64,000 bases of DNA from Natrinema gelatinilyticum (GCF_024266705.1 NZ_CP100758.1:62001-126000), one strand, 5' to 3'. Shown: positions 1 through 64,000, numbered from the stretch's first letter. A program made the numbers and translations. Notes: a model not told the origin generated them from the letters alone.

Positions 1-2
1 GG

Positions 3-83
3 CAGGAGGTCACCGAACTTGAACAGCGGATTGAGAATCTGACGGAGTTCAAGCCCGGGACGTCAGTATCCACACGCTCGTAA
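3..83 (+). CDS. C-terminal end of an unidentified protein (5' cut by window edge)
   Basis: An open frame enters from the left edge and ends at a TAA at 81-83. The 26 visible residues are an amphipathic, charged helix (QEVTELEQRIENL...) followed by a short polar tail, as in a C-terminal coiled coil. A short hairpin follows the stop directly, which supports this being a real gene end. Too little is visible to name a family; a transposase or a regulator with a coiled-coil tail would both fit. Confidence 0.4.
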   Translation, partial: QEVTELEQRIENLTEFKPGTSVSTRS

Positions 84-85
84 TG

Positions 86-100
86 GCCTCACCGTGAGGC
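86..100. terminator. Short perfect hairpin after the leftmost gene
   Basis: GCCTCA at 86-91 and TGAGGC at 95-100 form a 6-bp stem with a 3-nt loop, starting 3 nt after the TAA of the partial gene. There is no T-run, so it may only be a 3'-end structure or an IS end. Confidence 0.3.
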
Positions 101-206
101 AAGGTGGCTATAGATGTGGTCTGTCGTCTGTCAATTCTCGTGCCGTAACCGAAGTTGGACGTCACATTTACTTGATGGCCGTCGTGTTACGCTACTATCC
201 GTTCGG

Positions 207-449
207 TCACGCGTCGTCGCTGTCGTCGATTTCGAGACGCCTGTCACCGGACACCGTTATCCTGTACCCGTAATAGGGGAATACGAGGTGGCCCCGGCGA
301 GCAGTGAATATCGAGTCGAGTGCCTCTGGGTCGATGACGTCGTAGAGGGGAGGAAGGTCGGTCGGAGCGACGCCTTCGCGTTCTGCAACGGTTTCGATAA
401 CGCGTATGCTAAGCAACTTCTCTACTGTGTGTGATTTCGCGCTCGTCAT
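207..449 (-). CDS. HalOD1 (haloarchaeal output domain 1) protein
   Basis: This 80-residue protein carries the pattern of the haloarchaeal output domain: a helix IETVAEREGVAPTDLPPLYDVIDPEALDSIF, then a glycine-containing beta hairpin (GHLVFPYYGYRITV). In the HalOD1 family such short proteins are either stand-alone or the output end of signalling proteins; the exact biochemical role is not known. The length is typical of single-domain members and the ATG at 447-449 gives a complete domain. The upstream gene on the same strand is a broken winged-helix regulator, so this copy may have lost its regulatory partner. Confidence 0.75.
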   Translation of the reverse strand: MTSAKSHTVEKLLSIRVIETVAEREGVAPTDLPPLYDVIDPEALDSIFTARRGHLVFPYYGYRITVSGDRRLEIDDSDDA

Positions 450-502
450 CTGTTACCGTCTCTACTGACTCGTTTTCAGAATAAAGTAGTAACGCATCTC
501 GC

Positions 503-846
503 TCATGGCCACTCGTCCGTGAATTCAGCCACATGGCTGTCAAGCACCTCCAAGAGTGGTCGAATGTGGTCGAACGCAGGCCCCTTCTCGACCTCGTGTG
601 TGTTCTTGTCCCAGCGGATGAACCCATACACTTCTAATTTCGGGAGGTGCTCGTGGTGCATGGCAGTCTGAAGGTGGTCACGTTCCTCGCTCGTGTGGCT
701 CTCCTTCGTTGCCCTTCCACGTGGACTCGATCGGATTGCGGATTGTGATCGAGGAGTGCAACGAGTACCCGCCGTCGGTGATGGCTCGCTAATGCGTCGA
801 ACGAGTCATCCAGCATCGGCGCGCTTCTCCTTCTCACATCAGTCAT
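503..846 (-). pseudogene. Frameshifted winged-helix regulator (DUF7344/ArsR-like)
   Basis: Two frames together give one winged-helix protein of the kind common in haloarchaea. The first (from ATG 844-846 or 814-816) reads MLDDSFDALASHHRRRVLVALLDHN. The second, entered near position 710, reads TSEERDHLQTAMHHEHLPKLEVYG followed by a wing and an acidic tail ending in EFTDEWP at the stop 503-505. The HHEHLPKL motif is the recognition-helix signature of this group. The frame changes between the dimerisation helix and the recognition helix, so no single start gives a complete protein. It is most likely a pseudogene unless the assembly is wrong by one base. Confidence 0.6.
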
Positions 847-1138
847 GGTATACATCCACATGCCGGGCATTTCGCCAAGAGTGTTGTGCATGACACAACT
901 ATGGGGTGCGAATTCCGCAGCTAAATTGGGATATTGCACGGAATATCACACCCGGGATCCGTAGAATCGCTATTCGGGTGGGGTCATCACAAAGTAGCCC
1001 CAGGATTGAGCGTAGTGGTTGGTGATAATTTCCGAACTGTGGATCGTGATGCCGTACTCGTTTAACGCCGCGCATTATCTTCCGTGAAGTGGTGGAGTGA
1101 TGTCCGAGACAGGTCACTCCACGCAAAATCGTGTGCTG

Positions 1139-1531
1139 TTAGTTTTGCCCTGCTCGCTTGAAGAAGGCGATTGCAGCGCCGAGGAGCACGAGATTCTGGA
1201 GGAATGAGGTCAGTTCTTCGTCGCGCGAGTCTTCGCCGACAGCCCAGAAATCGTGCATCACTGGAGTCACGCCGACGAAGAACGTGGTAACACTGGCTGC
1301 AGACAGCTTGGGAAGTTTCCAGAAGCCGATGCCAAGACTACCACCAAGGAGGAGGCCACTCGAGGCTGGGACAAGTCTGTCTGCGAGGGGGACGCCTTTG
1401 GCTTCTGCATAGGCGATCCGTCCATCAAGGTTCGTCAGGTTGCGGAGTGCAAGTACTGCAAGCCCACTCGCAAAGAGGAGTCGGCCGAGCAGCGATGGTG
1501 GACTCTCATGAGTTGAGTCGGAATCAGACAT
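1139..1531 (-). CDS. DoxX-family integral membrane protein
   Basis: This protein of about 130 residues has four hydrophobic segments and the DoxX layout: an N-terminal segment with LLFASGLAVLALRNL, a Gly-rich second helix (GLLLGGSLGIGFW), a FFVGVTPVMHDFW segment with a membrane His-Asp pair, and a C-terminal helix FLQNLVLLGAAIAFF. DoxX relatives are linked to quinone or thiosulfate oxidation and oxidative-stress complexes, but many have no known substrate. The ATG at 1529-1531 overlaps the end of the histidine-rich frame upstream by 8 nt. Confidence 0.75.
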   Translation of the reverse strand: MSDSDSTHESPPSLLGRLLFASGLAVLALRNLTNLDGRIAYAEAKGVPLADRLVPASSGLLLGGSLGIGFWKLPKLSAASVTTFFVGVTPVMHDFWAVGEDSRDEELTSFLQNLVLLGAAIAFFKRAGQN

Positions 1532-1838
1532 CAACTAGAGCAGAGGGCGCTAGTGCGTTAACTGCCACGCTCTCTGAAGCTCCTGCCGCTACCTCGAGGG
1601 CGGAACGCCCAACGGTGGTGTCAGAGTCGGTGCTATCGCCGGTGTCATCATGCTCGTCCCGATGGTGTTCATGGGCATGTTCGTCATGATGTTCTTCCTC
1701 GGCTTCAGAGTTAGCGGCGCACCGCAGATGCTCACTTTCATGCTTGTACCAATGCTCGTGTTCGGTAGTCTGTATACCGTGGACTTGAGCGCTATCGGCG
1801 GCTACCTCGGTATCTATCTCAAGGACGAACTCTAACAT
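1524..1838 (-). CDS. Histidine/acid-rich small protein, or shadow of an opposite-strand Met-rich membrane protein
   Basis: The minus frame encodes about 104 residues with a central cluster rich in His, Glu and Asp (EEEHHDEHAHEHHRDEHDD) and a C-terminus that overlaps the DoxX start by 8 nt, which would suit a metal-binding partner in one operon. The opposite strand is also open: from ATG 1650 to TAA 1835 it encodes 61 residues, MLVPMVFMGMFVMMFFLGF..., with high third-position GC and two hydrophobic segments. Since antisense of Met/Phe/Val codons yields His/Glu/Asp, only one of the two is likely to be real. The overlap with doxX slightly favours the minus strand, the codon pattern favours the plus strand. 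Confidence 0.3.
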   Translation of the reverse strand: MLEFVLEIDTEVAADSAQVHGIQTTEHEHWYKHESEHLRCAANSEAEEEHHDEHAHEHHRDEHDDTGDSTDSDTTVGRSALEVAAGASESVAVNALAPSALVDV

Positions 1839-2001
1839 AGCCGCCAAACGCACCGTGATACGCTCATTCCTCGTTCATTTTCAGTTTCACCGTGGTTGGA
1901 TCGCCTATATGTGGATCCGGGTGCTTTCCTGCCTGTAGAGGGAGTAACCCTACCATCCCTGTCACAGTCACACGCTCCCTCCCTATCACCTTCATCAATC
2001 C

Positions 2002-2154
2002 ATGTCCACGACAAACCCGCCGGATCTCGGTACGTGTCCGTTCTGCCAGGCCGAGATCAAGACTCTCAACGTGATCCTCGAGTATGAGACGGATATGGGA
2101 CCGGCCGTATACGCTGAGTGTCCCGAGTGTCGTGACGTTGTGAATCCAGAGTAA
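2002..2154 (+). CDS. Small zinc-ribbon protein (50 aa)
   Basis: This 50-residue protein has two CPxC knuckles, CPFC near residue 12 and CPEC near residue 40, separated by a beta-strand segment (LNVILEYETDMGPAVYAE). That is a single zinc ribbon with no other domain. Haloarchaea encode many such proteins of fewer than 60 residues, several linked to stress or adaptation phenotypes; the exact function here is unknown. It is followed 7 nt later by a second 50-residue zinc ribbon in the same direction, so the two are probably co-transcribed. Confidence 0.7.
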   Translation: MSTTNPPDLGTCPFCQAEIKTLNVILEYETDMGPAVYAECPECRDVVNPE

Positions 2155-2161
2155 TCCACGT

Positions 2162-2314
2162 ATGGTATTTGAAGGTGTGGACCGGTTGAAGGACTTGCTG
2201 GATCAGCCAGAAGTCGTGTACGAGTGCCGGCGCTGTGGAACCACTGTTGACAGCAGTACCGAGACCTGTTCTGAATGCCAGTCAGAAACGATCGTCCAGC
2301 ACCGGATATCCTGA
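2162..2314 (+). CDS. Small zinc-ribbon protein (50 aa), second of a pair
   Basis: The second 50-residue zinc ribbon starts 7 nt after the first one stops. It has an amphipathic N-terminal helix (VDRLKDLLDQ) and then paired knuckles CRRC and CSEC spaced by 12 residues, a rubredoxin-like treble motif. It ends QHRIS. No family name is secure. Tandem small zinc proteins may form a heterodimer or act on nucleic acid or protein partners, but that is inference. Confidence 0.65.
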   Translation: MVFEGVDRLKDLLDQPEVVYECRRCGTTVDSSTETCSECQSETIVQHRIS

Positions 2315-2334
2315 CCGATGGACGAGGAGTACGA

Positions 2335-2736
2335 TCAAATCCTGAAAATTGTAGCGGAGTACCCGAGGCATCCCGTGAGGAAATTACGGAGCTGGCAGCC
2401 GATCACGGCGTCATCGACACGGATATCCCGGTCGTCATCATCACCGCTATCGTCAATTTCGTCGTCCGCGGTACGGTCAGTGATGATGTCATATATAACC
2501 TGTTCTGCGTCGCTGAAGTCGGCTTTTTGACGTGAATAGACTGTTTCTGTGTCCGGGTCTTCTCGTACTTCCTCGAGTTGTTCAGTGGGGATGTCCCAGC
2601 TGTGGACGAACGGGTAGTCACCGATTGGCGCGGTGTCGTTATGTAGCCAGCTGACGAGGTCGCTATGGCAGAACCGGCAGAGGATGTAGAAGTCGGCTGT
2701 GGAAAAATCCCAGTGCGTAGCCCTGATTACGTAGTC
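2335..2736 (-). pseudogene. Acidic open frame without a start codon (remnant)
   Basis: The minus strand holds an uninterrupted frame that ends at 2335-2337 and contains no ATG, GTG or TTG in its first part. The translation looks like a genuine haloarchaeal protein: ATHWDFSTADFYILCRFC, later SWDIPTEQLEEV, then a very acidic stretch DDEIDDSGDDDDRD. A cysteine pair (CRFC) suggests a metal site. Either the N-terminus was lost when the AT-rich segment to the right (the gene at 2765) was joined here, or an unusual start is used. The opposite strand (2318-2535) can be read as a helical protein only by invoking a frameshift near 2363. Confidence 0.4.
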
Positions 2737-2764
2737 CTTTCTAATGGTATTATCTCTCTATCCC

Positions 2765-3262
2765 ATGCCAGAGGTATTTTCAGATCCCATGATAATACTA
2801 CAGCAGAATATGGAAAAGATCTACCTGACGGCATTCAGTCTTTATCGTGGTGCGCTTGACGAATACGCTGAGAAGGTCGAATCGATTTTTGACAGCAAGG
2901 GCGCTGACTATACTGGCCCAGTCAAAGTTGAGACCTTCTCATTCTCCGGACCATTAAATAACGGTTTCTCTAGGCGGGAACTGGAGACTGCACCGAAATG
3001 GGTGCAATCACTCGACTTCCGTGACGATGACTACTCGCGTCTTCGTTCGTTCAACAAAGCGAAAGACACTGGGAACATAATGCTGTTTGGTCGGAGATTC
3101 TTGCTCACTGATAACAGAGCTACGCAAGAGGCAATGTCGGTACCGTTACCGGATACTGTTTGCTTGCACGTTGAAGTGGATACGATTGACCAATACAGCG
3201 GCGGAAAGCACACACCGTACACCTACGATCCGGACCGTGACCACGTAACCGATTCCAGTTGA
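2765..3262 (+). CDS. Hypothetical protein, AT-richer than neighbours
   Basis: This open frame of about 165 residues starts at ATG 2765 (alternatives at 2744, 2789 and 2807). It reads MPEVFSDPMIILQQNMEKIYLTAFSLYRGALDEY, continues into a beta-rich core (PVKVETFSFSG...) and ends with an acidic tail near HTPYTYDPDRDHV. No recognisable catalytic motif or membrane segment is present. Base composition is clearly lower in GC than the flanking zinc-ribbon genes, a sign of separate origin. I do not recognise the family. Confidence 0.5.
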   Translation: MPEVFSDPMIILQQNMEKIYLTAFSLYRGALDEYAEKVESIFDSKGADYTGPVKVETFSFSGPLNNGFSRRELETAPKWVQSLDFRDDDYSRLRSFNKAKDTGNIMLFGRRFLLTDNRATQEAMSVPLPDTVCLHVEVDTIDQYSGGKHTPYTYDPDRDHVTDSS

Positions 3263-3283
3263 GCGATACAGAAACCCTTGATT

Positions 3284-3700
3284 CTAGAACCGGCGGTCAA
3301 CAGCTGTTGATACTCCGAGGACAACGTACAAGAGAAAAATACCGACAAGGATGATGTCCTGGCTGCAGACCCGGACTGCCAATTCAAGAAAGGAGATACC
3401 GAGAAGTAGAGAGTGTACTATCCAGGCGACCGCTACCGCCGCTCCCCCTTTGCTTTTGGCCGCTGCGAACGTTTTTTCTGGTATACTATACAGGACTGCG
3501 GCCAATGCAGCGCTGAACACAGCGAGCCCCATGAACACTGGTACTGGAGCGTCTAGTGTGCCGATATTGTCGGCGACCCACGGGCAGGGCGGCACTGCAC
3601 TGTATTCGCTATAGATGTATCCGAAGATCGCGGCCGGGAGAAACAAGGTCACATCCCGCTCCTTCTCCGGATCAACGAATTTGGGAAGATTCTGAAGCAT
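3284..3700 (-). CDS. Small polytopic membrane protein of unknown function
   Basis: The 138 residues contain four hydrophobic segments: around residues 18-32 (VTLFLPAAIFGYIYS), 50-70 (APVPVFMGLAVFSAALAAVLY), 85-105 (GGAAVAVAWIVHSLLLGISFL) and 115-132 (IILVGIFLLYVVLGVS). The N-terminus is short and cytoplasmic (MLQNLPKFVDPEKERD). It lies 11 nt downstream of the acidic protein at 3712-4653 on the same strand, so the two probably form a transcription unit. No family recognised. Confidence 0.55.
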   Translation of the reverse strand: MLQNLPKFVDPEKERDVTLFLPAAIFGYIYSEYSAVPPCPWVADNIGTLDAPVPVFMGLAVFSAALAAVLYSIPEKTFAAAKSKGGAAVAVAWIVHSLLLGISFLELAVRVCSQDIILVGIFLLYVVLGVSTAVDRRF

Positions 3701-3711
3701 AAGACCTGCTG

Positions 3712-4653
3712 TTACTGATTCTCTCCATCCTCCGCTTTTTCTACCGATACGTCCTCATCCTGATAGAGGTCCACAGCGTCTGATCCGTAGTAAAACGTGA
3801 TTATCATCCCGACCCACTGCCAGGCGAGCAGTTTGAGACATTCTATTCCCTTCTCTCCCAGTTCGGGGACCGCCTTTGAGAAGTACTCTTTCTGTTTCTC
3901 TGCTTCTTCGGTGTCGCGGATTTTCTCGAGGTACTTGGTGGCATCCTCCGGCAATTGCTCGGAGTATGACAGGAGATTGGTGGCAGTGTACTGTAGGAAT
4001 GCCGAGCCTTGCACAGGGTCTTCCAGTGGTTCGGCTGCGAGCTCTGTTTCCGGCTTGTCCTGTTCTTGTATGCCTTGATCGTCGCCGGGGGCTGGTGCCG
4101 TGTCGGCTTCGTTTTCCTGTTCCTTAGTCGATGGCTGTTCAATCTGCTTCAGGGAAGCGGCCGTCTCGTATGCCTCTACGACGGCCGGATCATCCAGTTT
4201 TTGGAGTGTCTCAACGGTCTTCTTATCCGGGTATCCCTGTAAATCGACTGCGTTTGAGATGGCGAGAGTTGCTTTTTGTATATTAGCGATTTCATCGGGG
4301 TCGATAAGCGGTTTCGAAAGCTGTTTCTGTATTTCCGGGTCGTTGAGCACAGTCATTGTACTCAGCGGCAGAGAACTCTGTACCGCCTTTCTGAACTGCT
4401 CGGTCTCTAATTGACGGGCCAGCGGGAGATGTGCGGCTTTCACCGTCTTAGCCAGTTCTTGGCTTATCCGTCCGAATGGGTTGTATCCGCTGCGATCAGT
4501 GCTGTCATCACTGCCTTCGGGGTTTTCCTCATCGGTGTCTTCGTCGCTGGACGGAAAGTGCTGGTCCGTGTCTGATTGCTCTTTTTCGCGGGGTTTTGTT
4601 GTTTCGTTGTTGTCTTGTTCGGAGTCTTCAGAGGGCGCGTCCCCGGAGGGCAT
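3712..4653 (-). CDS. Long acidic hypothetical protein with C-terminal hydrophobic segment
   Basis: The protein is 313 residues. Residues 1-55 are low complexity and strongly acidic (DSEQDNNETTKPREKEQSDTDQ...). From about 60 to 160 it is helical and alternates with polar repeats, and between 165 and 215 there is a second acidic linker. A C-terminal helix-rich part ends in LKLLAWQWVGMIITFYYGSDAVD, which can insert in or associate with the membrane. The small membrane protein 11 nt downstream is a plausible partner. Function is not evident. Confidence 0.55.
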   Translation of the reverse strand: MPSGDAPSEDSEQDNNETTKPREKEQSDTDQHFPSSDEDTDEENPEGSDDSTDRSGYNPFGRISQELAKTVKAAHLPLARQLETEQFRKAVQSSLPLSTMTVLNDPEIQKQLSKPLIDPDEIANIQKATLAISNAVDLQGYPDKKTVETLQKLDDPAVVEAYETAASLKQIEQPSTKEQENEADTAPAPGDDQGIQEQDKPETELAAEPLEDPVQGSAFLQYTATNLLSYSEQLPEDATKYLEKIRDTEEAEKQKEYFSKAVPELGEKGIECLKLLAWQWVGMIITFYYGSDAVDLYQDEDVSVEKAEDGENQ

Positions 4654-4917
4654 TCTTGTCCGATTGTTGGAATACAGAGGTGTTTAACCTGTCGGGACCG
4701 GACTATTTCTGTCGGTAGGACGGGGTGGAAAAATCATCGAAACATGTACCTTGGTCCGAACGCTCAGACACCGAGGACTACGGTGTATCCCCGCAGAACA
4801 GGAGGGTCTGGGACACCGATCCGGTGAAATTCCACGCCAAATCTCGTGTCCTGCAGTATCATCGTCCGGATCCTATTCCAGATGTTCGGCGATCTTCAAC
4901 TCGGTGTCTTTGATGGG

Positions 4918-5817
4918 CTACGCTTCCCACCACCGACCACGCTCGGGGAACAGCACGGTGCTCCACCCGGTCAGGGCTACCGAGACGCGCCCGTTGTACC
5001 AGTTCTTCGCCGCTCCGTGAATCTGCACACGTTCATCCTCTTCGATCCAGGGTTGATTCGATTTCTTCCAGACAGTCACCTTCGTTCGCCCGCTCTCGTC
5101 CTCAATGAGCCCGACTTGCTGAATTGCCGGTGAGTCGCTCTCCCACAGCTGCGTCACCGTACCTTCGATGCTCACTTCTTTGCGATTGACGTTCTCGAGC
5201 TTCCCGATGGGGACCACCTGTCCCGGTGCCGTCTGCAACTCCTCGAATACCCCGACGACCGCACTCATCAGGTCTTTCCCACCGACCACGGCTTCGCCCA
5301 GTCGCCGGCCAATTGCCGCTCGCGACCAGCCATCCAGCTTTTCCGCCAGCCGCATCGACTGCTTGTTTACCGCCGCCAACTGCTCTTGCGCGAGTTCTGT
5401 ACGAGGATCGTCTCGCTCTGGGTCCGCTCTCGGGTCCACGCTCGCCGCGCGCTTCTGGAACTCTGCACGTCGCTCAACGCTCCGCTTCGCCGCAATGTCT
5501 CGCGTCCGCTTCTCCCGACCTTCCTGCGTCCCCAGTTCGGCTTGGGCACTGATGCGCTCCAGTTCGGCCTCCCGCGCCCGAATGCGCTCTTCCTGTTCAA
5601 GCGTCGCACTGTAGATTCGCTCTTCACTGGTGTCGACCATCCCGTCCGGGTGGTTGGCATCGACTTTTGCCTGGACTTCCATCTGCACCGTCGCCTGGAA
5701 CTTCGGCATCTCATCGACGACCTTGAAGCCGTTCTCGTCAACCTCCGCTTCGTCCGCTTTTTCGAATGCCTGTTCATCGACCGAAACTACATTACTGGTA
5801 GCGTTGTTACTTGACAT
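4918..5817 (-). CDS. OB-fold ssDNA-binding (RPA-like) protein
   Basis: From ATG 5817 this encodes 299 residues. The N-terminal half is charged and helical, with Glu/Arg-rich coiled coil around residues 70-160 (EEERIRAREAELERISAQ). The C-terminal part from about residue 195 is an OB fold of the archaeal RPA/SSB type: GKLENVNRKEVSIEGTV, a turn with QVGLIEDESGRTKVTVW, then RVQIHGAAKNWYNGRVSVALTGWS. In this family that sheet binds single-stranded DNA. Upstream ATGs would add 25 Arg-rich residues; the inner start leaves a typical acidic N-terminus. On haloarchaeal replicons such proteins often occur on plasmids and may serve replication or repair. It is followed upstream by the GC-rich hairpin region. 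Confidence 0.7.
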   Translation of the reverse strand: MSSNNATSNVVSVDEQAFEKADEAEVDENGFKVVDEMPKFQATVQMEVQAKVDANHPDGMVDTSEERIYSATLEQEERIRAREAELERISAQAELGTQEGREKRTRDIAAKRSVERRAEFQKRAASVDPRADPERDDPRTELAQEQLAAVNKQSMRLAEKLDGWSRAAIGRRLGEAVVGGKDLMSAVVGVFEELQTAPGQVVPIGKLENVNRKEVSIEGTVTQLWESDSPAIQQVGLIEDESGRTKVTVWKKSNQPWIEEDERVQIHGAAKNWYNGRVSVALTGWSTVLFPERGRWWEA

Positions 5818-5892
5818 TGGAGTTAATGCACTCCGAAGGCGCTCACGCGTCTGCCACCGCGATGCTGTGACATCGCGGTTTTCCGACGACAA

Positions 5893-6652
5893 CGACCGAT
5901 AGAACCATCTGCGCGCTCTCGCTCGCGCCTTCGCGAGCGCCCCTTGGGGCGCGAGCGAGAGCGCGCCTCAAGGAGACCACCCAACCAGCACCGCGCGCCG
6001 TCTCACCGAGCGCAGCGAGGTGTGGCTTGGAAGACGAACGGAGTGAGTCTTCCAGCGGCCTGCCCGGAGCGAGCGGCCAGCTTTAAGCCGTTTCTCGCGT
6101 CCGGCCCGGACTGCGGGTCCGTGCCCAGGGCGACGGTCGTGAACACGGCGAGTCGTGGTGTGACTCGTCGTGCGGAACGGCCCAAAGCGCTGGAACGCGA
6201 AAGCCCGCGAGGGGCGCAACCGAAAACGTGCTTAATGCTGGCGTCGAGGGCACATGCATTTTAGCCCGGAACGGGCGTGGGCGGTGCGGAGAGCGCCCGC
6301 ACGCCCGGAATGGTCGGTCGCGAAACGGTGACCGAAGGGAGCCGTGAGCAAGCGGAGGGCGGCATGCGGCGAGCGGGGCGAGCCGGTACCCAAGAGCGAA
6401 CAACCGACGCAACAGCAGCCCGATTGATCCATGTGGGTGGGACTGAAAGGGGTTGGCGCGCTCGAGGAACCCCGCCGACAAAAGCACCGCAACTGTGTGA
6501 GGAGCGCAGCAAGGCGCGGGACTCGAGCGTGCCAGGGGCTTTCACCTATTATCGAAAGCGGTGATTGCAAGCCGCTCATCGAGATCGACCCCATCACAGT
6601 TGTTTCAGTGAAACGTCCGCACCTATCGGTGCGAACCTACTGACACTGCCAG
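5893..6652. other. GC-rich, hairpin-dense non-coding region
   Basis: About 760 bases separate the OB-fold gene from the zinc-finger gene at 6653. All six frames stay open for long stretches, as expected from very high GC, but the translations are Arg/Ala/Pro-rich shadows with no domain. The region contains a perfect 19-bp inverted repeat at its left end and further arms at 6272-6279/6300-6307. The strong composition shift and structure suggest a structured RNA, a replication or transfer site or a regulatory element rather than genes. Confidence 0.5.
5911..5966. repeat. 19-bp perfect inverted repeat
   Basis: Arms at 5911-5929 (GCGCGCTCTCGCTCGCGCC) and 5948-5966 are exact reverse complements with an 18-nt loop. 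It lies just upstream of the OB-fold gene. It may be a bidirectional terminator, a protein-binding site or a cruciform-forming site. Confidence 0.7.
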
Positions 6653-6874
6653 CTAGCAACAGCCGGTTTCGTCGGGGACCCACTTGCACACATCACCTGT
6701 AGTAAGGTCGTTTTCGTCGATGTACGCCGAGAGGCAGGCGTAGTTACAGAAGTACAGTGGAGACCCACAATCGTCGTCACAATCGCGGACACAAATGGGG
6801 TCGTGGTCGAAGATACGCGACTCACAGTACACACACGTCTCCTCTGCGTCGGGTGTTACAATAGCCGTAGGCAT
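6653..6874 (-). CDS. Cys-rich small zinc-finger protein
   Basis: The 73 residues contain eight cysteines, including CVYC, CVRDC and FCNYACL. The pattern CxxC...C-x3-C...FCxxxC matches the small haloarchaeal Zn-finger proteins related to the TRASH/MYM type, where the FCSxxC-like element binds one metal. The C-terminus ends GCC. Start ATG 6872-6874. No operon partner is adjacent on the same strand; the PadR gene lies about 110 bases upstream in the same direction. Exact role unknown, probably metal-dependent protein or nucleic-acid binding. Confidence 0.6.
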   Translation of the reverse strand: MPTAIVTPDAEETCVYCESRIFDHDPICVRDCDDDCGSPLYFCNYACLSAYIDENDLTTGDVCKWVPDETGCC

Positions 6875-6988
6875 ACCTGTGCTAAGAATTCTGTCACGGA
6901 AAACGTTTCGTGAGGAACCAGTGAATAAATCCCCTGTACTTACCGATTCGGAGACCGAAACAGCGATCCAAATCGCTTCCGATCTCGA

Positions 6989-7261
6989 TTAGCCGATGTA
7001 CCGTGATTCCCATTCATGACGATCCTCAACTGCTTGTTCTCCCTCGTCTGTAATCGCGTAATAGTTCGTTCGTCTGTCGAGTTGTCCTTTCTCGACAAGG
7101 TCCTTGTTCACAATCGTATCGAGATTCGGGTACAGCCGGCCATGATTGATCTCCGAACTGTAATACTGCTCGATCTCGTCTTTGATATCCTGTCCAGATG
7201 GCTGGTCAGCGCCCGCGATTACGTACAGCAGGTCTCGTTGGAATCCTGTAAGGTCGTCCAT
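6989..7261 (-). CDS. PadR-family transcriptional regulator
   Basis: This 90-residue single-domain winged-helix protein has the PadR core: LTGFQRDLLYVIAGADQPSGQDIKDEIEQYY (helices 1-2), the recognition region INHGRLYPNLDTIVNKDLVEKG, and the wing RRTNYYAITDEGEQAVEDR. The N-terminal residue numbering and length match the short haloarchaeal PadR group that lacks the C-terminal dimerisation helix extension. It sits next to a second, broken copy at 7363-7703. It likely represses a nearby gene on small-molecule binding, but its target is unknown. Confidence 0.85.
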   Translation of the reverse strand: MDDLTGFQRDLLYVIAGADQPSGQDIKDEIEQYYSSEINHGRLYPNLDTIVNKDLVEKGQLDRRTNYYAITDEGEQAVEDRHEWESRYIG

Positions 7262-7362
7262 GACCCAACCATTCAGGCAAGATGATGTTTGTTATTCCAC
7301 ACGTACGTAGATGTAAGCCAATCCAACTAGTTGGTTCTTTATACTACTAGCTGGCTCCCTTA

Positions 7363-7703
7363 TCATTCACGACATTCTGAGACTATGGTCGCGATGGAAC
7401 GCTCGAGAAATCTGGTCCAGGCGCGCTCAGTGGACAGGACCGTCTCACTCCGAATCTGAGATAACTCATCGACGTACTGATCTTCCCACTCCCGGCGGTC
7501 CTCGAGTTCGCGTTGACCACGCGCTGTGATCGTGTAGTAGTTCGTTCGTTTGTCGGCCTCGCGTTTGTCGACGGGCCCTTTGTCGACGACCGTATCGAGA
7601 TTCGGATACAGCCGCCCGTGGTGGATCTCGTTCTCGTAGTACCCTCGAGTTCGCCTTTGATCGCGAAGCCCTGAGGATCGTCTTGGCCAGTGATCACGTA
7701 CAA
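7363..7703 (-). pseudogene. Truncated and frameshifted PadR-family regulator
   Basis: The start of this second PadR gene is missing: the frame opens at ILYVITGQDDPQGFAIKGELE without a proper start. It then shifts, and the rest reads in another frame as EIHHGRLYPNLDTVVDKGPVDK, RTNYYTITARGQRELEDRREWEDQYVDEL and an acidic tail to the stop at 7363-7365. The alignment with the intact neighbour at 6989 is clear along the recognition helix and wing, so the two derive from duplication or from related imports. Confidence 0.75.
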
Positions 7704-7769
7704 GATGTCAACTTTAAAAGAGGGTGAGGGCGTCTACTTTGGCGCAGAAAAACTGCCATCACTGATGAC

Positions 7770-8204
7770 TTACTCGTCCCATAAGCTGGTAATTCGTTCT
7801 TCGATGGTATCGAGTATGAGCCGCAGTACATCCCGATGATCGCTTGGCCACGAACTGTCCTCGCCGGGTGTCGGGGCTGTAGGTGGTGGATGAAAGTGGT
7901 TTCGTGTATTATGTGGGTTCGGATGCCGGTCCCACCGGCACTCCCAAGCGTGGTCTAGATGCACCTCTCGGTAATGAATTTTGAAGTCATCGTTCGTGTA
8001 CCAGCGAACAGTGAGACTCGCTTCCTCTACGGTTTCGGGATAGTGCGATAGTGCGAGTGTCACACGGAGTTCGAGATGTCCACTCGCATCCGTGATAGTC
8101 GCTCGAGCGACCTGAGCGGTGGCTTGGAGGCGTGTCTGGAGAAACTCGAGAATTGGGCGGTCGATAGGCGCGGGGCTACGTCCATCTCCTGCAGGTGGCG
8201 TCAT
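7770..8204 (-). CDS. TumE-like (DUF6516) putative toxin
   Basis: The 144-residue protein has a beta-rich core (HLELRVTLALSHYPETVEEASLTVRWYTND), the motif FKIHYREVHLDHAWECRWDRHPNPHNTRNHFHPPP, and a C-terminal helix RDVLRLILDTIEERI. The RWDxHPN...H..FHP block is the signature I associate with TumE/DUF6516 toxin-like proteins, whose action is not well established. It starts 8 nt after the HTH gene at 8213 stops, on the same strand, so the two are almost certainly one operon, the usual arrangement for a toxin-antitoxin-like pair. It could also be a non-toxic regulator partner. Confidence 0.6.
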   Translation of the reverse strand: MTPPAGDGRSPAPIDRPILEFLQTRLQATAQVARATITDASGHLELRVTLALSHYPETVEEASLTVRWYTNDDFKIHYREVHLDHAWECRWDRHPNPHNTRNHFHPPPTAPTPGEDSSWPSDHRDVLRLILDTIEERITSLWDE

Positions 8205-8212
8205 CGATGGGA

Positions 8213-8746
8213 TTACCCGGATGCGTGGTCGGTCTCAGCACCAGCGCGTTGCTGACGGGCGCGTTCGTAGTGCTTGCGCTCATCTCGAGCGGTCGCCCAG
8301 TCGGCAAGGTCGCTATACACATCGTCGATTGTCCGTTCATCGCTCGTCTCTGCAGCATCGACAGCGTCGACGGCTGCCGGCGTTGTGGCATCGTATGTGT
8401 CTTCGTAATCGGTAATCCGTGTCGTGAGCTTGCGGACGTGCTCTTGGAGTTCGTCGACGGTGTGCTCGGCAGCGAGCTGATTGATGCGCCGCCACTGGAA
8501 GTATGCATCATTGCGCTCGTAGGTCGTTGGATGGCCGTCATAGCGCGTGACGATCCCGAGGTCGCTGAACCAGCCCAGATATTTTCGAGCTGTCTTCGGG
8601 TCACATTCGGCCTGCTCTGCGATAGCGCTCGCCGTTGCAGGCTCGCGGGTCTGAAGAATTGTCCCGTAGATGCGCTGTTCAACGTCATCGTCACGAAACG
8701 CATCCTCAAAGGACGGGGGTCCATCTGGAGACTCTGTGTTGGACAT
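8213..8746 (-). CDS. HTH protein of the DUF7342 type, partner of the TumE-like gene
   Basis: The 177-residue protein has an acidic leader, then a winged helix: DDDVEQRIYGTILQTREPATASAIAEQAECDPKTARKYLGWFSDLGIVTRYDGHPTTYERND. A helical C-terminal domain follows with a coiled-coil stretch (TVDELQEHVRKLTTRITDYEDTYD). The C-terminus is unstructured and acidic. In haloarchaea this DUF7342 layout is regularly encoded immediately upstream of a TumE-like protein. By position it would be the antitoxin and autoregulator. Confidence 0.7.
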   Translation of the reverse strand: MSNTESPDGPPSFEDAFRDDDVEQRIYGTILQTREPATASAIAEQAECDPKTARKYLGWFSDLGIVTRYDGHPTTYERNDAYFQWRRINQLAAEHTVDELQEHVRKLTTRITDYEDTYDATTPAAVDAVDAAETSDERTIDDVYSDLADWATARDERKHYERARQQRAGAETDHASG

Positions 8747-8923
8747 ACTCGATCTTGCGTGGCTACCGATATAATTCTTACTTCGAGGAATAGTTTCCTG
8801 CTTAGATGAGGCCGGGTGTCCGTATCACTTCTTCTGTATTCTCCATGATTTCACGACTCATTCTGGCAAAGACTGTACTACGACGAAGAATGAACAACGG
8901 ACTGGTATATTGATGGCTGATGG

Positions 8924-9388
8924 CTACCTCTCGCCAGTCTGTGAGCCTGTTCGCAGTTTCCACGTTTGCTTCACCTGGAACGTATCTGGTTCCTCAGCAG
9001 GATGGGAATGACTCTGATTCGTCGCTAGTGGCGCGGGCCATGCGAGGCGATTGAGCAGTTCCTCACGGACGTCCTGCCGAGACATTGTCTGTTCGTGCCA
9101 GCCGAGCCGTTCGTCGTAATGACACTTCCTGAATCGCTGGCCGGTCGGATCGGCGGCGATGTACTGGGTTCGTTTGACTCCCCAGACGTTCGACGATCGA
9201 TACTCGGCACCGACATCTGCATGTGTGAGTTCGACGAGAACACACTCGACGAATGAGATGAGTGACTCTCGACTCCGATCGTTCGGAACGCGTAACTCGA
9301 GGACGGACCAAGGTGGTTTGGAGGGCTGTCGGTGGGCTGGGACTCGATTGATACCACGGTCTCGTGGGTGCTGTCGCTCAGAAGTCAT
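8924..9388 (-). CDS. Hypothetical haloarchaeal protein
   Basis: The 154-residue frame has an Arg/His-rich leader and then a compact core, VLELRVPNDRSRESLISFVECVLVELTHADVG, continuing with WGVKRTQYIAADPTGQRFRKCHYDERLGWHEQTMSRQDVREELLNRLAWP. The alternating beta-alpha pattern and lack of membrane segments suggest a soluble small domain. I do not recognise the family. A start further inside is possible. Confidence 0.45.
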   Translation of the reverse strand: MTSERQHPRDRGINRVPAHRQPSKPPWSVLELRVPNDRSRESLISFVECVLVELTHADVGAEYRSSNVWGVKRTQYIAADPTGQRFRKCHYDERLGWHEQTMSRQDVREELLNRLAWPAPLATNQSHSHPAEEPDTFQVKQTWKLRTGSQTGER

Positions 9389-9571
9389 ACGCTATCTCGG
9401 GACGGTTCGACCGCCCCGCACCCGTTCCCAGGGATGAAAAACACGAGATTACAGTCGCGACGGTATCGGTAGCTCGTTGCTCTGTTTCTTTGGTCCGAAG
9501 AATTCGTGAAACCCGCACTCAGTATAGGGAAGGAGTAATCAGTATCTACCCGCCACAAGTTGCAGGAGGTA

Positions 9572-9609
9572 GAAACCACGATACTACGTTGTTCAGTATC
9601 AGTGGTTTC
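9572..9609. terminator. Strong 14-bp hairpin between converging genes
   Basis: Arms at 9572-9585 (GAAACCACGATACT) and 9595-9609 pair over 14 bp with one bulged A and a 9-nt loop. It overlaps the 3' end of the minus gene at 9599-9781 and probably stabilises or terminates its transcript. Confidence 0.45.
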
Positions 9610-9781
9610 CAATATTGAGTGCTCTGACGGCCTCAGCTGGTGTGACATCACACGCGACGAGTTGGTCCGCAGCCAACTGCCACGCATGGTTGGCAAGGTC
9701 GGGATCGACATCTTCGGTCTCGTAGCTAAACTCCGCCAAAGCGACCGCAATCAGGAGGTCCTCCTGTCGATTGGAGAGCAT
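9599..9781 (-). CDS. Small helical hypothetical protein (60 aa)
   Basis: Sixty residues from ATG 9779-9781: MLSNRQEDLLIAVALAEFSYETEDVDPDLANHAWQLAADQLVACDVTPAEAVRAL. The sequence is fully helical, acidic and typical of haloarchaeal coding composition, with no motif I can assign. It is isolated, with no neighbour on the same strand closer than about 200 bases. Confidence 0.5.
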   Translation of the reverse strand: MLSNRQEDLLIAVALAEFSYETEDVDPDLANHAWQLAADQLVACDVTPAEAVRALNIGNH

Positions 9782-9980
9782 CGCTGTCGTTGGCCGCGGC
9801 CTTGGATAAAAAGAGTGGGTTATTCTACAGACTGGACAGGACGAGTGCCTTGGGGCTTGCTCCCGAGGTACTTCACCAAAATCACGGGTGCTTCGTTCGG
9901 TAACGTGGCTTCCAGTCTGGTGTTGACAGTACTATCCTATTGGACGGAACACTCAAACGCCTCCTTTGACATGAACAGGT

Positions 9981-11435
9981 ATGGGCCGAGCGATCCTCGT
10001 AGTCTTCGTGACGCTCCTCGTCGTTCTTGCGGGATGTGTGGGCGGCACCGAAGGTGCCGAGAACGTGATCGACGACTCTCAGTCGGTTGGGGATTCCCTC
10101 GATGTCGTCGAGCTGAACGTTGCGGACGTATCGCCCGATGAAGAGTACATCGTCCTCCAGAACACCGCCGATGAGCCCGTCGATTTGTCCGGGTTTGAAC
10201 TCCGAGACCGAGAGGGTGGGCAAGTTGATGGCGGCCTCTCACCGTTTTCGTTTCCAAGTGAGTTCATCCTCGAGCCCGGGGAGACGGTGAAGATAACGAC
10301 CGGTGAAGGCGACTCAACGGAGAGCGAACTGTACTGGGGGTACAACGTGAATATCTGGCGAGACGATGGCGATGTGGTTCGGCTCGTTGACGCCAATGGC
10401 CAAGTCGTACTCGAGCACGCTTACGGCGATATCGATCTCGATGAGCCGGATGGCGATATAGAAGGCGATAACGGTGACGAGAGCGATGGAGACGGTGCGA
10501 GTACTGTCGAAGGCGAACTCGAGATTCACCACATCGACGTTGGGCAAGGCGATTCGACCCTTCTCGTCACGCCAGCCAATGAGACAATTCTGATCGACAG
10601 TGGCGACTGGCGACAGGATGGCAGTGAGGTCATCGCGTATCTTGACGCCCAGGGGATCGATCGGATCGACCACCTCGTTGCGACGCATGCCGATGCCGAT
10701 CACATCGGTGGCCACGCCGCTGTGATCGAGCACTTCGAGACGACTGGTGAGGGCGTTGGGGCCGCGTACGATTCGGGTGTTCCATCGGATTCAGCTACCT
10801 ATGAGAACTACCTCGATACCGTCGACGAGTACGATGTCGATCTTCTCCTCGTCGAAAGCGGTGACGAACTGCCGCTTGAGGGCGGCGTCTCCGCCCAGGT
10901 GATGAACCCGCCTGCTGGGGACGCTGGGAGCGACGTTAACGACAACAGTGTAGTGTTGGCATTCGAGTTTGGCGACTTCCAGTATTTAGCGCCCGGCGAT
11001 GTCGATACTGGTGTCGAGCAGCGGCTAGTTGACGAGTGGGGAAGTGATCTCGAGAGCGACGTCTACAAAGCTGGCCATCACGGCCCATCGACCTCCACGA
11101 GTGAGGTCTTCGTAGACGCCATTGGTCCTGAGACGGCCATCATCTCGAGTGCCTACGACTCACAGTACGGGCATCCGAGTGACGAGGTACTCGAACGGTT
11201 TGCCGATCGGGATATCGAAACGTACTGGACTGGGGTACACGGCAATATTGTGGTCAAAACCGATGGGACGTCGATCGCTGTCGAGACGAGTGAGTCGTTC
11301 TCAACGGATCCAGCGGATATCCTCGCGGAAACGCCCGACTCTGACGACGAAACGAATGCACTGGCACTACGACCGCTTGCCGCAGATGAGGCAGCCAGTG
11401 GGATTGATGCGACTGTCGCCCTTGCTATGGGGTGA
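9981..11435 (+). CDS. Secreted lipoprotein with lamin-tail domain and ComEC-like metallo-beta-lactamase domain
   Basis: The 484-residue protein opens with a signal peptide and lipobox (VVLAGC), so it is exported and lipid-anchored. Residues about 40-150 form a lamin-tail domain (VVELNVADVSPDEEYIVLQNTADEPVDLSGFELRD...). After an acidic linker a metallo-beta-lactamase domain follows from about 180: IDVGQGDSTLLV, metal site THADADHIGGH, then NDNSVVLAFEFG, LAPGDVD and YKAGHHGPSTS, all typical of the nuclease-like domain of ComEC/Rec2. The combination suggests extracellular DNA or nucleotide phosphodiester hydrolysis. The DUF3006 gene starts 5 nt after this gene ends. An ATG at 9981 gives the full signal peptide. 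Confidence 0.85.
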   Translation: MGRAILVVFVTLLVVLAGCVGGTEGAENVIDDSQSVGDSLDVVELNVADVSPDEEYIVLQNTADEPVDLSGFELRDREGGQVDGGLSPFSFPSEFILEPGETVKITTGEGDSTESELYWGYNVNIWRDDGDVVRLVDANGQVVLEHAYGDIDLDEPDGDIEGDNGDESDGDGASTVEGELEIHHIDVGQGDSTLLVTPANETILIDSGDWRQDGSEVIAYLDAQGIDRIDHLVATHADADHIGGHAAVIEHFETTGEGVGAAYDSGVPSDSATYENYLDTVDEYDVDLLLVESGDELPLEGGVSAQVMNPPAGDAGSDVNDNSVVLAFEFGDFQYLAPGDVDTGVEQRLVDEWGSDLESDVYKAGHHGPSTSTSEVFVDAIGPETAIISSAYDSQYGHPSDEVLERFADRDIETYWTGVHGNIVVKTDGTSIAVETSESFSTDPADILAETPDSDDETNALALRPLAADEAASGIDATVALAMG

Positions 11436-11440
11436 GAAAA

Positions 11441-11719
11441 ATGGATGGGACCTACACTGGCGTTGTTGATCGGATTGAAGACGGCGAGATTGCCATCATC
11501 TTGCTTGAAGAAGACGAGCAGGTGATCGAGCAAGTGGATGTCCTCGCTGATCGACTCCCAGAACCCGCTCGAACGGACGGTGGCGTGCTGTCGGTGACGC
11601 TCAAGGATAGTGAGGTCGTGTCGATGGAGTACCGACCGGAAGCAACGCGAGAGCGCCGTGAATCTGTTCAGGAGAAACTGGATCGGTTGTCCGAGCGGTT
11701 ATCCGATCGCGAGGAATGA
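11441..11719 (+). CDS. DUF3006 protein
   Basis: The 92-residue protein reads MDGTYTGVVDRIEDGEIAIILLEEDEQVIEQVDVLADRLPEPARTDGGVLSVTLKDSEV, a small all-beta domain of the DUF3006 family, followed by a charged helix (RRESVQEKLDRLSERLSD). Members of this family are regularly encoded beside ComEC-like metallo-beta-lactamase genes in bacteria and haloarchaea, as here. Start ATG 11441; a GTG at 11432 would overlap the upstream gene by 4 nt and is also possible. Confidence 0.85.
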   Translation: MDGTYTGVVDRIEDGEIAIILLEEDEQVIEQVDVLADRLPEPARTDGGVLSVTLKDSEVVSMEYRPEATRERRESVQEKLDRLSERLSDREE

Positions 11720-12012
11720 GTTGACTATTCGTTGACGAACAGAAAATCGAGCGTGCTCAACGCTTACCTGTACTTGCTGCGCTGTTATTCGAGGATGTCA
11801 TAGAACGGTTCGCATACCCTCTCTGCGCCTACCCGACGAACGGTAAGTATAGGAGACTCACATACCAGTTCAGGTCGAAATCCACCTGGCACCTGTCAGG
11901 AACCGCCTGCAAGATATAGTGGATGAGTTCAGCACGACATTTTTATTTGTTTCACACCAAAATCGGTGAACCATCTGCTCAATGGTTCCTGCAAACTTAT
12001 CAATTCAGCCGA
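11720..12012. other. Intergenic stretch, no gene seen
   Basis: No convincing frame on either strand. It contains GATGTCATAGAA near 11796, a short motif that recurs at about 40963 and 47257, both next to insertion-sequence debris, so this may be a trace of an old IS end. Confidence 0.4.
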
Positions 12013-12186
12013 TTAAGTTTGGAATCCCTTCAATTCACTAAGTGCGTATCCAATAGCCAGACCTCCGGACAGAAGGCCTATTGTCCCCAGCAGTTGGTTT
12101 CGTGGAACAACAGTCGTTTGAGACACCACCAGCAAGGCCATCAGCATGACGTGCACGGCGAGTAGACGGTCGGTTCGATCGGACAT
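12013..12186 (-). CDS. Small membrane protein (57 aa)
   Basis: From ATG 12184-12186: MSDRTDRLLAVHVMLMALLVVSQTTVV, a turn with PRNQLLG, then TIGLLSGGLAIGYALSELKGFQT. Two hydrophobic helices separated by a short loop make a hairpin membrane protein. No family recognised; tiny proteins like this are common beside mobile DNA in haloarchaea. Confidence 0.45.
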   Translation of the reverse strand: MSDRTDRLLAVHVMLMALLVVSQTTVVPRNQLLGTIGLLSGGLAIGYALSELKGFQT

Positions 12187-12414
12187 ATGATCACACACTA
12201 TTTGTTTGATATAAGTCGTTCGGTTTTTCGCCTATATTGATCGATAGGTAGATCCTCTTCCCTAAATGATAACTGGACGTGTGAACTACTGTGAGTCCAC
12301 AATTCGTTCGGTGATTTTGAGACCAATATAGACGATTCCTCCTACGAAAAGTCCGTTTAGCTGTAATTGAGGGCGCTAAGCCACCTTCTGCTCACGGCGA
12401 CGCCGTTCGCATGG

Positions 12415-12519
12415 TCAGCGGGACCGACGGTCCACGAATGGGATGTGAATTAATAAAGCGACTGCTGCGCCAAGGGCCGCAAGAAAACCTGCAGCAAACG
12501 CGCGCCAGAGCTTGGTCAT
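12415..12519 (-). CDS. Very small membrane peptide (34 aa)
   Basis: ATG at 12517-12519 opens MTKLWRAFAAGFLAALGAAV, followed by ALLIHIPFVDRRSR and a TGA at 12415-12417. One membrane helix with a basic C-terminus. Composition is coding-like (high third-position GC) in an otherwise AT-rich stretch. Confidence 0.35.
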   Translation of the reverse strand: MTKLWRAFAAGFLAALGAAVALLIHIPFVDRRSR

Positions 12520-12779
12520 ATTGAATTTCTAATAATTATCCACATAAAAATTCAGATTTATTGATAGGAGCAATCTATAGTGAACGATCTGTTCATCACC
12601 TGTACTGAGTAATCGCCCCTTCGCAAATTGACTCTTAACCCGTGCGACATTCGCGCCCTGTATTCATCACGTGATTTCGAATATCTCTTAGCTCTGATAG
12701 ACAGTCCAACATTGAATAAACTGCCGTGTTGACTCGATGGAAATTCTGCTATCCCATAAGAGCGTGAAACAAGTATGGG

Positions 12780-12952
12780 ACGCAAGAGACCGAGATCTAT
12801 TCCGTGCCCCAAAGCACGTGGTGTTGACTGGTCCGAGTGCGTAGGAAGCCGAGTCCTGGGCAGTACAGCCCGACTGCCGCCAGGAGCGGCAGTCGGGAAA
12901 GCCCGCATAGGTGAATCTCTGTTTCACGCATCAGCGTTCCGAGGTGAATCCA
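12780..12952 (+). ncRNA. IS110 5' non-coding end, bridge-RNA candidate
   Basis: The 170 bases before the IS110 recombinase are non-coding and contain a perfect 12-bp hairpin (12869-12880 with 12886-12897, loop CAGGA). In IS110-family elements the non-coding end next to the recombinase encodes the bridge RNA that pairs with both target and donor DNA. Position, size and the conspicuous stem-loop fit; the binding loops cannot be assigned from one copy. Confidence 0.4.
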
Positions 12953-13951
12953 ATGTTCATTGGAATCGACGTGCACAAACGGTACTCACAAATCGCAGTA
13001 TTGGACGAAAACGGTGAGATTGTCGAAGAGGTTCGCGTCGAAAACGCGAACCTCGACGACTTTGCCCAGCAGTACGTTGGGTCAAAAGCCGCGCTTGAAG
13101 CGACTAGCAATTACTACCACATCCATGATACTCTTTCAGAGTATCTGGATGTGATCGTTGCTAATCCAGGCGAACTAAAGTTAATCTCCGACTCGGACAA
13201 GAAAACTGATCGCGTCGACGCGAAACAACTTGCTCGGATGGTTCGGTTAGGCTCGATTCCTGAAAGCTATGTTCCTACCGACGAGGTTCGGCAAGCCCGC
13301 GCACTTGTGCGCGGGCGCCAGAAGCTCGTTGAGAACCGGACTGAGTATGCGAACAAGATCCATGGTTTGTTGAGTGACCACGGGATCGCTCAGGAGGTGA
13401 AACCGCTGAGTGTGAAGGGACGAGAGTTCCTCGCGGAACTCTCGCTCCCGGCGCCGTGGGATGCGCTGTTGGAGTCGTATCTAGAGCTTATTCAGACACT
13501 CACTGAGCAGATTGAGTCGTTGGAAGCGGAGATCGAGGAACGGGCTGGGTCTCTGAAGGAGACCCAGCTCCTGATGACGATTCCTGGCGTGAGTTATTTT
13601 ACGGCGTTGACGATTTACGCGGAGTTGGGAGAGATCGCCCGGTTTGATCGGGCCAAGGAGGTCGTAAGCTACGTCGGGCTGAACCCGATAATCCGCGAGT
13701 CTGGCGACTCGCGGTTTGAGGGAAGTATCTCGAAACGAGGGTCAGGGCGAGTTCGGTGGCTGCTTGTTCAAGCGTCGTACACAGCGGTTCATACGTGCGA
13801 AGACGAGTACCTTAGCCGGTTTTACAACCGATTAGCCCGAAAGAAGAACTCGAAAACAGCGATTGTAGCAACCGCTCGGAAGCTGCTGGTTTCAATGTAT
13901 CATATGCTGGACCGTGAGGAGGTGTACGATCCACCAGGGGTGAGTGCCTGA
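12953..13951 (+). CDS. IS110-family transposase (DEDD recombinase)
   Basis: This 332-residue protein is a complete IS110 recombinase. The N-terminal RuvC-like DEDD domain starts MFIGIDVHKRYSQIAVLD, continues with LEATSNYYHIHD and the DKKTDRVDAKQLARM element. A coiled coil follows (LLESYLELIQTLTEQIESLEAEIEE) and then the IS116/IS110/IS902 C-terminal domain with MTIPGVSYFTALTIYAELG and SYVGLNPIIRESG plus the catalytic serine region GSISKRGSGRVRW. ATG 12953 is preferred because the domain begins there. A 260-base piece of a close relative lies at 35568-35830. Confidence 0.95.
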   Translation: MFIGIDVHKRYSQIAVLDENGEIVEEVRVENANLDDFAQQYVGSKAALEATSNYYHIHDTLSEYLDVIVANPGELKLISDSDKKTDRVDAKQLARMVRLGSIPESYVPTDEVRQARALVRGRQKLVENRTEYANKIHGLLSDHGIAQEVKPLSVKGREFLAELSLPAPWDALLESYLELIQTLTEQIESLEAEIEERAGSLKETQLLMTIPGVSYFTALTIYAELGEIARFDRAKEVVSYVGLNPIIRESGDSRFEGSISKRGSGRVRWLLVQASYTAVHTCEDEYLSRFYNRLARKKNSKTAIVATARKLLVSMYHMLDREEVYDPPGVSA

Positions 13952-13971
13952 GCGCCGCCGGGGCGGCGCTC
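13950..13971. terminator. GC-rich hairpin at the end of the IS110 transposase
   Basis: GAGCGCCGCC (13950-13959) pairs perfectly with GGCGGCGCTC (13962-13971) around a GG loop, directly over the stop codon. It likely ends transcription or forms part of the element's right end. Confidence 0.6.
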
Positions 13972-14178
13972 ATTGGCCGGTTGGTGGTAACGTTAGCGAC
14001 TGCTCTCACTACCAAGAAGTCTCCCGCCTGATGGCTGTTACAGTAGCCATCGGTTCGCCGGTTGTCGATTCTACGCTCGAAAATTACAGCAAGTCCTCGT
14101 CGCCCGAAGAATTATCTTAGCAAACGTGGTTTGTTTAACCAGCAGAATTTCCATAGGTGAATAGCTATTGAATCATAG

Positions 14179-15003
14179 TTAGAGTGGCTCACAGAGCGGT
14201 TCTATATTGGCGATGGCGAACATGAGGACGATCTCACGAAACTGTCGATACCAGCCCAGCGCTCGCACGGCGTCGCCGAGCGAGCGCTTCGTCGTTGAGT
14301 AGGAAGTTTCGGCCATCCAGCGCTGTGAGTAGCCTTTTGCCCGGATGAGCGCGTTATGTCCTACCGTGAGTGGTCTCGATCCACGTTGTAAGATGAGCGG
14401 TTCGACACCGAGCGCATAGAATTCGTACTTGGTGTGCCAGTTGTGGAAGGCTTTGTCAGCCGAGACGGACAGCAGGTCGTCCGCCGGAACGCGGACGACC
14501 TGCGGCCCAGTCTTCGTATCGTGTTTCCACCGTGCTGAGATATGCACGTCGAGAACAGCGAGTGAGTCTACATCGGTTAATGTCGTCACTTTCAGCGTCT
14601 GCACGTCACTTCCAGACCGCTGGCGGTAGTACGAGGAGGCTGAGCGGCGATCGAAGAACGTACTGTCGAGAGCTGCGTGACCAGACTGCGGGTGTTGCTG
14701 CGCTGAAACGCGCAGCAACGCCCGCCACACCCACATTTTGAGACGGTCGAACGATTTGTAGATCGTGGTGAACTCAGGAAGATCGTCTCGGTCTAAGCCG
14801 AGCACATCACGAATCTCGGTCATGTACTTCAGCCGATTCGGCGTTTCATGGTAGCTGTGGCCGTCTTCGAGCCGGAAACAGTGCAGAACGACGTGCACCC
14901 AGCGGGCGAACCCGCCGCTGGCGGGCTCGCCCGCGTGCTTCCCCAACGCTTGTTTGGCTAGGTGGCGACACTGCTCAACGAAGTCGAGGAGATCGACTTC
15001 CAT
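14179..15003 (-). CDS. IS5-family transposase (intact)
   Basis: The 274-residue DDE transposase has an N-terminal helical part (MEVDLLDFVEQCRHLAKQALGKH), an internal DLPEFTTIYKSFDRLKMWVWRALLRVS segment, the first catalytic Asp in HAALDSTFFDR, a second in SADKAFHNWHTKYE and the C-terminal RWMAETSYSTTKRSLGDAVRALGWYRQFREIVLMF that carries the catalytic Glu. No interruptions. Imperfect inverted ends with the core GAATAGC lie near 14159-14175 and 15058-15076. A deleted copy of the same element is present at 60722-61004. Confidence 0.9.
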   Translation of the reverse strand: MEVDLLDFVEQCRHLAKQALGKHAGEPASGGFARWVHVVLHCFRLEDGHSYHETPNRLKYMTEIRDVLGLDRDDLPEFTTIYKSFDRLKMWVWRALLRVSAQQHPQSGHAALDSTFFDRRSASSYYRQRSGSDVQTLKVTTLTDVDSLAVLDVHISARWKHDTKTGPQVVRVPADDLLSVSADKAFHNWHTKYEFYALGVEPLILQRGSRPLTVGHNALIRAKGYSQRWMAETSYSTTKRSLGDAVRALGWYRQFREIVLMFAIANIEPLCEPL

Positions 15004-15160
15004 AGGTCAGAATCGATTTCCTCGGCTTCGCCCTTCTAACCCGTGATATCAGCCGATTGGATCGCTATTCAACACGGCAGAATAAACAGACTTACTTATC
15101 GAATCGAGTTCTTCTACCATAACTCACTCTGAATTGAATAAACGATCCTCCCTACGATTG

Positions 15161-16429
15161 TTACTTAGAGCTATCGCCGAATAATCGTCCCCACAGAGAG
15201 GATGGCTCTGAAGCGCTGTCACAGTCAGACATCGTCTCGGCTTGTCCTTCTCGAGTCTGCTCTATCTCTCGGTTACGCTCTGCAAGTTCGCTTTTGAGAT
15301 CCTCAACCGTTGCCTCAAGGTAATCGATACGCTCATTTTTCTGTTCGAGGGTAGCCTCGAGTTCGTCGACACGGTCGGTCAATAGCCGATTTTTCTCGAC
15401 CAGATACGCACGATTCTGATTCCGTTCCGATTTATCACCGGTGTCAGCGGTCGACGACTCGCTCGTTCTGGGAACAGATTTGGTTGATGCCTCTCGAGTA
15501 TCGGGATCGTAGAACTCAGAGGTACTCGCAACCGCTCGCTCGATGGTCTTCTCGCCGTACGTAGAGCTGTCAGCGTAGTGGACTTCATCCCACTTGTCTC
15601 GGAGCAACCCCGATTGGCGGAAGAGTCGGTCCATTTGCTGTTGATCATCGCCAGTCCAGAACGCCAGCAGACAACACAGTGCCATATCCGCTTCTGACTG
15701 ACTCTCGTAGCCGGCAGTCGAGCCACGCCACAACCGCTCGAACTTCTCGCCGTTCGATGCATTCCGCGCTCGCTCGAGCAGATCCTTGTCCTCGAGGTCG
15801 ACATCGGTATGGGCTGCACTGCCCGTCGTTTCCGTCTCGTCCCCAGTGCGACGGCTCACAGATTCATGCTCTGGATCTGGTTCGGGGTCTTGGACGTACT
15901 CACGGTGGATCGCTACCAGTGCGTCCTGTCGACGTCCGACACGAGATGGCGTGTCCTCAAGGCGGTCGCCGGTAACAGTAAAAAACCGAGCTGTGTCGTA
16001 TAGTTCGATACTTCCTCGACGGTTCCGACCTAGAGGTAACTCTCCTTTGATGAGCACATGATACCCAGTGCCCGACGGAGAGATTTCCGTATAGGAATCG
16101 AGGCGCTCGATGATATCCAGCGCTGTTTCGTCGACGTCGCCGCTTTCGGGATCTCGACAGTCATCCAGATCCACGCCGACGATTGGATCGTCGTCGGTAA
16201 AGACGAAGCCGATGCCATCGGCGTTCCCTGTGTCAGCGTACTCGAGCGCTGTCTCGAACGACGCCCATGTTTCGGGATCCGTCGATGACGCGAACGCATC
16301 ACTGCCTGGCGTCACTGGTATCTTCGTTGGCTTCCCATCCCGAAGTTCTTCTTTCCAGCACACCCACTGGTCACGATCTCGCAAATCTGCTGGGAGTACT
16401 GTTCTATCGAATGATGGTGTAGAACTCAT
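15161..16429 (-). CDS. NrS-1-like archaeo-eukaryotic primase-polymerase
   Basis: From ATG 16427-16429 the protein has about 422 residues. The N-terminal domain (to about 190) is a primase-polymerase of the AEP fold: DQWVCWKEELRDGKPTKIPV, catalytic VGVDLDDC, and SGTGYHVLIKG with the active-site His. A helix bundle follows (DMALCCLLAFWTGDDQQQMDRLFRQSGL), as in phage NrS-1 polymerase, where it binds the template. The C-terminal third is a long coiled coil and a short tail. It makes primers or copies short ssDNA. Being last in the T4SS gene block, it likely primes the transferred strand or plasmid replication. Confidence 0.85.
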   Translation of the reverse strand: MSSTPSFDRTVLPADLRDRDQWVCWKEELRDGKPTKIPVTPGSDAFASSTDPETWASFETALEYADTGNADGIGFVFTDDDPIVGVDLDDCRDPESGDVDETALDIIERLDSYTEISPSGTGYHVLIKGELPLGRNRRGSIELYDTARFFTVTGDRLEDTPSRVGRRQDALVAIHREYVQDPEPDPEHESVSRRTGDETETTGSAAHTDVDLEDKDLLERARNASNGEKFERLWRGSTAGYESQSEADMALCCLLAFWTGDDQQQMDRLFRQSGLLRDKWDEVHYADSSTYGEKTIERAVASTSEFYDPDTREASTKSVPRTSESSTADTGDKSERNQNRAYLVEKNRLLTDRVDELEATLEQKNERIDYLEATVEDLKSELAERNREIEQTREGQAETMSDCDSASEPSSLWGRLFGDSSK

Positions 16430-16796
16430 TGGCAATACCCCCGAGGGGCACTTACTGAGTCCCTCGAACAAACTATATCAGAATATGGATAGAAGTGCCA
16501 ATTCTGTGTATGGTGTCTAAGCTGCCTGTCCCCACATCGTTCTGCGGGATGAACCCAGTGTAGACTAGTTGGTTGTGGATCGAATTTGTGCGTGGACAGC
16601 GCTTCCGTCATGCGATTCTGGCTGGACACCCATGTCCATGCAGTTTGTGTGGCCGCCCAGTCTGCGTGGACAGATGATTGAGATGTGCAATTATGGCTAT
16701 CCAAGGCCCTGTACTGGGCAGTACTGTAGATTGAGTACCACCGGCAGCGAACGACTGCTGAGATACGATTAACATGTGTCATATGGATGGTAGGTC
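16430..16796. other. Intergenic gap between the primase and the coupling ATPase
   Basis: About 370 bases without a supported gene. Composition is mixed; it contains CCAATGTG-like and GTACTGGGCAGTACTG (near 16710) palindromic pieces. The gap suggests that the primase has its own promoter. Confidence 0.35.
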
Positions 16797-19700
16797 TCAT
16801 TGATCGAGCAGCGCGTTCCCCTCCTGTGTCAGGGTCAGACCGATGTAGAACTGGACACGCTCTCCGTCTACTCTAGACCGATCGGTCTCGAGATCAACGA
16901 CGTTCCGTAATTTCCGGGTGAACCAGCCCTTGGTCGTTCCGTCAATGTTCTGCTGGTCAGTCCAGGTAGCATAGGCCTGAAACAGATTGTCCTGCGGCAC
17001 CCTTGCACCCTCAACCTGCCTGACGTACATCGCGGTGAACGCTTCGACACCGTCCCCATCAGGATCGATGTCCACTGTCGCATTCGTAGCTGGTGGATCA
17101 GATTCTACCGATGGTGATGACGAACCCTCGCCAAAATCTGCCACCGTACCAACGGCTTGAGGCGACTCAACTGTAGATTCACTGGGCCACAGATTCTCGC
17201 GATCTGGATTCTCGGGTAGCGGATACGTTTCTCCATGCTGGAAAAGCAATGGATCACCGTCGGGTGGTAGAATCACCACGAGATAACTGTCTCGTGAATA
17301 GTCTGCGTTAGGGAGATCGGTGGCTGGGATGAACGGTCGTTTGATTGGCGTCCAATCCTGTTTGAAGTCGGCTTTTGAATCGTATACATGACTCTCACCA
17401 GTCTCATAGACGGTGTACTGTCCGGTTTCCCGGTCGTGACTGTAGTACGCCGGAACGCTATCCTTCGAAAGCGGTCTATCGTCTGGAACGCGGGCCAACT
17501 CTATTTCACCATCAGATAGAACACGGTCCTCGCCCTCACGAATCCAGACCGTCCGATTTGACTCGGATATGCGTGGCCGAACAGCGGTTACGCCACCGTG
17601 AGCTGTTGCGCCACCGCCAAACGTCACGATCTCATCGCAATTATAGAACTGCTCTGTCTCGTCCGCTCGTTCGCGCAGTGGCGGCAACAGGATGTTCTCG
17701 ACCCGCTTAGCCCACTCAGTCTCAGGGTCACCGGGACGGACAACGAAGATCGGAATTCGCTTCTCCTCGTGAGCGCGTTTGAGATTCTGCAGGACCTTCG
17801 CGGGACGGTCAGGCGTCGTCGTCTCGGCCTCGATATTGAACACACCGTCGTGGACTGGGTGCGTCGCAGTGGCGTCAGGTTGTTCGCTCCCGTCTTGCTC
17901 AAGGATTTCGACACTGAACCCGCGTTCGGTAAGCGCTACCTCAGTATCCATGAGCAATGCATCGTGGCCGGCCCCGCCGGCCGATCTGACGGTTCCTGTC
18001 TCGGGTTGTACCTGTGTTTCTCCCTCGTCAGTGAGGCGAACAACGATCTCGTCATCCTGCAGGTCAACGTCGATCAATCGCGATGCGTCACGCACGTCGG
18101 GCAAGTCTTCGTGTGCATAGTCAACCTCGAACTCGAGTTCGCTATTCTCGAGTCGCACAGACAGTTCCTCATCGACAGCCGTGACATCGATCCAGCCGTT
18201 TTCCGTTCGCACGCCCTTCCGGATTTGGACCGTGCGAATTGCGTCGGCCATCGTCTCGTCGAGTATCTTCGTCGGATTGGCTGCCTCGTTCGCGTCGCTG
18301 TAGATGAGGTTCCGGAGGATCTCAGCATCTGTCAACGGTTCCGTCCCGTAGCGGTCCAGGCTCTGCTCGATGACGTCATCGACTGCATCAGCTGTCCGAA
18401 GCGGAGGATACGGCGGGAACGAGTTGAGGAGGACAGGTTCGGAGTACCGACCGCCGTCAAGAGGCAGTTTCGTCCAGGCCTGATACTGATCAGTCGAGAT
18501 AAGGTCCTCCGCTGTATAGCCCTGGAACCGTTTCATCAGGAGCTGGGCGTCGTCGACATCGTTGACCGAGAACGCAAGGAGGTTATCACAGTTGTTCTGC
18601 ATCGCTTTCAGTGTATCCTCATCAAACTGCGAGGGATACTGAGAAGCGAGCGTCACCGATAGTCGCATCGATCGAGCCCGGGCCAGCATCGACTCGATAT
18701 CAAGATTGTCGCTCGCGATATCGTCGAACTCGTCACACACGACGAAATAGGGGTCTGGATCGGTATCCCGTTCGTACGACCGGTGCTGAATGGCACTCCA
18801 GAGGTTGCGCATCACGCCAAGCGTGACCATCTTCTTGATGTCTGTGTTCTCGACAGGCGTTCGAACGATGACGATCCGGTCGTTGTCGATGATGTCTCGG
18901 AAGTCGATCGTACTGTCTCGATGGGCGATGATCCGGCGGATCACCGAATTTTCGACCCACGACTTGATCCGTTTCAGGAGTGGCCGGACCGTCTCTTCTT
19001 CCATGTTCGCGATCTCGAGACAGAACTCCCGGATATAGGGATTCTCAACGTCGAGTGCGAAATCTTCGCGTCGTTCGGCGTTGAGCAACGTGAAGTACAT
19101 ATCGATGACCGAGAACGGTTTCTCCGATTTCATCATCGCACGAGCTATCGTCTCGGTAATCGCCTCCATATTGATGCCCCAGTAGTCAGACGTGTCGAAG
19201 ACCGCTTTCAGATTCTCGACCCGACCTTCGATCTCGTTCTCGAGTTCCTCGATCGTCTCACACTCGGGCACCTCGAGGAAATTCATCCCGACCGTCTTCT
19301 CGTGCGTTGTCGATCCGGGCTCGATCCAGATCACGTCCTCGAGACGGTTTTCGGGAAGCTTCCTGAGGAGTTCGCGCGAGTCACGGCCTTTCGGGTCGAA
19401 GTAGACGAACCCATAGCCCGAATACGCCCACTGGACCATCATATTCAGTAACGCCGTGGTTTTCCCGTAGCCCGTGGTCCCCGTAATCCAGATATGGCGA
19501 AAAAGCGACTCGAAGCGAAGCGGTGCTTCACGGAACCCCCGTTGTGGATCTTCATCGTAGCCGATCCAGAGCGGGACAGCAGATGAATCTGGATCGGCAC
19601 CTGCCTCGAACATCTCGCGGATGTACGATCCTGCGACGGTGCCTTCACTGTCTGTATCAGATATTACAGACTTCCCACCGACGAAGGTCGTGTCTCGTTC

Positions 19701-19862
19701 GACGATATCATACGGTTCACCGAATCGAGATTGGAGAGCAGATGGTGACTCGGACAGTGATTTCTCCTCTTCGATGGCTCGTGTTCCTGAATTTGTCTCT
19801 CTACCTTCTCCCGCTGACGACTCAGCGAATTCGGTGCGATCGAAGAAGCGGTCAAATACCAT
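16797..19862 (-). CDS. VirD4/TraG-like coupling ATPase with C-terminal extension
   Basis: The 1021-residue protein (ATG 19860-19862) is the DNA-pumping coupling ATPase of the conjugation system. Walker A GTTGYGKTT lies near residue 127, followed by FVYFDPKGRDSRELL. Walker B PYFVVCDEFDD is near 372 and the sensor-like SVTLASQYPSQ follows. Residues 560-870 are beta-rich and resemble a nuclease-like or substrate-contact region. The last 80 residues (FTAMYVRQVEGARVPQDNLFQAYATWTDQQNIDGTTKGWFTRKL) look like the winged helix at the C-terminus of P4/D5-type plasmid primases. Its start overlaps the next gene by 11 nt. Upstream in-frame starts would add a non-acidic leader read from the neighbour and are unlikely. 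Confidence 0.85.
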   Translation of the reverse strand: MVFDRFFDRTEFAESSAGEGRETNSGTRAIEEEKSLSESPSALQSRFGEPYDIVERDTTFVGGKSVISDTDSEGTVAGSYIREMFEAGADPDSSAVPLWIGYDEDPQRGFREAPLRFESLFRHIWITGTTGYGKTTALLNMMVQWAYSGYGFVYFDPKGRDSRELLRKLPENRLEDVIWIEPGSTTHEKTVGMNFLEVPECETIEELENEIEGRVENLKAVFDTSDYWGINMEAITETIARAMMKSEKPFSVIDMYFTLLNAERREDFALDVENPYIREFCLEIANMEEETVRPLLKRIKSWVENSVIRRIIAHRDSTIDFRDIIDNDRIVIVRTPVENTDIKKMVTLGVMRNLWSAIQHRSYERDTDPDPYFVVCDEFDDIASDNLDIESMLARARSMRLSVTLASQYPSQFDEDTLKAMQNNCDNLLAFSVNDVDDAQLLMKRFQGYTAEDLISTDQYQAWTKLPLDGGRYSEPVLLNSFPPYPPLRTADAVDDVIEQSLDRYGTEPLTDAEILRNLIYSDANEAANPTKILDETMADAIRTVQIRKGVRTENGWIDVTAVDEELSVRLENSELEFEVDYAHEDLPDVRDASRLIDVDLQDDEIVVRLTDEGETQVQPETGTVRSAGGAGHDALLMDTEVALTERGFSVEILEQDGSEQPDATATHPVHDGVFNIEAETTTPDRPAKVLQNLKRAHEEKRIPIFVVRPGDPETEWAKRVENILLPPLRERADETEQFYNCDEIVTFGGGATAHGGVTAVRPRISESNRTVWIREGEDRVLSDGEIELARVPDDRPLSKDSVPAYYSHDRETGQYTVYETGESHVYDSKADFKQDWTPIKRPFIPATDLPNADYSRDSYLVVILPPDGDPLLFQHGETYPLPENPDRENLWPSESTVESPQAVGTVADFGEGSSSPSVESDPPATNATVDIDPDGDGVEAFTAMYVRQVEGARVPQDNLFQAYATWTDQQNIDGTTKGWFTRKLRNVVDLETDRSRVDGERVQFYIGLTLTQEGNALLDQ

Positions 19863-21000
19863 CCTGTCCTCTCGTGGCAACGTTCTGGTGGTTGGAACTG
19901 CTACGATCGGCGGCTTGATCGTATTGCCCGACGTCAGCAGGGACTCGATCACCACGTTGCGTATATCGCCAGTCGATGTTCGGTGTCTCGATCTCCGCAT
20001 TTGGGATGTGGGCAACGCCCGCGAGTTCATCGACGGTCATGATCATGTGCCGATCAATCCAGTCCCGATTGCTCATTCGCTGGACGAACCGTCGAAGTCG
20101 GTTGGCCCGCTTTCGTTTCCTGCGATGCCAGACCGGGATATCGTCGAGCCCCTGCTCGGTGACCGCGTTGTAGTACTTCCTGAACATGCCTGCAACACCG
20201 CGCGCCCGAGCCTCGGCTTCGTCCTGCTCCGACGACGCTGTGAGGACCCGGATGTTGACGTGAAACGCCTGTTGGCCGCGTTGCTGTTCGATCGTCTTCG
20301 CTGCTTGCTTGTCCTTCGCGCTTGCCGGTCTCGTCCGTGGATTGAGCCAGCCGACGGATGTTCCCTGGCAGAGGGCGTATGCGAGTTCGTCGACGCTATT
20401 GTGTTTGAATCGATCGCCGTCGGTCCAGGACCGTTTTGCAGGTCGGAAGACGACCTGAGTGACGACCGTACTATCGTCAAGCGACAGCATCTCGCTCGTG
20501 ATCTCGCCGTATGGATCCGTCTCAAAACCTTCGCTGTTATGATGGCGTATCGGGTAGTAGGGGATCTTCTCCATCTCGAGCCAGGCCCCAGCGACGTACT
20601 CGTCAGGCTCGATGATGGGGAACGCATGGCCATCCTCGACGCGGAAGACCTCGCTGTTGGCGTAGTTGTTCCCGACGCGGCGGCGGAACTTGTCGGCAGC
20701 TGCGTCGGTGGCTGCGTGCATATAGAAGCAGATCTTTCCCTCGTCGAACCAGACCTCGAACGAGTGGTGATCGCTCGTGTTCTTCCCGCGGAAATTGGTG
20801 GTCACGTCGTGGACTGACTGGAGCAATCCGGCTCCATCCACGACTCCCTCGTTCTCTTTGTAGGGACGGATCCGCAGCAACGTTCCGGGGGTGTCCCCTT
20901 GCCGTTGCACGAACGGTTCTCCGCCTTCGAAATCGAGTTGCGTTGCCTCGTACTGTGGCGAGGAATGGAACACCTCCGTGAGCCGCCCAAACGGAGACAT
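19852..21000 (-). CDS. T4SS-associated soluble protein between coupling ATPase and VirB4
   Basis: The 382-residue protein starts at ATG 20998-21000: MSPFGRLTEVFHSSPQYEATQLDFEGGE. Beta-alpha structure with an embedded THDVT-like strand region (LLRIRPYKENEGVVDGAGLLQSVHDVTTNF) and a middle part FEVWFDEGKICFYMHAATDAAADKFRRRVGNNYANSEVF resembles N-terminal regions of HerA/VirB4-type transfer ATPases that have lost their motor. No Walker motif is present. The gene lies between VirB4 (4 nt) and the coupling ATPase (11-nt overlap), so it is translationally coupled to both and is probably an adaptor of the transfer machine. I do not have a firm family name. Confidence 0.7.
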   Translation of the reverse strand: MSPFGRLTEVFHSSPQYEATQLDFEGGEPFVQRQGDTPGTLLRIRPYKENEGVVDGAGLLQSVHDVTTNFRGKNTSDHHSFEVWFDEGKICFYMHAATDAAADKFRRRVGNNYANSEVFRVEDGHAFPIIEPDEYVAGAWLEMEKIPYYPIRHHNSEGFETDPYGEITSEMLSLDDSTVVTQVVFRPAKRSWTDGDRFKHNSVDELAYALCQGTSVGWLNPRTRPASAKDKQAAKTIEQQRGQQAFHVNIRVLTASSEQDEAEARARGVAGMFRKYYNAVTEQGLDDIPVWHRRKRKRANRLRRFVQRMSNRDWIDRHMIMTVDELAGVAHIPNAEIETPNIDWRYTQRGDRVPADVGQYDQAADRSSSNHQNVATRGQDGI

Positions 21001-21004
21001 AGCG

Positions 21005-24000
21005 TTAGTCGTCACCCCCTGTTTCGGTGGTCTTTCGCTCGGTCGATGATGGTGACTTACCACCATCTGCCTGGACACGCGCTTCGTCAGCATCGGTTCC
21101 ATCAGACCCCGTCTCGTCCGAGGCGTCCTCGAGCGCCTGATCCACGACCGCTTCGAGGACCTCCTCTTTGGACAACTCTCCCTCGAGGACATCTTGTGCC
21201 TCGGCTGTAGTGAGATCGAACCGTGTCGCGAGCGCGTTCTTCCGGGCTTCCCTCTCGACAAACTCTTCGAAGGCGAGCAGTTCCGCTGGTTCGTCGCTAA
21301 TCGATTGCTCGATGAATGTTCGATCGGCGGGTTCGTATTCGATAACACGCGTCTCGAACTCGTCGGCGATGACGTGCAGCGGATACGTTCCATGCTCCTC
21401 GACGCGGACGAGCGACTGGCTGTACCCGAGATCCTCTTTCCCGGCATCGGCACTTCTGACGTACCGGCGTTGTTCTTCCGTCAAGCCGATTTTGTCAGCT
21501 GTCCCATCGTCCAGATCGGGGAGCTTGTGGAAGACCTTGATCGGACACATGCCGATGATTTTCTCTGCTTGGTCGGTTTCGTAGAACTCCTGGGCTGTCT
21601 GGGAGAGCAACACCATTCGAAGGCCTGCGTGACGCTGGTGACGGAACGCCGTCTCGAGGAAATCGAGATTCGCCTGATCCTCGAAGAGATAATGTGCTTC
21701 GTCGATCGCCAACTCCACGTTCCGATCAGTGTTTTTCGCCTGCTGGTAGATCGTCGACAGCAGCAACTGCATCAGGAACGTCTGGCGGTCGATCCCCGAT
21801 GCACTTCCCTCGATCTGGCCGAGATCGATATAGACGACTTTGTTATCGCCCTCGAGGATGTCGATCTCGGAGCGATGTGAGAGGTTTTCGTAGGCACCGC
21901 CTTCCCGGAACGGCTGGAACGCGATTGCAAGTTCATCTGCGTACCGAGCAGCGCGTTCGCGAGCCGAGGCGGAGTCTGCGATATTGTGTTCGTCGGGGTT
22001 CTCCGCGATACCACAGAGGATTCGGTGGACGTCTTGCATCGTCGGTGAGTTCGCCGGCGTATGCGTCGAGACGTCGTCCTCGACGATCCCTGCCTGGCGA
22101 TAGACCTCATCGATTACATACGAGAGGACGCCCGTTTCGGCTCCGAGATCGATATCACGAGCGTCGAGAAAGTTCTCGAGCACAGCGGCAACCTCGTCTT
22201 TCTTCGCTGACAGTGGTGAGACCCCATCAGTTGATTCGAGGACGTGTTGTGGCGTCTCTCTGATCTCGAGTGGATTCAATTTGGTCTCGCCACCGACGGT
22301 AATCGTTTTTGCGTTCAGGGCATCTGCGATGCCACGGAAGCCACCGACGGGATCGACGAGGACGAGCATGGTATCGTTGCGGCGTTTCATCATCCGGAGA
22401 TGGCGCATGATTCCGCCGAACGTCTTCCCGGCACCGGGCATGCCGACGACGAGTTCGCTGTGGCCGGTCTCGAGGTCCCACGGATCGATCCGAATCGGTG
22501 ACCCGTTGTGGCCGTGATAGCCGTACTCGATACCCTCGTCCATCATCAGGTAATTCGACGAGAAGGGGAACATCGCGCCGATCGCCTGATTCGTCAGCGT
22601 CGACATCCGGTCGCGACCGAGTTCATTCGTCCCGAGTGGCGAGACCGTTGCAAGCCCGCGTTCCTGCCACCGACTCGCGACTTTGAGCGTACAGTTCGCC
22701 GGGGCATCCTTGATTATCGACCGCAGGCGCGTCGTCTGATTGTCGAGGGCGTGTTCACTGTCGGCCGCCAGTCGAATGAACACGCCACTGCGGTAGAACG
22801 AAGCTTTGTTCGCTCGGACGAGTGATCGCATGTACTTCGCCTGATCGATGTCCTCCTGGAGATCCTCGGCTTTGAGGCTGTGCGAGTCGTGTTGGTTGAT
22901 CTTCAAATCTGAGATCCAGTCCGCCATCATATCTTGTGCCGACTGGCTGTCGAACGGATCGAGATGGATGCTGATGTCCGTCTGCAAGTCGGTTTCAAGC
23001 AACAGTCGCTCGAGAAGACCGTCCGACGGCTCTTCGGGGAACTGTTCGATCCAGAACGTTCGGACGTAGGTTTCGTCGTTGATCACGGCGTAGGTTGTCT
23101 CCCAATCGACTGTTGACGGAGCGATAACCGACTGGTGCATCGTCGATGGTTCAGGCAATTGATCCTCAGCAGGAATCGAGTGTCCATCGTCTGCGTCTCT
23201 GTCATCAGTATCTTCTGGAGATTTGCTCGAGTTCGTTTGTGAGCCGTCGTATCCAGTGGAATCGAGCGTCACTGCCCCATCATTACCCATTTCGCGGGAG
23301 ACAACCGGCAGCGTACCGAGTGCCTTCGTGAAATCGTCGTATTCCTCCGGTTGGCACGTCCAATATTCCTTCGTGAGACGAGCAAGGTCCGAGGCGTCGA
23401 CGGGACTAATCGAACACCGATATAGCGATGAGCCACCGCGGCGAAGCTGTGTGAGTCTGGACTCGAGTCGCTCTTCTTTGAGCTGCTCGCGCTCGGCTTC
23501 GGAGAGGCCATCCGACTGAAATCGCTCGAAAAGACGCCCAATGATGGGTACTCCAGCGAGATAGGCGAGAACACTATCACCCGTCTCGTCGAACTGTCCG
23601 ATGTCATCGTCGGTGACTGCGGTGATGAGGTAGTACTCGCGGATCGTCGTCGTAGTCGAATCGAGATCACCGTTATCTGTCGTGTTCGCGCCAACGTATT
23701 CCTCGAGAAGCCGCTTCAAAACCGGTCGCGACCGAACGTCAGCATCTCCGAGTCGGTCACGATGTGCCCGGACGACATCGTCCGCATCCACTTCTCGACT
23801 GGTGATGTAGACCTTCACCGGAAAATCGAGCGTCGAGTTCGCGAATTCCGAGAGCGACTGGACGGCTTTCGCCCACGCATCATCGTTCTCGAGAGCCATG
23901 TTTGCTGGTTCGACTTTCATCGCACCGACGAGTGCGCCATCCGTACGTTCGACAGCGTGGGGATAGACACGCTGCAAACGAGTCAAATACCGGATCTCGT

Positions 24001-24322
24001 TGCTATCTTCATCGCCGTGGGTGTACTCCTTGTTCTTGATCGCCCAGTTGAGGCGAGCGACGAGCCACTCGGTGAGCCAGAGATAATTGGGTTTCACCTT
24101 GTGGAGCAAGAACAGCAGCGTCGTGAGTACGATTCCAAGTCCAAGTATGGGAATCGTCAGTGCTGCCGGAACGAACGTCGCTGCAATGACGGTGACGAAC
24201 GCCACCGTGAGGAAGAGCATGAGCTCGCCGATCGTGTACCCCCTAAAGAACGCCGTTGTTCCACCCAGCGACTGGTGGATCTTTCGTGCGCTATACTCGC
24301 TGTCCGCTGTGTTTGTGCTCAT
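21005..24322 (-). CDS. VirB4/TraC-like T4SS ATPase with N-terminal membrane segments
   Basis: The protein has 1105 residues from ATG 24322. Two N-terminal membrane helices (ELMLFLTVAFVTVIAATFVPAALTIPILGLGIVLTTLLFLLH) look like a fused VirB3/PrgI-like segment. An insertion-rich VirB4 N-domain follows, and then the motor: Walker A GMPGAGKTFGG near residue 627, Walker B VELAIDEAHYLFED near 870, and LRMVLLSQTAQEF after it. The tail is acidic with a degenerate coiled coil. It powers pilus assembly and substrate movement at the inner face of the membrane. It stops 4 nt before the next gene starts and its start overlaps the VirB6-like gene. Confidence 0.9.
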   Translation of the reverse strand: MSTNTADSEYSARKIHQSLGGTTAFFRGYTIGELMLFLTVAFVTVIAATFVPAALTIPILGLGIVLTTLLFLLHKVKPNYLWLTEWLVARLNWAIKNKEYTHGDEDSNEIRYLTRLQRVYPHAVERTDGALVGAMKVEPANMALENDDAWAKAVQSLSEFANSTLDFPVKVYITSREVDADDVVRAHRDRLGDADVRSRPVLKRLLEEYVGANTTDNGDLDSTTTTIREYYLITAVTDDDIGQFDETGDSVLAYLAGVPIIGRLFERFQSDGLSEAEREQLKEERLESRLTQLRRGGSSLYRCSISPVDASDLARLTKEYWTCQPEEYDDFTKALGTLPVVSREMGNDGAVTLDSTGYDGSQTNSSKSPEDTDDRDADDGHSIPAEDQLPEPSTMHQSVIAPSTVDWETTYAVINDETYVRTFWIEQFPEEPSDGLLERLLLETDLQTDISIHLDPFDSQSAQDMMADWISDLKINQHDSHSLKAEDLQEDIDQAKYMRSLVRANKASFYRSGVFIRLAADSEHALDNQTTRLRSIIKDAPANCTLKVASRWQERGLATVSPLGTNELGRDRMSTLTNQAIGAMFPFSSNYLMMDEGIEYGYHGHNGSPIRIDPWDLETGHSELVVGMPGAGKTFGGIMRHLRMMKRRNDTMLVLVDPVGGFRGIADALNAKTITVGGETKLNPLEIRETPQHVLESTDGVSPLSAKKDEVAAVLENFLDARDIDLGAETGVLSYVIDEVYRQAGIVEDDVSTHTPANSPTMQDVHRILCGIAENPDEHNIADSASARERAARYADELAIAFQPFREGGAYENLSHRSEIDILEGDNKVVYIDLGQIEGSASGIDRQTFLMQLLLSTIYQQAKNTDRNVELAIDEAHYLFEDQANLDFLETAFRHQRHAGLRMVLLSQTAQEFYETDQAEKIIGMCPIKVFHKLPDLDDGTADKIGLTEEQRRYVRSADAGKEDLGYSQSLVRVEEHGTYPLHVIADEFETRVIEYEPADRTFIEQSISDEPAELLAFEEFVEREARKNALATRFDLTTAEAQDVLEGELSKEEVLEAVVDQALEDASDETGSDGTDADEARVQADGGKSPSSTERKTTETGGDD

Positions 24323-24327
24323 TGGAA

Positions 24328-25539
24328 TCACCACCGCGAGACCTTCTGTTTCGTGTTTTTGAATCCGCGCTTCGCTCGAGTCGATGCTTTCTGACCGGCA
24401 TTCCGGGCGTCTTCGGCGGCTTTATCCCGCATTCGGCCATACTCCGATTTCCGAACTGTGTTGTACTGGCCGACGTGGGTTTTCGTCGCTTGAGCCGAAG
24501 AGCCGAGTTTGTATGCCTTCGAACCGCCGCTTCCGATGGTCGTTTGACCACTCTTCGTTACTGCGCCAAACTGGTTGTCCGCGTATCCTCGATGGACGTT
24601 TCGGGCACCTCTGACAGCTGACCCAGGAGCGCTTTTGGCTTTCCTCGCCCCGGCTGCAGCCGCTGCAGGGTTTGACGAATAGGCACCTCTCTGGGCGATG
24701 GTTCGCATCGCCGGACTGCTCCAGTAGACCGTCAGAAGCATCGCAATAACTGCTGCAGGGATTAGCGTCAACCCAATGAACAACGAGAAAAGTTCGCTTT
24801 GACCGAGAGTCTCAACTCCACCGATCTCCCATCCAATTCGGAAAAGTAGTGCGGCCGGGATTCCTGCAAGCACTAAGCCAGGATAAATCCCAGCTGCTCG
24901 GCGAGCCATGTTTGCAGCTGGTGTAAATGGCCAGATTTCAACAGCCCAAACGACACCAAGTAGCGGCATCGTAACCGTTAACACAAATATTCCGACCCAA
25001 CGGAGAGCAACGATGAATCCTGCGATGACTAACAAGGCGTTCGATATACCAACCATCGCTAGAATCGAAAATGTCCCTCCAAGAGTGGCCTGAATTAGAC
25101 CCCCAAGCCCCGCTGACATTTCTTCAATTGGAGCGATCGTCATTCCAATCGCGTTGATGAATTGTAGCGGAATGGACACTAATGGGAACCAGACAAACGT
25201 TCCCATAAACACTAGAATTAGACGTCTGAGAAGGTGTTTTCGTCGGTATTCGCTCATAGAACCAGATCGAAGTCCGATGAACGAGAGAGCAATAACCACC
25301 AACATAATTGTCAGTGGGAGAATGTATGCTAAATACACGTCCTGGTACAGACTTGTCCAGGGTTCTTCGCTTGGAGTACCAACGACAATATACTGCGAAT
25401 CCGAAACGGGTGCTGGAACACCGACAATTGGGCGTAATAGGGCTTCATAGACGTTGTTTACGAGATTGAGAAGTGCAGAGGCGATATCATCCAAAACGTT
25501 AGTTATTGCGTTTTCGACTTCCTCTTGAAGCCATCCCAT
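24328..25539 (-). CDS. VirB6/TrbL-like polytopic membrane protein
   Basis: The 403 residues start MGWLQEEVENAITNVLDDIASALLNLVNNVYEALL, an amphipathic leader, and then have about six membrane helices between 85 and 290 (AYILPLTIMLVVIALSFIGL, LILVFMGTFVWFPLVSIP, LLVIAGFIVALRWVGIFVLTVTMPLLGVVW and others). The C-terminal 110 residues are basic, Gly/Ala-rich and probably cytosolic. This layout with a conserved RW-x-GIF motif inside a hydrophobic stretch matches VirB6/TrbL, the channel component of type IV secretion. Its stop is 0 nt from the lipoprotein gene and the following VirB4 gene overlaps its end. Confidence 0.8.
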   Translation of the reverse strand: MGWLQEEVENAITNVLDDIASALLNLVNNVYEALLRPIVGVPAPVSDSQYIVVGTPSEEPWTSLYQDVYLAYILPLTIMLVVIALSFIGLRSGSMSEYRRKHLLRRLILVFMGTFVWFPLVSIPLQFINAIGMTIAPIEEMSAGLGGLIQATLGGTFSILAMVGISNALLVIAGFIVALRWVGIFVLTVTMPLLGVVWAVEIWPFTPAANMARRAAGIYPGLVLAGIPAALLFRIGWEIGGVETLGQSELFSLFIGLTLIPAAVIAMLLTVYWSSPAMRTIAQRGAYSSNPAAAAAGARKAKSAPGSAVRGARNVHRGYADNQFGAVTKSGQTTIGSGGSKAYKLGSSAQATKTHVGQYNTVRKSEYGRMRDKAAEDARNAGQKASTRAKRGFKNTKQKVSRW

Positions 25540-26397
25540 CTAATTCCCACCTCCGTTCGATTGTGATGCACCTGAACTCCCATTTACGATTGAGAGGTTA
25601 CACGACTGCCCTCCGCTGTACTTGATCTGCTGTGTATAGGTTGGGTTATCACCAATCTGAACGACAGCCATCACCGTCATCGGCTCTGTTCCTAATTCGC
25701 TGCAATCGAGCGAACCAGTTGCACCGCCAGTCTGATAGATTTGGCTAACTGAATACACGGTAGTCTTGCCGGCCGGGAGTCGTGTTTCATGGTAGTATGA
25801 GATCGTGTCATCCGTCCCAAGCTTCGCAGCCGGCGCTCCCTTCCACCGGAGTTCTGTGAGCATTGAAGGAATCGTCCCTTCATTCTCGATAACGACTGCC
25901 GCATATTCGTCCCATACAGGCGAATTCTTGTCCCACTCCATGTCGGGATTTTCCGCCGCCCAGAGGACGTCTGTAATCGTACAGTCGGCCTCGAGCGTGA
26001 TCGTCGTTTTTTCGATCGTCTCGTCTTCATCGAGGGCGACCAATTCGTACTCACCAGTGGAGAGATCATCGGTAAACCGGCCCAGAATTTCGAACGATGT
26101 CTTGGTTTCTCCGTTTGCGAGACGCTGTTGGTCAGCCAGTTCTCTGTTCGGATCGATGAGATTGATGGACTCGACGGAGGTACCGTCGGCAACTTCAACT
26201 TCGAGATGAGTCCCGTTCATCTCGATAGAGGCGAACACGTCACTGCCGTCAGCGCTGAGCCCATTTCCGCCGGACGTATCATCGGTATCGTCTGATCCAG
26301 ACATACAGCCGGCAAGCACAGTTGTACCAATGCTGAGGCTGGCAAGGACTGATCGGCGAGCGATTCGACTAGTGTCTGTCTTTGGGTCTTCTGTCAT
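25540..26397 (-). CDS. Tat-exported lipoprotein of the conjugation operon
   Basis: The 285 residues open with a twin-arginine signal, RRSVLASLSIGTTVLAGC, so the protein is folded before export and is then lipid-anchored to the outer face of the cytoplasmic membrane. The mature part is acidic with Thr/Ser-rich spacers and a beta-sandwich pattern (GTHLEVEVADGTSVESINLIDPN..., ...KTTVYSVSQIYQTGGATGSLDC). Two Cys near the end (residues 247 and 271) may form a disulfide. It overlaps the surface protein gene by 4 nt and stops just before the VirB6-like start. It probably takes part in the extracellular end of the transfer machine. Confidence 0.75.
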   Translation of the reverse strand: MTEDPKTDTSRIARRSVLASLSIGTTVLAGCMSGSDDTDDTSGGNGLSADGSDVFASIEMNGTHLEVEVADGTSVESINLIDPNRELADQQRLANGETKTSFEILGRFTDDLSTGEYELVALDEDETIEKTTITLEADCTITDVLWAAENPDMEWDKNSPVWDEYAAVVIENEGTIPSMLTELRWKGAPAAKLGTDDTISYYHETRLPAGKTTVYSVSQIYQTGGATGSLDCSELGTEPMTVMAVVQIGDNPTYTQQIKYSGGQSCNLSIVNGSSGASQSNGGGN

Positions 26398-28175
26398 GGT
26401 TTGTCTCGGAGTCCAAGGAGCGCACCGCCAGTCAGATAATCAAAGCCATAGACGGCCAGCGAGACTGGGATGAACAAGAAAATCGTTACAATGACTAACT
26501 GGACGAGCCGCTGAAAGTCGGGATAGTCTGGGGATGGCGCGACGCGATCCTCCGAAGCGGAGTACAAGCGGCCTCCATGCCACCATTCTTTTGGAACGTA
26601 TGTCCCATCGACGAGTGACGTGTACTGGCCGTCGAGTTCGAGAACGGCCACGCCGCTTGCGTTCACAGGTACCGACTGATTTCCAATTTTGACTCGACCA
26701 GTCGGTATTGGATCACCAGTAGCGGGATCCGTGACCGTCGCTCGAACGCGGGTTCCGGATGCATCCGCTTCGAGGATGGTTAGCTCGAGGTTCGATTTGT
26801 GAACCGTGCCGCCGTCTTCGAGAGGAATCGTCTGTGACTGTCCACGAACGATTCCGTGGACAGTCACCTCGTCGACAGAATCTGCCGGGAGCGTATCTGA
26901 TCGGACCGCGATTGATGTCAAGTGTACATACCGATCGACTGTTTCAATGCCGACCACGTCCGGGAGGGATGGTCCGCCCTGTTCAAGGCCCCATACTTCT
27001 TCGATGACCAGCGGTGGCTCAGCATCGTCCGTCGCCTTGCTCGGCATGTCCGGTCGCTTCTGCGTCGGGAGTGCGTGGATCTGGGCTGGACGGACAGATG
27101 AATTCCTGCGGGTAGTGTCCGTTTCCGTCCGAGAGACCATCGTATGCCAACCGTCAATTCCGGCGGAGTAGAATCGCCAGTTCCCACGGAGTCGAGCATC
27201 GTCGCTGACCTCAATTGCCGACCACGTCGTTCCTGGATGAATGGCGATTCCAGTTCGATTCTCGTTGTTTTCGAACGTAACCCGCCTTCCAACGCTATCG
27301 GTAAACCGGTTGACAACCGTGTGACGGGAATCGGCCGCTCTTAGCCGTTCATCCTGATACTCGGTTTCCGTCTCCCACGACCCGTCACAGCGATCCGCAG
27401 TGCTATCGTACTCATCGCACGTCCCGATGTCGTGGCGAAGCTTCGCAGATATTTCGACCGCGACAGAGAGGTTTTGCGTTCCTGAGAGACCACTGTACTC
27501 GAAGGTGGATCGGTGACTCGTGGTAGAGTCGATGACCCGACCGTTTGCTCGCAGTTCGACACGTTCAATCCCCGATTCCAGGACCGTCCATTGCTCTCGG
27601 GTCGATCCGTTAGTGTCGTCGTCTGGAGACTCGATTCGATAATCGGTTACCGCGAGCACGTCACCATCGGGGGCGATGTATTGGGTGGAGTGGTTCCTCG
27701 AGTGTACCACCGTCGAGGGCTGGATCGCAAAGATGCTGACGTACACATCCTGAATGGAGAGCCCATTCTCGAGTTGTGCCCCCTCGGGATGGACTGACGT
27801 TTCCGTATCACCTGGGTCGAAGTCCTGAAAATCGCCGTGATTCCAGGTTTCGACGTCTTTGGGTGGCTCGTCGAACGCGACATCAGTCGATCCTGCGAGC
27901 TTGGTGTTGAACTCTTTCCGTGAGGACGTGTTATTTGTGAGTAGCCCCCTCGAGCCGAGCCCCCGATCGAGGTCTTCCGACCATAATAGTGGGAATTGTG
28001 TCTCGTTCACGCCGTATGCAGGTCCGTCTGCAGGGATTACAGAACTCGAGTTCGAGTTCGCCTCGTTGGGAGTCGCCCCAGTTGGCAAGCTACCGATCCA
28101 TCCACTGGTGGCGAGAACGGTAAGTGCAAGTACGAGTGCGCGTACCGTCGTCCGTTGGGGTCGGTCAAGCAACAC
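26394..28175 (-). CDS. Large membrane-anchored surface protein of the conjugation operon
   Basis: The 593-residue protein starts with a signal peptide (VRALVLALTVLATSGWIGSLPTGATP). The extracellular part is long and acidic, with several beta-sandwich blocks (e.g. FEYSGLSGTQNLSVAVEISAKLRHD, DPATGDPIPTGRVKIGNQSVPVNASGVAVLEL near 500, an Ig-like fold). Near the C-terminus there is one membrane helix, LVQLVIVTIFLFIPVSLAVYGF, so the protein sits with its body outside. It overlaps the lipoprotein by 4 nt and lies 9 nt after the pilin-like gene. It may be an adhesin or a mating-contact protein. Confidence 0.75.
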   Translation of the reverse strand: MLLDRPQRTTVRALVLALTVLATSGWIGSLPTGATPNEANSNSSSVIPADGPAYGVNETQFPLLWSEDLDRGLGSRGLLTNNTSSRKEFNTKLAGSTDVAFDEPPKDVETWNHGDFQDFDPGDTETSVHPEGAQLENGLSIQDVYVSIFAIQPSTVVHSRNHSTQYIAPDGDVLAVTDYRIESPDDDTNGSTREQWTVLESGIERVELRANGRVIDSTTSHRSTFEYSGLSGTQNLSVAVEISAKLRHDIGTCDEYDSTADRCDGSWETETEYQDERLRAADSRHTVVNRFTDSVGRRVTFENNENRTGIAIHPGTTWSAIEVSDDARLRGNWRFYSAGIDGWHTMVSRTETDTTRRNSSVRPAQIHALPTQKRPDMPSKATDDAEPPLVIEEVWGLEQGGPSLPDVVGIETVDRYVHLTSIAVRSDTLPADSVDEVTVHGIVRGQSQTIPLEDGGTVHKSNLELTILEADASGTRVRATVTDPATGDPIPTGRVKIGNQSVPVNASGVAVLELDGQYTSLVDGTYVPKEWWHGGRLYSASEDRVAPSPDYPDFQRLVQLVIVTIFLFIPVSLAVYGFDYLTGGALLGLRDKP

Positions 28176-28184
28176 GGCTGGTAA

Positions 28185-28640
28185 TCAGAACGGTTTCACG
28201 CAGTCAGAGAAGCCAAAGCCCATCTGACTTCCGACTTTGTCGATGAGTTCGGGTGAGATGAGGGCGAGGACAATGATGCCGAATCCGATGCCCGACATCA
28301 CCAGGCTCTCTTTGGCTTTGGTCTTCTTCTCTGGATTACCACCAGCGCGCATGTACGACAGGCCAGCCCGACCAACGTAGAACCCAGTTGCGGGGAGTCC
28401 AAGCCCAGCAACGGCACCGAAGACGATGCCAATCCCCGTCTCGACACCGGTTCCACAGTAGACGTCACCCACGCTCGACTGGGCAGCTACTGATCCAGAA
28501 ACGAGACCGAGGAACGACACCCACATGGCAAGTGTGGTTGCCACCGGTACGACTCGTCTCCATGCTTGTCGGGCTCTAGTCAGCAAATCATGGTGTTCCG
28601 GCGATGATTCTGTCGACTTACGTGATGTATCTGTGTGCAT
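28185..28640 (-). CDS. VirB2/TrbC-like pilin candidate
   Basis: From ATG 28638-28640 the protein has 151 residues. It has a long basic leader, a hydrophobic signal segment (VVPVATTLAMWVSFLGLVSGSVAAQ) with AAQ/AQS cleavage-like site, a loop with Cys (VYCGTGVETG), then a Gly-rich hydrophobic helix GIVFGAVAGLGLPATGFYVG, a polar turn (MRAGGNPEKKTKAKES) and a second helix LVMSGIGFGIIVLALISPEL. Two short helices with a basic connecting loop are the VirB2/TrbC pilin architecture. It is the first certain gene of the block, in front of the surface protein. Cysteines at both ends (residues 69 and 147) may bond. Confidence 0.7.
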   Translation of the reverse strand: MHTDTSRKSTESSPEHHDLLTRARQAWRRVVPVATTLAMWVSFLGLVSGSVAAQSSVGDVYCGTGVETGIGIVFGAVAGLGLPATGFYVGRAGLSYMRAGGNPEKKTKAKESLVMSGIGFGIIVLALISPELIDKVGSQMGFGFSDCVKPF

Positions 28641-28881
28641 TGGTGCAGATATCTGTCCACGATGATTCGAACAACTGCTCAAAGGCTACACTCACAGTAG
28701 TCGCTCCGATCCAGTCATTGAACTCCATTCCAAGACAACGAAAAGCAGTCTCGGCGGAGGGCGGCTGTTCGGCCAGTGCATCTTGTAATCTAACGGAGGA
28801 CGCTATTGGACCGATTTGCGAGAGGCATGATACTGTGTTAATCAGAGGGGTGGTAGTGTCCATATTGAAGGTAACTTCCAT
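28618..28881 (-). CDS. Possible short protein upstream of the pilin gene
   Basis: An 87-residue frame (MEVTFNMDTTTPLINTVSCLSQIGPIASSVRLQDALAEQPPSAETAFRCLGMEFNDWIG...) overlaps the pilin start by 22 nt. The amino-acid pattern looks protein-like and helical, but there is no motif. If real, it would be the first gene of the operon. Low certainty because the overlap is unusually long. Confidence 0.3.
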   Translation of the reverse strand: MEVTFNMDTTTPLINTVSCLSQIGPIASSVRLQDALAEQPPSAETAFRCLGMEFNDWIGATTVSVAFEQLFESSWTDICTNAHRYIT

Positions 28882-29029
28882 TTATTGTTTTATACATTCA
28901 TTATCATAGAATAGTTATTGCCAGCCCCATATAAAATTTCCTATGGGCCTTACTAATGGTGTTTATTTAAGCCCACAAGCGTTACTGGAAATTCTAGAAC
29001 CAAAAACGTATGCCAGAAGTGATAGTTGA
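28882..29029. other. AT-rich promoter region of the conjugation operon
   Basis: A stretch of A/T-rich DNA (TTTATTGTTTTATACATTC near 28880-28900) directly upstream of the minus-strand operon. TATA-like elements for haloarchaeal transcription of the operon are expected here. No gene. Confidence 0.35.
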
Positions 29030-29420
29030 ACCTTCTAAACGAAAAGCAGCGAGAGTTCCCCGTCCCACCGTGGGCGGGGGTGAAGCGCGTAAGCTTCTTG
29101 GTGGTTTGCTCCGCGTTTTCGTATGGAACCCACTGTTAACAACCTCGCAAAACCCGCGCACCCACCTCGGGGTAAGACGCGGTGCGCCGGGCCTGTGTCG
29201 CGCCCTCGTGAAGTGGCGGACGCCCACGGACACACCCGCCACGGCGGCAACAGACGCCCTCTGTTGCGGTGGCAGACGCGGTGTATTCGGGTATTACTGG
29301 TTCCACGCGAGTCCCCGTGGGGACGAGCGCGGGCGAAATTACAGTCGCTCCCGGTCGTTCCGCTGGCCTCGTGCCAGAGACCACGGCGAAGCCACGGGCC
29401 ACCGCGCCCGTGGTACTTCA
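29030..29420. mobile_element. Relic element with TnpB-type end structures, inserted in a DHFR-family gene
   Basis: This GC-rich stretch has no valid gene. It has an imperfect hairpin at 29058-29080 (CCCCGTCCC/GGGCGGGG), a second at 29082-29096 and a clean 7-bp hairpin at 29392-29398/29407-29413 followed by TACTTCAC at the boundary. The last few C-terminal codons of the neighbouring DHFR-family gene have been replaced by sequence from here, so an element arrived at about 29421. Hairpins plus a TTCAC edge resemble the right end of an IS200/IS605 (IS1341-type) element and its omega-RNA, but the tnpB gene itself is missing. The assignment is inference. Confidence 0.35.
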
Positions 29421-29971
29421 CATACGAGATACGTAGCGTTCGAGTGGCCGGCCCAGTCGGTCTCGATTACCTGCACCTGCTTGACCTCGGGAAGGTCATC
29501 GCCAAGATTCTCGAACAGCCGGAGACCCTCTCCGAAAAAGATCGGAACGAGGGCGAGATGGAACTCGTCGAACAGTCCGGCCCGAAGGCATTGCTGGGTG
29601 ACGTCCGCGCTGCCGACCACCATAACGTTCTGCTCACCTGCCGCCGATTTTGCCTCCTCCATGGCCCGCTCAAGCCCGTCGGTGACGAACTCGACCGTCA
29701 ATCCGCCTTCCGACTGTCCTTTGGGCGTCTCCTCGAGCGGGTGATGGGTCAGAACGAAGATCGGCACCTGATACTCGTATCCGGTCAGATCACCCTCGGC
29801 CATTTCGTAGGCACTTCGTCCCATAACGACCGCACCGGTTGAGTCGATCGACTCCTGAAGGCCCTCGTTGTCTTCGAACGCGATGAGATCAGGATACAAC
29901 GGGCTCGCATCGCCGTGCCGGTCGGCGACGAATCCGTCCAGCGACATCGTTATCCCAGTAATTACGGTCAT
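29339..29971 (-). CDS. Dihydrofolate-reductase-family protein (RibD C-terminal domain type), altered C-terminus
   Basis: From ATG 29969-29971: MTVITGITMSLDGFVADRHGD, a Rossmann-like RibD/DHFR fold with GAVVMGRSAYEM, IFVLTHHPLEE, QNVMVVGSADVTQQCLRAGLFDEFHLALVPIFFGEGLRLFENLG and TDWAGHSNATYLVCEV, where such proteins normally end. They reduce a pterin or an unknown substrate with NADPH. Here the frame runs on for 24 more residues (PRARWPVASPWSLARGQRNDRERL) that belong to the adjacent GC-rich element. The core is intact, so activity may persist. It is monocistronic. Confidence 0.85.
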   Translation of the reverse strand: MTVITGITMSLDGFVADRHGDASPLYPDLIAFEDNEGLQESIDSTGAVVMGRSAYEMAEGDLTGYEYQVPIFVLTHHPLEETPKGQSEGGLTVEFVTDGLERAMEEAKSAAGEQNVMVVGSADVTQQCLRAGLFDEFHLALVPIFFGEGLRLFENLGDDLPEVKQVQVIETDWAGHSNATYLVCEVPRARWPVASPWSLARGQRNDRERL

Positions 29972-30062
29972 CTGGATCACTCAGTGTACGACGCAAAATA
30001 GCATAGGGATTGCCGACAGGGTCTCGAATACCCGGCGATCACACGCAGGAAGCCGGAGCGGT

Positions 30063-30998
30063 TCAGCTGACGGTGAGCGACCGAATCCCCACTGGAACCT
30101 GTCCTGCATCGGTCCACGTCCCATCCGATTCGCGGCTGATGAGGCGGCCGTCGTTCGTGCCGGCCAGTACAGTCCCGTCGACGGACGTCCACGCGAGGAC
30201 GACTTCCTGCGACTCTCCGGGATACGAGACCGCCTCGAACGTCTCGCCGGTGTCCGTCGACTCGACCAGTATCCCGTCCGCACCGTTCTCCCCACTCCAC
30301 GTCCCCGGCGAGCTTCGGGCAGCTGCTGCATAGAGCCGGCCATCGAGCGCGAAAGCCTCTCGGAAGTACCGATGATCGAGTACCGTATCGAGGCGCGTCC
30401 AGGACTGTCCCACATCGCGTGTTCGGTAGAGCCCATCGCCGGTCGACACGACGTACTCGTCGGAACCGAGGATGAGCACGTGGTGAACGTCGTCGTCGAC
30501 GTCCTCACGGCGCTCGGTCCAAGTTTCGCCTCGATCCTCGCTGACGTGGACGCCACCGACTTCGACGCCGGCGGTCACGCGGTCGGGCGTCTCCGGATGC
30601 ACGCCGAGACTCCGGACGTGGGCCTCGTTGCGGTGGCGCGGCGTATGCCACTGGTCACGCGACGGAAGGTCCTGAAAACCCTCGAGTTCGTCCCACGTCT
30701 CGCCGTCGTCGGTCGACACGTAGAGATGCGCCGGATGGGTCCCCGTGTAGAGGCGCTCACCATCTGAACTCGCAACTACCGAGTAGACTTCTTCTCGGGG
30801 GACGCCGAGGTCTTCCCACGTTTGCCCCTCATCTACCGACCGGTACAGCCCCGACTTTGTCGCGGCGAAGACGCCGTCGACAGCGGGAAACGTGCGGACG
30901 CGAGGCGTATCACCGCTGTCGAGCACTTGCTTAGCGTCCTCGACGGGGACAGCGTCGGTGCGGTAAACGCCGTCTCGAGTGCCGATGAAAATGGCCAT
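30063..30998 (-). CDS. BNR/Asp-box beta-propeller protein
   Basis: The 311-residue protein carries repeated Asp-box turns: SVDEGQTWEDL (about 55), STDDGETWDELE (100), SEDRGETWTERRE (160), TRDVGQSWTRLD (205) and STDTGETFEAVS (260). Each repeat contributes a blade of a six- or seven-bladed propeller, as in sialidases and WD40/YVTN/BNR proteins. It lacks sialidase catalytic residues and a signal peptide, so it is likely a cytoplasmic or sensing protein of unknown substrate. Starts at ATG 30996-30998. Confidence 0.85.
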   Translation of the reverse strand: MAIFIGTRDGVYRTDAVPVEDAKQVLDSGDTPRVRTFPAVDGVFAATKSGLYRSVDEGQTWEDLGVPREEVYSVVASSDGERLYTGTHPAHLYVSTDDGETWDELEGFQDLPSRDQWHTPRHRNEAHVRSLGVHPETPDRVTAGVEVGGVHVSEDRGETWTERREDVDDDVHHVLILGSDEYVVSTGDGLYRTRDVGQSWTRLDTVLDHRYFREAFALDGRLYAAAARSSPGTWSGENGADGILVESTDTGETFEAVSYPGESQEVVLAWTSVDGTVLAGTNDGRLISRESDGTWTDAGQVPVGIRSLTVS

Positions 30999-31138
30999 GG
31001 CGGGGATTCGTTCGCCTCCTGATTAACTTCCGGGTGCCCACCATGGATAGCTGTCGTCACTCGAACGCGAACCGACCACATCGAAGTCAATTAACCAACA
31101 AGGATCACTCATTCTGGCTAGTGTTGGTTAAGTTTAGC

Positions 31139-32180
31139 CGCTCTTATGTAGAGCTGGGGAATGCCCCACGGTTACACTGTGATGGCTGATCTCAAGAGAA
31201 TATGTCTCAGCCAGCATTCGGGAAGATGCTGCAACAGCTCGTTGATCTTGGAGTGATTGAACTGCAGACGAAGCCGCTCGATGATCAAATCGAGCGGCGA
31301 CTCAAGAAATTCTGGGAGCAGGCTCCGTGTCCAGAATGCGGTGATCCAAGCATCCAAACGTGGCCGTCATCGAATCGTGTTATCTGCCGAAGCTGCGGGT
31401 TCAAGCCGGTTTGCACCTACGGAACACCGTTTCACGAGAAGCACCTCTCCAGTGGTGAGGTGCTTCTCGCATTCATCCTCTATGCCGACACGCTGTTGAG
31501 TATCTCGAAAATTGCGACACTGCTCGATCGAGCGTACAAGACCGTCTACTACTCGCCATTCGAGAGGTCGAAGCCGCGGTTCAGCGAGGCTTCCCGGTCG
31601 TCTGGAACCAGTTCCAGCAGGAAATCGACGGACCGGTACAAATCGATGAATCCAGCAGCGTCTGTTCAGGATACAAAGGCCAAGACCCGCCGCGGGACAG
31701 CCGTCACCGCGGCGGGTCGTCTCGATCAGGACGCTCGCGCTGGCGTGGACGACACGGCGACCAGATAACGCTCGTCGCGGCGTGCCGCGACGTGCTACGG
31801 GTTGTTCACGGCCAGCTTGGCATCAGTTACGAAACAGACCTTGATCCAGTAATACAGGAGGCTGAAGACCTCTCCCAGCCGCTGGGAGAGGTCTGGACTG
31901 ATGGTCTCCAAGCGTATCGGCGGATGGAGTACACTCACCAGATCGTTGTGCACGACGAGACGTACGTCTCGCCTGACGGTGTCCATATTAACCAGGTTGA
32001 GTGCCTCTTTTCACTCATCAAACCGTGGCTACGGAAGTTCCGCGGCCTGTCCAAGCACGGCTTGGAGCAGGCCGCTCACACATTTGGAATCATCCGTTCA
32101 TTGAATCTCGCTGGCGCATCCCTCGTAAGCGTCATCGACTGCCTTGCTATGGGGGCATTCCCCAGCTCTACATAAGAGCG
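31139..32180 (+). mobile_element. IS1595-family insertion sequence with perfect ends and 8-bp target duplication
   Basis: The ends are perfect 29-bp inverted repeats: 31139-31167 and 32152-32180. Both sides are flanked by AGTTTAGC (31131-31138 and 32181-32188), an 8-bp target duplication typical of IS1595. That makes the 1042-bp element exactly delimited. Its transposase is frameshifted, so it probably moved before the mutation or with help in trans. Confidence 0.95.
31202..32175 (+). pseudogene. IS1595-family transposase, one frameshift
   Basis: The first frame (31202 on) gives MSQPAFGKMLQQLVDLGVI, a zinc ribbon CPECG...CRSCG, and the GTPFHEKHLSSGEVLLAFILYADTLLSISKIATLL helical region. At about 31553 the reading must shift to give AIREVEAAVQRGFPVVWNQFQQEIDGPVQIDESS with the first catalytic Asp, then LVAACRDVLRVVHG, EVWTDGLQAYRRM with the second Asp, and VNQVECLFSLIKPWLRKFRGLSKHGLEQ with the DDE/N-type third residue. 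It is full length except for the shift. The element ends are perfect, so it is a recent insertion that may have a sequence error or a real frameshift. Confidence 0.85.
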
Positions 32181-32269
32181 AGTTTAGCCAAGCCAGCAAA
32201 CGGCTGTTCCTATAGCTGGTCTCAATCTCGGTGACCCAGACCCGCAAGAACCCATCTCTCGCTCGATCC

Positions 32270-32472
32270 TATCGTTGACTGCGATCCCAGATTCAGAGGA
32301 GCGCGCTTCCGACCACGAATACGTAGCCTATACCCACGGCGACAATCCCCTAGAAGAGAAGCTGATTGACCTGCATATAGGGTACTGGGAGATTGTAACC
32401 TACAGCGATCGTGAAGACCGGCACGAGGAGACTCCCGACCGTGGTGGCGGCGACCGCGACGACTCAATATAG
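32270..32472 (-). pseudogene. Fragment of a membrane transporter-like protein
   Basis: On the minus strand one frame, broken by two stops, reads VAVAATTVGSLLVPVFTIAVGYNLPVPYMQVNQLLF and then GIVAVGIGYVFVVGSALL. It looks like two or three helices of a polytopic membrane protein, left beside the IS1595 element. No start or end survives. Confidence 0.3.
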
Positions 32473-32613
32473 GACATAGGTTCGGCCGAAGAATTCCGAA
32501 ATCGTGAGTTCGTTCTTGACTGGCTCAACTTCGACATCTGGTGGAATCGGCCAACTGGATTCTTGGACAGGCTCTCTATTGCGGTTCTATAGAGATTAGA
32601 AGTAATTACTCAC

Positions 32614-33262
32614 TTATGGTACAGTGATCTGATCAACAGCCGTATCACTCGCTGTCATGAAGTCGTCGAGTGACTCAAAGAAGAAGAAGGTGCTGAGTAC
32701 CGCTTGGAGTTGTCTCCAGTTCTCTTCAACCGGATTTCGCTCTGACGAGTACGCCGGCAACGTCACGAAAGTAAGGTCGTTACGGGCCGCCAGGTCCATG
32801 ACGGCCAACGCCTGGAAAGACAGTGTTCTATCCAGCACGATGGTCTGATCATATTCGAATTCTTTGAATAATGTGAGAAATAAATGTTTTGCGAAGGTGA
32901 CGGAAACGTACTCTTCGAATCGAGAGAAAAAGCGATCGCCACCTTCGATGACCGCGCCTAATAGGACTGTCCAATCGCGTTGGCCGGATAATACGATAGA
33001 CGGCCGCATGCCGCGGCATGCCAAGTGCTGGGCAAGCGCGGCGTGAACGCCAGCGCGTTAAACCCAACTTCTCCGGGTGATTCGTAGACAGCTTCTTCGA
33101 ACTCGTATTGCTCTTTTTCTGAGAGCTTTCGCTTTCTTCTAGATCGATAAGCATCAGTAACAGCCTGCTCAAGCGACTCGGCACTGACGAGTCGCGTAAC
33201 CCAGCTATAGATCGTGCGTCGCTGCACATCATACCACTCGTCGAGTTCAGTCGCGTGACGCT
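32614..33262 (-). pseudogene. IS630-family transposase, internally deleted
   Basis: The N-terminal part (RRTIYSWVTRLVSAESLEQAVTDAYRSRRKRKLSEKEQYEFEEAVYESPGEVGF) and the C-terminal catalytic part (TVLLGAVIEGGDRFF, IVLDRTLSFQALAVMDLAARNDLTFVTLPAYSSERNPVEENWRQLQAVLS) are in different frames. The segment that normally links them, including part of the first catalytic region, is missing. The YSSERNPVEENW motif is the IS630 signature with its DDE Glu. It is a non-functional remnant. Confidence 0.8.
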
Positions 33263-33437
33263 GTTCTTGACGCTAATGCTGCTAGTAGTCGTTGTGTCGG
33301 CTTCTTTCCCTCCATGTTGTCAAGGAGCATCTTGCAATTCCTTGGCAGAGATCTCGTCGAGATGATTCACTGTGATCAGCAACACTTTTCGAGTGGAAAA
33401 TTCTAACTGATACTATACCAAGTCCGCATACTCTACC

Positions 33438-33926
33438 CTCCAGCATTTCCGAAGCAATCACCAGCGAGATCGGCTGAATCATGTGATTATCGAGAGTTCA
33501 GGAGCATCGGAAGGTGTGGATCCGCCATACGATCCAATCCTCCACCATTTCCGAAGCTTTTGTTGACAGCTGGTTTCGTGAACCCTCACTCCACTGTTTC
33601 CGGAGCTATCCGCGAGCAATGGAAGGGGATTACGAGAGACGGCATAGATTACCGAGAAAACACCTTTTTTACTCGTCTTCTTACCAGACACATCAAACAC
33701 ATTTTTTCTAGAACGTTGTTTCAGCTCCAGTACGGTTTTTGTTTTAATGTCATTGTCTTAGTTCTTTGGTTTAGAATAGGTCCTTCTCAGAGATGAGAGC
33801 TAGGCGTGTTATCCATAGCTTCGGAAACGATGGAGTGGGAGGGTCGTATAAAGAAACGGAGCTACGGAACCGGTGGTATGGGTGTTCTATATATGTATCC
33901 GAGCTTCGGACGCTAAGGAAGCGGTG
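33438..33926. other. Replication origin: ORB-like repeats upstream of orc1/cdc6
   Basis: Six copies of a repeat close to CTCCACCATTTCCGAAGCT flank an AT-rich core: 33438-33455, 33538-33558 and 33589-33607 on the plus strand, and 33502-33520, 33817-33835 and 33860-33877 on the minus strand. A degenerate seventh lies at 33900-33926. Plus-strand and minus-strand copies face each other around the AT-rich interval 33640-33790, the classic layout of an archaeal origin with its initiator gene right next to it. ORB copies differ in the centre (CATTTCC, TGTTTCC, CGTTTCC). The Orc1/Cdc6 gene begins at 33960. Confidence 0.8.
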
Positions 33927-33959
33927 GTTTTATTATATCGTGATATGTGGTGGCCTAAC

Positions 33960-35213
33960 ATGGGGATGTTCCAACGAGCTTGTCAAGTGTTCGCCGACGC
34001 CGAACCCCTTGACGACTCATATGAGCCAGAGGATATCCGTGAACGGGACAAGGAACTCAAGAAATACCAGCGAGCCCTCCAACCGATTATCGATAACCGC
34101 CCAACATCGAACATCTTTCTGTACGGGAAGACGGGTACGGGAAAAACTGTCGCGACGAAGTTTATGCTGTCACAATTGGCGAAGCACGCTGTTGAATACG
34201 ACGACATCGATCTCTCGACCGCCTGGGTCAGCTGTGAGAATCTCTCTTCGTCTTACCAGGTCGCCGTCGCCCTCGTCAACGAATTCCGTGAAAGTCAGGA
34301 TAAAGACCGCATCAGTACCACCGGCTACTCCCAGCAACGAGTGTTTGAACTCCTCTATGAAGAACTCGACACGCTCGGTGGCACCGTTGTAATCGTCCTC
34401 GACGAAATAGACAACATTGCCAACTCCGATGATATCCTGTACGGGCTTCCTCGAGCACGGTCGAACGGCTACATCGACGATGTCCGTCCAGTAATCGTTG
34501 GGATCAGCAACGACTTCCAGTTTCGCGACAATCTTTCGCCAAAGGTCAAGGATACGCTCGCCGAAAAAGAGATTCTTTTCCCGCCATACGACGCAAATCA
34601 GCTGCGTTCGATTCTCGAACCACGCGCCGAGAAAGCGTTTCACAACGGCGTCCTCAACGGAGACGTCGTCCCGCTTTGCGCGGCGTTTGCCGCCCAAGAC
34701 ACGGGATCTGCCCGACAAGCGATCAGGCTGCTCCGTGAAGCCGGCGAACTCGCGCAAGCAGACGATTCCGAAATTGTGACTGAGGATCATGTCCGGGACG
34801 CTCAGGACGAACTCGAAAAGAACCAGCTCTACGAAGGGATGCAGGAACTTACGACACAGGGCCATGCAGTGCTCTGTGCGCTGGCATATCACCAGGCGCT
34901 CGACGAAGTCCCTCTCCGCTCTCGTGACCTCTATGAACGGTACGTGAAGATCTGCGATCGACTTGACGCTGATAGTGTGAGCGAACGGCGTGTCCGTGAT
35001 CACCTCTCCGACATGAATATGCTGGGGCTCATCACTGTCTATGAACGGAACGAAGGGCTATCAGCTGGCCGGTATCACGAGTACGAGCTTGACGTCCCGC
35101 TGAAAGTAGTTCTGGAAGTCCTTCTCTCGACGACCCGCTTCGAAGAGATCGCAGACATCATCCAGTCGACGGTCAATGACAACCTCTTTCAGTCGGATTC
35201 CTCGAATTATTGA
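33960..35213 (+). CDS. orc1/cdc6: Orc1/Cdc6 replication initiator
   Basis: The protein has 417 residues from ATG 33960. It has the AAA+ module with Walker A YGKTGTGKTVATKF near residue 56, Walker B TVVIVLDEIDNI, sensor 1 IVGISNDFQF and the Arg-finger/sensor 2 region with DTGSARQAIRLLREAGE. The C-terminal third is the winged-helix DNA-binding domain (VPLRSRDLYERYVKICDRLDADSVSERRVRDHLSDMNMLGLI). It binds the repeats in the intergenic region directly upstream and loads the replicative helicase. ATG 33966 is a near-equal alternative start; a frame extending to 33873 has no further domain. The AT-rich leader supports an autonomous replicon. Confidence 0.95.
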   Translation: MGMFQRACQVFADAEPLDDSYEPEDIRERDKELKKYQRALQPIIDNRPTSNIFLYGKTGTGKTVATKFMLSQLAKHAVEYDDIDLSTAWVSCENLSSSYQVAVALVNEFRESQDKDRISTTGYSQQRVFELLYEELDTLGGTVVIVLDEIDNIANSDDILYGLPRARSNGYIDDVRPVIVGISNDFQFRDNLSPKVKDTLAEKEILFPPYDANQLRSILEPRAEKAFHNGVLNGDVVPLCAAFAAQDTGSARQAIRLLREAGELAQADDSEIVTEDHVRDAQDELEKNQLYEGMQELTTQGHAVLCALAYHQALDEVPLRSRDLYERYVKICDRLDADSVSERRVRDHLSDMNMLGLITVYERNEGLSAGRYHEYELDVPLKVVLEVLLSTTRFEEIADIIQSTVNDNLFQSDSSNY

Positions 35214-35540
35214 ATCTCAGTTCGAGTCTTAATGCGGCAACTCCATTACGAGTCCTATCCTCTTTAGGTGCAGTGTTGAACGCAAGACAACGACAGTATC
35301 GAAATTGTAACTTTCAATTTCCCACCAGTATATACGCTCTGTCGGCAGATTCTGAGATCAGGCGATTCGATTCAGCTTGCTCCGTTGCAAGGTCATCTAA
35401 CTGTACTTCCGAGGTTTAACGCCACAGTTTGCGGCGAGCGCCCAGATTCTACAGGTTGAGCTGATTGAGCGAGAGAGAACTGGGAAATCAGCGGTAACTG
35501 AGAGTGCCAATCTGAGAACAGATCAGAGATTTGACCTCGC
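35214..35540. other. Intergenic stretch after orc1/cdc6, no gene seen
   Basis: About 330 bases, moderate AT content. No coding frame with typical composition; no ORB-like repeat was seen here. It borders the IS110 remnant. Confidence 0.35.
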
Positions 35541-35567
35541 TCACGCGTGTATGTGGACGTGTACCGT

Positions 35568-35830
35568 CCCAGTCAGAGCACTCGATCCACGCTTCGAGAT
35601 GCTCCCCTCAATCCGCGAGTCGCCCGACTCGCGGATCACCGGGTTCAACCCAACATAACTGACGACCTCCTTATCACCGTCAAATCGGTCAATCTCGCCC
35701 AACTCCGCGTAGATCCTCAACGCTGTATAATAACTTACGCCGGGAATGGTCATCAGCAGCTGGGTCTCCTTTAGAGACCCAGCGCACTCTTCGATCGCCG
35801 CCGAACCAGCAGCAGTCAGTGGCCGGTTCG
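35568..35830 (-). pseudogene. Fragment of an IS110-family transposase
   Basis: It retains about 80 residues of the C-terminal domain: AGSLKETQLLMTIPGVSYYTALRIYAELGEIDRFDGDKEVVSYVGLNPVIRESGDSRIEGSISKRGS. This matches the intact copy at 12953-13951 nearly residue by residue. Both ends are missing. It shows that an element of this family had been at this site earlier. Confidence 0.9.
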
Positions 35831-35905
35831 CAGGCCGCATCAGCCTCAGTGTAACTTCAACCCTTGACCTGCTAGGTTAACCTCTCTGAGAGCCTATCTC
35901 CAAGA

Positions 35906-37035
35906 ATGGGTGCGAAGAAGCACGTCGTTGATCTCTCTGATGAAGACCGCAAGACACTCGAGTGGTTCATCTCGACCGGTGAACGGAAGGCCGAGGACAA
36001 TATGCGAGCACGGATTCTCCTGAAAGCAGATGACGGGCTCACTGATTCAAAAATCAGTGAGCACGTCGGTTGTCATTGGAAAACAGCGTATAATACGCGC
36101 AAAGCCTACTGTGAGCGAGGGCTCGCGGCGATTCATCGCCGCAAGCCCGACCGTGAGTACGAACGCAAACTCGACGGGAAAGCCGAAGCTCATCTTATCC
36201 GCCTGGCCTGTAGCGAACCACCGGAAGGACACTCCCGTTGGACACTGCATCTTCTAGCGGACGAACTCGTGACCTCGACGAGATCGACTTCGAGTCGATC
36301 TCTCACGAAACCGTTCGACAGCGTCTAAAAAAAACCCTGAAACCGCATCTCTCGGACTACTGGGCGATTCCGCCTGAACAAGACGCTGACTTCGTCTACT
36401 ACATGGAGGACGTTCTCGACCTCTACCACGAACCGTACGATGAGAACCGTCCAGTCATTTGTTTCGACGAGTCCAGCAAAGCACTCCGTGGCCACAAGCG
36501 CGACCCGCTCCCGGCGAAACCGGGAGCGGTCGCTCGCGTCGATCATCGGTATGAACGCAATGGGAAACAGCGGATTCATCTCGCAACGGAACCGTTGACT
36601 GGGTGGGTCAACGTCGAGATTACCGAGCGGAGACGTACTACCGAATGGATTGATCGGATGGTTGAACTCGCGGATGACCACTACACGGATGCGGAGTGCA
36701 TCCGGGTGGTGGTCGATCAACTCAATACGCACAATCCCGCTGGCTTCTACCAGTTTTTCCCGCCAGACCAAGCCCAAGCGTACCTCGCTCGGTTCAAGTT
36801 CCACTACGTCCCCAAAAAAGGAAGTTGGTTGAACATGGCCGAGATAGAGCTGGGCGTCCTCAAACGGCAGTGTCTCGATCGCCGGATCTACCACGCAGCG
36901 ACCCTCCGCTCGGAGGTCGCTGCGTGGCAGGCTCATCGAAACGCGGTTGACCGACTGATCGACTGGCAGTTCACGACCGACGACGCACGAATCAAGCTAC
37001 GCCAACTCTACCCGGTTGAAATCGAGGAGAACTAG
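35906..37035 (+). pseudogene. IS630-family transposase with one frameshift
   Basis: The first frame gives MGAKKHVVDLSDEDRKTLEWFISTG and a helix-turn-helix domain (SKISEHVGCHWKTAYNTRKAYCERGLAAIHRRKP) up to LHLLADELV. A shift at about 36272 continues as LDEIDFESISHETVRQRLKKTLKPH, the catalytic CFDESSKALRGHK, ECIRVVVDQLNTHNPAGFY, and KKGSWLNMAEIELGVLKRQCLDRR with the DDE triad complete. A homologous C-terminal fragment sits at 48363-48560. Short inverted pieces CTTCAACC (35855) and GGTTGAAG (37045) may be part of the ends. Confidence 0.85.
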
Positions 37036-37324
37036 CAAGAATACGGTTGAAGATACACTCAGCTATCGCAGAAGATGTCTCGCCCGTCTACTGTCAATCG
37101 AGAATAGCACTAGACTCTTATCTACCAAATTTTACTTTCTGGGTCACTCAGATTGGCAGTTCAAAATACTATATTGTCAACGGTCTTTTGTTTAGGTGAC
37201 AAAATTCCTATAAGTAAAAACTACCGCTATGGGGCCTACTGGCCTTCGTCCCATTAATGCCTGCAAAGATTTTTATATAATTCCCCAATATAGTGTAAAT
37301 ATATACATATATGGATATTATTCA
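37036..37324. other. AT-rich intergenic region
   Basis: Very AT-rich, no gene. It holds GTCAACGGTCTTT at 37173-37185, which recurs at 58415-58427 on the upstream side of the amidase gene. Confidence 0.35.
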
Positions 37325-38041
37325 CTAATCTTCACTCATCTTAGCTTCATGGACGATTTTTCTAGCAAATATGGAATTTGCATCAACTATTTTATCATTA
37401 GGCATGTTTTCAATTTTATTAAAGGCAAGTGGTAATTCTGTGCAAGCAAGTACTATTATATCAGAACCTTCTTTGGACAGTAATTTAGCAGCCTGTGCTA
37501 ATGGCTCTCGATTATCTTTAATATTTCCACTCTTGATGCCATCTTTTCCGTAGATTGATTCATCGACTAAATCTTCGTTCTGGTCTGAGTCGAGACTAAT
37601 CGGTTCTAAGCCCATTTGTCGGAATTCCTTCTGGTACAAGCTAGCTTGTAAAGTCGGAGTAGGAGCAAGTATGCCAACCTTGCTGACGCCTTCACGCTCT
37701 TTAGCATATTGACTAACTGATTCTATCATATTAATTACCGGGATGTCAACTGCACTTTGCGTTTCATTATAATACACATGAGTGAGATTGGAAGCTATTG
37801 CAAGAAAATCGGCTCCCATTGATTCCAATTTCTGTGCTGATTCAGCAACATAGGGGCCTGGACTTTCTCCATCCTTTTTGATGGCTTCGTAGCGGCTTGG
37901 GATCTTAGGATTATTAAAAATCAGAACTTGTATGTGATCCTGATCTATTTGAGCTGGTGTTTGATTAATAATTTTATCAAAAAGATCGACTGTTGCTTCT
38001 GGACCGATACCACCGACTATACCGGGTTTTCTTTCATTCAT
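37325..38041 (-). CDS. Aspartate/glutamate/hydantoin racemase-family protein
   Basis: Two Rossmann-like halves make up the 238-residue protein. It starts MNERKPGIVGGIGPEATVDLFDKIIN, has DHIQVLIFNNPKIPSR, and ends the first half with GADFLAIASNLTHVYYN. The second half contains VSKVGILAPTPTLQASLYQKEF and SDIIVLACTELPLAF. In family members a Cys in each half shuttles protons at the alpha carbon; here the first Cys position (CNT/H motif) is a Ser (ASNLTH), while the second, ACTELPL, is intact. That may indicate a stereospecific or altered reaction. The gene is much more AT-rich than the replication genes and lies close to insertion sequences. Confidence 0.85.
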   Translation of the reverse strand: MNERKPGIVGGIGPEATVDLFDKIINQTPAQIDQDHIQVLIFNNPKIPSRYEAIKKDGESPGPYVAESAQKLESMGADFLAIASNLTHVYYNETQSAVDIPVINMIESVSQYAKEREGVSKVGILAPTPTLQASLYQKEFRQMGLEPISLDSDQNEDLVDESIYGKDGIKSGNIKDNREPLAQAAKLLSKEGSDIIVLACTELPLAFNKIENMPNDKIVDANSIFARKIVHEAKMSED

Positions 38042-38589
38042 GATATTTTTCCCTTCCAATCGAAGGTTCACTTCGACTCTAATCATATTATAATCGCTGA
38101 CAACTAAATAATTTCGGCCCCCTCCAGTTGTCACCTACCAAAATATTATAAATTGAATTATAATATTATATTCCAATAATATATATTTGATCTTTATTTG
38201 TTTGATATTTGTCCACTAAACGCGTTGGCATTGTAGTTCCGCTGACCCGGAGCACTGTGACTGCATTATTACCATAGAAATACACTATTAAAAATGGTAG
38301 AGAGTGGCAGAATTACTCCGTAATGAGTTGGTCGTATCGCAAAGTCCTCTAGAGTTCAGTAGCAACACAGCTTTGCGCGTTAGCCTCGGCTGTTGAGTGA
38401 ACGAAGATCCTCTGTTGAATGGCCGAAGGCGTAGGGGTAGGCTCAAAATCAGTGTGTCTAGTTCAGCGAGTCTGAGAAGCGAAGAGGTCGTAGTGAGTGG
38501 TAATCATGACACTCGCAGACCTCCCCAGAGAGAGGTTGAACTTGGAGTATGATGAGGTTTGGGAGAATGAACATGGTTACAGAGTCGAT
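38042..38589. other. AT-rich region upstream of the racemase gene
   Basis: Strongly A/T-rich with a dense run of TATAATATT palindromes near 38140-38190, the likely promoter region for the minus-strand racemase gene. No gene supported on either strand up to the rhodanese fragment. Confidence 0.35.
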
Positions 38590-38790
38590 TCACATCGAGA
38601 ACGTCGTCGAATCCTGGAGTCCGCTCTTCCAGTCGATCTTGGTCGCACCGTGAAAGTGCTCGTGGTCGTAGTTACTTGGGTCGATATCGACTTCCAACAA
38701 CCGGAGCGCAGGATCATCTCGCTGGCACTTGTCGAGCCGGTCGGCCACCCAGTTCACAGAAACAAGTGCATCGGTGGCGTCCTCTGTCAT
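38590..38790 (-). pseudogene. N-terminal fragment of a rhodanese (thiosulfate sulfurtransferase)
   Basis: Reads MTEDATDALVSVNWVADRLDKCQRDDPALRLLEVDIDPSNYDHEHFHGATKIDWKSGLQD and then runs off into a stop. Homology covers the first beta-alpha repeat of the N-terminal rhodanese domain; the active Cys loop would be further on and is missing. It is a truncated remnant beside sulfur-related genes. Confidence 0.85.
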
Positions 38791-38847
38791 TGTCGGTGAG
38801 TTGTATCGAGAGGCGTATTAATTTCGTGTTGTCGGTCATCATTGAGT

Positions 38848-39585
38848 TCACTCCAGCCAGCGGGTGGCCTCGGTGTCCTCAATGTACTGGTGGAGAAGCG
38901 TCGATTCGGCCTGCCGAAGACGATAGGAGAGTGTTGACCGTGGGACGTCGAGGTCGGCAGCAATTTCGTCGAGGGTCGTTTCACGCGGTGGGTCGTAGTA
39001 TCCCGCTTCGATAGCGGCACGGAGTGCGATTTCCTGTGTGTCAGGAAGCGCGATCGCCGCTGGTGACTCCTGGTGCCAGCTACTCGCGTCGCGAAGATGT
39101 CCCATCCGAAACCAGAGGCCGTCGCGGAGTTTCGCACGGAGATTGTCGTAAAAGATACCGATTCGCTCGTCGGATCGCATCAAGATCCGTCACCAGTGGC
39201 TCGATTCACGACGACGGGTCTCGGAGATCAACCCTGGCGGGAGATGCTTTCTGGCGAGCGTATGGACGGATTTACACTGCTGGATGTCTTCTAGATATGT
39301 GTCGAGGACGAGTTCGTTCGCCGAGCGGACGAGGACGTCGTGATATCGGGTTGCGTCGCATCGCTGTTCGGTCACTGCCTCGCCGCATTGCGTATCGTCA
39401 AATCGAATCGTTTCGATGCGATCGAGACCAGCCTCTGGGCCGGCGATTCGCTCGATTCGCCAGAATCGATCTGCAGTGGCGAACCCGTCGATCGAGTACG
39501 CGACGAGAGCAGGATAATCGATGAAAACGTCCATGATCAGGTCAGCTCCTTGATCATATTCGATGGCAAATGTAAACTCCCGCAT
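38848..39585 (-). pseudogene. Bat-like HTH_10 regulator with in-frame stop
   Basis: One frame, interrupted by a single TGA at 39190-39192, encodes the whole protein. The N-terminal half has the MREFTFAIEYDQGADLIMDVFIDYP sensing region and HLPPGLISETRRRESSHW, where the stop replaces the second Trp of the HWW motif. The second half reads RILMRSDERIGIFYDNLRAKLRDGL and the helix-turn-helix EIALRAAIEAGYYDPPRETTLDEIAADLDVPRSTLSYRLRQAESTLL. Except for the stop it is complete. It would be a Bat/HTH_10 transcription factor, probably once controlling the adjoining sulfur genes. Confidence 0.85.
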
Positions 39586-39641
39586 CTACTGCAATCGAAT
39601 TGTCGTGCGACAAAAAGACTGCTGATAAATTGCTTCTGGGA

Positions 39642-40640
39642 TCAGAACAGTGTGGTGACGACCAGGAGCGTTGTCGTGGCGGTGACCAGCAGACCGATGA
39701 GAACGACGAGTACTGGTCTGTAGCCAGTCGAACGGAAATCGTCAAGCTGGATTTCGAGCCCGAGTCCCGCGAACGCAAGTAAAAACGCCCAATCGGAGGC
39801 ATTCAAGAGTGATGCGATCTGCTGGCTACTGAGTAGGTTGAGGTTCGCGACTATCACCAGCCCCAGGAACCCGAGAATGAACTTTGGGAACGTGTCCCAG
39901 AGGAACCGGGTTCTGCTAGAGATACCTTCAGCGGTATCCGTGGTTGACTGGCTGGCATAGTGCAGTGCGTACGCGATGGCAGCGAATCCGATGAGCGAGT
40001 TCCGGATGAGCTTCACAACGAGTGCCCACTGGCCGGCCGTGTCCGAGAACGCGAAGCCAGCGGCAGTCACGGGGCCCGTACTGAGCATCGTCAAACCCGC
40101 CCAGATACCGAACACCGTACTGGAGAGGTCGAGTGCGTGGCCGATGAGCGGGTAGACGAAGAGCGTCACCGCATCGAACAGGAGCACTGTCGTCGCCGCG
40201 TACGCGATGTGGGTCTTGTCGGCGGAGATACTCTCGGCGATAGCGACGACGGCCGAGACGCCACAAATACTCGACCCCGCCGCAAGCAGTGACCCGGTCT
40301 CTTCGTGAATCGAGAAGACGAATCGGGCGAGCAGTTCCACCACGAGGACGGTCGTCGCGACGGTGACGACTGCGAGGAGCAGAATTGTCGGTCCGGCCGC
40401 GACGACGCGGTCGAGGGCAACGCTCGCACCCATGACGACGATGCCAACCTTGAGCCAAATCTTGTGAGTGCCGACCCCGGCCGTCGCCCAGTCCGGAATT
40501 CCGTAGGTGTTGCCGGTGATAAGACCAAGAATGATCGTGATGATGAGGACGTTCGCAGCCGGGATGGCCGATGCGAGAAGACGTGCTGTGACGCCAATCA
40601 CGAGCAGCAAGAGGAGTCCGGGGAGGAGTGTTCGCTTCAT
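39642..40640 (-). CDS. YeiH-family putative sulfate/sulfite exporter
   Basis: The 332-residue protein has at least ten membrane helices and the UPF0324/YeiH layout: LLVIGVTARLLASAIPAANVLIITIILGLITGNT, KVGIVVMGASVALDRV, SLLAAGSSICGVSAVVAIA with the central GxSICGxSA motif, and LLAFAGLGLEIQLDDFR near the end. Relatives are placed in the putative sulfate exporter group and are often regulated with cysteine or sulfonate metabolism. ATG at 40638-40640; the longer frame has an Arg-rich leader and is unlikely. Flanked by a broken regulator and a rhodanese fragment. Confidence 0.85.
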   Translation of the reverse strand: MKRTLLPGLLLLLVIGVTARLLASAIPAANVLIITIILGLITGNTYGIPDWATAGVGTHKIWLKVGIVVMGASVALDRVVAAGPTILLLAVVTVATTVLVVELLARFVFSIHEETGSLLAAGSSICGVSAVVAIAESISADKTHIAYAATTVLLFDAVTLFVYPLIGHALDLSSTVFGIWAGLTMLSTGPVTAAGFAFSDTAGQWALVVKLIRNSLIGFAAIAYALHYASQSTTDTAEGISSRTRFLWDTFPKFILGFLGLVIVANLNLLSSQQIASLLNASDWAFLLAFAGLGLEIQLDDFRSTGYRPVLVVLIGLLVTATTTLLVVTTLF

Positions 40641-41051
40641 TCTTACCAGGGAATAGGAACACCAAGAGAGACGAAGATAAGCAAAAGGAATCCGAGGCAG
40701 ACGGCCTGCCAGCCGCTTTCGAGGTCTATCCACCACGTTCGTATCGTTTCAAATTTCAGAGTGGCGTCGAACACTGTGTCCGTCCGTCCGAGTTGGAGAA
40801 AGAAATAAATTCCGTTGTCGGACAACAATATTGTCATCAAAACCCTTCATTATCGACGAAGACCAGGGATTCCCAGTGCTTCGAAGCGACATGAAGAGGT
40901 CGTTTCGAACAACTCTTGGATAGCACGTTCCAAGAGGAAGATATGCAGCTACACTGAAGGTGTCATAGAAGAGTTCTCACACCGTGATCACGGTACTCCC
41001 CGGGTTGTCTCCGCGTTCGTAGTTGGTGATTGCGACGACGAGGTGCAGGCA

Positions 41052-41522
41052 CGATGCGAGGATTGTACCGACGATCGCTTGCTGTCACGGGCCGTCAATG
41101 CTCAACTTCGATCCTCACCGGAGACGACTGACATCGTAATGGCTGATGTGCCGCTAATCACGGCTGAGACACTGACAAAACTGTTTGCCGGTAACGATGA
41201 TGTGGTGTTAGCTCGTGGGATAGGAGGAGGGACGAACGCGCTCGTTTCGCGAACTACCGACTTCACTGTCGACTATCACGGCAACTCCTACCTCGATCAT
41301 CGGACCGCAGCCGAAGAGACCGGGGCAACGGTGACGGAGATCGATTCGTACCGACTCGGTTTGGACGTCGACGGACCCAACGACCTGGCAGAGTCACTAC
41401 TTCACGGTGACGGCAGCGCAACTCAATGGCTCCCTGAGAGGGGGTTTCAACTGATATCGAACAACGGTCGATCCAACGTACAGCGGGCCGATACAACAGT
41501 CACAGACGAGATACCCCAGTAG
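41052..41522 (+). pseudogene. C-terminal part of 2-phospho-L-lactate guanylyltransferase (CofC)
   Basis: The homologous portion starts near DDRLLSRAVNAQLRSSPETTDIVMADVPLITAETLTKLFAGNDDVVLARGIGGGTNALVSR and continues with RLGLDVDGPNDLAESLLHG. These match the C-terminal two thirds of CofC, the F420 biosynthesis guanylyltransferase. The normal N-terminus with the phosphate-binding and GTP-binding residues is absent; the open frame reaches back to 40815 but that part is unrelated. It is most likely inactive. Confidence 0.75.
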
Positions 41523-41576
41523 TTGTGGTTCTTGTCCGGGGAAACTGTTAAGTGGAGCTGCCGGAAGATAGTTCGT

Positions 41577-41957
41577 ATGAAGCGAGTTATCAGCTCGTCG
41601 GATGCTCCAGAAGCAGTTGGTGCGTACAGTCAGGCGACGACCAACGGCGGTCTCGTGTTCACCGCCGGCCAGATTCCGATGACACCGGACGGAGAACTCC
41701 TCAGTGACGAACCGATCTCTACGCAGGCCGAACAGTCTCTCTCTAGCATCAAGGGAATTCTGTCCGAGGAAGGGATGGATATGAGCGATATCCTGAAGGT
41801 GACAGTGTTCCTGGACGACATCGACGACTTCGATGAGATGAACGAAACGTACAGCGAGTTTTTCGACGACGAACCCCCCGCTCGTAGCGCCGTCGAAGTA
41901 GCAAACCTGCCGAAAGGCGTCGGTGTCGAGATAGAGGCGATCGCGGTCAGTAACTAA
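41577..41957 (+). CDS. ridA: RidA-family reactive intermediate deaminase
   Basis: A full-length RidA/YjgF/YER057c protein of 126 residues. It begins MKRVISSSDAPEAVGAYSQATTNGGLVFTAGQIPMTPDGE, and has VFLDDIDDFDEMNETYSEFF and PARSAVEVANLPKGVGVEIEAIA at the end, with the conserved Arg in PPARSAVEV that binds the substrate carboxylate. The protein acts as a homotrimer that hydrolyses 2-aminoacrylate and related enamines released by PLP enzymes, here conceivably the threonine-synthase-like enzyme at 46056. ATG at 41577 gives a complete domain. Confidence 0.95.
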   Translation: MKRVISSSDAPEAVGAYSQATTNGGLVFTAGQIPMTPDGELLSDEPISTQAEQSLSSIKGILSEEGMDMSDILKVTVFLDDIDDFDEMNETYSEFFDDEPPARSAVEVANLPKGVGVEIEAIAVSN

Positions 41958-42019
41958 GCGAGAGACTTCCGTCGGAAACTAATCAGCTTTCGAAAGTGTA
42001 TTACCGAGGATCGTTAGTA

Positions 42020-42879
42020 TTACTCTATTGAAAATGTAGTACGTGAGTCGGACCATAGCGTTTTGGCAAGCTTCTTGATGTTGTTGTGTGCGAACAGGAG
42101 AACGATTCCGCGGAACTGGCGGTACCAGAACCGCGAACGCAGGGCAGAGTCCCGCGTTCGCTTGACCGTCAAGTAGGATGTTTCTGACATCCAGCGCTGC
42201 GTGTAGCCCTTCGCTCGGATGAGTGCGTTATTCGTCGTTGCCATTGACGACGCTCCGCGGTAATGAACAAGGTACTCGACGTCCAGTGCAGCAATCTCGT
42301 ATTTGGTGTGCCAGTCTTGGAAGCCTTTGTCGGCGGCCACGGTCTGCAGGTCGTCCGCGTTCCGGCGGACGACCTGCGGACCAGCCCTCCTATTGTGTTC
42401 GCGGTCGATACAGCAATGCACGTTCAGCACCGCCAACGGCTCTGTATCGATCAGCGTCGTCGCTTTGATCGTCTTGACGCTTCGCCCGCACCTCTGAAGA
42501 TAGTGTTGTGAGGCCTGCTCGCGTTCGAAAAATGTACTGTCCAACGCAACGTGGCCAAATTGCGGGTGTTGCTGCGCCGAGATGCGCAGCAACGCCCGCC
42601 AGATGTGTATCGCGTATCGGCCGAAGGAGTGGTAGAACGTGGTTGGATCAGGTGGCGCGTCTGGGAGGAAGCCGAGCCGGTCACACACCGATGGCATGAG
42701 ACTGATTCGATCAACGAGTTCGGCGTAGTTGTGGCTCTCTTCCTTGCGAATACAGCGTGCGACAATGTGGGCCTCGCGGGCTTGCACGCTCGCTTTCCAA
42801 ACGCTTGTTTGCCTACACGGAGTGCTGTCTCAACGAGGTCGAGTAAAACGACGCGCATAATCGCCTTCTCGACCTCCAT
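42020..42879 (-). pseudogene. IS5-family transposase, one frameshift near the N-terminus
   Basis: The first part reads MRVVLLDLVETALRVGKQAFGKRACKPAR. After a shift at about 42780 the second frame continues as AHIVARCIRKEESHNYAELVDRISLM, through HVALDSTFFEREQAS, AADKGFQDWHTKYE and RWMSETSYLTVKRTRDSALRSRFWYRQFRGIVLLF. The catalytic residues are present. The element is bounded by inverted repeats CTATTGAAAATG (42025-42036) and CATTTTCAATAG (42919-42930). A relative of the intact element at 14179 but clearly diverged. Confidence 0.85.
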
Positions 42880-42930
42880 TCCTCAAACTTGCCCCGGAGT
42901 AATCTTGTCGCCGTCTTCCATTTTCAATAG
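42025..42930. mobile_element. IS5-family element bounded by 12-bp inverted repeats
   Basis: CTATTGAAAATG at the left and its exact complement at the right enclose the transposase pseudogene. The flanks do not show an obvious perfect target duplication. Confidence 0.7.
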
Positions 42931-43064
42931 TGATCTCCGGTATCCTCCACGGTACCATGCCGGAGAAATTGATTATCTAATACAGGACTGGTTCGAGACC
43001 ACCCATGGCGCGACAGACTGTCAGTACTGAAGGTATAATCAGATCGATAAAAAACCGACTCTCC

Positions 43065-44000
43065 TCAGTTCCCGCGACCCTGCAGTTTCTCCTCTTCGGG
43101 CAGGTCCACATTGGCCTCGCCCTTCATGCCCGACCCGATGTCCTTGCTGATAACGGCGAGGCGCTCGCGGTCGTCCCAGTTGTTCGTCGCCTCTACGATG
43201 GCGTTAGCCATCGCATCGGGGTCCTCCGCGCCGAAGATGCCCGACCCGACGAAGATGCCGTCACAGCCATGGTGCATCATCAGCGCGGCGTCTGCGGGCG
43301 TGGCGATGCCCCCCGCCGCGAAATTGACGACCGGGAGCCGACCCGCCTCGGCCGTCTCGTGGACGAGGCCGGCCGAGGCTTCGATTTCGCGGGCAAACGC
43401 CTCGCGCTCCTCACAGGTCATGCCCTCGATCTTACGAATCGCGCCCTTAATGTTGCGCTGGTGGTGGACCGCCTGATTCACGTCGCCGGTCCCGGCCTCG
43501 CCCTTGGTTCGAATCATCGCCGCACCCTCCTCGATTCGGCGCAGGGTCTCGCCAAGGTTGCGCGCGCCGCAGACGAACGGCGAGGTGAACTCGTGCTTGT
43601 CGATGTGATAGCGGTCGTCGGTAGGCGTGAGGACCTCCGACTCGTCTATCATGTCCACGCCGATGGCTTCGAGAATCTGGGCTTCCGTGGTATGGCCGAT
43701 GCGGGCCTTGCCCATCACCGGGATGGACACTTCGTCGATGATTTCCTCTACGTTCGCGGGGTCGGCCATCCGCGCGACGCCGCCGCGCTTGCGGATGTCG
43801 GCCGGGACAGCTTCGAGCGCCATCACCGCGACTGCACCCGCGTCCTCGGCGATGCGGGCCTGCTCGCGGTTCACCACATCCATGATGACCCCGCCCTTCT
43901 CCATCCGGGCGAACCCGCGCTTGACTCGCTCGCTCCCGCGCTTGAGTTTTTCCAAACCTGTCGATTCACCACTCCGTTCGGAACTAGAATTCAAAGACAT
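43065..44000 (-). CDS. pdxS: Pyridoxal 5'-phosphate synthase lyase subunit PdxS
   Basis: This 311-residue protein is a full-length PdxS (Pdx1). It contains the (beta/alpha)8 barrel with [37 protein letters not shown] with the lysine that forms the first imine, [11 protein letters not shown] at the phosphate site, and [32 protein letters not shown]. It makes PLP from ribose-5-phosphate, glyceraldehyde-3-phosphate and ammonia. Its glutaminase partner PdxT is not in the window. The gene sits among PLP-dependent catabolic genes, which may explain a second copy here. Confidence 0.98.
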
Positions 44001-44769
44001 TGTTATGGGATTACTTTGTGCTAAGCAAGACTGTCTCGATTAGCATGGATAAGTCGTACGGGGGCCAGTATTATAGCTGACGATTTCATACTCGCCACCG
44101 TCGGGAATTCCTTTATTGGCACTGCAGTAATTAGATACTCAATCTAACCACGCCGTATGGAATCAGACTACCATACAAAAAGGAACTATCGATATATTGT
44201 TTCGTTGATATTCAATCTGATATTTGTAGAGTGAACCTGCAAATGTTCAAGATGTCACCGCTTGTCGTCGTATCACTCTATCACGTCGCTCTGAGCGCCG
44301 TGGCATTGACATTAATGACGTTGTTGCTTCAGAATTCCCAACGGCTCTCCGGTTATCCACCGACTGTACCTCCAATAGTATTTTAAGAAGAAATATGGAT
44401 TTTGGTGTTAATAATATATAAATAAAATTATTTATGGCAGATTGACGAAGAGATACATTCAGCGAGATTACTGATATAGAGGGATTCAAGCCTATTGAAT
44501 CTCTTCAACATATGCTTATACGATGGTATGGCTGTAAATCATGCGTCCTTTACAGCCATATGATTGTAACGTGAAGTTCATTCTGCGGCATTGCAGACTA
44601 TTATTGATAAGTGCGAATTTGAGTTTATAAGAAATATTACGGAAATAGAGCTGATACGGGGTGTATAAGATAACTGACAAAGTAGTAGACCAGAGTAACA
44701 CGCAAGAATCTACAAGCAGAGCACGATCTTTAATATAGCGACACCCATTCAACAATGTTGAAACCAAGA
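44001..44769. other. Long AT-rich intergenic region, no gene seen
   Basis: About 770 bases with low GC, several A/T-rich tracts and no coding frame of haloarchaeal composition. It separates pdxS from the IclR gene. It may contain the promoter of pdxS and old IS debris. Confidence 0.4.
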
Positions 44770-45531
44770 TTAAGAATAGTTCAAATTGAACTCGATAACA
44801 TTTGCCGCATTCAATACGGTCATAGAGAGTTCTTCGGTTAAATAATCTCCTTGTAACCGGCTGAGCGGACCAGCAATGCTGATAGCACCCACTGAATAGC
44901 CATCGGCGTCAGTAACTGGTGCTGAAACACACCCGAGCCCCTTAATCCGCTCACCTCTATCGATAGCGTACCCTTGTTGTCTAATTTTATCAAGTTCATT
45001 TTTTAATTCTTGTTGGTCGGTGATCGTGTTTTCCGTAGCTGCAGGCAATCCGCGATCTTTAACGATCTGGTCACGGCGTTCTTCTAACATAAATGCCAGA
45101 ATCGCCTTGCCTCGCCCAGTCTGATGAAGGTGTATCCGCTTTCCGACGTACGTATCTAACGGAACTGCGTTATCACCACTGACGCTGAAGACGTGGATAC
45201 CTAATCCATGTTCTTCAATCATGAGGTGAGCAACTTCACCCGTATTGTCGGCAAGTTCTTGGAGTTCAGACTTTGCGGCTTCCAGTAATTGATTTTCTCG
45301 TTTCGCACTTTCTGCGAATTTAAGAAAGTGGAGGCCAATCGCGTACTCAGACCCATCCTTCGTAATATACTCTAGCTCTCTCAGTGTGTTCAAGTGGACG
45401 TGAATCGTACTGGCCGGTAGACCAGTATGTTCTGCAACCTCTGAAATAGTCCCCTGCCCGATTTGACGCAGCGCTTCAGTTATCTTGAAATTGGTTTCGA
45501 TCGTTTGAAGTGGAATTTCTTTCTGGCCCAT
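44770..45531 (-). CDS. IclR-family transcriptional regulator
   Basis: The 253-residue protein has an N-terminal winged helix (NFKITEALRQIGQGTISEVAEHTGLPASTIHVHLNTLRELEYITKDGSEYAIG) and the IclR effector domain: GEVAHLMIEEHGLGIHVFSV, HLHQTGRGKAILAFMLEERR, KIRQQGYAIDRGERIKGLGCVSAPVTDADGYSVGAISIAGP and the closing helix. IclR proteins bind a small acid or an amino-acid-like effector in that domain. The gene points away from the PLP enzyme at 46056, so it may control it from the shared region, and possibly the TRAP and amidase genes too. Confidence 0.9.
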   Translation of the reverse strand: MGQKEIPLQTIETNFKITEALRQIGQGTISEVAEHTGLPASTIHVHLNTLRELEYITKDGSEYAIGLHFLKFAESAKRENQLLEAAKSELQELADNTGEVAHLMIEEHGLGIHVFSVSGDNAVPLDTYVGKRIHLHQTGRGKAILAFMLEERRDQIVKDRGLPAATENTITDQQELKNELDKIRQQGYAIDRGERIKGLGCVSAPVTDADGYSVGAISIAGPLSRLQGDYLTEELSMTVLNAANVIEFNLNYS

Positions 45532-46020
45532 AGCCTAATCAAGTGGATAAGGAGTCATAAAGATTTCCAAGAGGATTGAATCTAGTCGATGGAACATTGG
45601 AGGTGTCTGTAGCGGGAGCATCGGTGTTCGGTTAAGCTGAGAAACTGATGGACGACACTCACCTAACGAAGTTATCATGAGGACGTCACAGAAAGTGCGA
45701 TAGCTATCAAATGTACCATCAGAAAGAAGAATGTGAATTGGAAATACCAGTTGCTCGTTGAGCGGTGAACCCGCCCATGAGGGCCGCCTGGTGCCCGCAT
45801 CCAGCGATAACCACCGGTGAGAGCGACTGCTCTGCACCAGGGTTTCAGAGTCAGCGCTCTCATTGACATGAGGCCGCCTTTCTTCACTGACCGCTTCTCT
45901 GGAGAGGTTGATCTTATCGCTTGCGCTGTTGAAAATCAAGTCAGCCCGTAGAACCGATGGAAACTACCGATAGTATTTCACTCCTATTTCAGGCACCGCC
46001 ATCAAAATGAACCCCAACCT
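45532..46020. other. Region between IclR and the PLP enzyme
   Basis: About 490 bases. An open minus frame (45535-45939) overlaps most of it and its translation (MIFNSASDKINLSREAVSEERRP...) does not resemble a known domain. The middle is richer in GC and might be an IS trace. The last 40 bases before 46056 hold the promoter of the PLP enzyme. Confidence 0.3.
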
Positions 46021-46030
46021 TTTTAATATA
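46021..46030 (+). promoter_or_regulatory. TATA box for a leaderless transcript
   Basis: TTTTAATATA centred about 30 bases upstream of the GTG at 46056. In haloarchaea TATA boxes lie about 25-30 bases before the transcription start, so the transcript probably begins at or near the GTG start codon and is leaderless. Confidence 0.6.
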
Positions 46031-46055
46031 CCACGGTAATCTGAAAACTGCAACC

Positions 46056-47243
46056 GTGACTAGAACCAACAGCCTTGTTAGCCACTTCGAGTGCTACTAT
46101 TGTGGCACTGCCTATGACTTGGAGCACACAGAGTTCCCCTGTCCCGAATGCGGGGGTATTCTCGACCCGAAGTACGATTACGACGACCTTGACATCTCCC
46201 GTAACGAGATCGAATCCCGAAACGGGTCGATGTGGAAGTATCGCGAACTCCTCCCCATTCTCGACTCTGATAACATCGTGTCGATAGGAGAAGGGAACAC
46301 CCCAATCGTCGACTGCCCCACGCTCGCCGAGGAGATGGGCGTCGCCCGCGTAGCGATCAAGGACGAGGGACAGAATCCGACAAACACGTTCAAGGACCGT
46401 GGGGCTTCAGCCTCAATCTCTGGAGCATCCCAGCAAGGTATTGAGATGGTTGCGATTCCATCAGCCGGGAACGCAGGTCAGGCAGCTTCAGCCTATGCCG
46501 CTCGAGCTGGAATCGATTGCCATGTCGTCCTTAATTATCAGTCGAGCGACATACAGAAGACGATGGTCGAAGCCCATGGCGCTAACCTCCATCTTGTCGA
46601 TGGGAAGCTTAACAAGGCCGGCGGAAAGTTCGGGGATCTACGAGATGAACACGACTGGTACACCGTCGCAACGTTCCAGACTCCCTTTAGACACGAGGGT
46701 AAAAAGACGATGGGACTGGAAATCTTTGAGCAGTTCGATTGGGACAGCCCTGACCACATTTTCTATCCCACTGGCGGTGGTGTCGGTCTGATTGGCATTT
46801 GGAAGGCCTATCAAGAACTGTCTCGACTGGATTGGCTTGAGGACGACACACCACCTAGCTTGCATGTCGCCCAGTCGAGTGGCTGTGCCCCGGTTGTCGA
46901 AGCCATCGAAAACCATGACGAGGAACACGACGCGTGGGAGTGCCCCGAGTCCATTGGTCGTGGGATCGAAGTCCCCGATCCCGGTGCCTCGCCCTGGATC
47001 CTTGAGGCAGTCTACGAGACCGGTGGCACTGGCGTTGCCGTTTCCGACAGCGAGGCACTCGAGAAAGCACTGACTGGGGCGCGTCACGCTGGTATTGAGA
47101 TGTGTGTCGAACCTGCTGCTGCCCTAGCTGGGGCTATGCAGATGGCAGAAGAGAATAAATTAGACGAAGATGACGAAGTCCTCATCATCAACACCGGAGC
47201 CGGCAACAAGGCGACCGACGCCCTGAGTTACGCGCTCGAGTAA
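46056..47243 (+). CDS. Threonine-synthase-like PLP-dependent enzyme
   Basis: The 395-residue protein has a short N-terminal zinc ribbon (CYYCG...CPECGG) and the type II PLP fold: the PLP lysine in NPTNTFKDRGAS, phosphate clamp IPSAGNAGQAASAYAARAGI, and IFYPTGGGVGLIGIWKAY. Its end is VLIINTGAGNKATDALSYAL. The family includes threonine synthase, cysteate synthase and relatives; here the PLP lysine motif is NTFKDRG instead of the more usual GSFKDRG. Start is GTG 46056 without a Shine-Dalgarno site, supported by the TATA box 30 bases upstream. Thr synthase is the most economical assignment, but the neighbourhood suggests a catabolic or specialised beta-replacement/elimination role. Confidence 0.85.
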   Translation: MTRTNSLVSHFECYYCGTAYDLEHTEFPCPECGGILDPKYDYDDLDISRNEIESRNGSMWKYRELLPILDSDNIVSIGEGNTPIVDCPTLAEEMGVARVAIKDEGQNPTNTFKDRGASASISGASQQGIEMVAIPSAGNAGQAASAYAARAGIDCHVVLNYQSSDIQKTMVEAHGANLHLVDGKLNKAGGKFGDLRDEHDWYTVATFQTPFRHEGKKTMGLEIFEQFDWDSPDHIFYPTGGGVGLIGIWKAYQELSRLDWLEDDTPPSLHVAQSSGCAPVVEAIENHDEEHDAWECPESIGRGIEVPDPGASPWILEAVYETGGTGVAVSDSEALEKALTGARHAGIEMCVEPAAALAGAMQMAEENKLDEDDEVLIINTGAGNKATDALSYALE

Positions 47244-47335
47244 ACAGCTGAAACTGAGGGTGTCATAGAACAATTACCACACTAAAGAGCAGGTGAACGC
47301 TGAGTGCTCTCCCAAACGTCGAATGGCTATAGTGA

Positions 47336-48354
47336 TTAGCAGAGATACTCATAGATTTGCGGTGAGTTGAGTGCTGGCAGAGCCATTGAGAGATATTCGT
47401 TGACGTCATCGAGTGTTCGAAAGAGGTGGTTGGCTCGGCCCTCACGGAGCTGTCGCCAACAGTTTTCGAGCGGGTTCATTTCCGGCGAATGCGCCGGCAA
47501 GAATTCCAGAAGCAGGCCGTCTGCGGCGGCCTGCTTCTTCAGCGTCTTCGCGATGAAGTAGCTCGCATTGTCCAAGACAATGGCGAGCTTCTTGCCGAAT
47601 TCGTGCTGTATCGCCCGAAGAAAGTGCTTTGCGATTTCAGCGTTGAACCGATTCGACGTCAGAGCAACAAAGCGCTCACGGTCGTCGGTGACTGCTCCGA
47701 GCATGTTCACCTTCTCACGAGCGCCCGAGACCGGCAGTCTCGGGCGCGAATTCACCGGGAACCAATCGGGTTTTTGCTCGGTTGCGACTTTCTGCGTGTG
47801 TTGGTCGATGGCGACGATTCGATACCCTTCAGCCTTCAGCGTCGGCCACTTTTTTTGAACTCCGCACGCCAGCGTCGCTGTTCTTCTGGGTCAGCCTGGT
47901 AGTGAATCGGCCGGGCTGTCTGGACCGACAGCCCGGCCTTTTTCATCAGGCGGTACATGTGCGCGTGAGAATACTTAACGCCGAAGTTCTCGGCGATGTA
48001 TTCACGGACGAGGGATGGTCTCCAGGCTGGTGCGTCGATGCCAGCTTCTGACGGCGGCGCCTGAAGCGTCGCCGTCAGTTCGTCCCACTGATCGTCGGTA
48101 AGGCGAGGACGGCTCCCGCCACGAGGGAGGTCGCCGAGCGCGACGCCCTCGCGCTCGGCGACAGTGTCGAGCCAGTCGTAAACGGTCTGTGCGGGGATCC
48201 CAAGGAGACGTTCGATCTCGTATGGAGAAGAGCCATCGGCGTAGAGCAGTGCAACGGTCAGACGTTTGACCGCCTTTGGATCAGTTTCCGTGCGCAGTTG
48301 CTGGCGCAACTGCTCCTCATCGACATCAGCCAGCTTCTTTCCCCATCCGGTCAT
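47336..48354 (-). pseudogene. IS630-family transposase in two frames joined at an A7 run
   Basis: Frame 1 reads MTGWGKKLADVDEEQLRQQLRTETDPKAVKRLTVALLYADGSSPYEIERLLGIPAQTVYDWLDTVAEREG to ...RAEFKK. Frame -1 continues at the A7 run as KWPTLKAEGYRIVAIDQHTQKVATEQKP and, through KLAIVLDNASYFIAKTLKK, to HSPEMNPLENCWRQLREGRANHLFRTLDD with the catalytic DDE residues. The shift occurs at AAAAAAAG on the coding strand (47849-47856), a slippery site of the kind used for programmed -1 frameshifting in some IS630 elements. It may therefore be functional as a frameshifted fusion. Its ends carry CTATAGTGATTAGCAG-like repeats (47327, inverted near 48390-48405). Confidence 0.85.
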
Positions 48355-48362
48355 ACCCGTCT

Positions 48363-48560
48363 CTACGCACCGTGAAGATATGAACCAGAGTGCTGATCCC
48401 TATAGTTCTCAGCCTCCTCGATAATCGGATAGAGCCGGTGTAGTTTCGTTCGAGCGGCCTCGCTTGTGAATTGCCAGTTGACCGTGACATCTAACTCAGT
48501 GCGTTCAGCTTCCCACGCAGCGACCTCCGACTGGAGGGACGCTGCGTCCGGAATTCGGCG
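48363..48560 (-). pseudogene. C-terminal fragment of an IS630-family transposase
   Basis: Reads CLNRRIPDAASLQSEVAAWEAERTELDVTVNWQFTSEAARTKLHRLYPIIEE, matching the end of the transposase at 35906-37035 (DRRIYHAATLRSEVAAWQAHRNAVDRLIDWQFTTDDARIKLRQLYPV). Only the C-terminal 60 residues remain. Confidence 0.85.
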
Positions 48561-49194
48561 GTTGAGGCACTGGGTCTGTTCCGCGGATTGTACGTACGGA
48601 TCGGAAGACACCGATCCACGAGAGAGCGCTCGTGGAACTCGAGCGTATCGTACGCCGAGTCATCAAGAATCTCGGTTGCCGTCTTATTAGCGGTGAGTCG
48701 GTCGTAACAGTTGAGTGTCGCTGTTTCTGGATGCTGTTTGCGCTAGGTAACGACTGTACCAGTGGGAAGACCGCTGGCGCAGTCGACCGCGACGAGTAAT
48801 CCGTAGCCGTAGATCTATCCCTCATCAATGGGATTCCACGCCTACGCACCGTCAGGATCGGTGCATGGGCACTCAAGACTCGTCGAATCGATCGCGAACC
48901 TGGAGCCTTAGAACCCGAATTCGTCGAGGAGCTGAACAAGGTGGTCGAACAGCCGCTGAATAAACGGTTGGACACGGTTCCAGAACTCCCAGATCGTACT
49001 CAACACAGGCGTCTCATCTGCAAATCCGCAGACGAGACGCCCGAGCATCGAATCGAAATAGTCCTCGAGTTCTCTGAACGGGAACTTCGTCTCGGCGGTG
49101 CACAACAGCAGCCTACGCATCATCTGCGAGCGAGGATACCGTGGATTTCGCCCAGGCCCGTTGTCCATCCACTCCTCAAGAGCTATTAGGTCAA
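48560..49194 (-). pseudogene. Decayed transposase, IS4/IS1182-like
   Basis: The start (ATG at 49192) reads MDNGPGRNPRYPRSQMMRRLLLCTAETKFPFRELEDYFDSMLGRLVCGFADETPVLSTIWEF and ends in a stop at 48908. In other frames further down, GYGLLVAVDCASGLPTGTVVT and TLNCYDRLTANKTATEILDDSAYDTLEFHERSLVD are legible: the strand around the second catalytic Asp and following helices of an IS4-type DDE transposase. Multiple stops and shifts prevent any product. Confidence 0.55.
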
Positions 49195-49493
49195 GCGCCG
49201 CGTCCTCGCGGCGCTTTGCCGACCGAAGGATGTTTGTGACAGGGTATGTCTTTACCCCGAGGGCTCAACAGCCGGCACGGTGTGAGTCCGTAAGATCATC
49301 TCATTGCTGCTGACGGCTCGGCGGAATTCCTCGTAGGGGTTCCGTCCCTGCTGGCGCCAGGTCGCCATCCGTTCTGGCACGATCGATGCATCTGTGCTCT
49401 TTCACGAGGACTCGGGTCGGTCTCCAGCCACGACTGGAGACCGACGAACATCTGTTCGAGATGCCGGTAAACCGGTTCTGCCTTCTCATGGTC

Positions 49494-49605
49494 ACTATAG
49501 TGATTAGCAGAGATACTCATAGATTTGCGGTGAGTTGAGTGCTGGCAGAGCCATTGAGACAGATTCGTTGACGTCATCGAGTGTTTGAAAGAGGTGGCCG
49601 TGGTG
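49494..49605 (-). pseudogene. Duplicate of the IS630 transposase end
   Basis: The stretch CTATAGTGATTAGCAGAGATACTCATAG... and what follows repeats positions 47327-47430 with few changes, so the C-terminal codons and the end of the IS630 element are present a second time. It marks the edge of another decayed copy. Confidence 0.75.
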
Positions 49606-49627
49606 AATCGACATACAGCGGCCGATT

Positions 49628-50450
49628 TCACTGTTTGACGGCGCGCTTGATGTTATAGACGACACACATCAGGACGATCTCACGGTACTCTCGATACCAG
49701 CTTCGCGCACGTACGGAACCGCCGAGCGTGCGCTTGATCACGGAGGAGACGGTCTCAGACAGCGCTCTTTGGCCGTAGAGAGCCTCATCGATCGCGCGTT
49801 ATGCGCGTGATCGATGGGGCGGAACTCGCGATGTTTGATCAGCGGTCTTACGTCCGCTTCCCCCAGTTTCCCGCGTAATTGCTGCCAGTCGTAGCCCTTG
49901 TCGGCTGCGAGGCTGCGCAACTCGCCCGCGTTACGACGGGCGAGTTGCCAGCCGAGATGGGTGTCGTGACGTTTCTCGGTCGTACAGTGTACGTCTAGAA
50001 TTGCTTGGCTTTCTGCATCGACGAGAACGGTTGTCTTGAACGTCTGAACACGGTAATTCGTGCGCCGGCAGTAGTGCTTGCTCGCGTTCTCGCGGTCGAA
50101 AAATGTCGTATCGCTGCATGAGCCGTCTGGTCATGCAGCTGCGTCGACAGGCGCAGCAACACTCGCCAGACTGCTATCTTGACCCTATCAAATGCCTTTA
50201 CTAGCGTCGAGTGATCTGGGAGATCGGCCTTCTCAAGGCCGATCTTCCCGAGTATTTGTGGCATCTCGCTCAAGAGGTCGAGTGCTTCGCGGCAGGATTT
50301 GTCCAAGTAAATCCGGAGACGATAGAGCGAAACGACGGCGTAGTCGGCGAATCCGCCGCCCCGCAGGGTGGCGGCGGATTCACCTCGACCACCAACAGCA
50401 CTTTTAGCTAACGTCACTATGTTCCCAGTGAAGCGGGAAATTTTGGACAT
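49628..50450 (-). pseudogene. IS5-family transposase, frameshifted
   Basis: Starts MSKISRFTGNIVTLAKSAVGGRGE, goes through ALDLLSEMPQILGKIGLEKADLPDHSTLVKAFDRVKIAVWRVLLRL, and then needs at least two frame changes to reach AADKGYDWQQLRGKLGEADVRPLIKHREFRPIDHAHN and finally LYGQRALSETVSSVIKRTLGGSVRARSWYREYREIVLMCVVYNIKRAVKQ. The parts correspond to a single IS5-type DDE transposase, distinct from the copies at 14179 and 42020. Not functional. Confidence 0.8.
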
Positions 50451-50521
50451 GAATCATCCGCCGTTTCCCGCTTCAACTCCCTAGTTCTGACGGATCAAGT
50501 CGGCTCTGCCTAGCGATTCAC

Positions 50522-50605
50522 CAGAGTCGATGAGTACGAAGCTCGCCACGAGGAGCAGGCTGGAGCGACGCTCCACCTGCTCCACAATACCACTGACCCA
50601 TCCGT
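50522..50605 (+). pseudogene. Short fragment homologous to the ISH8-like transposase
   Basis: A run corresponding to DEYEARHEEQAGATLHLLHNTTD matches the neighbouring full copy at 51080-51160 (EEYEARHEEQAGARLHLLHNVTD). Only this block remains. Confidence 0.7.
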
Positions 50606-50674
50606 CTTTAGTTAGGCGCAAAACCGCACGATAGCGGCGGCTTATCGGGGATTCTTTTCGGAAGGAATGAGGAG

Positions 50675-51988
50675 GTGTTAGCTGTGCACACCAAAACCTC
50701 CTCACACGATGTTGAACGTCGTCTCACTAACTTCCTTCCATCTGATGCGCTCGAAGACCACGCTGATGCCGTCGGCGTGGTCGAGCGTGACCGGAAGCTG
50801 CAGATTCCACCGCTCGTCTGGTCGTTTGCGTTCGGCTTCGCCGGCGGCGCAAGCCGAACGCTCGCCGGCTTCAGGCGAAGCTACAACTCAACTGCAGACA
50901 AGACACTCTCTCCAGGAGGGTTCTATCAGCGGTTGACGCCGACGCTCGCAGCATATCTGCGCGACCCCGTCGAGACCGTACTCGACGAGGTCGCTATCCC
51001 TCACACTGTTTCAGAGGAGTTCAACCGGTTCAGAGACGTGATGATCGCAGATGGAACGGTTCTCCGGCTCCACGAGTTGCTTTCTGAGGAGTATGAGGCT
51101 CGCCATGAGGAGCAGGCTGGAGCACGGCTCCACCTGCTCCACAATGTCACGGATCAGACGATTGACCGATTCAGCGTCACAGACGAGAAAAGACACGACA
51201 GCACGCAGTTCGAGACAGGATCGTGGCTCGACGGCCGTCTAGCGATCCTCGATCTTGCCTATTTCAAGTACCGGCGGTTCGCGTTGATCGACGAGAACGA
51301 CGGCTACTTCGTGAACCGGCTGAAGCAAAACGCGAATCCGGTGATAACGGAGGAGTTACGGGCCTGGCGCGGCCGCGCCAGGCCCTTGGTAGGCGAACAG
51401 ATCTAGGATGTCGTCGGCGATCTACACCGACAGTACATCGACGTGGAGGTCGAAGCCCAGTTCAAGCGAGGCCAGTACGAGGGAACGCGCTCGCTGGACA
51501 CGAAGCGGTTCCGCGTCGTCGGCGTCCGCGACGAAGACGCCGACGACTACCATCTGTACATCACGAATCTGCCGAGAGAGGAGTTTCTCCCGTCGGATCT
51601 CGCAACGCTGTATCGGTGCCGATGGGAGGTAGAAACGCTGTTTCGTGAGCTGAAGACACAGTATGAACTGCACGAGTTCGACACGAGCAACTCGGATGTC
51701 GTAAAGATTCTGCTGTACGCGGCGTTGCTGTCGCTGTTAGTGAGTTGATATCTGTCGGATCTGGTCACCGAGCAGGCTGATGATGACATCGTGTTTCCGC
51801 CGGAGCGCTGGGCGGCGACCTTCTGGTCGCACGCCCAGCTCATCCACCACGAACTCGGTGAGTACCTCGGCTACTCGCCACCGCCGCTGTTGGAGCGGCT
51901 GATCGAAGACGCGCAGAAGACCCATCAGCAACGACTGATCTTACAAGAGACGCTCGTTACTGATACACAACCGAGATGTGTGGCCTGA
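50675..51988 (+). pseudogene. ISH8-like IS4-family transposase with in-frame TAG and TGA
   Basis: The open frame reads through the whole 440-residue protein if two stops are ignored. The first part has LQIPPLVWSFAFGFAGGASRTLAGFRRSYN, the first catalytic Asp in VMIADGTVLRL and the second in LAILDLAYFKY. A TAG at 51404-51406 follows GEQI; translation continues DVVGDLHRQYIDVEVEAQFKRGQYEGTRS... with the intact YREK motif region LYRCRWEVETLFRELK. A TGA at 51746-51748 interrupts LLVS, then YLSDLVTEQADDDIVFPPERWAATF follows. The protein is otherwise undamaged. Confidence 0.85.
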
Positions 51989-52043
51989 CTAAAGACAAAT
52001 GGCCAAAAGAATTATTATCCCCCTATCTGTACAATGACACGCA

Positions 52044-53240
52044 ATGTCACGGGAAATCTCTCGAAGGAGTCATCTTCAGCTCATCGGTGGGGCAGCATTT
52101 ACTACCGGTGTTGCAGGATGTGTCAGTACTGAAAGCGGAGGAAACGGAGTAACCGAGTACACCGTTAGCACATACTACAGCGAATCCTTTGGATGTAGGG
52201 ATTGTATAAACCCAACGCCTCTGTTCGATATGCCCGAGCGAATTGAGAAAGAATCTAACGGACAGGTGAAAATGGACTTAGTTGCAGACGGACAGCTTAC
52301 CGGTTCAGCCGATGGCGGTTCCAAGGCACAATCGAATATTGTCCAGGCTGCGGACGGATCCGTCGGCAACTCGGCAGCATTCTGGCCGGAGAATCAAATA
52401 TTCCTCATTCCTTATACGTTCCCGTCGCGAAGAGCATATTCACACGCGATCTTCCATCCCAAGGTCTGGGAAAATTACTGGGTTCCATTCGCCAAAAAGT
52501 ATAATATCTTTCCGCTCCTTAGTTATGTGCCAACCTTCCGTCAAGTATATCTCTCCGAAGAAGGAACGAAAAAAATGGGCGGAGGCCGTCTTAGAGATCC
52601 CAGCCAACTTGAGGGGCTATCCATTCGCCGAACAGAATCGCGTGTTGCACAAGAGGTTCTAGATACGTGGGGTGCGAACCCCGTAGAGGTATCTTGGGGA
52701 GACACGATCCAGGGGATGGAGACAGGAGTCGTTGACGGACTCGAAACGTGGTCGAGCACCGCTATCGGTTTCGGGATGGGTGAAGTGATCGATCAGGTCG
52801 TTCATCTTGACTTTAAATCCGGCTATCAGATGCAGTGGGTGAACACCGATTGGCTACAAAGTATACCTGAAGAACATATGCAGGCCATCGCAGATGTCAC
52901 TCGGAAATCAACTGAAGAGATGGTTCACATAGCCGAAGATGTGGTTTTTGAAAGAGTTGGTGAAACACAACCGCCCAAAGAAGGCTCGGCTTGGGACGAA
53001 CTGGGAGTAACAGTTAATGTACTTGATGATGACGAACTAAAGAAATGGAAAGATCCTGTCGATCCAATTAAAAATTCCGACATGTGGAAACCAGAGAAAG
53101 ACCTGATATCTAACCTTAACACACCACGTGACGATATTTGGCAGTTACTATACGATGTCTCTCGAGAAGACAGTGTTCCAGATAGTGATGGAGAGTTTAC
53201 AATCGATGCTTGGTGGGACGACTATCTGGATGACCTATAA
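52044..53240 (+). CDS. TRAP transporter substrate-binding protein (DctP)
   Basis: A Tat-exported lipoprotein of 398 residues with signal SRRSHLQLIGGAAFTTGVAGC. The mature protein has the DctP fold: VKMDLVADGQLTGSADGGSKAQSNIVQAADGSVGNSAAFWPENQIFLIPYTFPSRR, and the ligand-contacting LRDPSQLEGLSIRRTESRVAQEVLDTWGANPVEVSWGDTIQGMETGVVDGLETW with its conserved Arg, which usually binds a carboxylate. It captures an anionic substrate outside and hands it to DctQM. First of a three-gene operon; dctQ follows after 92 bases and dctM overlaps dctQ. Confidence 0.95.
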   Translation: MSREISRRSHLQLIGGAAFTTGVAGCVSTESGGNGVTEYTVSTYYSESFGCRDCINPTPLFDMPERIEKESNGQVKMDLVADGQLTGSADGGSKAQSNIVQAADGSVGNSAAFWPENQIFLIPYTFPSRRAYSHAIFHPKVWENYWVPFAKKYNIFPLLSYVPTFRQVYLSEEGTKKMGGGRLRDPSQLEGLSIRRTESRVAQEVLDTWGANPVEVSWGDTIQGMETGVVDGLETWSSTAIGFGMGEVIDQVVHLDFKSGYQMQWVNTDWLQSIPEEHMQAIADVTRKSTEEMVHIAEDVVFERVGETQPPKEGSAWDELGVTVNVLDDDELKKWKDPVDPIKNSDMWKPEKDLISNLNTPRDDIWQLLYDVSREDSVPDSDGEFTIDAWWDDYLDDL

Positions 53241-53332
53241 TCATAAGAAGAGCCACGTAACAGGTAATAATCAAATTCAAATTAGAAAATAGTACATTCA
53301 CTATCAAAGCTGGAAAATTAAAAAGTCAATAT

Positions 53333-53893
53333 ATGAGTAAACTAACATTCAACCAGACAATGAAGGCGGAATTACCCTCATGGGCCCTATATATAGAACG
53401 TTACTTCGAGGCCTTGCTATCGATAATAGCATTAACCGCTATTTTCACCATCATCTTGTCCGATATCATTCGTCGCACTATCTTTGGTACCCAACTTCTT
53501 GGAGGGTTCGAAATTGCTATTGGATTGTTTATTTGGGTTGCTTGGCTAACCACTTCACTGGCTGTTAGACATGAATCACATTTCCGATTCACGTTGTTAA
53601 GAAAGAAAATGTCTCCAAGAATGGACATGATGATGTATATCGTTGAGTGGGCACTTTGGCTTCTCGTCATTGGTATGATATTTTGGCAATCGATCCCTCA
53701 GTACCAGCGATACGTCACGTCTGGTCGCCATCTTGTCGGCACACCGATAGCGGAACAGTGGGTGTACTTTGCTATCCCATTCTCAATGGCATTGATATTG
53801 ACGCGGGTGGTACAGAATATGTATATCAAGCTTAATCAGTACCGTCATGGTGAGAACATCTGTCCCGATGCCGATATCGGAGTAAAAGAATGA
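53333..53893 (+). CDS. TRAP transporter small permease (DctQ)
   Basis: A 186-residue protein with four membrane helices: EALLSIIALTAIFTIILSDII, GFEIAIGLFIWVAWLTTSLAV, MYIVEWALWLLVIGMIFWQ and WVYFAIPFSMALILTRVVQN. The helix pattern, the LGGFEIAIGLFIWVAWL segment and size match DctQ, the small membrane subunit that supports DctM. Overlaps dctM by 4 nt (ATGA), so the two are coupled. Confidence 0.9.
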   Translation: MSKLTFNQTMKAELPSWALYIERYFEALLSIIALTAIFTIILSDIIRRTIFGTQLLGGFEIAIGLFIWVAWLTTSLAVRHESHFRFTLLRKKMSPRMDMMMYIVEWALWLLVIGMIFWQSIPQYQRYVTSGRHLVGTPIAEQWVYFAIPFSMALILTRVVQNMYIKLNQYRHGENICPDADIGVKE

Positions 53894-55227
53894 TGAACGA
53901 ATTTATTCACATGACATCCGCAGTGATGCCCCCTCAGATTACGCTTTCACTTGAGATGTGGATAGCGATCCTCACCATTATTAGTCTTTTATTATTCGCG
54001 GCTGGCGTCCAGCTGATGCTCGTCTTTGGGATCTGGGTTGTCGGGTTCCATATGGTTGTCCCGGCGTTCCCATTCGAGAACATGGCAGTTACCGCCTACA
54101 CAGAGGTAGAATCGTTCGCATACATCGCAATCCCGTTTTTCATCCTCGTTGGCGATATCTTCAACCGGACAAACGTGTCCGAGGAGATCATCGCCTTCTC
54201 CCGCTCAGTCGCGGGTTGGTTACCGGGGAGTACGGGCAATACCGCTATAGCGACCTCCGGGGTGTTCTCAGCCATTACGGGGTCGAACGCGGCGACGACA
54301 GCTTCAGTCGGTCAGGCGCTATACCCATCCATGGAAGAAGAGGGATACAAAGACTCACACGCTGCAGCGACGATAGCGGCTGGTGGGACTATCGGGAGCG
54401 TCCTTCCACCGAGCATCCTGCTTATTATTTATGGAGTCCTGTTCGGGCTCTCCGTACCCTCGTTGTTCATCGCTGGGATTCTTCCAGGCCTAGCAATGAT
54501 CTGTATTCTTATCGGTGTAAATACAGTAATCTCTCATCGTCGGGGATATGGGCAAAAGGCCGCAGCCTACGAATTCAGTCTGAAAGACATCGGTAAAACA
54601 GCTTGGATGGCGAGGATCGGTCTTGGAACCGTCATTGTCCTGTTAGGTGGTATATTCGCCGGAATCTTCACACCATCGGAAGCCGCTGTGGTCGCGGTAG
54701 CCTACATCCTAATTACCGCGTATGCAGACGGAAGAATCGAAAGTCTCAAAGAAATTGTCGATGCTGGCATCACATCACTGATATTAGTTGGCGTGTTGAT
54801 GCCCGTTATCGTGCTAGCAGTACTCCTTCAACAGAATCTCTCCTACATCGGCTTTCAAAAAGTTGTCTCTGAGGCAATTCTTACACTTGAGGCACGATGG
54901 GCCATCATTATCGCTATACTTGCCATCCTCATGATGACGGGATCAGCGCTAGCGTCAACCCCAAACATCGTGCTGACAGCACCGCTGTTGGCGCCCGTTG
55001 CATACGAATTAGGTATCGACCCAATCACTTGGGGAGTCATCTTTATTTTCAGCGATGCGATGGGCTTTATTACGCCACCCTATGGACTGAATCTGTACAT
55101 CATGAGCGGATTGACTGACATCGACTACATGGTACTGGCCTATAACGCCCTCCCATATCTAATTGGGCTGTTTGTAGTGTTGACAACACTGCTGGTGTTC
55201 CCGGAGGTGAACTTCCTCGCTAACTAA
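53890..55227 (+). CDS. TRAP transporter large permease (DctM)
   Basis: The 445-residue protein has about twelve membrane helices and the DctM signatures: AVTAYTEVESFAYIAIPFFILVGDIFNRTNVSEEIIAFSRSVAGWLPGSTGNTAIATSGVFSAITGSNAATTASVGQALYPSMEEEGY, AATIAAGGTIGSVLPPSILLIIYGVL and DAMGFITPPYGLNLYIMSGL. It is the Na+-coupled membrane channel of the TRAP transporter. Together with the binding protein upstream it forms a complete importer. Confidence 0.97.
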   Translation: MMNEFIHMTSAVMPPQITLSLEMWIAILTIISLLLFAAGVQLMLVFGIWVVGFHMVVPAFPFENMAVTAYTEVESFAYIAIPFFILVGDIFNRTNVSEEIIAFSRSVAGWLPGSTGNTAIATSGVFSAITGSNAATTASVGQALYPSMEEEGYKDSHAAATIAAGGTIGSVLPPSILLIIYGVLFGLSVPSLFIAGILPGLAMICILIGVNTVISHRRGYGQKAAAYEFSLKDIGKTAWMARIGLGTVIVLLGGIFAGIFTPSEAAVVAVAYILITAYADGRIESLKEIVDAGITSLILVGVLMPVIVLAVLLQQNLSYIGFQKVVSEAILTLEARWAIIIAILAILMMTGSALASTPNIVLTAPLLAPVAYELGIDPITWGVIFIFSDAMGFITPPYGLNLYIMSGLTDIDYMVLAYNALPYLIGLFVVLTTLLVFPEVNFLAN

Positions 55228-55597
55228 CCTTTTCTGCTCCTCTTTGGCATTCGAAAGTTATCATCAGTAAATACACCCTTCAACTAAATTCTTCAGTATA
55301 TGCAAAATTGTGCCTCAACAATTCAATCGTGGTTATTTTGATACCGTTAGTGTTTAAGTTATAGTGATTGTTATATATTTTATTTTATATTAATTTAATA
55401 ATTAGTAGATTTTTTGACGATATCTACGGTGAAGAGTTACAATATGACCTCGACATTGTGGAGGAAAGAAGCCGATACAACGGCTCTTAGCGGTAATGAA
55501 GTACAAACGTTCTTCCGTAGGTGATTGTAGATACTGCTGAGTTGTCGCTGCAAAGTCAAAGAGGACAAGGACACCGCGTTAGCGGTGCCCGACACGG
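55228..55597. other. AT-rich intergenic region between the TRAP operon and an IS1595 element
   Basis: Strongly AT-rich in its first half (TATATTTTATTTTATATTAATTTAATAATTAG near 55370-55410). No gene. The right half carries the left end of the IS1595 element with a hairpin at CACCGCGTTAGCGGTG (55575-55590). Confidence 0.4.
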
Positions 55598-56482
55598 ATG
55601 ATTCCGCTAGATGTGTTTAGGTCGGAATCGGTCGCAGCGGACCTGCTCCAACAGGTTCGCTGGCGTGACGGTGTTACCTGTCCTCGCTGCCGTTCTGACC
55701 TCACGGTCAGAAACGGCAGCTATGGGCACTTTCAGCGGTATCTCTGTAAGGATTGCGACCGCACATTCAACGATAAGACGGGCACGATTTTTGCTCACTC
55801 GAAGATTGCGCTCCGCCGGTGGTTGTTCTCGATCTACGCGTTTCTCCCGTTTAACACGAGACTCCGGCAGCTACAGTGCGAAATCGAAGTGACATACAAG
55901 ACGTTCCACCGGCGCATCGAACGCTTCGCCAGAGCGCTCGATGCGCCTTCCCTCGATCTCGTCGGCCCGGTCGAAATCGACGAAGTGTACGTCTCTGCTG
56001 GGAAGAAAGGCCGCGAGCGCGACCAAGAGTCGCGCTCGCGTGGCCTCTCCACGCGTGGGCGCGGAACGTATGATGGCGACAAGCCACCCGTGTTCATCCT
56101 CGCTGATCGCGGGACGGGCCAGCGGTACGTGATCCCAGCGAAAGCCGCTGACGAATCGACGATTCGGCTCCTCTTGGCCGACCGCCAAGAGGAGTCGCTG
56201 ACCATCTTTACTGACGGCTTTCGAGCGTACGAGCCACTCGAAGAGGACGACGCATTCACTCGTGAATACGTCGTCCACGGTGACGGTGAATACGCCGACG
56301 ACGAGATCCACGTCAATACCTGCGAGAGCCACGCGTCGCTGACACGACGGTGGCTCTCGCCACATCGATGTATCTCGAAAGATAAGCTAACACAATATCT
56401 CAGAGCGTTCCAACTCCGCCGAGAATTATATCGAAAACCGGGACGAGACGCACTCAAACACGCTATTCAAGCGACTCTATGA
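55598..56482 (+). CDS. IS1595-family transposase (intact)
   Basis: The 294-residue protein is complete: zinc ribbon CPRCR...CKDCDR, the GTIFAHSKIALRRWLFSIYAFLPFNTRLRQLQCEIEVTYKTFHRRIERF region, catalytic VEIDEVYVSAGKKG, TIFTDGFRAYEPLEEDD with the second Asp, and the third residue in DEIHVNTCESHASLTRRWLSPHRCISKDKLTQYLRAFQLRREL. It is unlike the element at 31139 but in the same family. It lies between the TRAP operon and the amidase gene. Confidence 0.95.
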   Translation: MIPLDVFRSESVAADLLQQVRWRDGVTCPRCRSDLTVRNGSYGHFQRYLCKDCDRTFNDKTGTIFAHSKIALRRWLFSIYAFLPFNTRLRQLQCEIEVTYKTFHRRIERFARALDAPSLDLVGPVEIDEVYVSAGKKGRERDQESRSRGLSTRGRGTYDGDKPPVFILADRGTGQRYVIPAKAADESTIRLLLADRQEESLTIFTDGFRAYEPLEEDDAFTREYVVHGDGEYADDEIHVNTCESHASLTRRWLSPHRCISKDKLTQYLRAFQLRRELYRKPGRDALKHAIQATL

Positions 56483-56823
56483 AATCAACAATGTGCTACG
56501 CAAGAGCGTACTCCTATTTGAGGAAATCAAGCTGCCATCGTCACGGGTTACGGGGACCCTGTCAGCGGGCGACTGCGGTACCGTATCAATACGTCTTTGA
56601 AAAATAACAGTGTAGTAACGTTCAATCGACTTGGTAAACCCTCTAAAGCAATAATTTCACGCTTATCACGCTCAGACGTAGACATTATGCTCGATGGTTC
56701 CAATATTCTCATCGATGGCTACTGTTTGTCAGCTCTATGAGACCTGCAAGGAGTTCTTTCGCTTCCGACGGTTGAGCTACTTTGTTGACACTTATTAACA
56801 AACAGAGAACTGACGTGAGTGTT
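56483..56823. other. Intergenic region right of the IS1595 transposase
   Basis: About 340 bases, moderately AT-rich, including the presumed right end of the IS1595 element. No gene supported. Confidence 0.35.
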
Positions 56824-58296
56824 TCAATCGCATCCTGTCCTATCAACCATCCGTTCTATCAGTTGCGCCATCTGTACTGCGCGGATGTCTTCGAATTTTG
56901 GTGCGACGACCTGTACCGAAACTGGAATCCCTTCATCGGAAGCTACCGGCACAGCGACGGCGGGGACATCAGCGAGATTGAATGGAACGTTGTTACCATT
57001 CATCTGTCTCACATTCTTTGGCGAGTTGCTCTCGCCGAATTGGGGCGGAAGCTGACGCAGCGTCGGGACCAACAGTAAGTCGACATTGGTGAACGTCTCC
57101 TCGAGCAACGCTCGAAACCGTTTTCGCTCCCGTTGGGCCGCCACGTAGGGCTGACCAAATTCTTCGGCGTCCAGTACCGCTGCCGGAAGCACGCGTTCTC
57201 TGATTCTTTCATTCTCGAGTCCTGCCTCCAACATTCGCTCGAACGCCCCTCGACAGGCATCGGAAACTGAATCGTCCAATCCACGAACTACCCCACACTG
57301 TCGGAGGACTCCTGCGAATTCTATCATCGAAATAAGCGAGTAGCAGTCGTCGAGACGCTCGTGATCGACGTCTCCTGGGAGGTCGATTGGCTCGACCGAT
57401 ACATCTTCTCGAGCGTCGAGTGTTGCTGCGAGCGATTGAATCGCGTCATGAATTGGTGGCGTTACTGGCTCAAGAAACGTGTTTGGGAGTCCGACTGTAA
57501 AGCCATCCCACGCGGTAAGCGAATCGACGATTGAAGTGGTTGATTGGTGGGTTGCCATGGAAACACAGGGATCCGGCCCAGCAATTGTCTTGAGGATTCG
57601 GACAGCCGTTTTGACGTCACGCGCAATCGTCCCGACTGCGTCGAGCGACGGTGCCATGGGAACGACGCCGTGTGTTGGAACCATGCTACTTGTCGGTTTG
57701 ATGCCGACGACGCCACAGCAAGCAGGAGGCATTCGGACGCTGCCACCGGTGTCCGTTCCGATTGCACCGTCGACAAGTCCGGCCGCGACGGCAACGGCGC
57801 TCCCGCTTGAGGACCCGCCTGGAACACGGGTAGGAGCAGTCGGATTCTGGACCTGCCCGAAGTCGCTGAATTCGCCACTGGGCCCGAATGCAAACGCGTC
57901 CATGTTTGTTTTTCCTTTTATCGCCGCCCCTGCATCGAGGAGACGCTCGACGAGCAAGGCGTCGACTGCGGGCCAACACTCGAATTCGCGCGATCCACAG
58001 GTCATCGGCAATCCGTCGACTTCGACGTTGTCTTTGACTGCAATCACGAGGTCTGACAACGGTCCATCACCGCTCTGGCGAGGAGTCGAATACCCGGCGA
58101 GAAACGCGTTGTATTCGTCGTTGACTACCTCATCGTGGGGATGTGACGGCTCGGGCTCGTGTGGAAAGGTGTCGGTAATCGCTTCGAGCGTAGTCAGATC
58201 GTCGAGAATCTCATCAACCCTGTCGTCGATCTGAAGCGAGAGCGCCGACGCAACTGTACGTATCGTTTCCTTGCGGTCGTCATAATCGTGAGACAT
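56824..58296 (-). CDS. Amidase (amidase-signature family)
   Basis: From ATG 58294-58296 the 490-residue protein is a complete amidase-signature enzyme. The Ser-cisSer-Lys triad is visible: Lys in LVIAVKDNVEV, cis-Ser in VPGGSSSGSAVAVAAGLVDGAIGTDTGGSVRMPPACCGVVGIKPT with the nucleophile Ser of TGGSVRMPP. It ends with FNLADVPAVAVPVASDEGIPVSVQVVAPKFED. Such enzymes hydrolyse amides, nitrile-derived amides, carbamoyl compounds or Gln/Asn in tRNA; GatB is not nearby, so a catabolic amidase is likely. It lies between the TRAP importer and a racemase fragment, which suggests that the imported compound may be an amide. Confidence 0.9.
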   Translation of the reverse strand: MSHDYDDRKETIRTVASALSLQIDDRVDEILDDLTTLEAITDTFPHEPEPSHPHDEVVNDEYNAFLAGYSTPRQSGDGPLSDLVIAVKDNVEVDGLPMTCGSREFECWPAVDALLVERLLDAGAAIKGKTNMDAFAFGPSGEFSDFGQVQNPTAPTRVPGGSSSGSAVAVAAGLVDGAIGTDTGGSVRMPPACCGVVGIKPTSSMVPTHGVVPMAPSLDAVGTIARDVKTAVRILKTIAGPDPCVSMATHQSTTSIVDSLTAWDGFTVGLPNTFLEPVTPPIHDAIQSLAATLDAREDVSVEPIDLPGDVDHERLDDCYSLISMIEFAGVLRQCGVVRGLDDSVSDACRGAFERMLEAGLENERIRERVLPAAVLDAEEFGQPYVAAQRERKRFRALLEETFTNVDLLLVPTLRQLPPQFGESNSPKNVRQMNGNNVPFNLADVPAVAVPVASDEGIPVSVQVVAPKFEDIRAVQMAQLIERMVDRTGCD

Positions 58297-58711
58297 TTTG
58301 TTATCCCTCGTCCAGAACGACGGTCTCTGAAATGGTTGCAGACAGTAATACTGTCTGGACAATGTTTCCGAGCAATGCTTTTACAGATGCTTTTTTTCGA
58401 CCGCTCATGACAATTTGGTCAACGGTCTTTCTCCTGTCCATAGATATATCCACTCTGTGGTATTTTAACATATGCCGATTGAGAGAGAATGGTTATAAGC
58501 CTTTTTACAACTATCTGATAGTAATAAATTTGAGTAAGATAAATAGTTATTTAAAAATAATTTTATTAATATATAAATAATACTATAAACTATAGCCGCG
58601 AACTAGTAACTTGTCTTCGAAATACGTGTGATTCTATCGGGCTACTCCGGTCGGGGTTTACGTCTCCTATAGAATGATGGAAATTGAATGGACAGGAGAA
58701 CGAGGATTTTA
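58297..58711. other. AT-rich region upstream of the amidase gene
   Basis: No gene. It is AT-rich and contains GTCAACGGTCTTT (58415-58427), the same 13-mer found at 37173-37185 near the other racemase gene, and so may be a shared regulator site. The amidase promoter is here. Confidence 0.35.
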
Positions 58712-58889
58712 CTATTTAGCTTTTGCGTATTCAACCGCCCGATCAGCTAACACTATCATTGAGTCGAACAGCTGAGGTTTGATATTATCTGGAGATAGTG
58801 CCAAGGAGATTTCTGTACAGCCGACCACAATCGCATCAACTTCATCAAACTGAGTGACTGCGTCGATCAAAAGAGGCGAACGAGAGATG
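58712..58889 (-). pseudogene. C-terminal fragment of a second Asp/Glu racemase-family protein
   Basis: The frame reads SRSPLLIDAVTQFDEVDAIVVGCTEISLALSPDNIKPQLFDSMIVLADRAVEYAKAK and ends at TAG 58712-58714. VVGCTEISLAL carries the second catalytic Cys; it aligns with VLACTELPLAF of the gene at 37325. The N-terminal three quarters were removed where the neighbouring IS630/ISH3 debris begins at about 58890. Confidence 0.85.
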
Positions 58890-58933
58890 GTACGTCAGAG
58901 AAGTTTTGGCCGGAGTGAGATGGTTGATGAATA

Positions 58934-59105
58934 GTGAGCAGCGATCGTCGAAAGGACGTTGTTCGCCATCTTTCTGATGAGGACCTTGATCGACTCCTGG
59001 CCGAGGCGGACGATCCGAAGGTCGTCCACCGTCTTACCTTCGTGAAGAATCTCTATGAAGGAGATACGCTTGAAGAAGCAGCTAACCGGGTTGGCCATCC
59101 GTTCT
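58934..59105 (+). pseudogene. N-terminal fragment of an IS630-type transposase
   Basis: From GTG 58934: SSDRRKDVVRHLSDEDLDRLLAEADDPKVVHRLTFVKNLYEGDTLEEAANRVGHPF then stop. This is the helix-turn-helix N-terminus common in haloarchaeal IS630 transposases. The remainder is missing and the following stretch up to 59220 is unreadable. Confidence 0.8.
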
Positions 59106-59316
59106 AGTTTAGTGACTGGCTGAGACGGGGATCGCACCGAAATTACGTCGAGTCTGACCGCAATCATACCGAGGTAGCTGCTGTTCCAGCAAACCAGCTG
59201 ATGTCCGGTCAACTCTCTCGTCGAAGGCGGCGCACTCACGACCGCGAGTGCGCCGCTGTTCCAGAGCCATCGCTGATAAGACCGGGCGATTCAGCCCGTT
59301 TCGTCAGGCGAGTTCG

Positions 59317-60636
59317 TTACCAGAACTCGCCTGACTCCACCCGTTCACGTAACCTCGGGCGGTGTGGATTTGGATCTCGTGACGACCACAGCAACAGCGA
59401 ATCAAGATCCGGCAGCTCATAGCCCAGATCAAGCATTAGGTACAATTGGATCAGGTGCGCGTGCCGTTCAACACCGTGTGAACAGCGTCGACGAGGGAGG
59501 CGTGACGACGACGACGCGGCGTCGTCGCCGCGTTCTCGCTGTTTTGCGTCGAGTTTTCGGAGTTCGTCAACGATAACCCGGCTCATCAGCAACGAAATTG
59601 CCGCCATGATGATCAGCGTCTCAATGATGTAGGCGTCGGTCGTGTTAATCTCGTCCAGCCCGAACCGTGATTTCAGTTCTTTGAACAGTAGCTCGATCCC
59701 CCAGCACGCCCGATAGAGCTGTGCGATATCGGGCGCGCTGTAGTCGTTTTTGTCAAGATTCGTCAGGTACAGATGGTACTCGCCGCTGTCATCGTTGCGG
59801 ACGCCGACCAGTCGAAAGGTTCGGGTCGTGCTGGCGCCCGACCCTCGTTTGCGATCGAACGAGAGGGTGATCCGTACATCGATTTCCTGTCGCTGCAGGT
59901 TGTCGAGGACGGCCTACAGCGACCGGCCCTCCAGCGGGATGCTGTTTCCTCGCCATGTACGGAGTTCTTCGACGATCTCGAAGTTCGCGTTTTCTTTGAC
60001 GCGAGAGACGAACCAGCCGCCATTGGCCTCAATGCGGTCGAACAACCAGAAATCGTAGTAGCCAAGATCGAACAGGATGAGGGCGCCAGCTACCCACTCA
60101 CCGGTGGGTAGCTGGCTCCGTTCGTGAGTGCTCGCTTCGGTTGTCTGGAATCGCGTCGGATGCCCAGTCGAGAGCGATTCGGTGAGATGGAGTTTCGCCC
60201 CGGCTCGGTCGTCATCGAGTGTGTAGACGTCTTTGGCGTCTTGATAGAGCGAGATGATTGTGGCGTCGACGATCAGGACGTCTCGAAATCGTTCGAGACG
60301 TCCGGTAAGCTCGGTTTGGCCCGTGTCGAGATTCTCGATGGCGTCATCGAGAATCTCTCTGAGGAGTGCAACGAACCCTGGTTTGAACCAGCCGTGAAAG
60401 GTCGCATAGGTGAGTTCATCACAGTCAGCCATCTCGACGTACCGTTCGAGAAACGCCTGAATGGATCGATCCGATCCGGCAGCAAAGCCGAGAGAAAGCG
60501 TGTAAAACAACGCGACGACGTCGAATTTTCGCTCTCGCTGAATGAGATTTGTTGCGCGAGCGGGCTCGCGCAACTCATCAGATGGAAACGCTCTTTGAAT
60601 TCGGTTCACAACTACTGAATCCGGTAGGGTGTACAC
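59317..60636 (-). pseudogene. ISH3-like IS4-family transposase with in-frame TAG
   Basis: The full protein of about 440 residues is open except for one TAG at 59914-59916. It starts MYTLPDSVVVNRIQRAFPSDELREPARATNLIQRERKFDVVALFYTLSLGFAAGSDRSIQAFLERY. The first Asp is in VLIVDATIISLY, the second in LILFDLGYYDF. After the TAG (SIPLEGRSL*AVLDNLQRQEID) it continues HLYLTNLDKNDYSAPDIAQLYRACWGIELLFKELKSRFGLDEINTTDAYI to GYELPDLDSLLLWSSRDPNPHRPRLRERVESGEFW. In the YREK motif the Arg is Cys (YRACWGIE), so catalysis is probably lost. Confidence 0.85.
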
Positions 60637-60721
60637 ATTCTCTACCGGATTCTTACATTCCTAGTTACTGCCGATTCTAGTCCGACGTCTCTGGATGCCT
60701 TGATGCGCTAAACTAGAACGG

Positions 60722-61004
60722 ATGACTTGTTGTGCCAGTCGTGGAAGGGTTTTTCAACCGCTACTGACAAGCAGGTCATCCGCGTCTCAGCGGACGACCT
60801 ACGCCCCGATCTTCGTGTCATGCTTCCACTGGACTGAGATATCAACATCAAGAACGGCCAGAGTCTCTCTGTCGGTTAATGTCGTCACTTTCAGCGTTTG
60901 AACGGTGCCTCCAGACCACTGGCGTGCTCGCCCGTATGCTTCCCTACCGCTTGTTTGGTTAGAGGTCGACACTGCTCAACGAAGTCAAGGAGATTGACCT
61001 CCAT
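60722..61004 (-). pseudogene. Internally deleted copy of the IS5 element at 14179
   Basis: From ATG 61004: MEVNLLDFVEQCRPLTKQAVGKHTGEHASG, then a deletion joins SGGTVQTLKVTTLTDRETLAVLDVDISVQWKHDTKIG and a piece of the AADK-like segment. The flanking DNA 61005-61080 also matches the right end of the 14179 element (…GAATTCAACACGGC…). About 560 coding bases are missing. Confidence 0.85.
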
Positions 61005-61376
61005 GGACAAGAGCCGATTTCCTCAGCTTCATCCTTCTACTCCATGATATCAGACGATTAGATCGAATTCAACACGGCAATTTAAGTAGTATCTTAGTGA
61101 CTCCTTTTAGGATATAGCAGAAACATATATATTTATACTGGTTGAGCAAGTAGTCGGACTATACCAACGGGAAATCAGTGTAGTCTAGCAGGCTTGATAG
61201 TGACTGGTATAAATAATGAATCGCGAATCCGTGGTTAGAAGGAAATAACCTCGCCGAAAAATAGCTATGAACTTAGTTGAAATCCAGGTATTAAGTATGG
61301 CTTTTACCTATGAACAGGTGCCATGTTATAGATAATAACCACAATAGTGGATGATTAGGTAATATATCAAATAGAT
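61005..61376. other. Intergenic, AT-rich region upstream of the MFS gene
   Basis: Left part is the end of the deleted IS5 element; the right part (61130-61376) is AT-rich and is the promoter region of the MFS gene. No gene. Confidence 0.4.
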
Positions 61377-62567
61377 ATGCAGAAAACAGAAAAAATTCTT
61401 GGTGGGTACGAAGGAAAACTTCTTTGGACAGTATCGGTGGTGACAATGTGTAGTATGGGTGCTAGATTCCTTCTACCTCCACTATTGCCGGTAATTATTT
61501 CAGATTTGGCTATTAGCCCATCTACTGCCGGCTTTGGATTAACAATACTCTGGGGTTGTGCAGCTCTGTCCCATTTCCCAGGTGGAAGTATATCTGATGA
61601 ATTATCGAGAAAAACACTCCTAGTCCCAAGTATCATTATCATGGTATTTGGTGTCGTTATGTTATTACTTGTTAACGATATCTCAACATTCTTTATCGGT
61701 GTAATAGCTTTAGGTATCGGATCAGGCCTCTATACCCCCGTTGCGATGGCCCAAATGTCTGATTTATATAAACATCGACGGGGTTTAGCTATGGGCATCA
61801 ATTCAGCATTTCTGAACCTGGGCGGGCTAGTTGGAAGTATACTAGCATTCGTAGCTCTTAGTTATTTCAAATGGCAAGTCGCCTTCTTTCCGATTGTTGT
61901 ACTATTGGTAGTGACAAGCATTCTACTTCACGTGTTGAACAATCAGCCATACGTCATTTCAAAGCCGGAGAGAATACACATTAAACCTACTCTATATCGT
62001 CTGACTCGGTCTCGGCAACTCCGGTGGACACTTGCGACAGCCATGGTATTTGGCTTTTCCTGGCAGGGCATCCTTAGTTTTTTACCGGCGTACCTGAATG
62101 CATCAAAGGAGGTCACTCCGATGTTCAGTAGTGTAACATTTGGGGGGGTCTTTTTACTTGGCATGTTTACCACACCACTGGCAGGCCGATTAGGAGATAG
62201 GTGGACATGTCCACACGTTGCTCTAATTTCGACAGTCCTCACTACTATTGGATTAGCAACATTACTTGTGGGCGATTCAATTGCGCTTGTGGTAGTTGGA
62301 CTTTTAGTTCTTTCAGTTGGTCTTATGACTTTTTGGCCAGTACTAAACTCACACATAATGAATCTCGTTCCCACCGACCAACTCGGGGGGGATTATGGAG
62401 CCATAAGAACGGTATTCATCGCAGCAGAGAGCATTGGACCAGCGTTTGTCGGATATACTGTAGACCATTTCGGATACACGGTAAGTTTTTCGGGGATAAC
62501 TATAGCTTTAACAATTTCTATCTTCTTTGCATATATATTAGTGAATATAAATGGGAGGTACAAATAG
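61377..62567 (+). CDS. MFS transporter
   Basis: The 396-residue protein has twelve membrane helices with MFS features: SDLAISPSTAGFGLTILWGCAALSHFPGGSISDELSRKTLL in loop 2-3 (the GG-SDxxxRK motif A), GIGSGLYTPVAMAQMSDLYKHRRGLAMGINSAFLNLGGLVGS and, in the second half, GVFLLGMFTTPLAGRLGDRW. The substrate is not inferable; related carriers move organic acids or drugs. The gene is much AT-richer than the core of the window and has a TATA-rich upstream region, a sign of transfer. Confidence 0.9.
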   Translation: MQKTEKILGGYEGKLLWTVSVVTMCSMGARFLLPPLLPVIISDLAISPSTAGFGLTILWGCAALSHFPGGSISDELSRKTLLVPSIIIMVFGVVMLLLVNDISTFFIGVIALGIGSGLYTPVAMAQMSDLYKHRRGLAMGINSAFLNLGGLVGSILAFVALSYFKWQVAFFPIVVLLVVTSILLHVLNNQPYVISKPERIHIKPTLYRLTRSRQLRWTLATAMVFGFSWQGILSFLPAYLNASKEVTPMFSSVTFGGVFLLGMFTTPLAGRLGDRWTCPHVALISTVLTTIGLATLLVGDSIALVVVGLLVLSVGLMTFWPVLNSHIMNLVPTDQLGGDYGAIRTVFIAAESIGPAFVGYTVDHFGYTVSFSGITIALTISIFFAYILVNINGRYK

Positions 62568-62584
62568 GTATAAATACTTGCTTT

Positions 62585-62737
62585 ATAGGTCACAAGATTA
62601 CGCTTGATTTGGACGGGTTTACGGAGTTAGCCGCCACGGAGAACCCCGAGGCAGTGCGCTGGATTCTACGGGTATCTGACTGGTCGCCGAAGATTGTAGA
62701 CGGCGCACTTGATAGGGATCCACAGATGGGTTCATAG
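62585..62737 (+). pseudogene. C-terminal fragment of an unidentified protein
   Basis: Reads HKITLDLDGFTELAATENPEAVRWILRVSDWSPKIVDGALDRDPQMGS. Charged helical C-terminus with haloarchaeal composition, no start of its own. I do not recognise the family. Confidence 0.4.
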
Positions 62738-62761
62738 TCTCAGGAAGCGTCCTCCGGTAGT

Positions 62762-63100
62762 GTGACGAAAGCTGGAGGAAAGCTGGCGGAGGTGACTGAA
62801 CTTCACCTCCGGCAGCGGTTGGCTGAAGAAACTGATCCGAAGGCGATCAAGCGCTTGGTTGCGGCGCTCGAATACAAGCAAGGGCTCTCGCCGGCCAAGA
62901 TCGAGAAGAAATACGGCTGGTCCGAGCAGACGGTCTACAACTGGCTCAACCGGTTCGAGGAGCGCGGCCGTCCAGCCGCGCTCCGAGACAAGCCACGTCT
63001 GGGACGAAAACCTTGGCTAGATCCAACACAACGGCGGCAGCTCTTTGCCGCTCTGAACGAACCACCGAGTGAGGCTGGTTACGACGCGCCGGCGATTGAC
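62762..63100 (+). pseudogene. N-terminal fragment of an IS630-family transposase
   Basis: TKAGGKLAEVTELHLRQRLAEETDPKAIKRLVAALEYKQGLSPAKIEKKYGWSEQTVYNWLNRFEERGRPAALRDKPRLGRKPW up to YDAPA, then unrelated sequence follows. Same element type as 47836-48354 but diverged. It is cut by the next transposase fragment. Confidence 0.85.
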
Positions 63101-63533
63101 CGAGGCGTTCGTCATCGTACTTGACATCAGGAACGATATCCGTGATGGAGCAACGCTTTGCGAGGCGCTACGTCGTTTCGACGACCCGGTTGATTCACTG
63201 GAAGACGGCTATCCCGATTGGCATCCGGCCCCCTACTCGTTCCACGGCATGCTCACCCTCTTTCTCTACCGCGAGACCACTGGCGACAGTTATCGATCAC
63301 TAACCCGTCATCCCGAACTCGCAGGCGTCTTCGGCTTAGAGCACATTCCCGATGAGTCCGTCTTATCGCGGACGTGGCGCAAGCGCTTCGATCATGGAGA
63401 CCGGGAGTTCATCACTGCCAGTGCACATTGCCTGGTCAAGGATATTTCGCGCACAGATATGGGGGCATTCGCAACGCACAGCGCTCAGATCCATATATCG
63501 TTATATGATTTATCACTAGCCAAGTACCGCTGA
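63100..63533 (+). pseudogene. N-terminal part of another transposase
   Basis: The frame, entered within the IS630 fragment, reads AFVIVLDIRNDIRDGATLCEALRRFDDPVDSLEDGYPDWHPAPYSFHGMLTLFLYRETTGDSYRSLTRHPELAGVFGLEHIPDESVLSRTWRKRF then loses similarity after AHCLVKDI. The helical N-domain followed by DESVLSRTWRKRF is typical of DDE transposases of the IS4/IS5 type. No catalytic domain remains. Confidence 0.7.
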
Positions 63534-63592
63534 TTCTGAGCGTAGAAAGCCCGAAACGGCTGAAAATAGCGACTAATCACTTTCAAGTACAT

Positions 63593-63620
63593 ACACTTGA
63601 TTAGTCCAGTAATCAAGTGT
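63593..63620. repeat. 11-bp perfect palindrome upstream of the recombinase
   Basis: ACACTTGATTA (63593-63603) and TAATCAAGTGT (63610-63620) flank GTCCAG, 80 bases before the recombinase start. A half copy (ACTAATCACTT) lies just upstream at 63571. Likely an operator or a recombinase-binding site. Confidence 0.55.
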
Positions 63621-63700
63621 GGTTTTATGAGAGTCCGTCCCCTCTATGAATCACGAACAATGAAATGTAGCAGGAAACAACCTCTCGAGGGTGAGCGAGC

Positions 63701-64000
63701 ATGAATTCTGCATCGACGTCAGTCGCTGACCCGCTCAAGGAGTTCCTTCGATCGAAATCGAAGGGCGGCGAAGAGAGCGGGAACTACCGACGCAATCTCG
63801 AGCGCTGCGTCGAGGACTTTCTCGAGTGGTTCGAGGAATATCCGCGCTCGGATGGGGCGTTCGACGATCTAGACGAACGGACGTTCCGCCAGTACGCTCG
63901 GGAACTCACGAATCGTGACCTTGCGGCAGGGACGGTTCTGACGTACTACGCGAACGTCAGCGCCTACGTTGGTTGGTGTGTTCGCGAAGGCCTCCTCGAA
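63701..64000 (+). CDS. Tyrosine recombinase (XerC/D-like), N-terminal part, cut by window edge
   Basis: The visible 100 residues are the SAM-like core-binding domain: SVADPLKEFLRSKSKGGEESGNYRRNLERCVEDFLEWFEEYPRSDGAFDDLDERTFRQYARELTNRDLAAGTVLTYYANVSAYVGWCVREGLLE. The catalytic domain lies beyond the window. In haloarchaea such proteins resolve dimers of a plasmid or integrate an element. ATG 63701 is the best start because the domain begins there. Confidence 0.9.
   Translation, partial: MNSASTSVADPLKEFLRSKSKGGEESGNYRRNLERCVEDFLEWFEEYPRSDGAFDDLDERTFRQYARELTNRDLAAGTVLTYYANVSAYVGWCVREGLLE

Follow-up and report, generated by a model that had tools for sequence, protein, structure and literature searches.

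Layout and gene content of the operon

The window, by which we mean the whole stretch of 64,000 nucleotides analysed here, corresponds to bases 62001–126000 of contig C3 (164,919 bp) of Natrinema gelatinilyticum, whose genome (5.44 Mb) comprises three contigs. Judged by sequence, C3 encodes ParA and two proteins of the Orc1/Cdc6 type, a set that would be expected on a haloarchaeal plasmid; the two Orc1/Cdc6-like genes lie near ParA at the start of the contig (L001:9702–11054 and L001:12626–13879), in what is probably the vegetative replication region. Because its two ends share no overlap, C3 is not shown to be circular. ORF calling yields eight intact minus-strand genes between 28640 and 15161, seven of which touch or overlap from 28640 to 16797 and encode, in this order, a pilin, a surface protein, a Tat lipoprotein, a VirB6-like protein, VirB4, an adaptor and a coupling ATPase; a PrimPol-type primase follows. 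A preliminary description of the window had reported the same touching or overlapping genes, all of which were found on the minus strand, within an operon spanning 15161–28881; its start is corrected here to 28640.

The pilin (28185–28640, minus strand as are all genes below; 151 aa, three hydrophobic segments by hydropathy) matches the Pfam family PF18895 (T4SS_pilin; E 5.2e-9, 36.5 bits, above the cut-off of 26.6) and NF045849 (E 3.6e-8). The surface protein (26394–28175, 593 aa) has a signal sequence and a C-terminal membrane anchor and is conserved in all operons compared; no informative family was found for it. The lipoprotein (25540–26397, 285 aa) is of the Tat type, with a twin-arginine motif and a LAGC lipobox (RR...LAGC), and its position is conserved. 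The 403-aa polytopic membrane protein encoded at 24328–25539 yielded no match in profile searches, and its identification as VirB6-like rests only on topology (five hydrophobic segments) and operon position. VirB4 (21005–24322, 1105 aa), which has an N-terminal membrane part, exhibits the Walker A motif GMPGAGKT and the Walker B motif AIDEAH, and it matches NF045971 (E 1.8e-51) and NF045975 (E 2.4e-45), both below the respective equivalog cut-offs. The primase (15161–16429, 422 aa) is a NrS-1-like PrimPol enzyme without a helicase domain: it matches PF22763 (NrS-1 HBD; E 5.8e-32) and aligns to residues 1–385 of the 772 residues of phrog_1829.

The adaptor (19852–21000, 382 aa) matches the N-terminal part of phrog_5156 and the coupling ATPase matches the C-terminal part of the same family, while in distant relatives (L083–L085, L091) the two proteins are fused; we therefore regard the adaptor as a separate, split-off N-terminal half of the coupling protein. 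A relationship to the N-terminal part of VirB4, for which the preliminary description had proposed a check of this product, was rejected in the absence of any family match, and the protein was placed by the fusions instead. Most of the other early assignments held: the VirB2-like pilin is confirmed by profile, both ATPases (VirB4 with GMPGAGKT, coupling ATPase with GTTGYGKTT) are supported by profiles, and the NrS-1-like primase is confirmed in part, as only the PrimPol half is present; the VirB6-like protein rests on topology and position alone. The picture of haloarchaeal conjugation as relying on VirB4- and VirD4-like ATPases with small membrane subunits is likewise supported. As to the claim of a functional DNA-transfer system, it is supported by gene content, with transfer itself remaining an inference.

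The same operon order is repeated in L007, L008, L009 and L014, which argues that the arrangement is not due to chance; complete plasmids of Natrinema, Haloterrigena, Halomontanus and Halorussus carry it. In all, 327 plasmid records contain a VirB4 relative, and the coupling protein is present in 136 of the 293 genomes of the order. Gene content and profiles thus identify 28640–16797 as a genuine haloarchaeal plasmid conjugation operon, although its transfer between cells is inferred. Since the same gene order is seen on many haloarchaeal plasmids, the operon itself is not new; as such it is already known from annotation and surveys. A phage or virus origin was rejected, as no relative was found in viral contigs and phage records give only remote VirB4 matches. 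Two transposase genes (12911–13951 and 14179–15003) lie directly past the primase end of the operon, and the genes for a DNA-binding protein and TFB, found downstream in relatives, are missing at this place. Elsewhere on C3, three adjacent large genes (L002:5014–17527, i.e. C3:25014–37527) encoding proteins of 953, 1433 and 1782 aa, by eye a helicase, a methyltransferase and a helicase, are likely to form a phage-defence island.

A predicted nuclease domain in the coupling protein

The coupling protein (16797–19862, 1021 aa) combines an ATPase, a nuclease-like domain and a winged helix, according to Pfam, an AlphaFold model and PDB comparison. It matches PF10412, PF12696 and PF02534 (TrwB_AAD_bind, TraG-D_C and T4SS-DNA_transf) above the Pfam cut-offs, and no membrane helix was found in it. 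In the model, the motor (residues ~90–500; 18363–19595) has the VirB4/TrwB/HerA fold, with VIA-align Z scores of 16.7 for VirB4 (4ag6), 15.6 for TrwB and 14.1 for HerA. Matches of the PADLOC model "mad8" reflect this shared HerA-like motor and are not read as an indication of defence.

A Pfam search of the region between the motor and the C-terminal winged helix gave no match, and since the motor dominates the fold matches of the full-length model, the domain was compared as a model of its own. Residues 530–735 (17658–18275, minus strand) comprise a winged-helix-like segment with the secondary structure HHHEE, followed by a domain with the predicted alpha-beta-beta-beta-alpha-beta core of the PD-(D/E)xK superfamily. 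The top 18 VIA rows for the isolated domain, and most of the lower ones, are PD-(D/E)xK enzymes or their relatives, including VRR_NUC (Z 8.4), Hjc (8.1), PaqCI (6.1), FokI (5.1) and EcoRV (4.8), aligned at residues ~629–728. A Z score of about 8 is borderline for any single match, and Foldseek alone gave an E-value of only 0.036; despite these modest individual values, we make the assignment on the agreement between the fold matches and the motif. The motif is a variant, PD-X14-44-ExE, in which the usual Lys is replaced by Glu and the spacing varies from 14 to 44 residues among couplers. D663, E678 and E680, together with H633, Q656, P687 and N693, are invariant in 13 divergent couplers (25–58% identity). 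The fold is thus a prediction from the model, and nuclease activity is inferred.

The HHHEE segment and the nuclease domain are found in 128 of the 293 genomes, nearly always inside reading frames of ~1000–1600 aa, and in every locus opened the module lies behind an ATPase motor. Giant single-chain couplers of 2400–3300 aa (L083:8524–15747, plus strand; L084:3363–13244 and L085:2785–12378, minus strand) unite adaptor, motor and nuclease-like domain with 1000–1700 further residues, and the one in L084 shows a weak match to DnaG_N.

The order of an HHHEE segment followed by D-X14-ExE recalls the winged HTH and D...ExE motif of the MOB_C relaxase TraX. Three profile-profile comparisons with MOB_C (TraX, and Replic_Relax, PF13814) were nevertheless negative (hhalign probability <1%), and a search of the coupler with PF13814 found no match. 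Membership in MOB_C was rejected on these grounds, and the likeness is regarded as an analogy only.

A conserved cis site between coupler and primase

The gap of 340–370 bp between the coupler and primase genes contains a conserved non-coding cis site, consisting of iterons and the core CCAACTAGTATA. An ORF of 124 aa (16426–16800) covering the gap was rejected as a gene, because what is conserved in the homologous gaps is the iterons and the core, not a protein sequence. In the window the core CCAACTAGTCTACACTGG lies at 16555–16572 on the minus strand and is a candidate cut site or origin core; it is conserved in more than 30 loci and has a single copy on C3. It is preceded on the same strand by the iterons TGTCCACGCAGAC (16660–16672, position -101 of the core), TGTCCAGCCA (16619–16628, -57) and TGTCCACGCA (16589–16598, -27), with an inverted copy, TGTCCATGCA, on the plus strand at 16633–16642. 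The distances of the iterons from the core (-101, -57 to -59 and -27) are nearly fixed in more than 30 loci, and in some loci iterons occur up to 177 bp from it. The iteron unit varies between plasmids (TGTCCACGCA, TGTCCAGGGT, TGTTCAGGGC and others) and is uniform within a plasmid; in the distant L086 the iteron lattice is kept with TGGTCAGGGG, and L087 uses a unit of its own, TGTTACGGC. On C3, iteron unit and core occur only at this site and not in front of the operon. In most loci the core is closely followed by a GC-rich inverted repeat (AACGGGTTGCACCCGTT is one example; in the window it is GGGTTCATCCC, at 16536–16555), which could be a hairpin of the cis site.

The core pattern has 43 matches in the 293 genomes versus 1 for the reversed control, and comparison with the list of couplers places about three quarters of these matches 200–550 nt behind one. 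The core was not found behind the divergent nuclease-couplers of L012, L083–L085, L088–L091, L074 and L075, nor in systems of the pNG500 type (see below). The PrimPol gene follows immediately behind the site in intact copies, and in the window 142 nt separate the core from the start of the primase gene downstream. Orphan sites also exist, some of which keep the primase only and some the coupler tail and primase; a coupler tail with the winged helix is kept at the site in L013, L115 and L112. The remnants at L013:22668–25302 and L112:3421–5361 consist of the winged-helix tail, the iteron/core site and PrimPol, and the former shares its plasmid with a different, complete conjugation operon, which makes it a possible hitchhiking origin. 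L107 and L108 (core at 4008 and 4022) have the iterons, core and a primase match, partial in L108, with no coupler match within the 8 kb examined.

Covariation of the winged helix with the iterons

The C-terminal winged helix (residues 935–1021; 16800–17060, minus strand) is of the RFX/phage P4 alpha origin-binding type (VIA Z 12.0 for RFX, 1dp7, and 9.6 for P4 alpha, 1ka8), resembling both P4 alpha origin-binding and Pox_D5 domains. Across loci, iteron distance follows winged-helix distance with a partial rank correlation of 0.47, a value reached in 0 of 500 permutations; no correlation was seen between iteron distance and VirB4 distances or VirB4-normalised distances of the channel part. At the level of single positions, residue 979 in the recognition helix matches base 10 of the iteron in all 28 loci without exception (G/A in 14, V/T in 8 and S/C in 6). 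In L055 and L056 the iteron has T and the residue is Val, although the remainder of the coupler groups most closely with other iteron classes, a pattern that speaks against linkage alone. Part of the covariation may still be linkage, since the winged helix is encoded right beside the cis site and the primase gene, and the partial correlation does drop with distance from the cis site; moreover, the 28 loci are related, so that independent residue-base changes are few. The winged helix of each coupler thus appears to be matched to the iterons of its own plasmid. The covariation supports recognition, which we infer without binding data.

Search for a relaxase

The absence of a relaxase from the window, noted in the preliminary description, held and extends to the genome, in which nothing scored above the cut-off for seven relaxase families (PF03432, PF13814, PF08751, PF03389, PF07514, PF01076 and PF02486); a profile of the haloarchaeal MOB_P relaxase had no match in this genome either, C3 included. 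A PF13814 match at C3:9822–10070 was rejected, being under the cut-off (16.9 bits), restricted to the HTH part and located inside an Orc1/Cdc6-like gene. In pNG500 and its relatives, the adaptor and coupler are replaced at the same operon position by two RHH proteins, a MOB_P relaxase and a coupler with a TM anchor. Local profile searches found no nuclease domain in ten loci of this relaxase type and no MOB_P relaxase in more than 50 loci of the nuclease type or on the whole of C3. The MOB_P relaxase occurs in 28 of the 293 genomes, and among ~44 relaxase contigs at least two (G014:C3 and G057:C17) also have a nuclease-coupler, in each case >80 kb away.

The MOB_P cassette is also found free-standing on other plasmids. 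Stand-alone mobilisation cassettes of a small protein, a MOB_P relaxase and a TrwB-like coupler are present on haloarchaeal plasmids without a VirB4 nearby (L096:4010–6572, L097:4028–6609, L098:3794–6914 and L099:4022–6620), and the records listed for their relaxase are mostly typed as non-mobilizable in PLSDB.

A model for relaxase-free initiation and its rivals

Gene content and its conservation, the ATPase and winged-helix folds in the models, the predicted match to a nuclease fold, the invariance of its residues, the cis site, the residue-base match and the lack of a relaxase match above cut-off in the genome are computed results. Cutting and its position, the transfer of single- or double-stranded DNA, oriT function, transfer itself and iteron binding are all inferred. 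With this in mind we propose that the pilin, surface protein, lipoprotein, VirB6-like protein and VirB4 would build the mating channel, while adaptor and coupling ATPase would form a HerA/VirD4-like DNA pump, whose own PD-(D/E)xK-type nuclease domain (ExE variant) and C-terminal winged helix may stand in for the relaxase. The winged helix would read the iterons just behind its own gene, so selecting its own plasmid; the nuclease domain would nick or cut at or near the invariant core CCAACTAGTATA, with the cut expected in the window at or near CCAACTAG; the motor would then feed DNA into the channel, and the PrimPol encoded next to the site would prime the complementary or replacement strand. 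That the coupler is such a one-chain transfer initiator, docking on and cutting its own plasmid's site in place of a relaxase, is the reading we favour, by a modest margin. A bolder version, which we consider slightly less likely than not, holds that this single protein with ATPase, ExE nuclease and iteron-reading winged helix cuts a plasmid-specific oriT (iterons plus the core CCAACTAGTATA), takes the place of the relaxosome in the majority of the haloarchaeal conjugation systems sampled, and trades places with the MOB_P relaxase cassette where the VirB4 backbone is related.

The main rival concerns the cis site, which could be a vegetative, PrimPol-dependent replication origin, with the winged helix as the origin-binding part of a split primase/initiator; the coupler might then use the origin merely as an address tag, and its nuclease trim ends or resolve DNA after transfer. 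This remains possible. PrimPol lies immediately behind the site in intact copies and is kept at several orphan sites devoid of a coupler, two of which retain a coupler-tail winged helix, and on this evidence a replication origin fits as well. The resemblance of the winged helix to P4 alpha origin-binding and Pox_D5 domains points the same way, as do phrog primases that join a primase part and a winged helix in one chain. Against it, ordinary replication and partition of C3 can already be served by its two Orc1/Cdc6-like genes and ParA, the couplers compared have the winged helix in one chain with a conjugation ATPase, and the site lies at the end of a transfer operon.

The remaining alternatives appear weaker. 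Ordinary conjugation could depend on a relaxase that is encoded elsewhere and belongs to no recognised family, with a nuclease domain that is structural or inactive; our searches reach known families only, and unknown archaeal relaxases have been suspected (PMC3158045). We consider this unlikely, however, given that neither the seven families nor the haloarchaeal MOB_P profile had a match above cut-off in the genome and that the residues of catalytic type do not vary even between highly divergent couplers, which would be unexpected for a dead domain. There is still less to recommend the view that the cis site is an operator for the primase and the coupler an autoregulator, with transfer starting elsewhere: the site is indeed upstream of the primase and its core contains a TATA-like string, but the 142 nt between the core and the primase gene are far from the spacing typical of a haloarchaeal TATA element, some loci have iterons as distant as 177 bp from the core, and the site is present in single copy on C3 with none in front of the operon. 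Less probable still is an operon that has decayed or that serves protein secretion, vesicles or Ced-like DNA uptake. The two transposase genes abutting the primase end would suit decay, yet the ORFs are all intact, strongly conserved and in the same order on many plasmids, and DNA export is what the coupling ATPase, the primase and the cis site suggest.

Under the favoured reading, that of a one-chain initiator, the new element is a possible mode of DNA processing, comprising the nuclease-like domain of the coupler, its winged helix and the matched cis site, none of which was in the preliminary description. Neither the fusion of a coupling protein to a nuclease nor this cis site was found described in the open-access literature searched, a search that left out most subscription journals. 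According to recent papers, no relaxase has been identified for archaeal conjugation and the mechanism is unknown (PMC9905601, PMC12857230). The present analysis puts forward an enzyme candidate whose catalytic residues are predicted, a possible origin with its coordinates, a predicted rule for how protein and DNA recognise each other and, in the relaxase-bearing sister system, a natural control, so that the relaxase question can be put to the test with point mutants in a genetically tractable haloarchaeon. It may account for the cutting and transfer of such plasmids in the absence of a conventional relaxase, and could make it possible to type haloarchaeal plasmids, the majority of them currently classed as non-mobilizable, by their mobility.

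Comparison with known systems

The closest system for comparison is pNG500 of Haloarcula marismortui, the only archaeal plasmid that PMC3158045 has as conjugative. It shares the order pilin, surface protein, lipoprotein, VirB6, VirB4 (VirB4 45% identical). Unlike the window, it encodes two NikA-like RHH proteins and a MOB_P relaxase (PF03432, 28 bits; HRDTEFPHAH), and its coupler is TrwB-like, anchored in the membrane by four hydrophobic segments and without the nuclease domain, whereas the coupler of the window is soluble. The Sulfolobus plasmids of the pNOB8/pKEF type and Thermococcus pT33-3 resemble the window in having VirB4- and VirD4-like ATPases and no identified relaxase (PMC12857230). 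No recognisable pilin has been reported for archaeal conjugative plasmids (PMC9905601), whereas the pilin of the window matches a profile.

The elements of the proposed mechanism have separate counterparts elsewhere. The MOB_C relaxase TraX (pAD1/pTEF1) is of the PD-(D/E)xK type, as is predicted for the coupler, with a D...ExE motif and an N-terminal winged HTH that the HHHEE segment of the coupler resembles, and MOB_C relaxases bind five direct repeats 70–120 bp from nic (PMC12857230); in the window, by contrast, the nuclease is fused to a coupling ATPase and homology is undetectable by profiles. Streptomyces TraB/clt provides a pump whose C-terminal domain reads short plasmid repeats (PMC12857230, PMC5365140), as we predict for the coupler, although TraB is FtsK-like, independent of VirB4 and without a nuclease domain. 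A HerA-like pump acting with a nuclease and without a relaxase, as suggested here, has been proposed as HerA-NurA for the archaeal Ced/Ted systems (PMC9905601) and as TdtA-NurA for transjugation in Thermus (PMC5365140); the present case differs in placing pump and nuclease-like domain in one chain, with a predicted PD-(D/E)xK fold, a plasmid T4SS operon and a candidate cis site. By analogy, the mechanism we propose would thus follow the logic of MOB_C relaxases, of TraB/clt and of HerA-NurA, combined in a single polypeptide.
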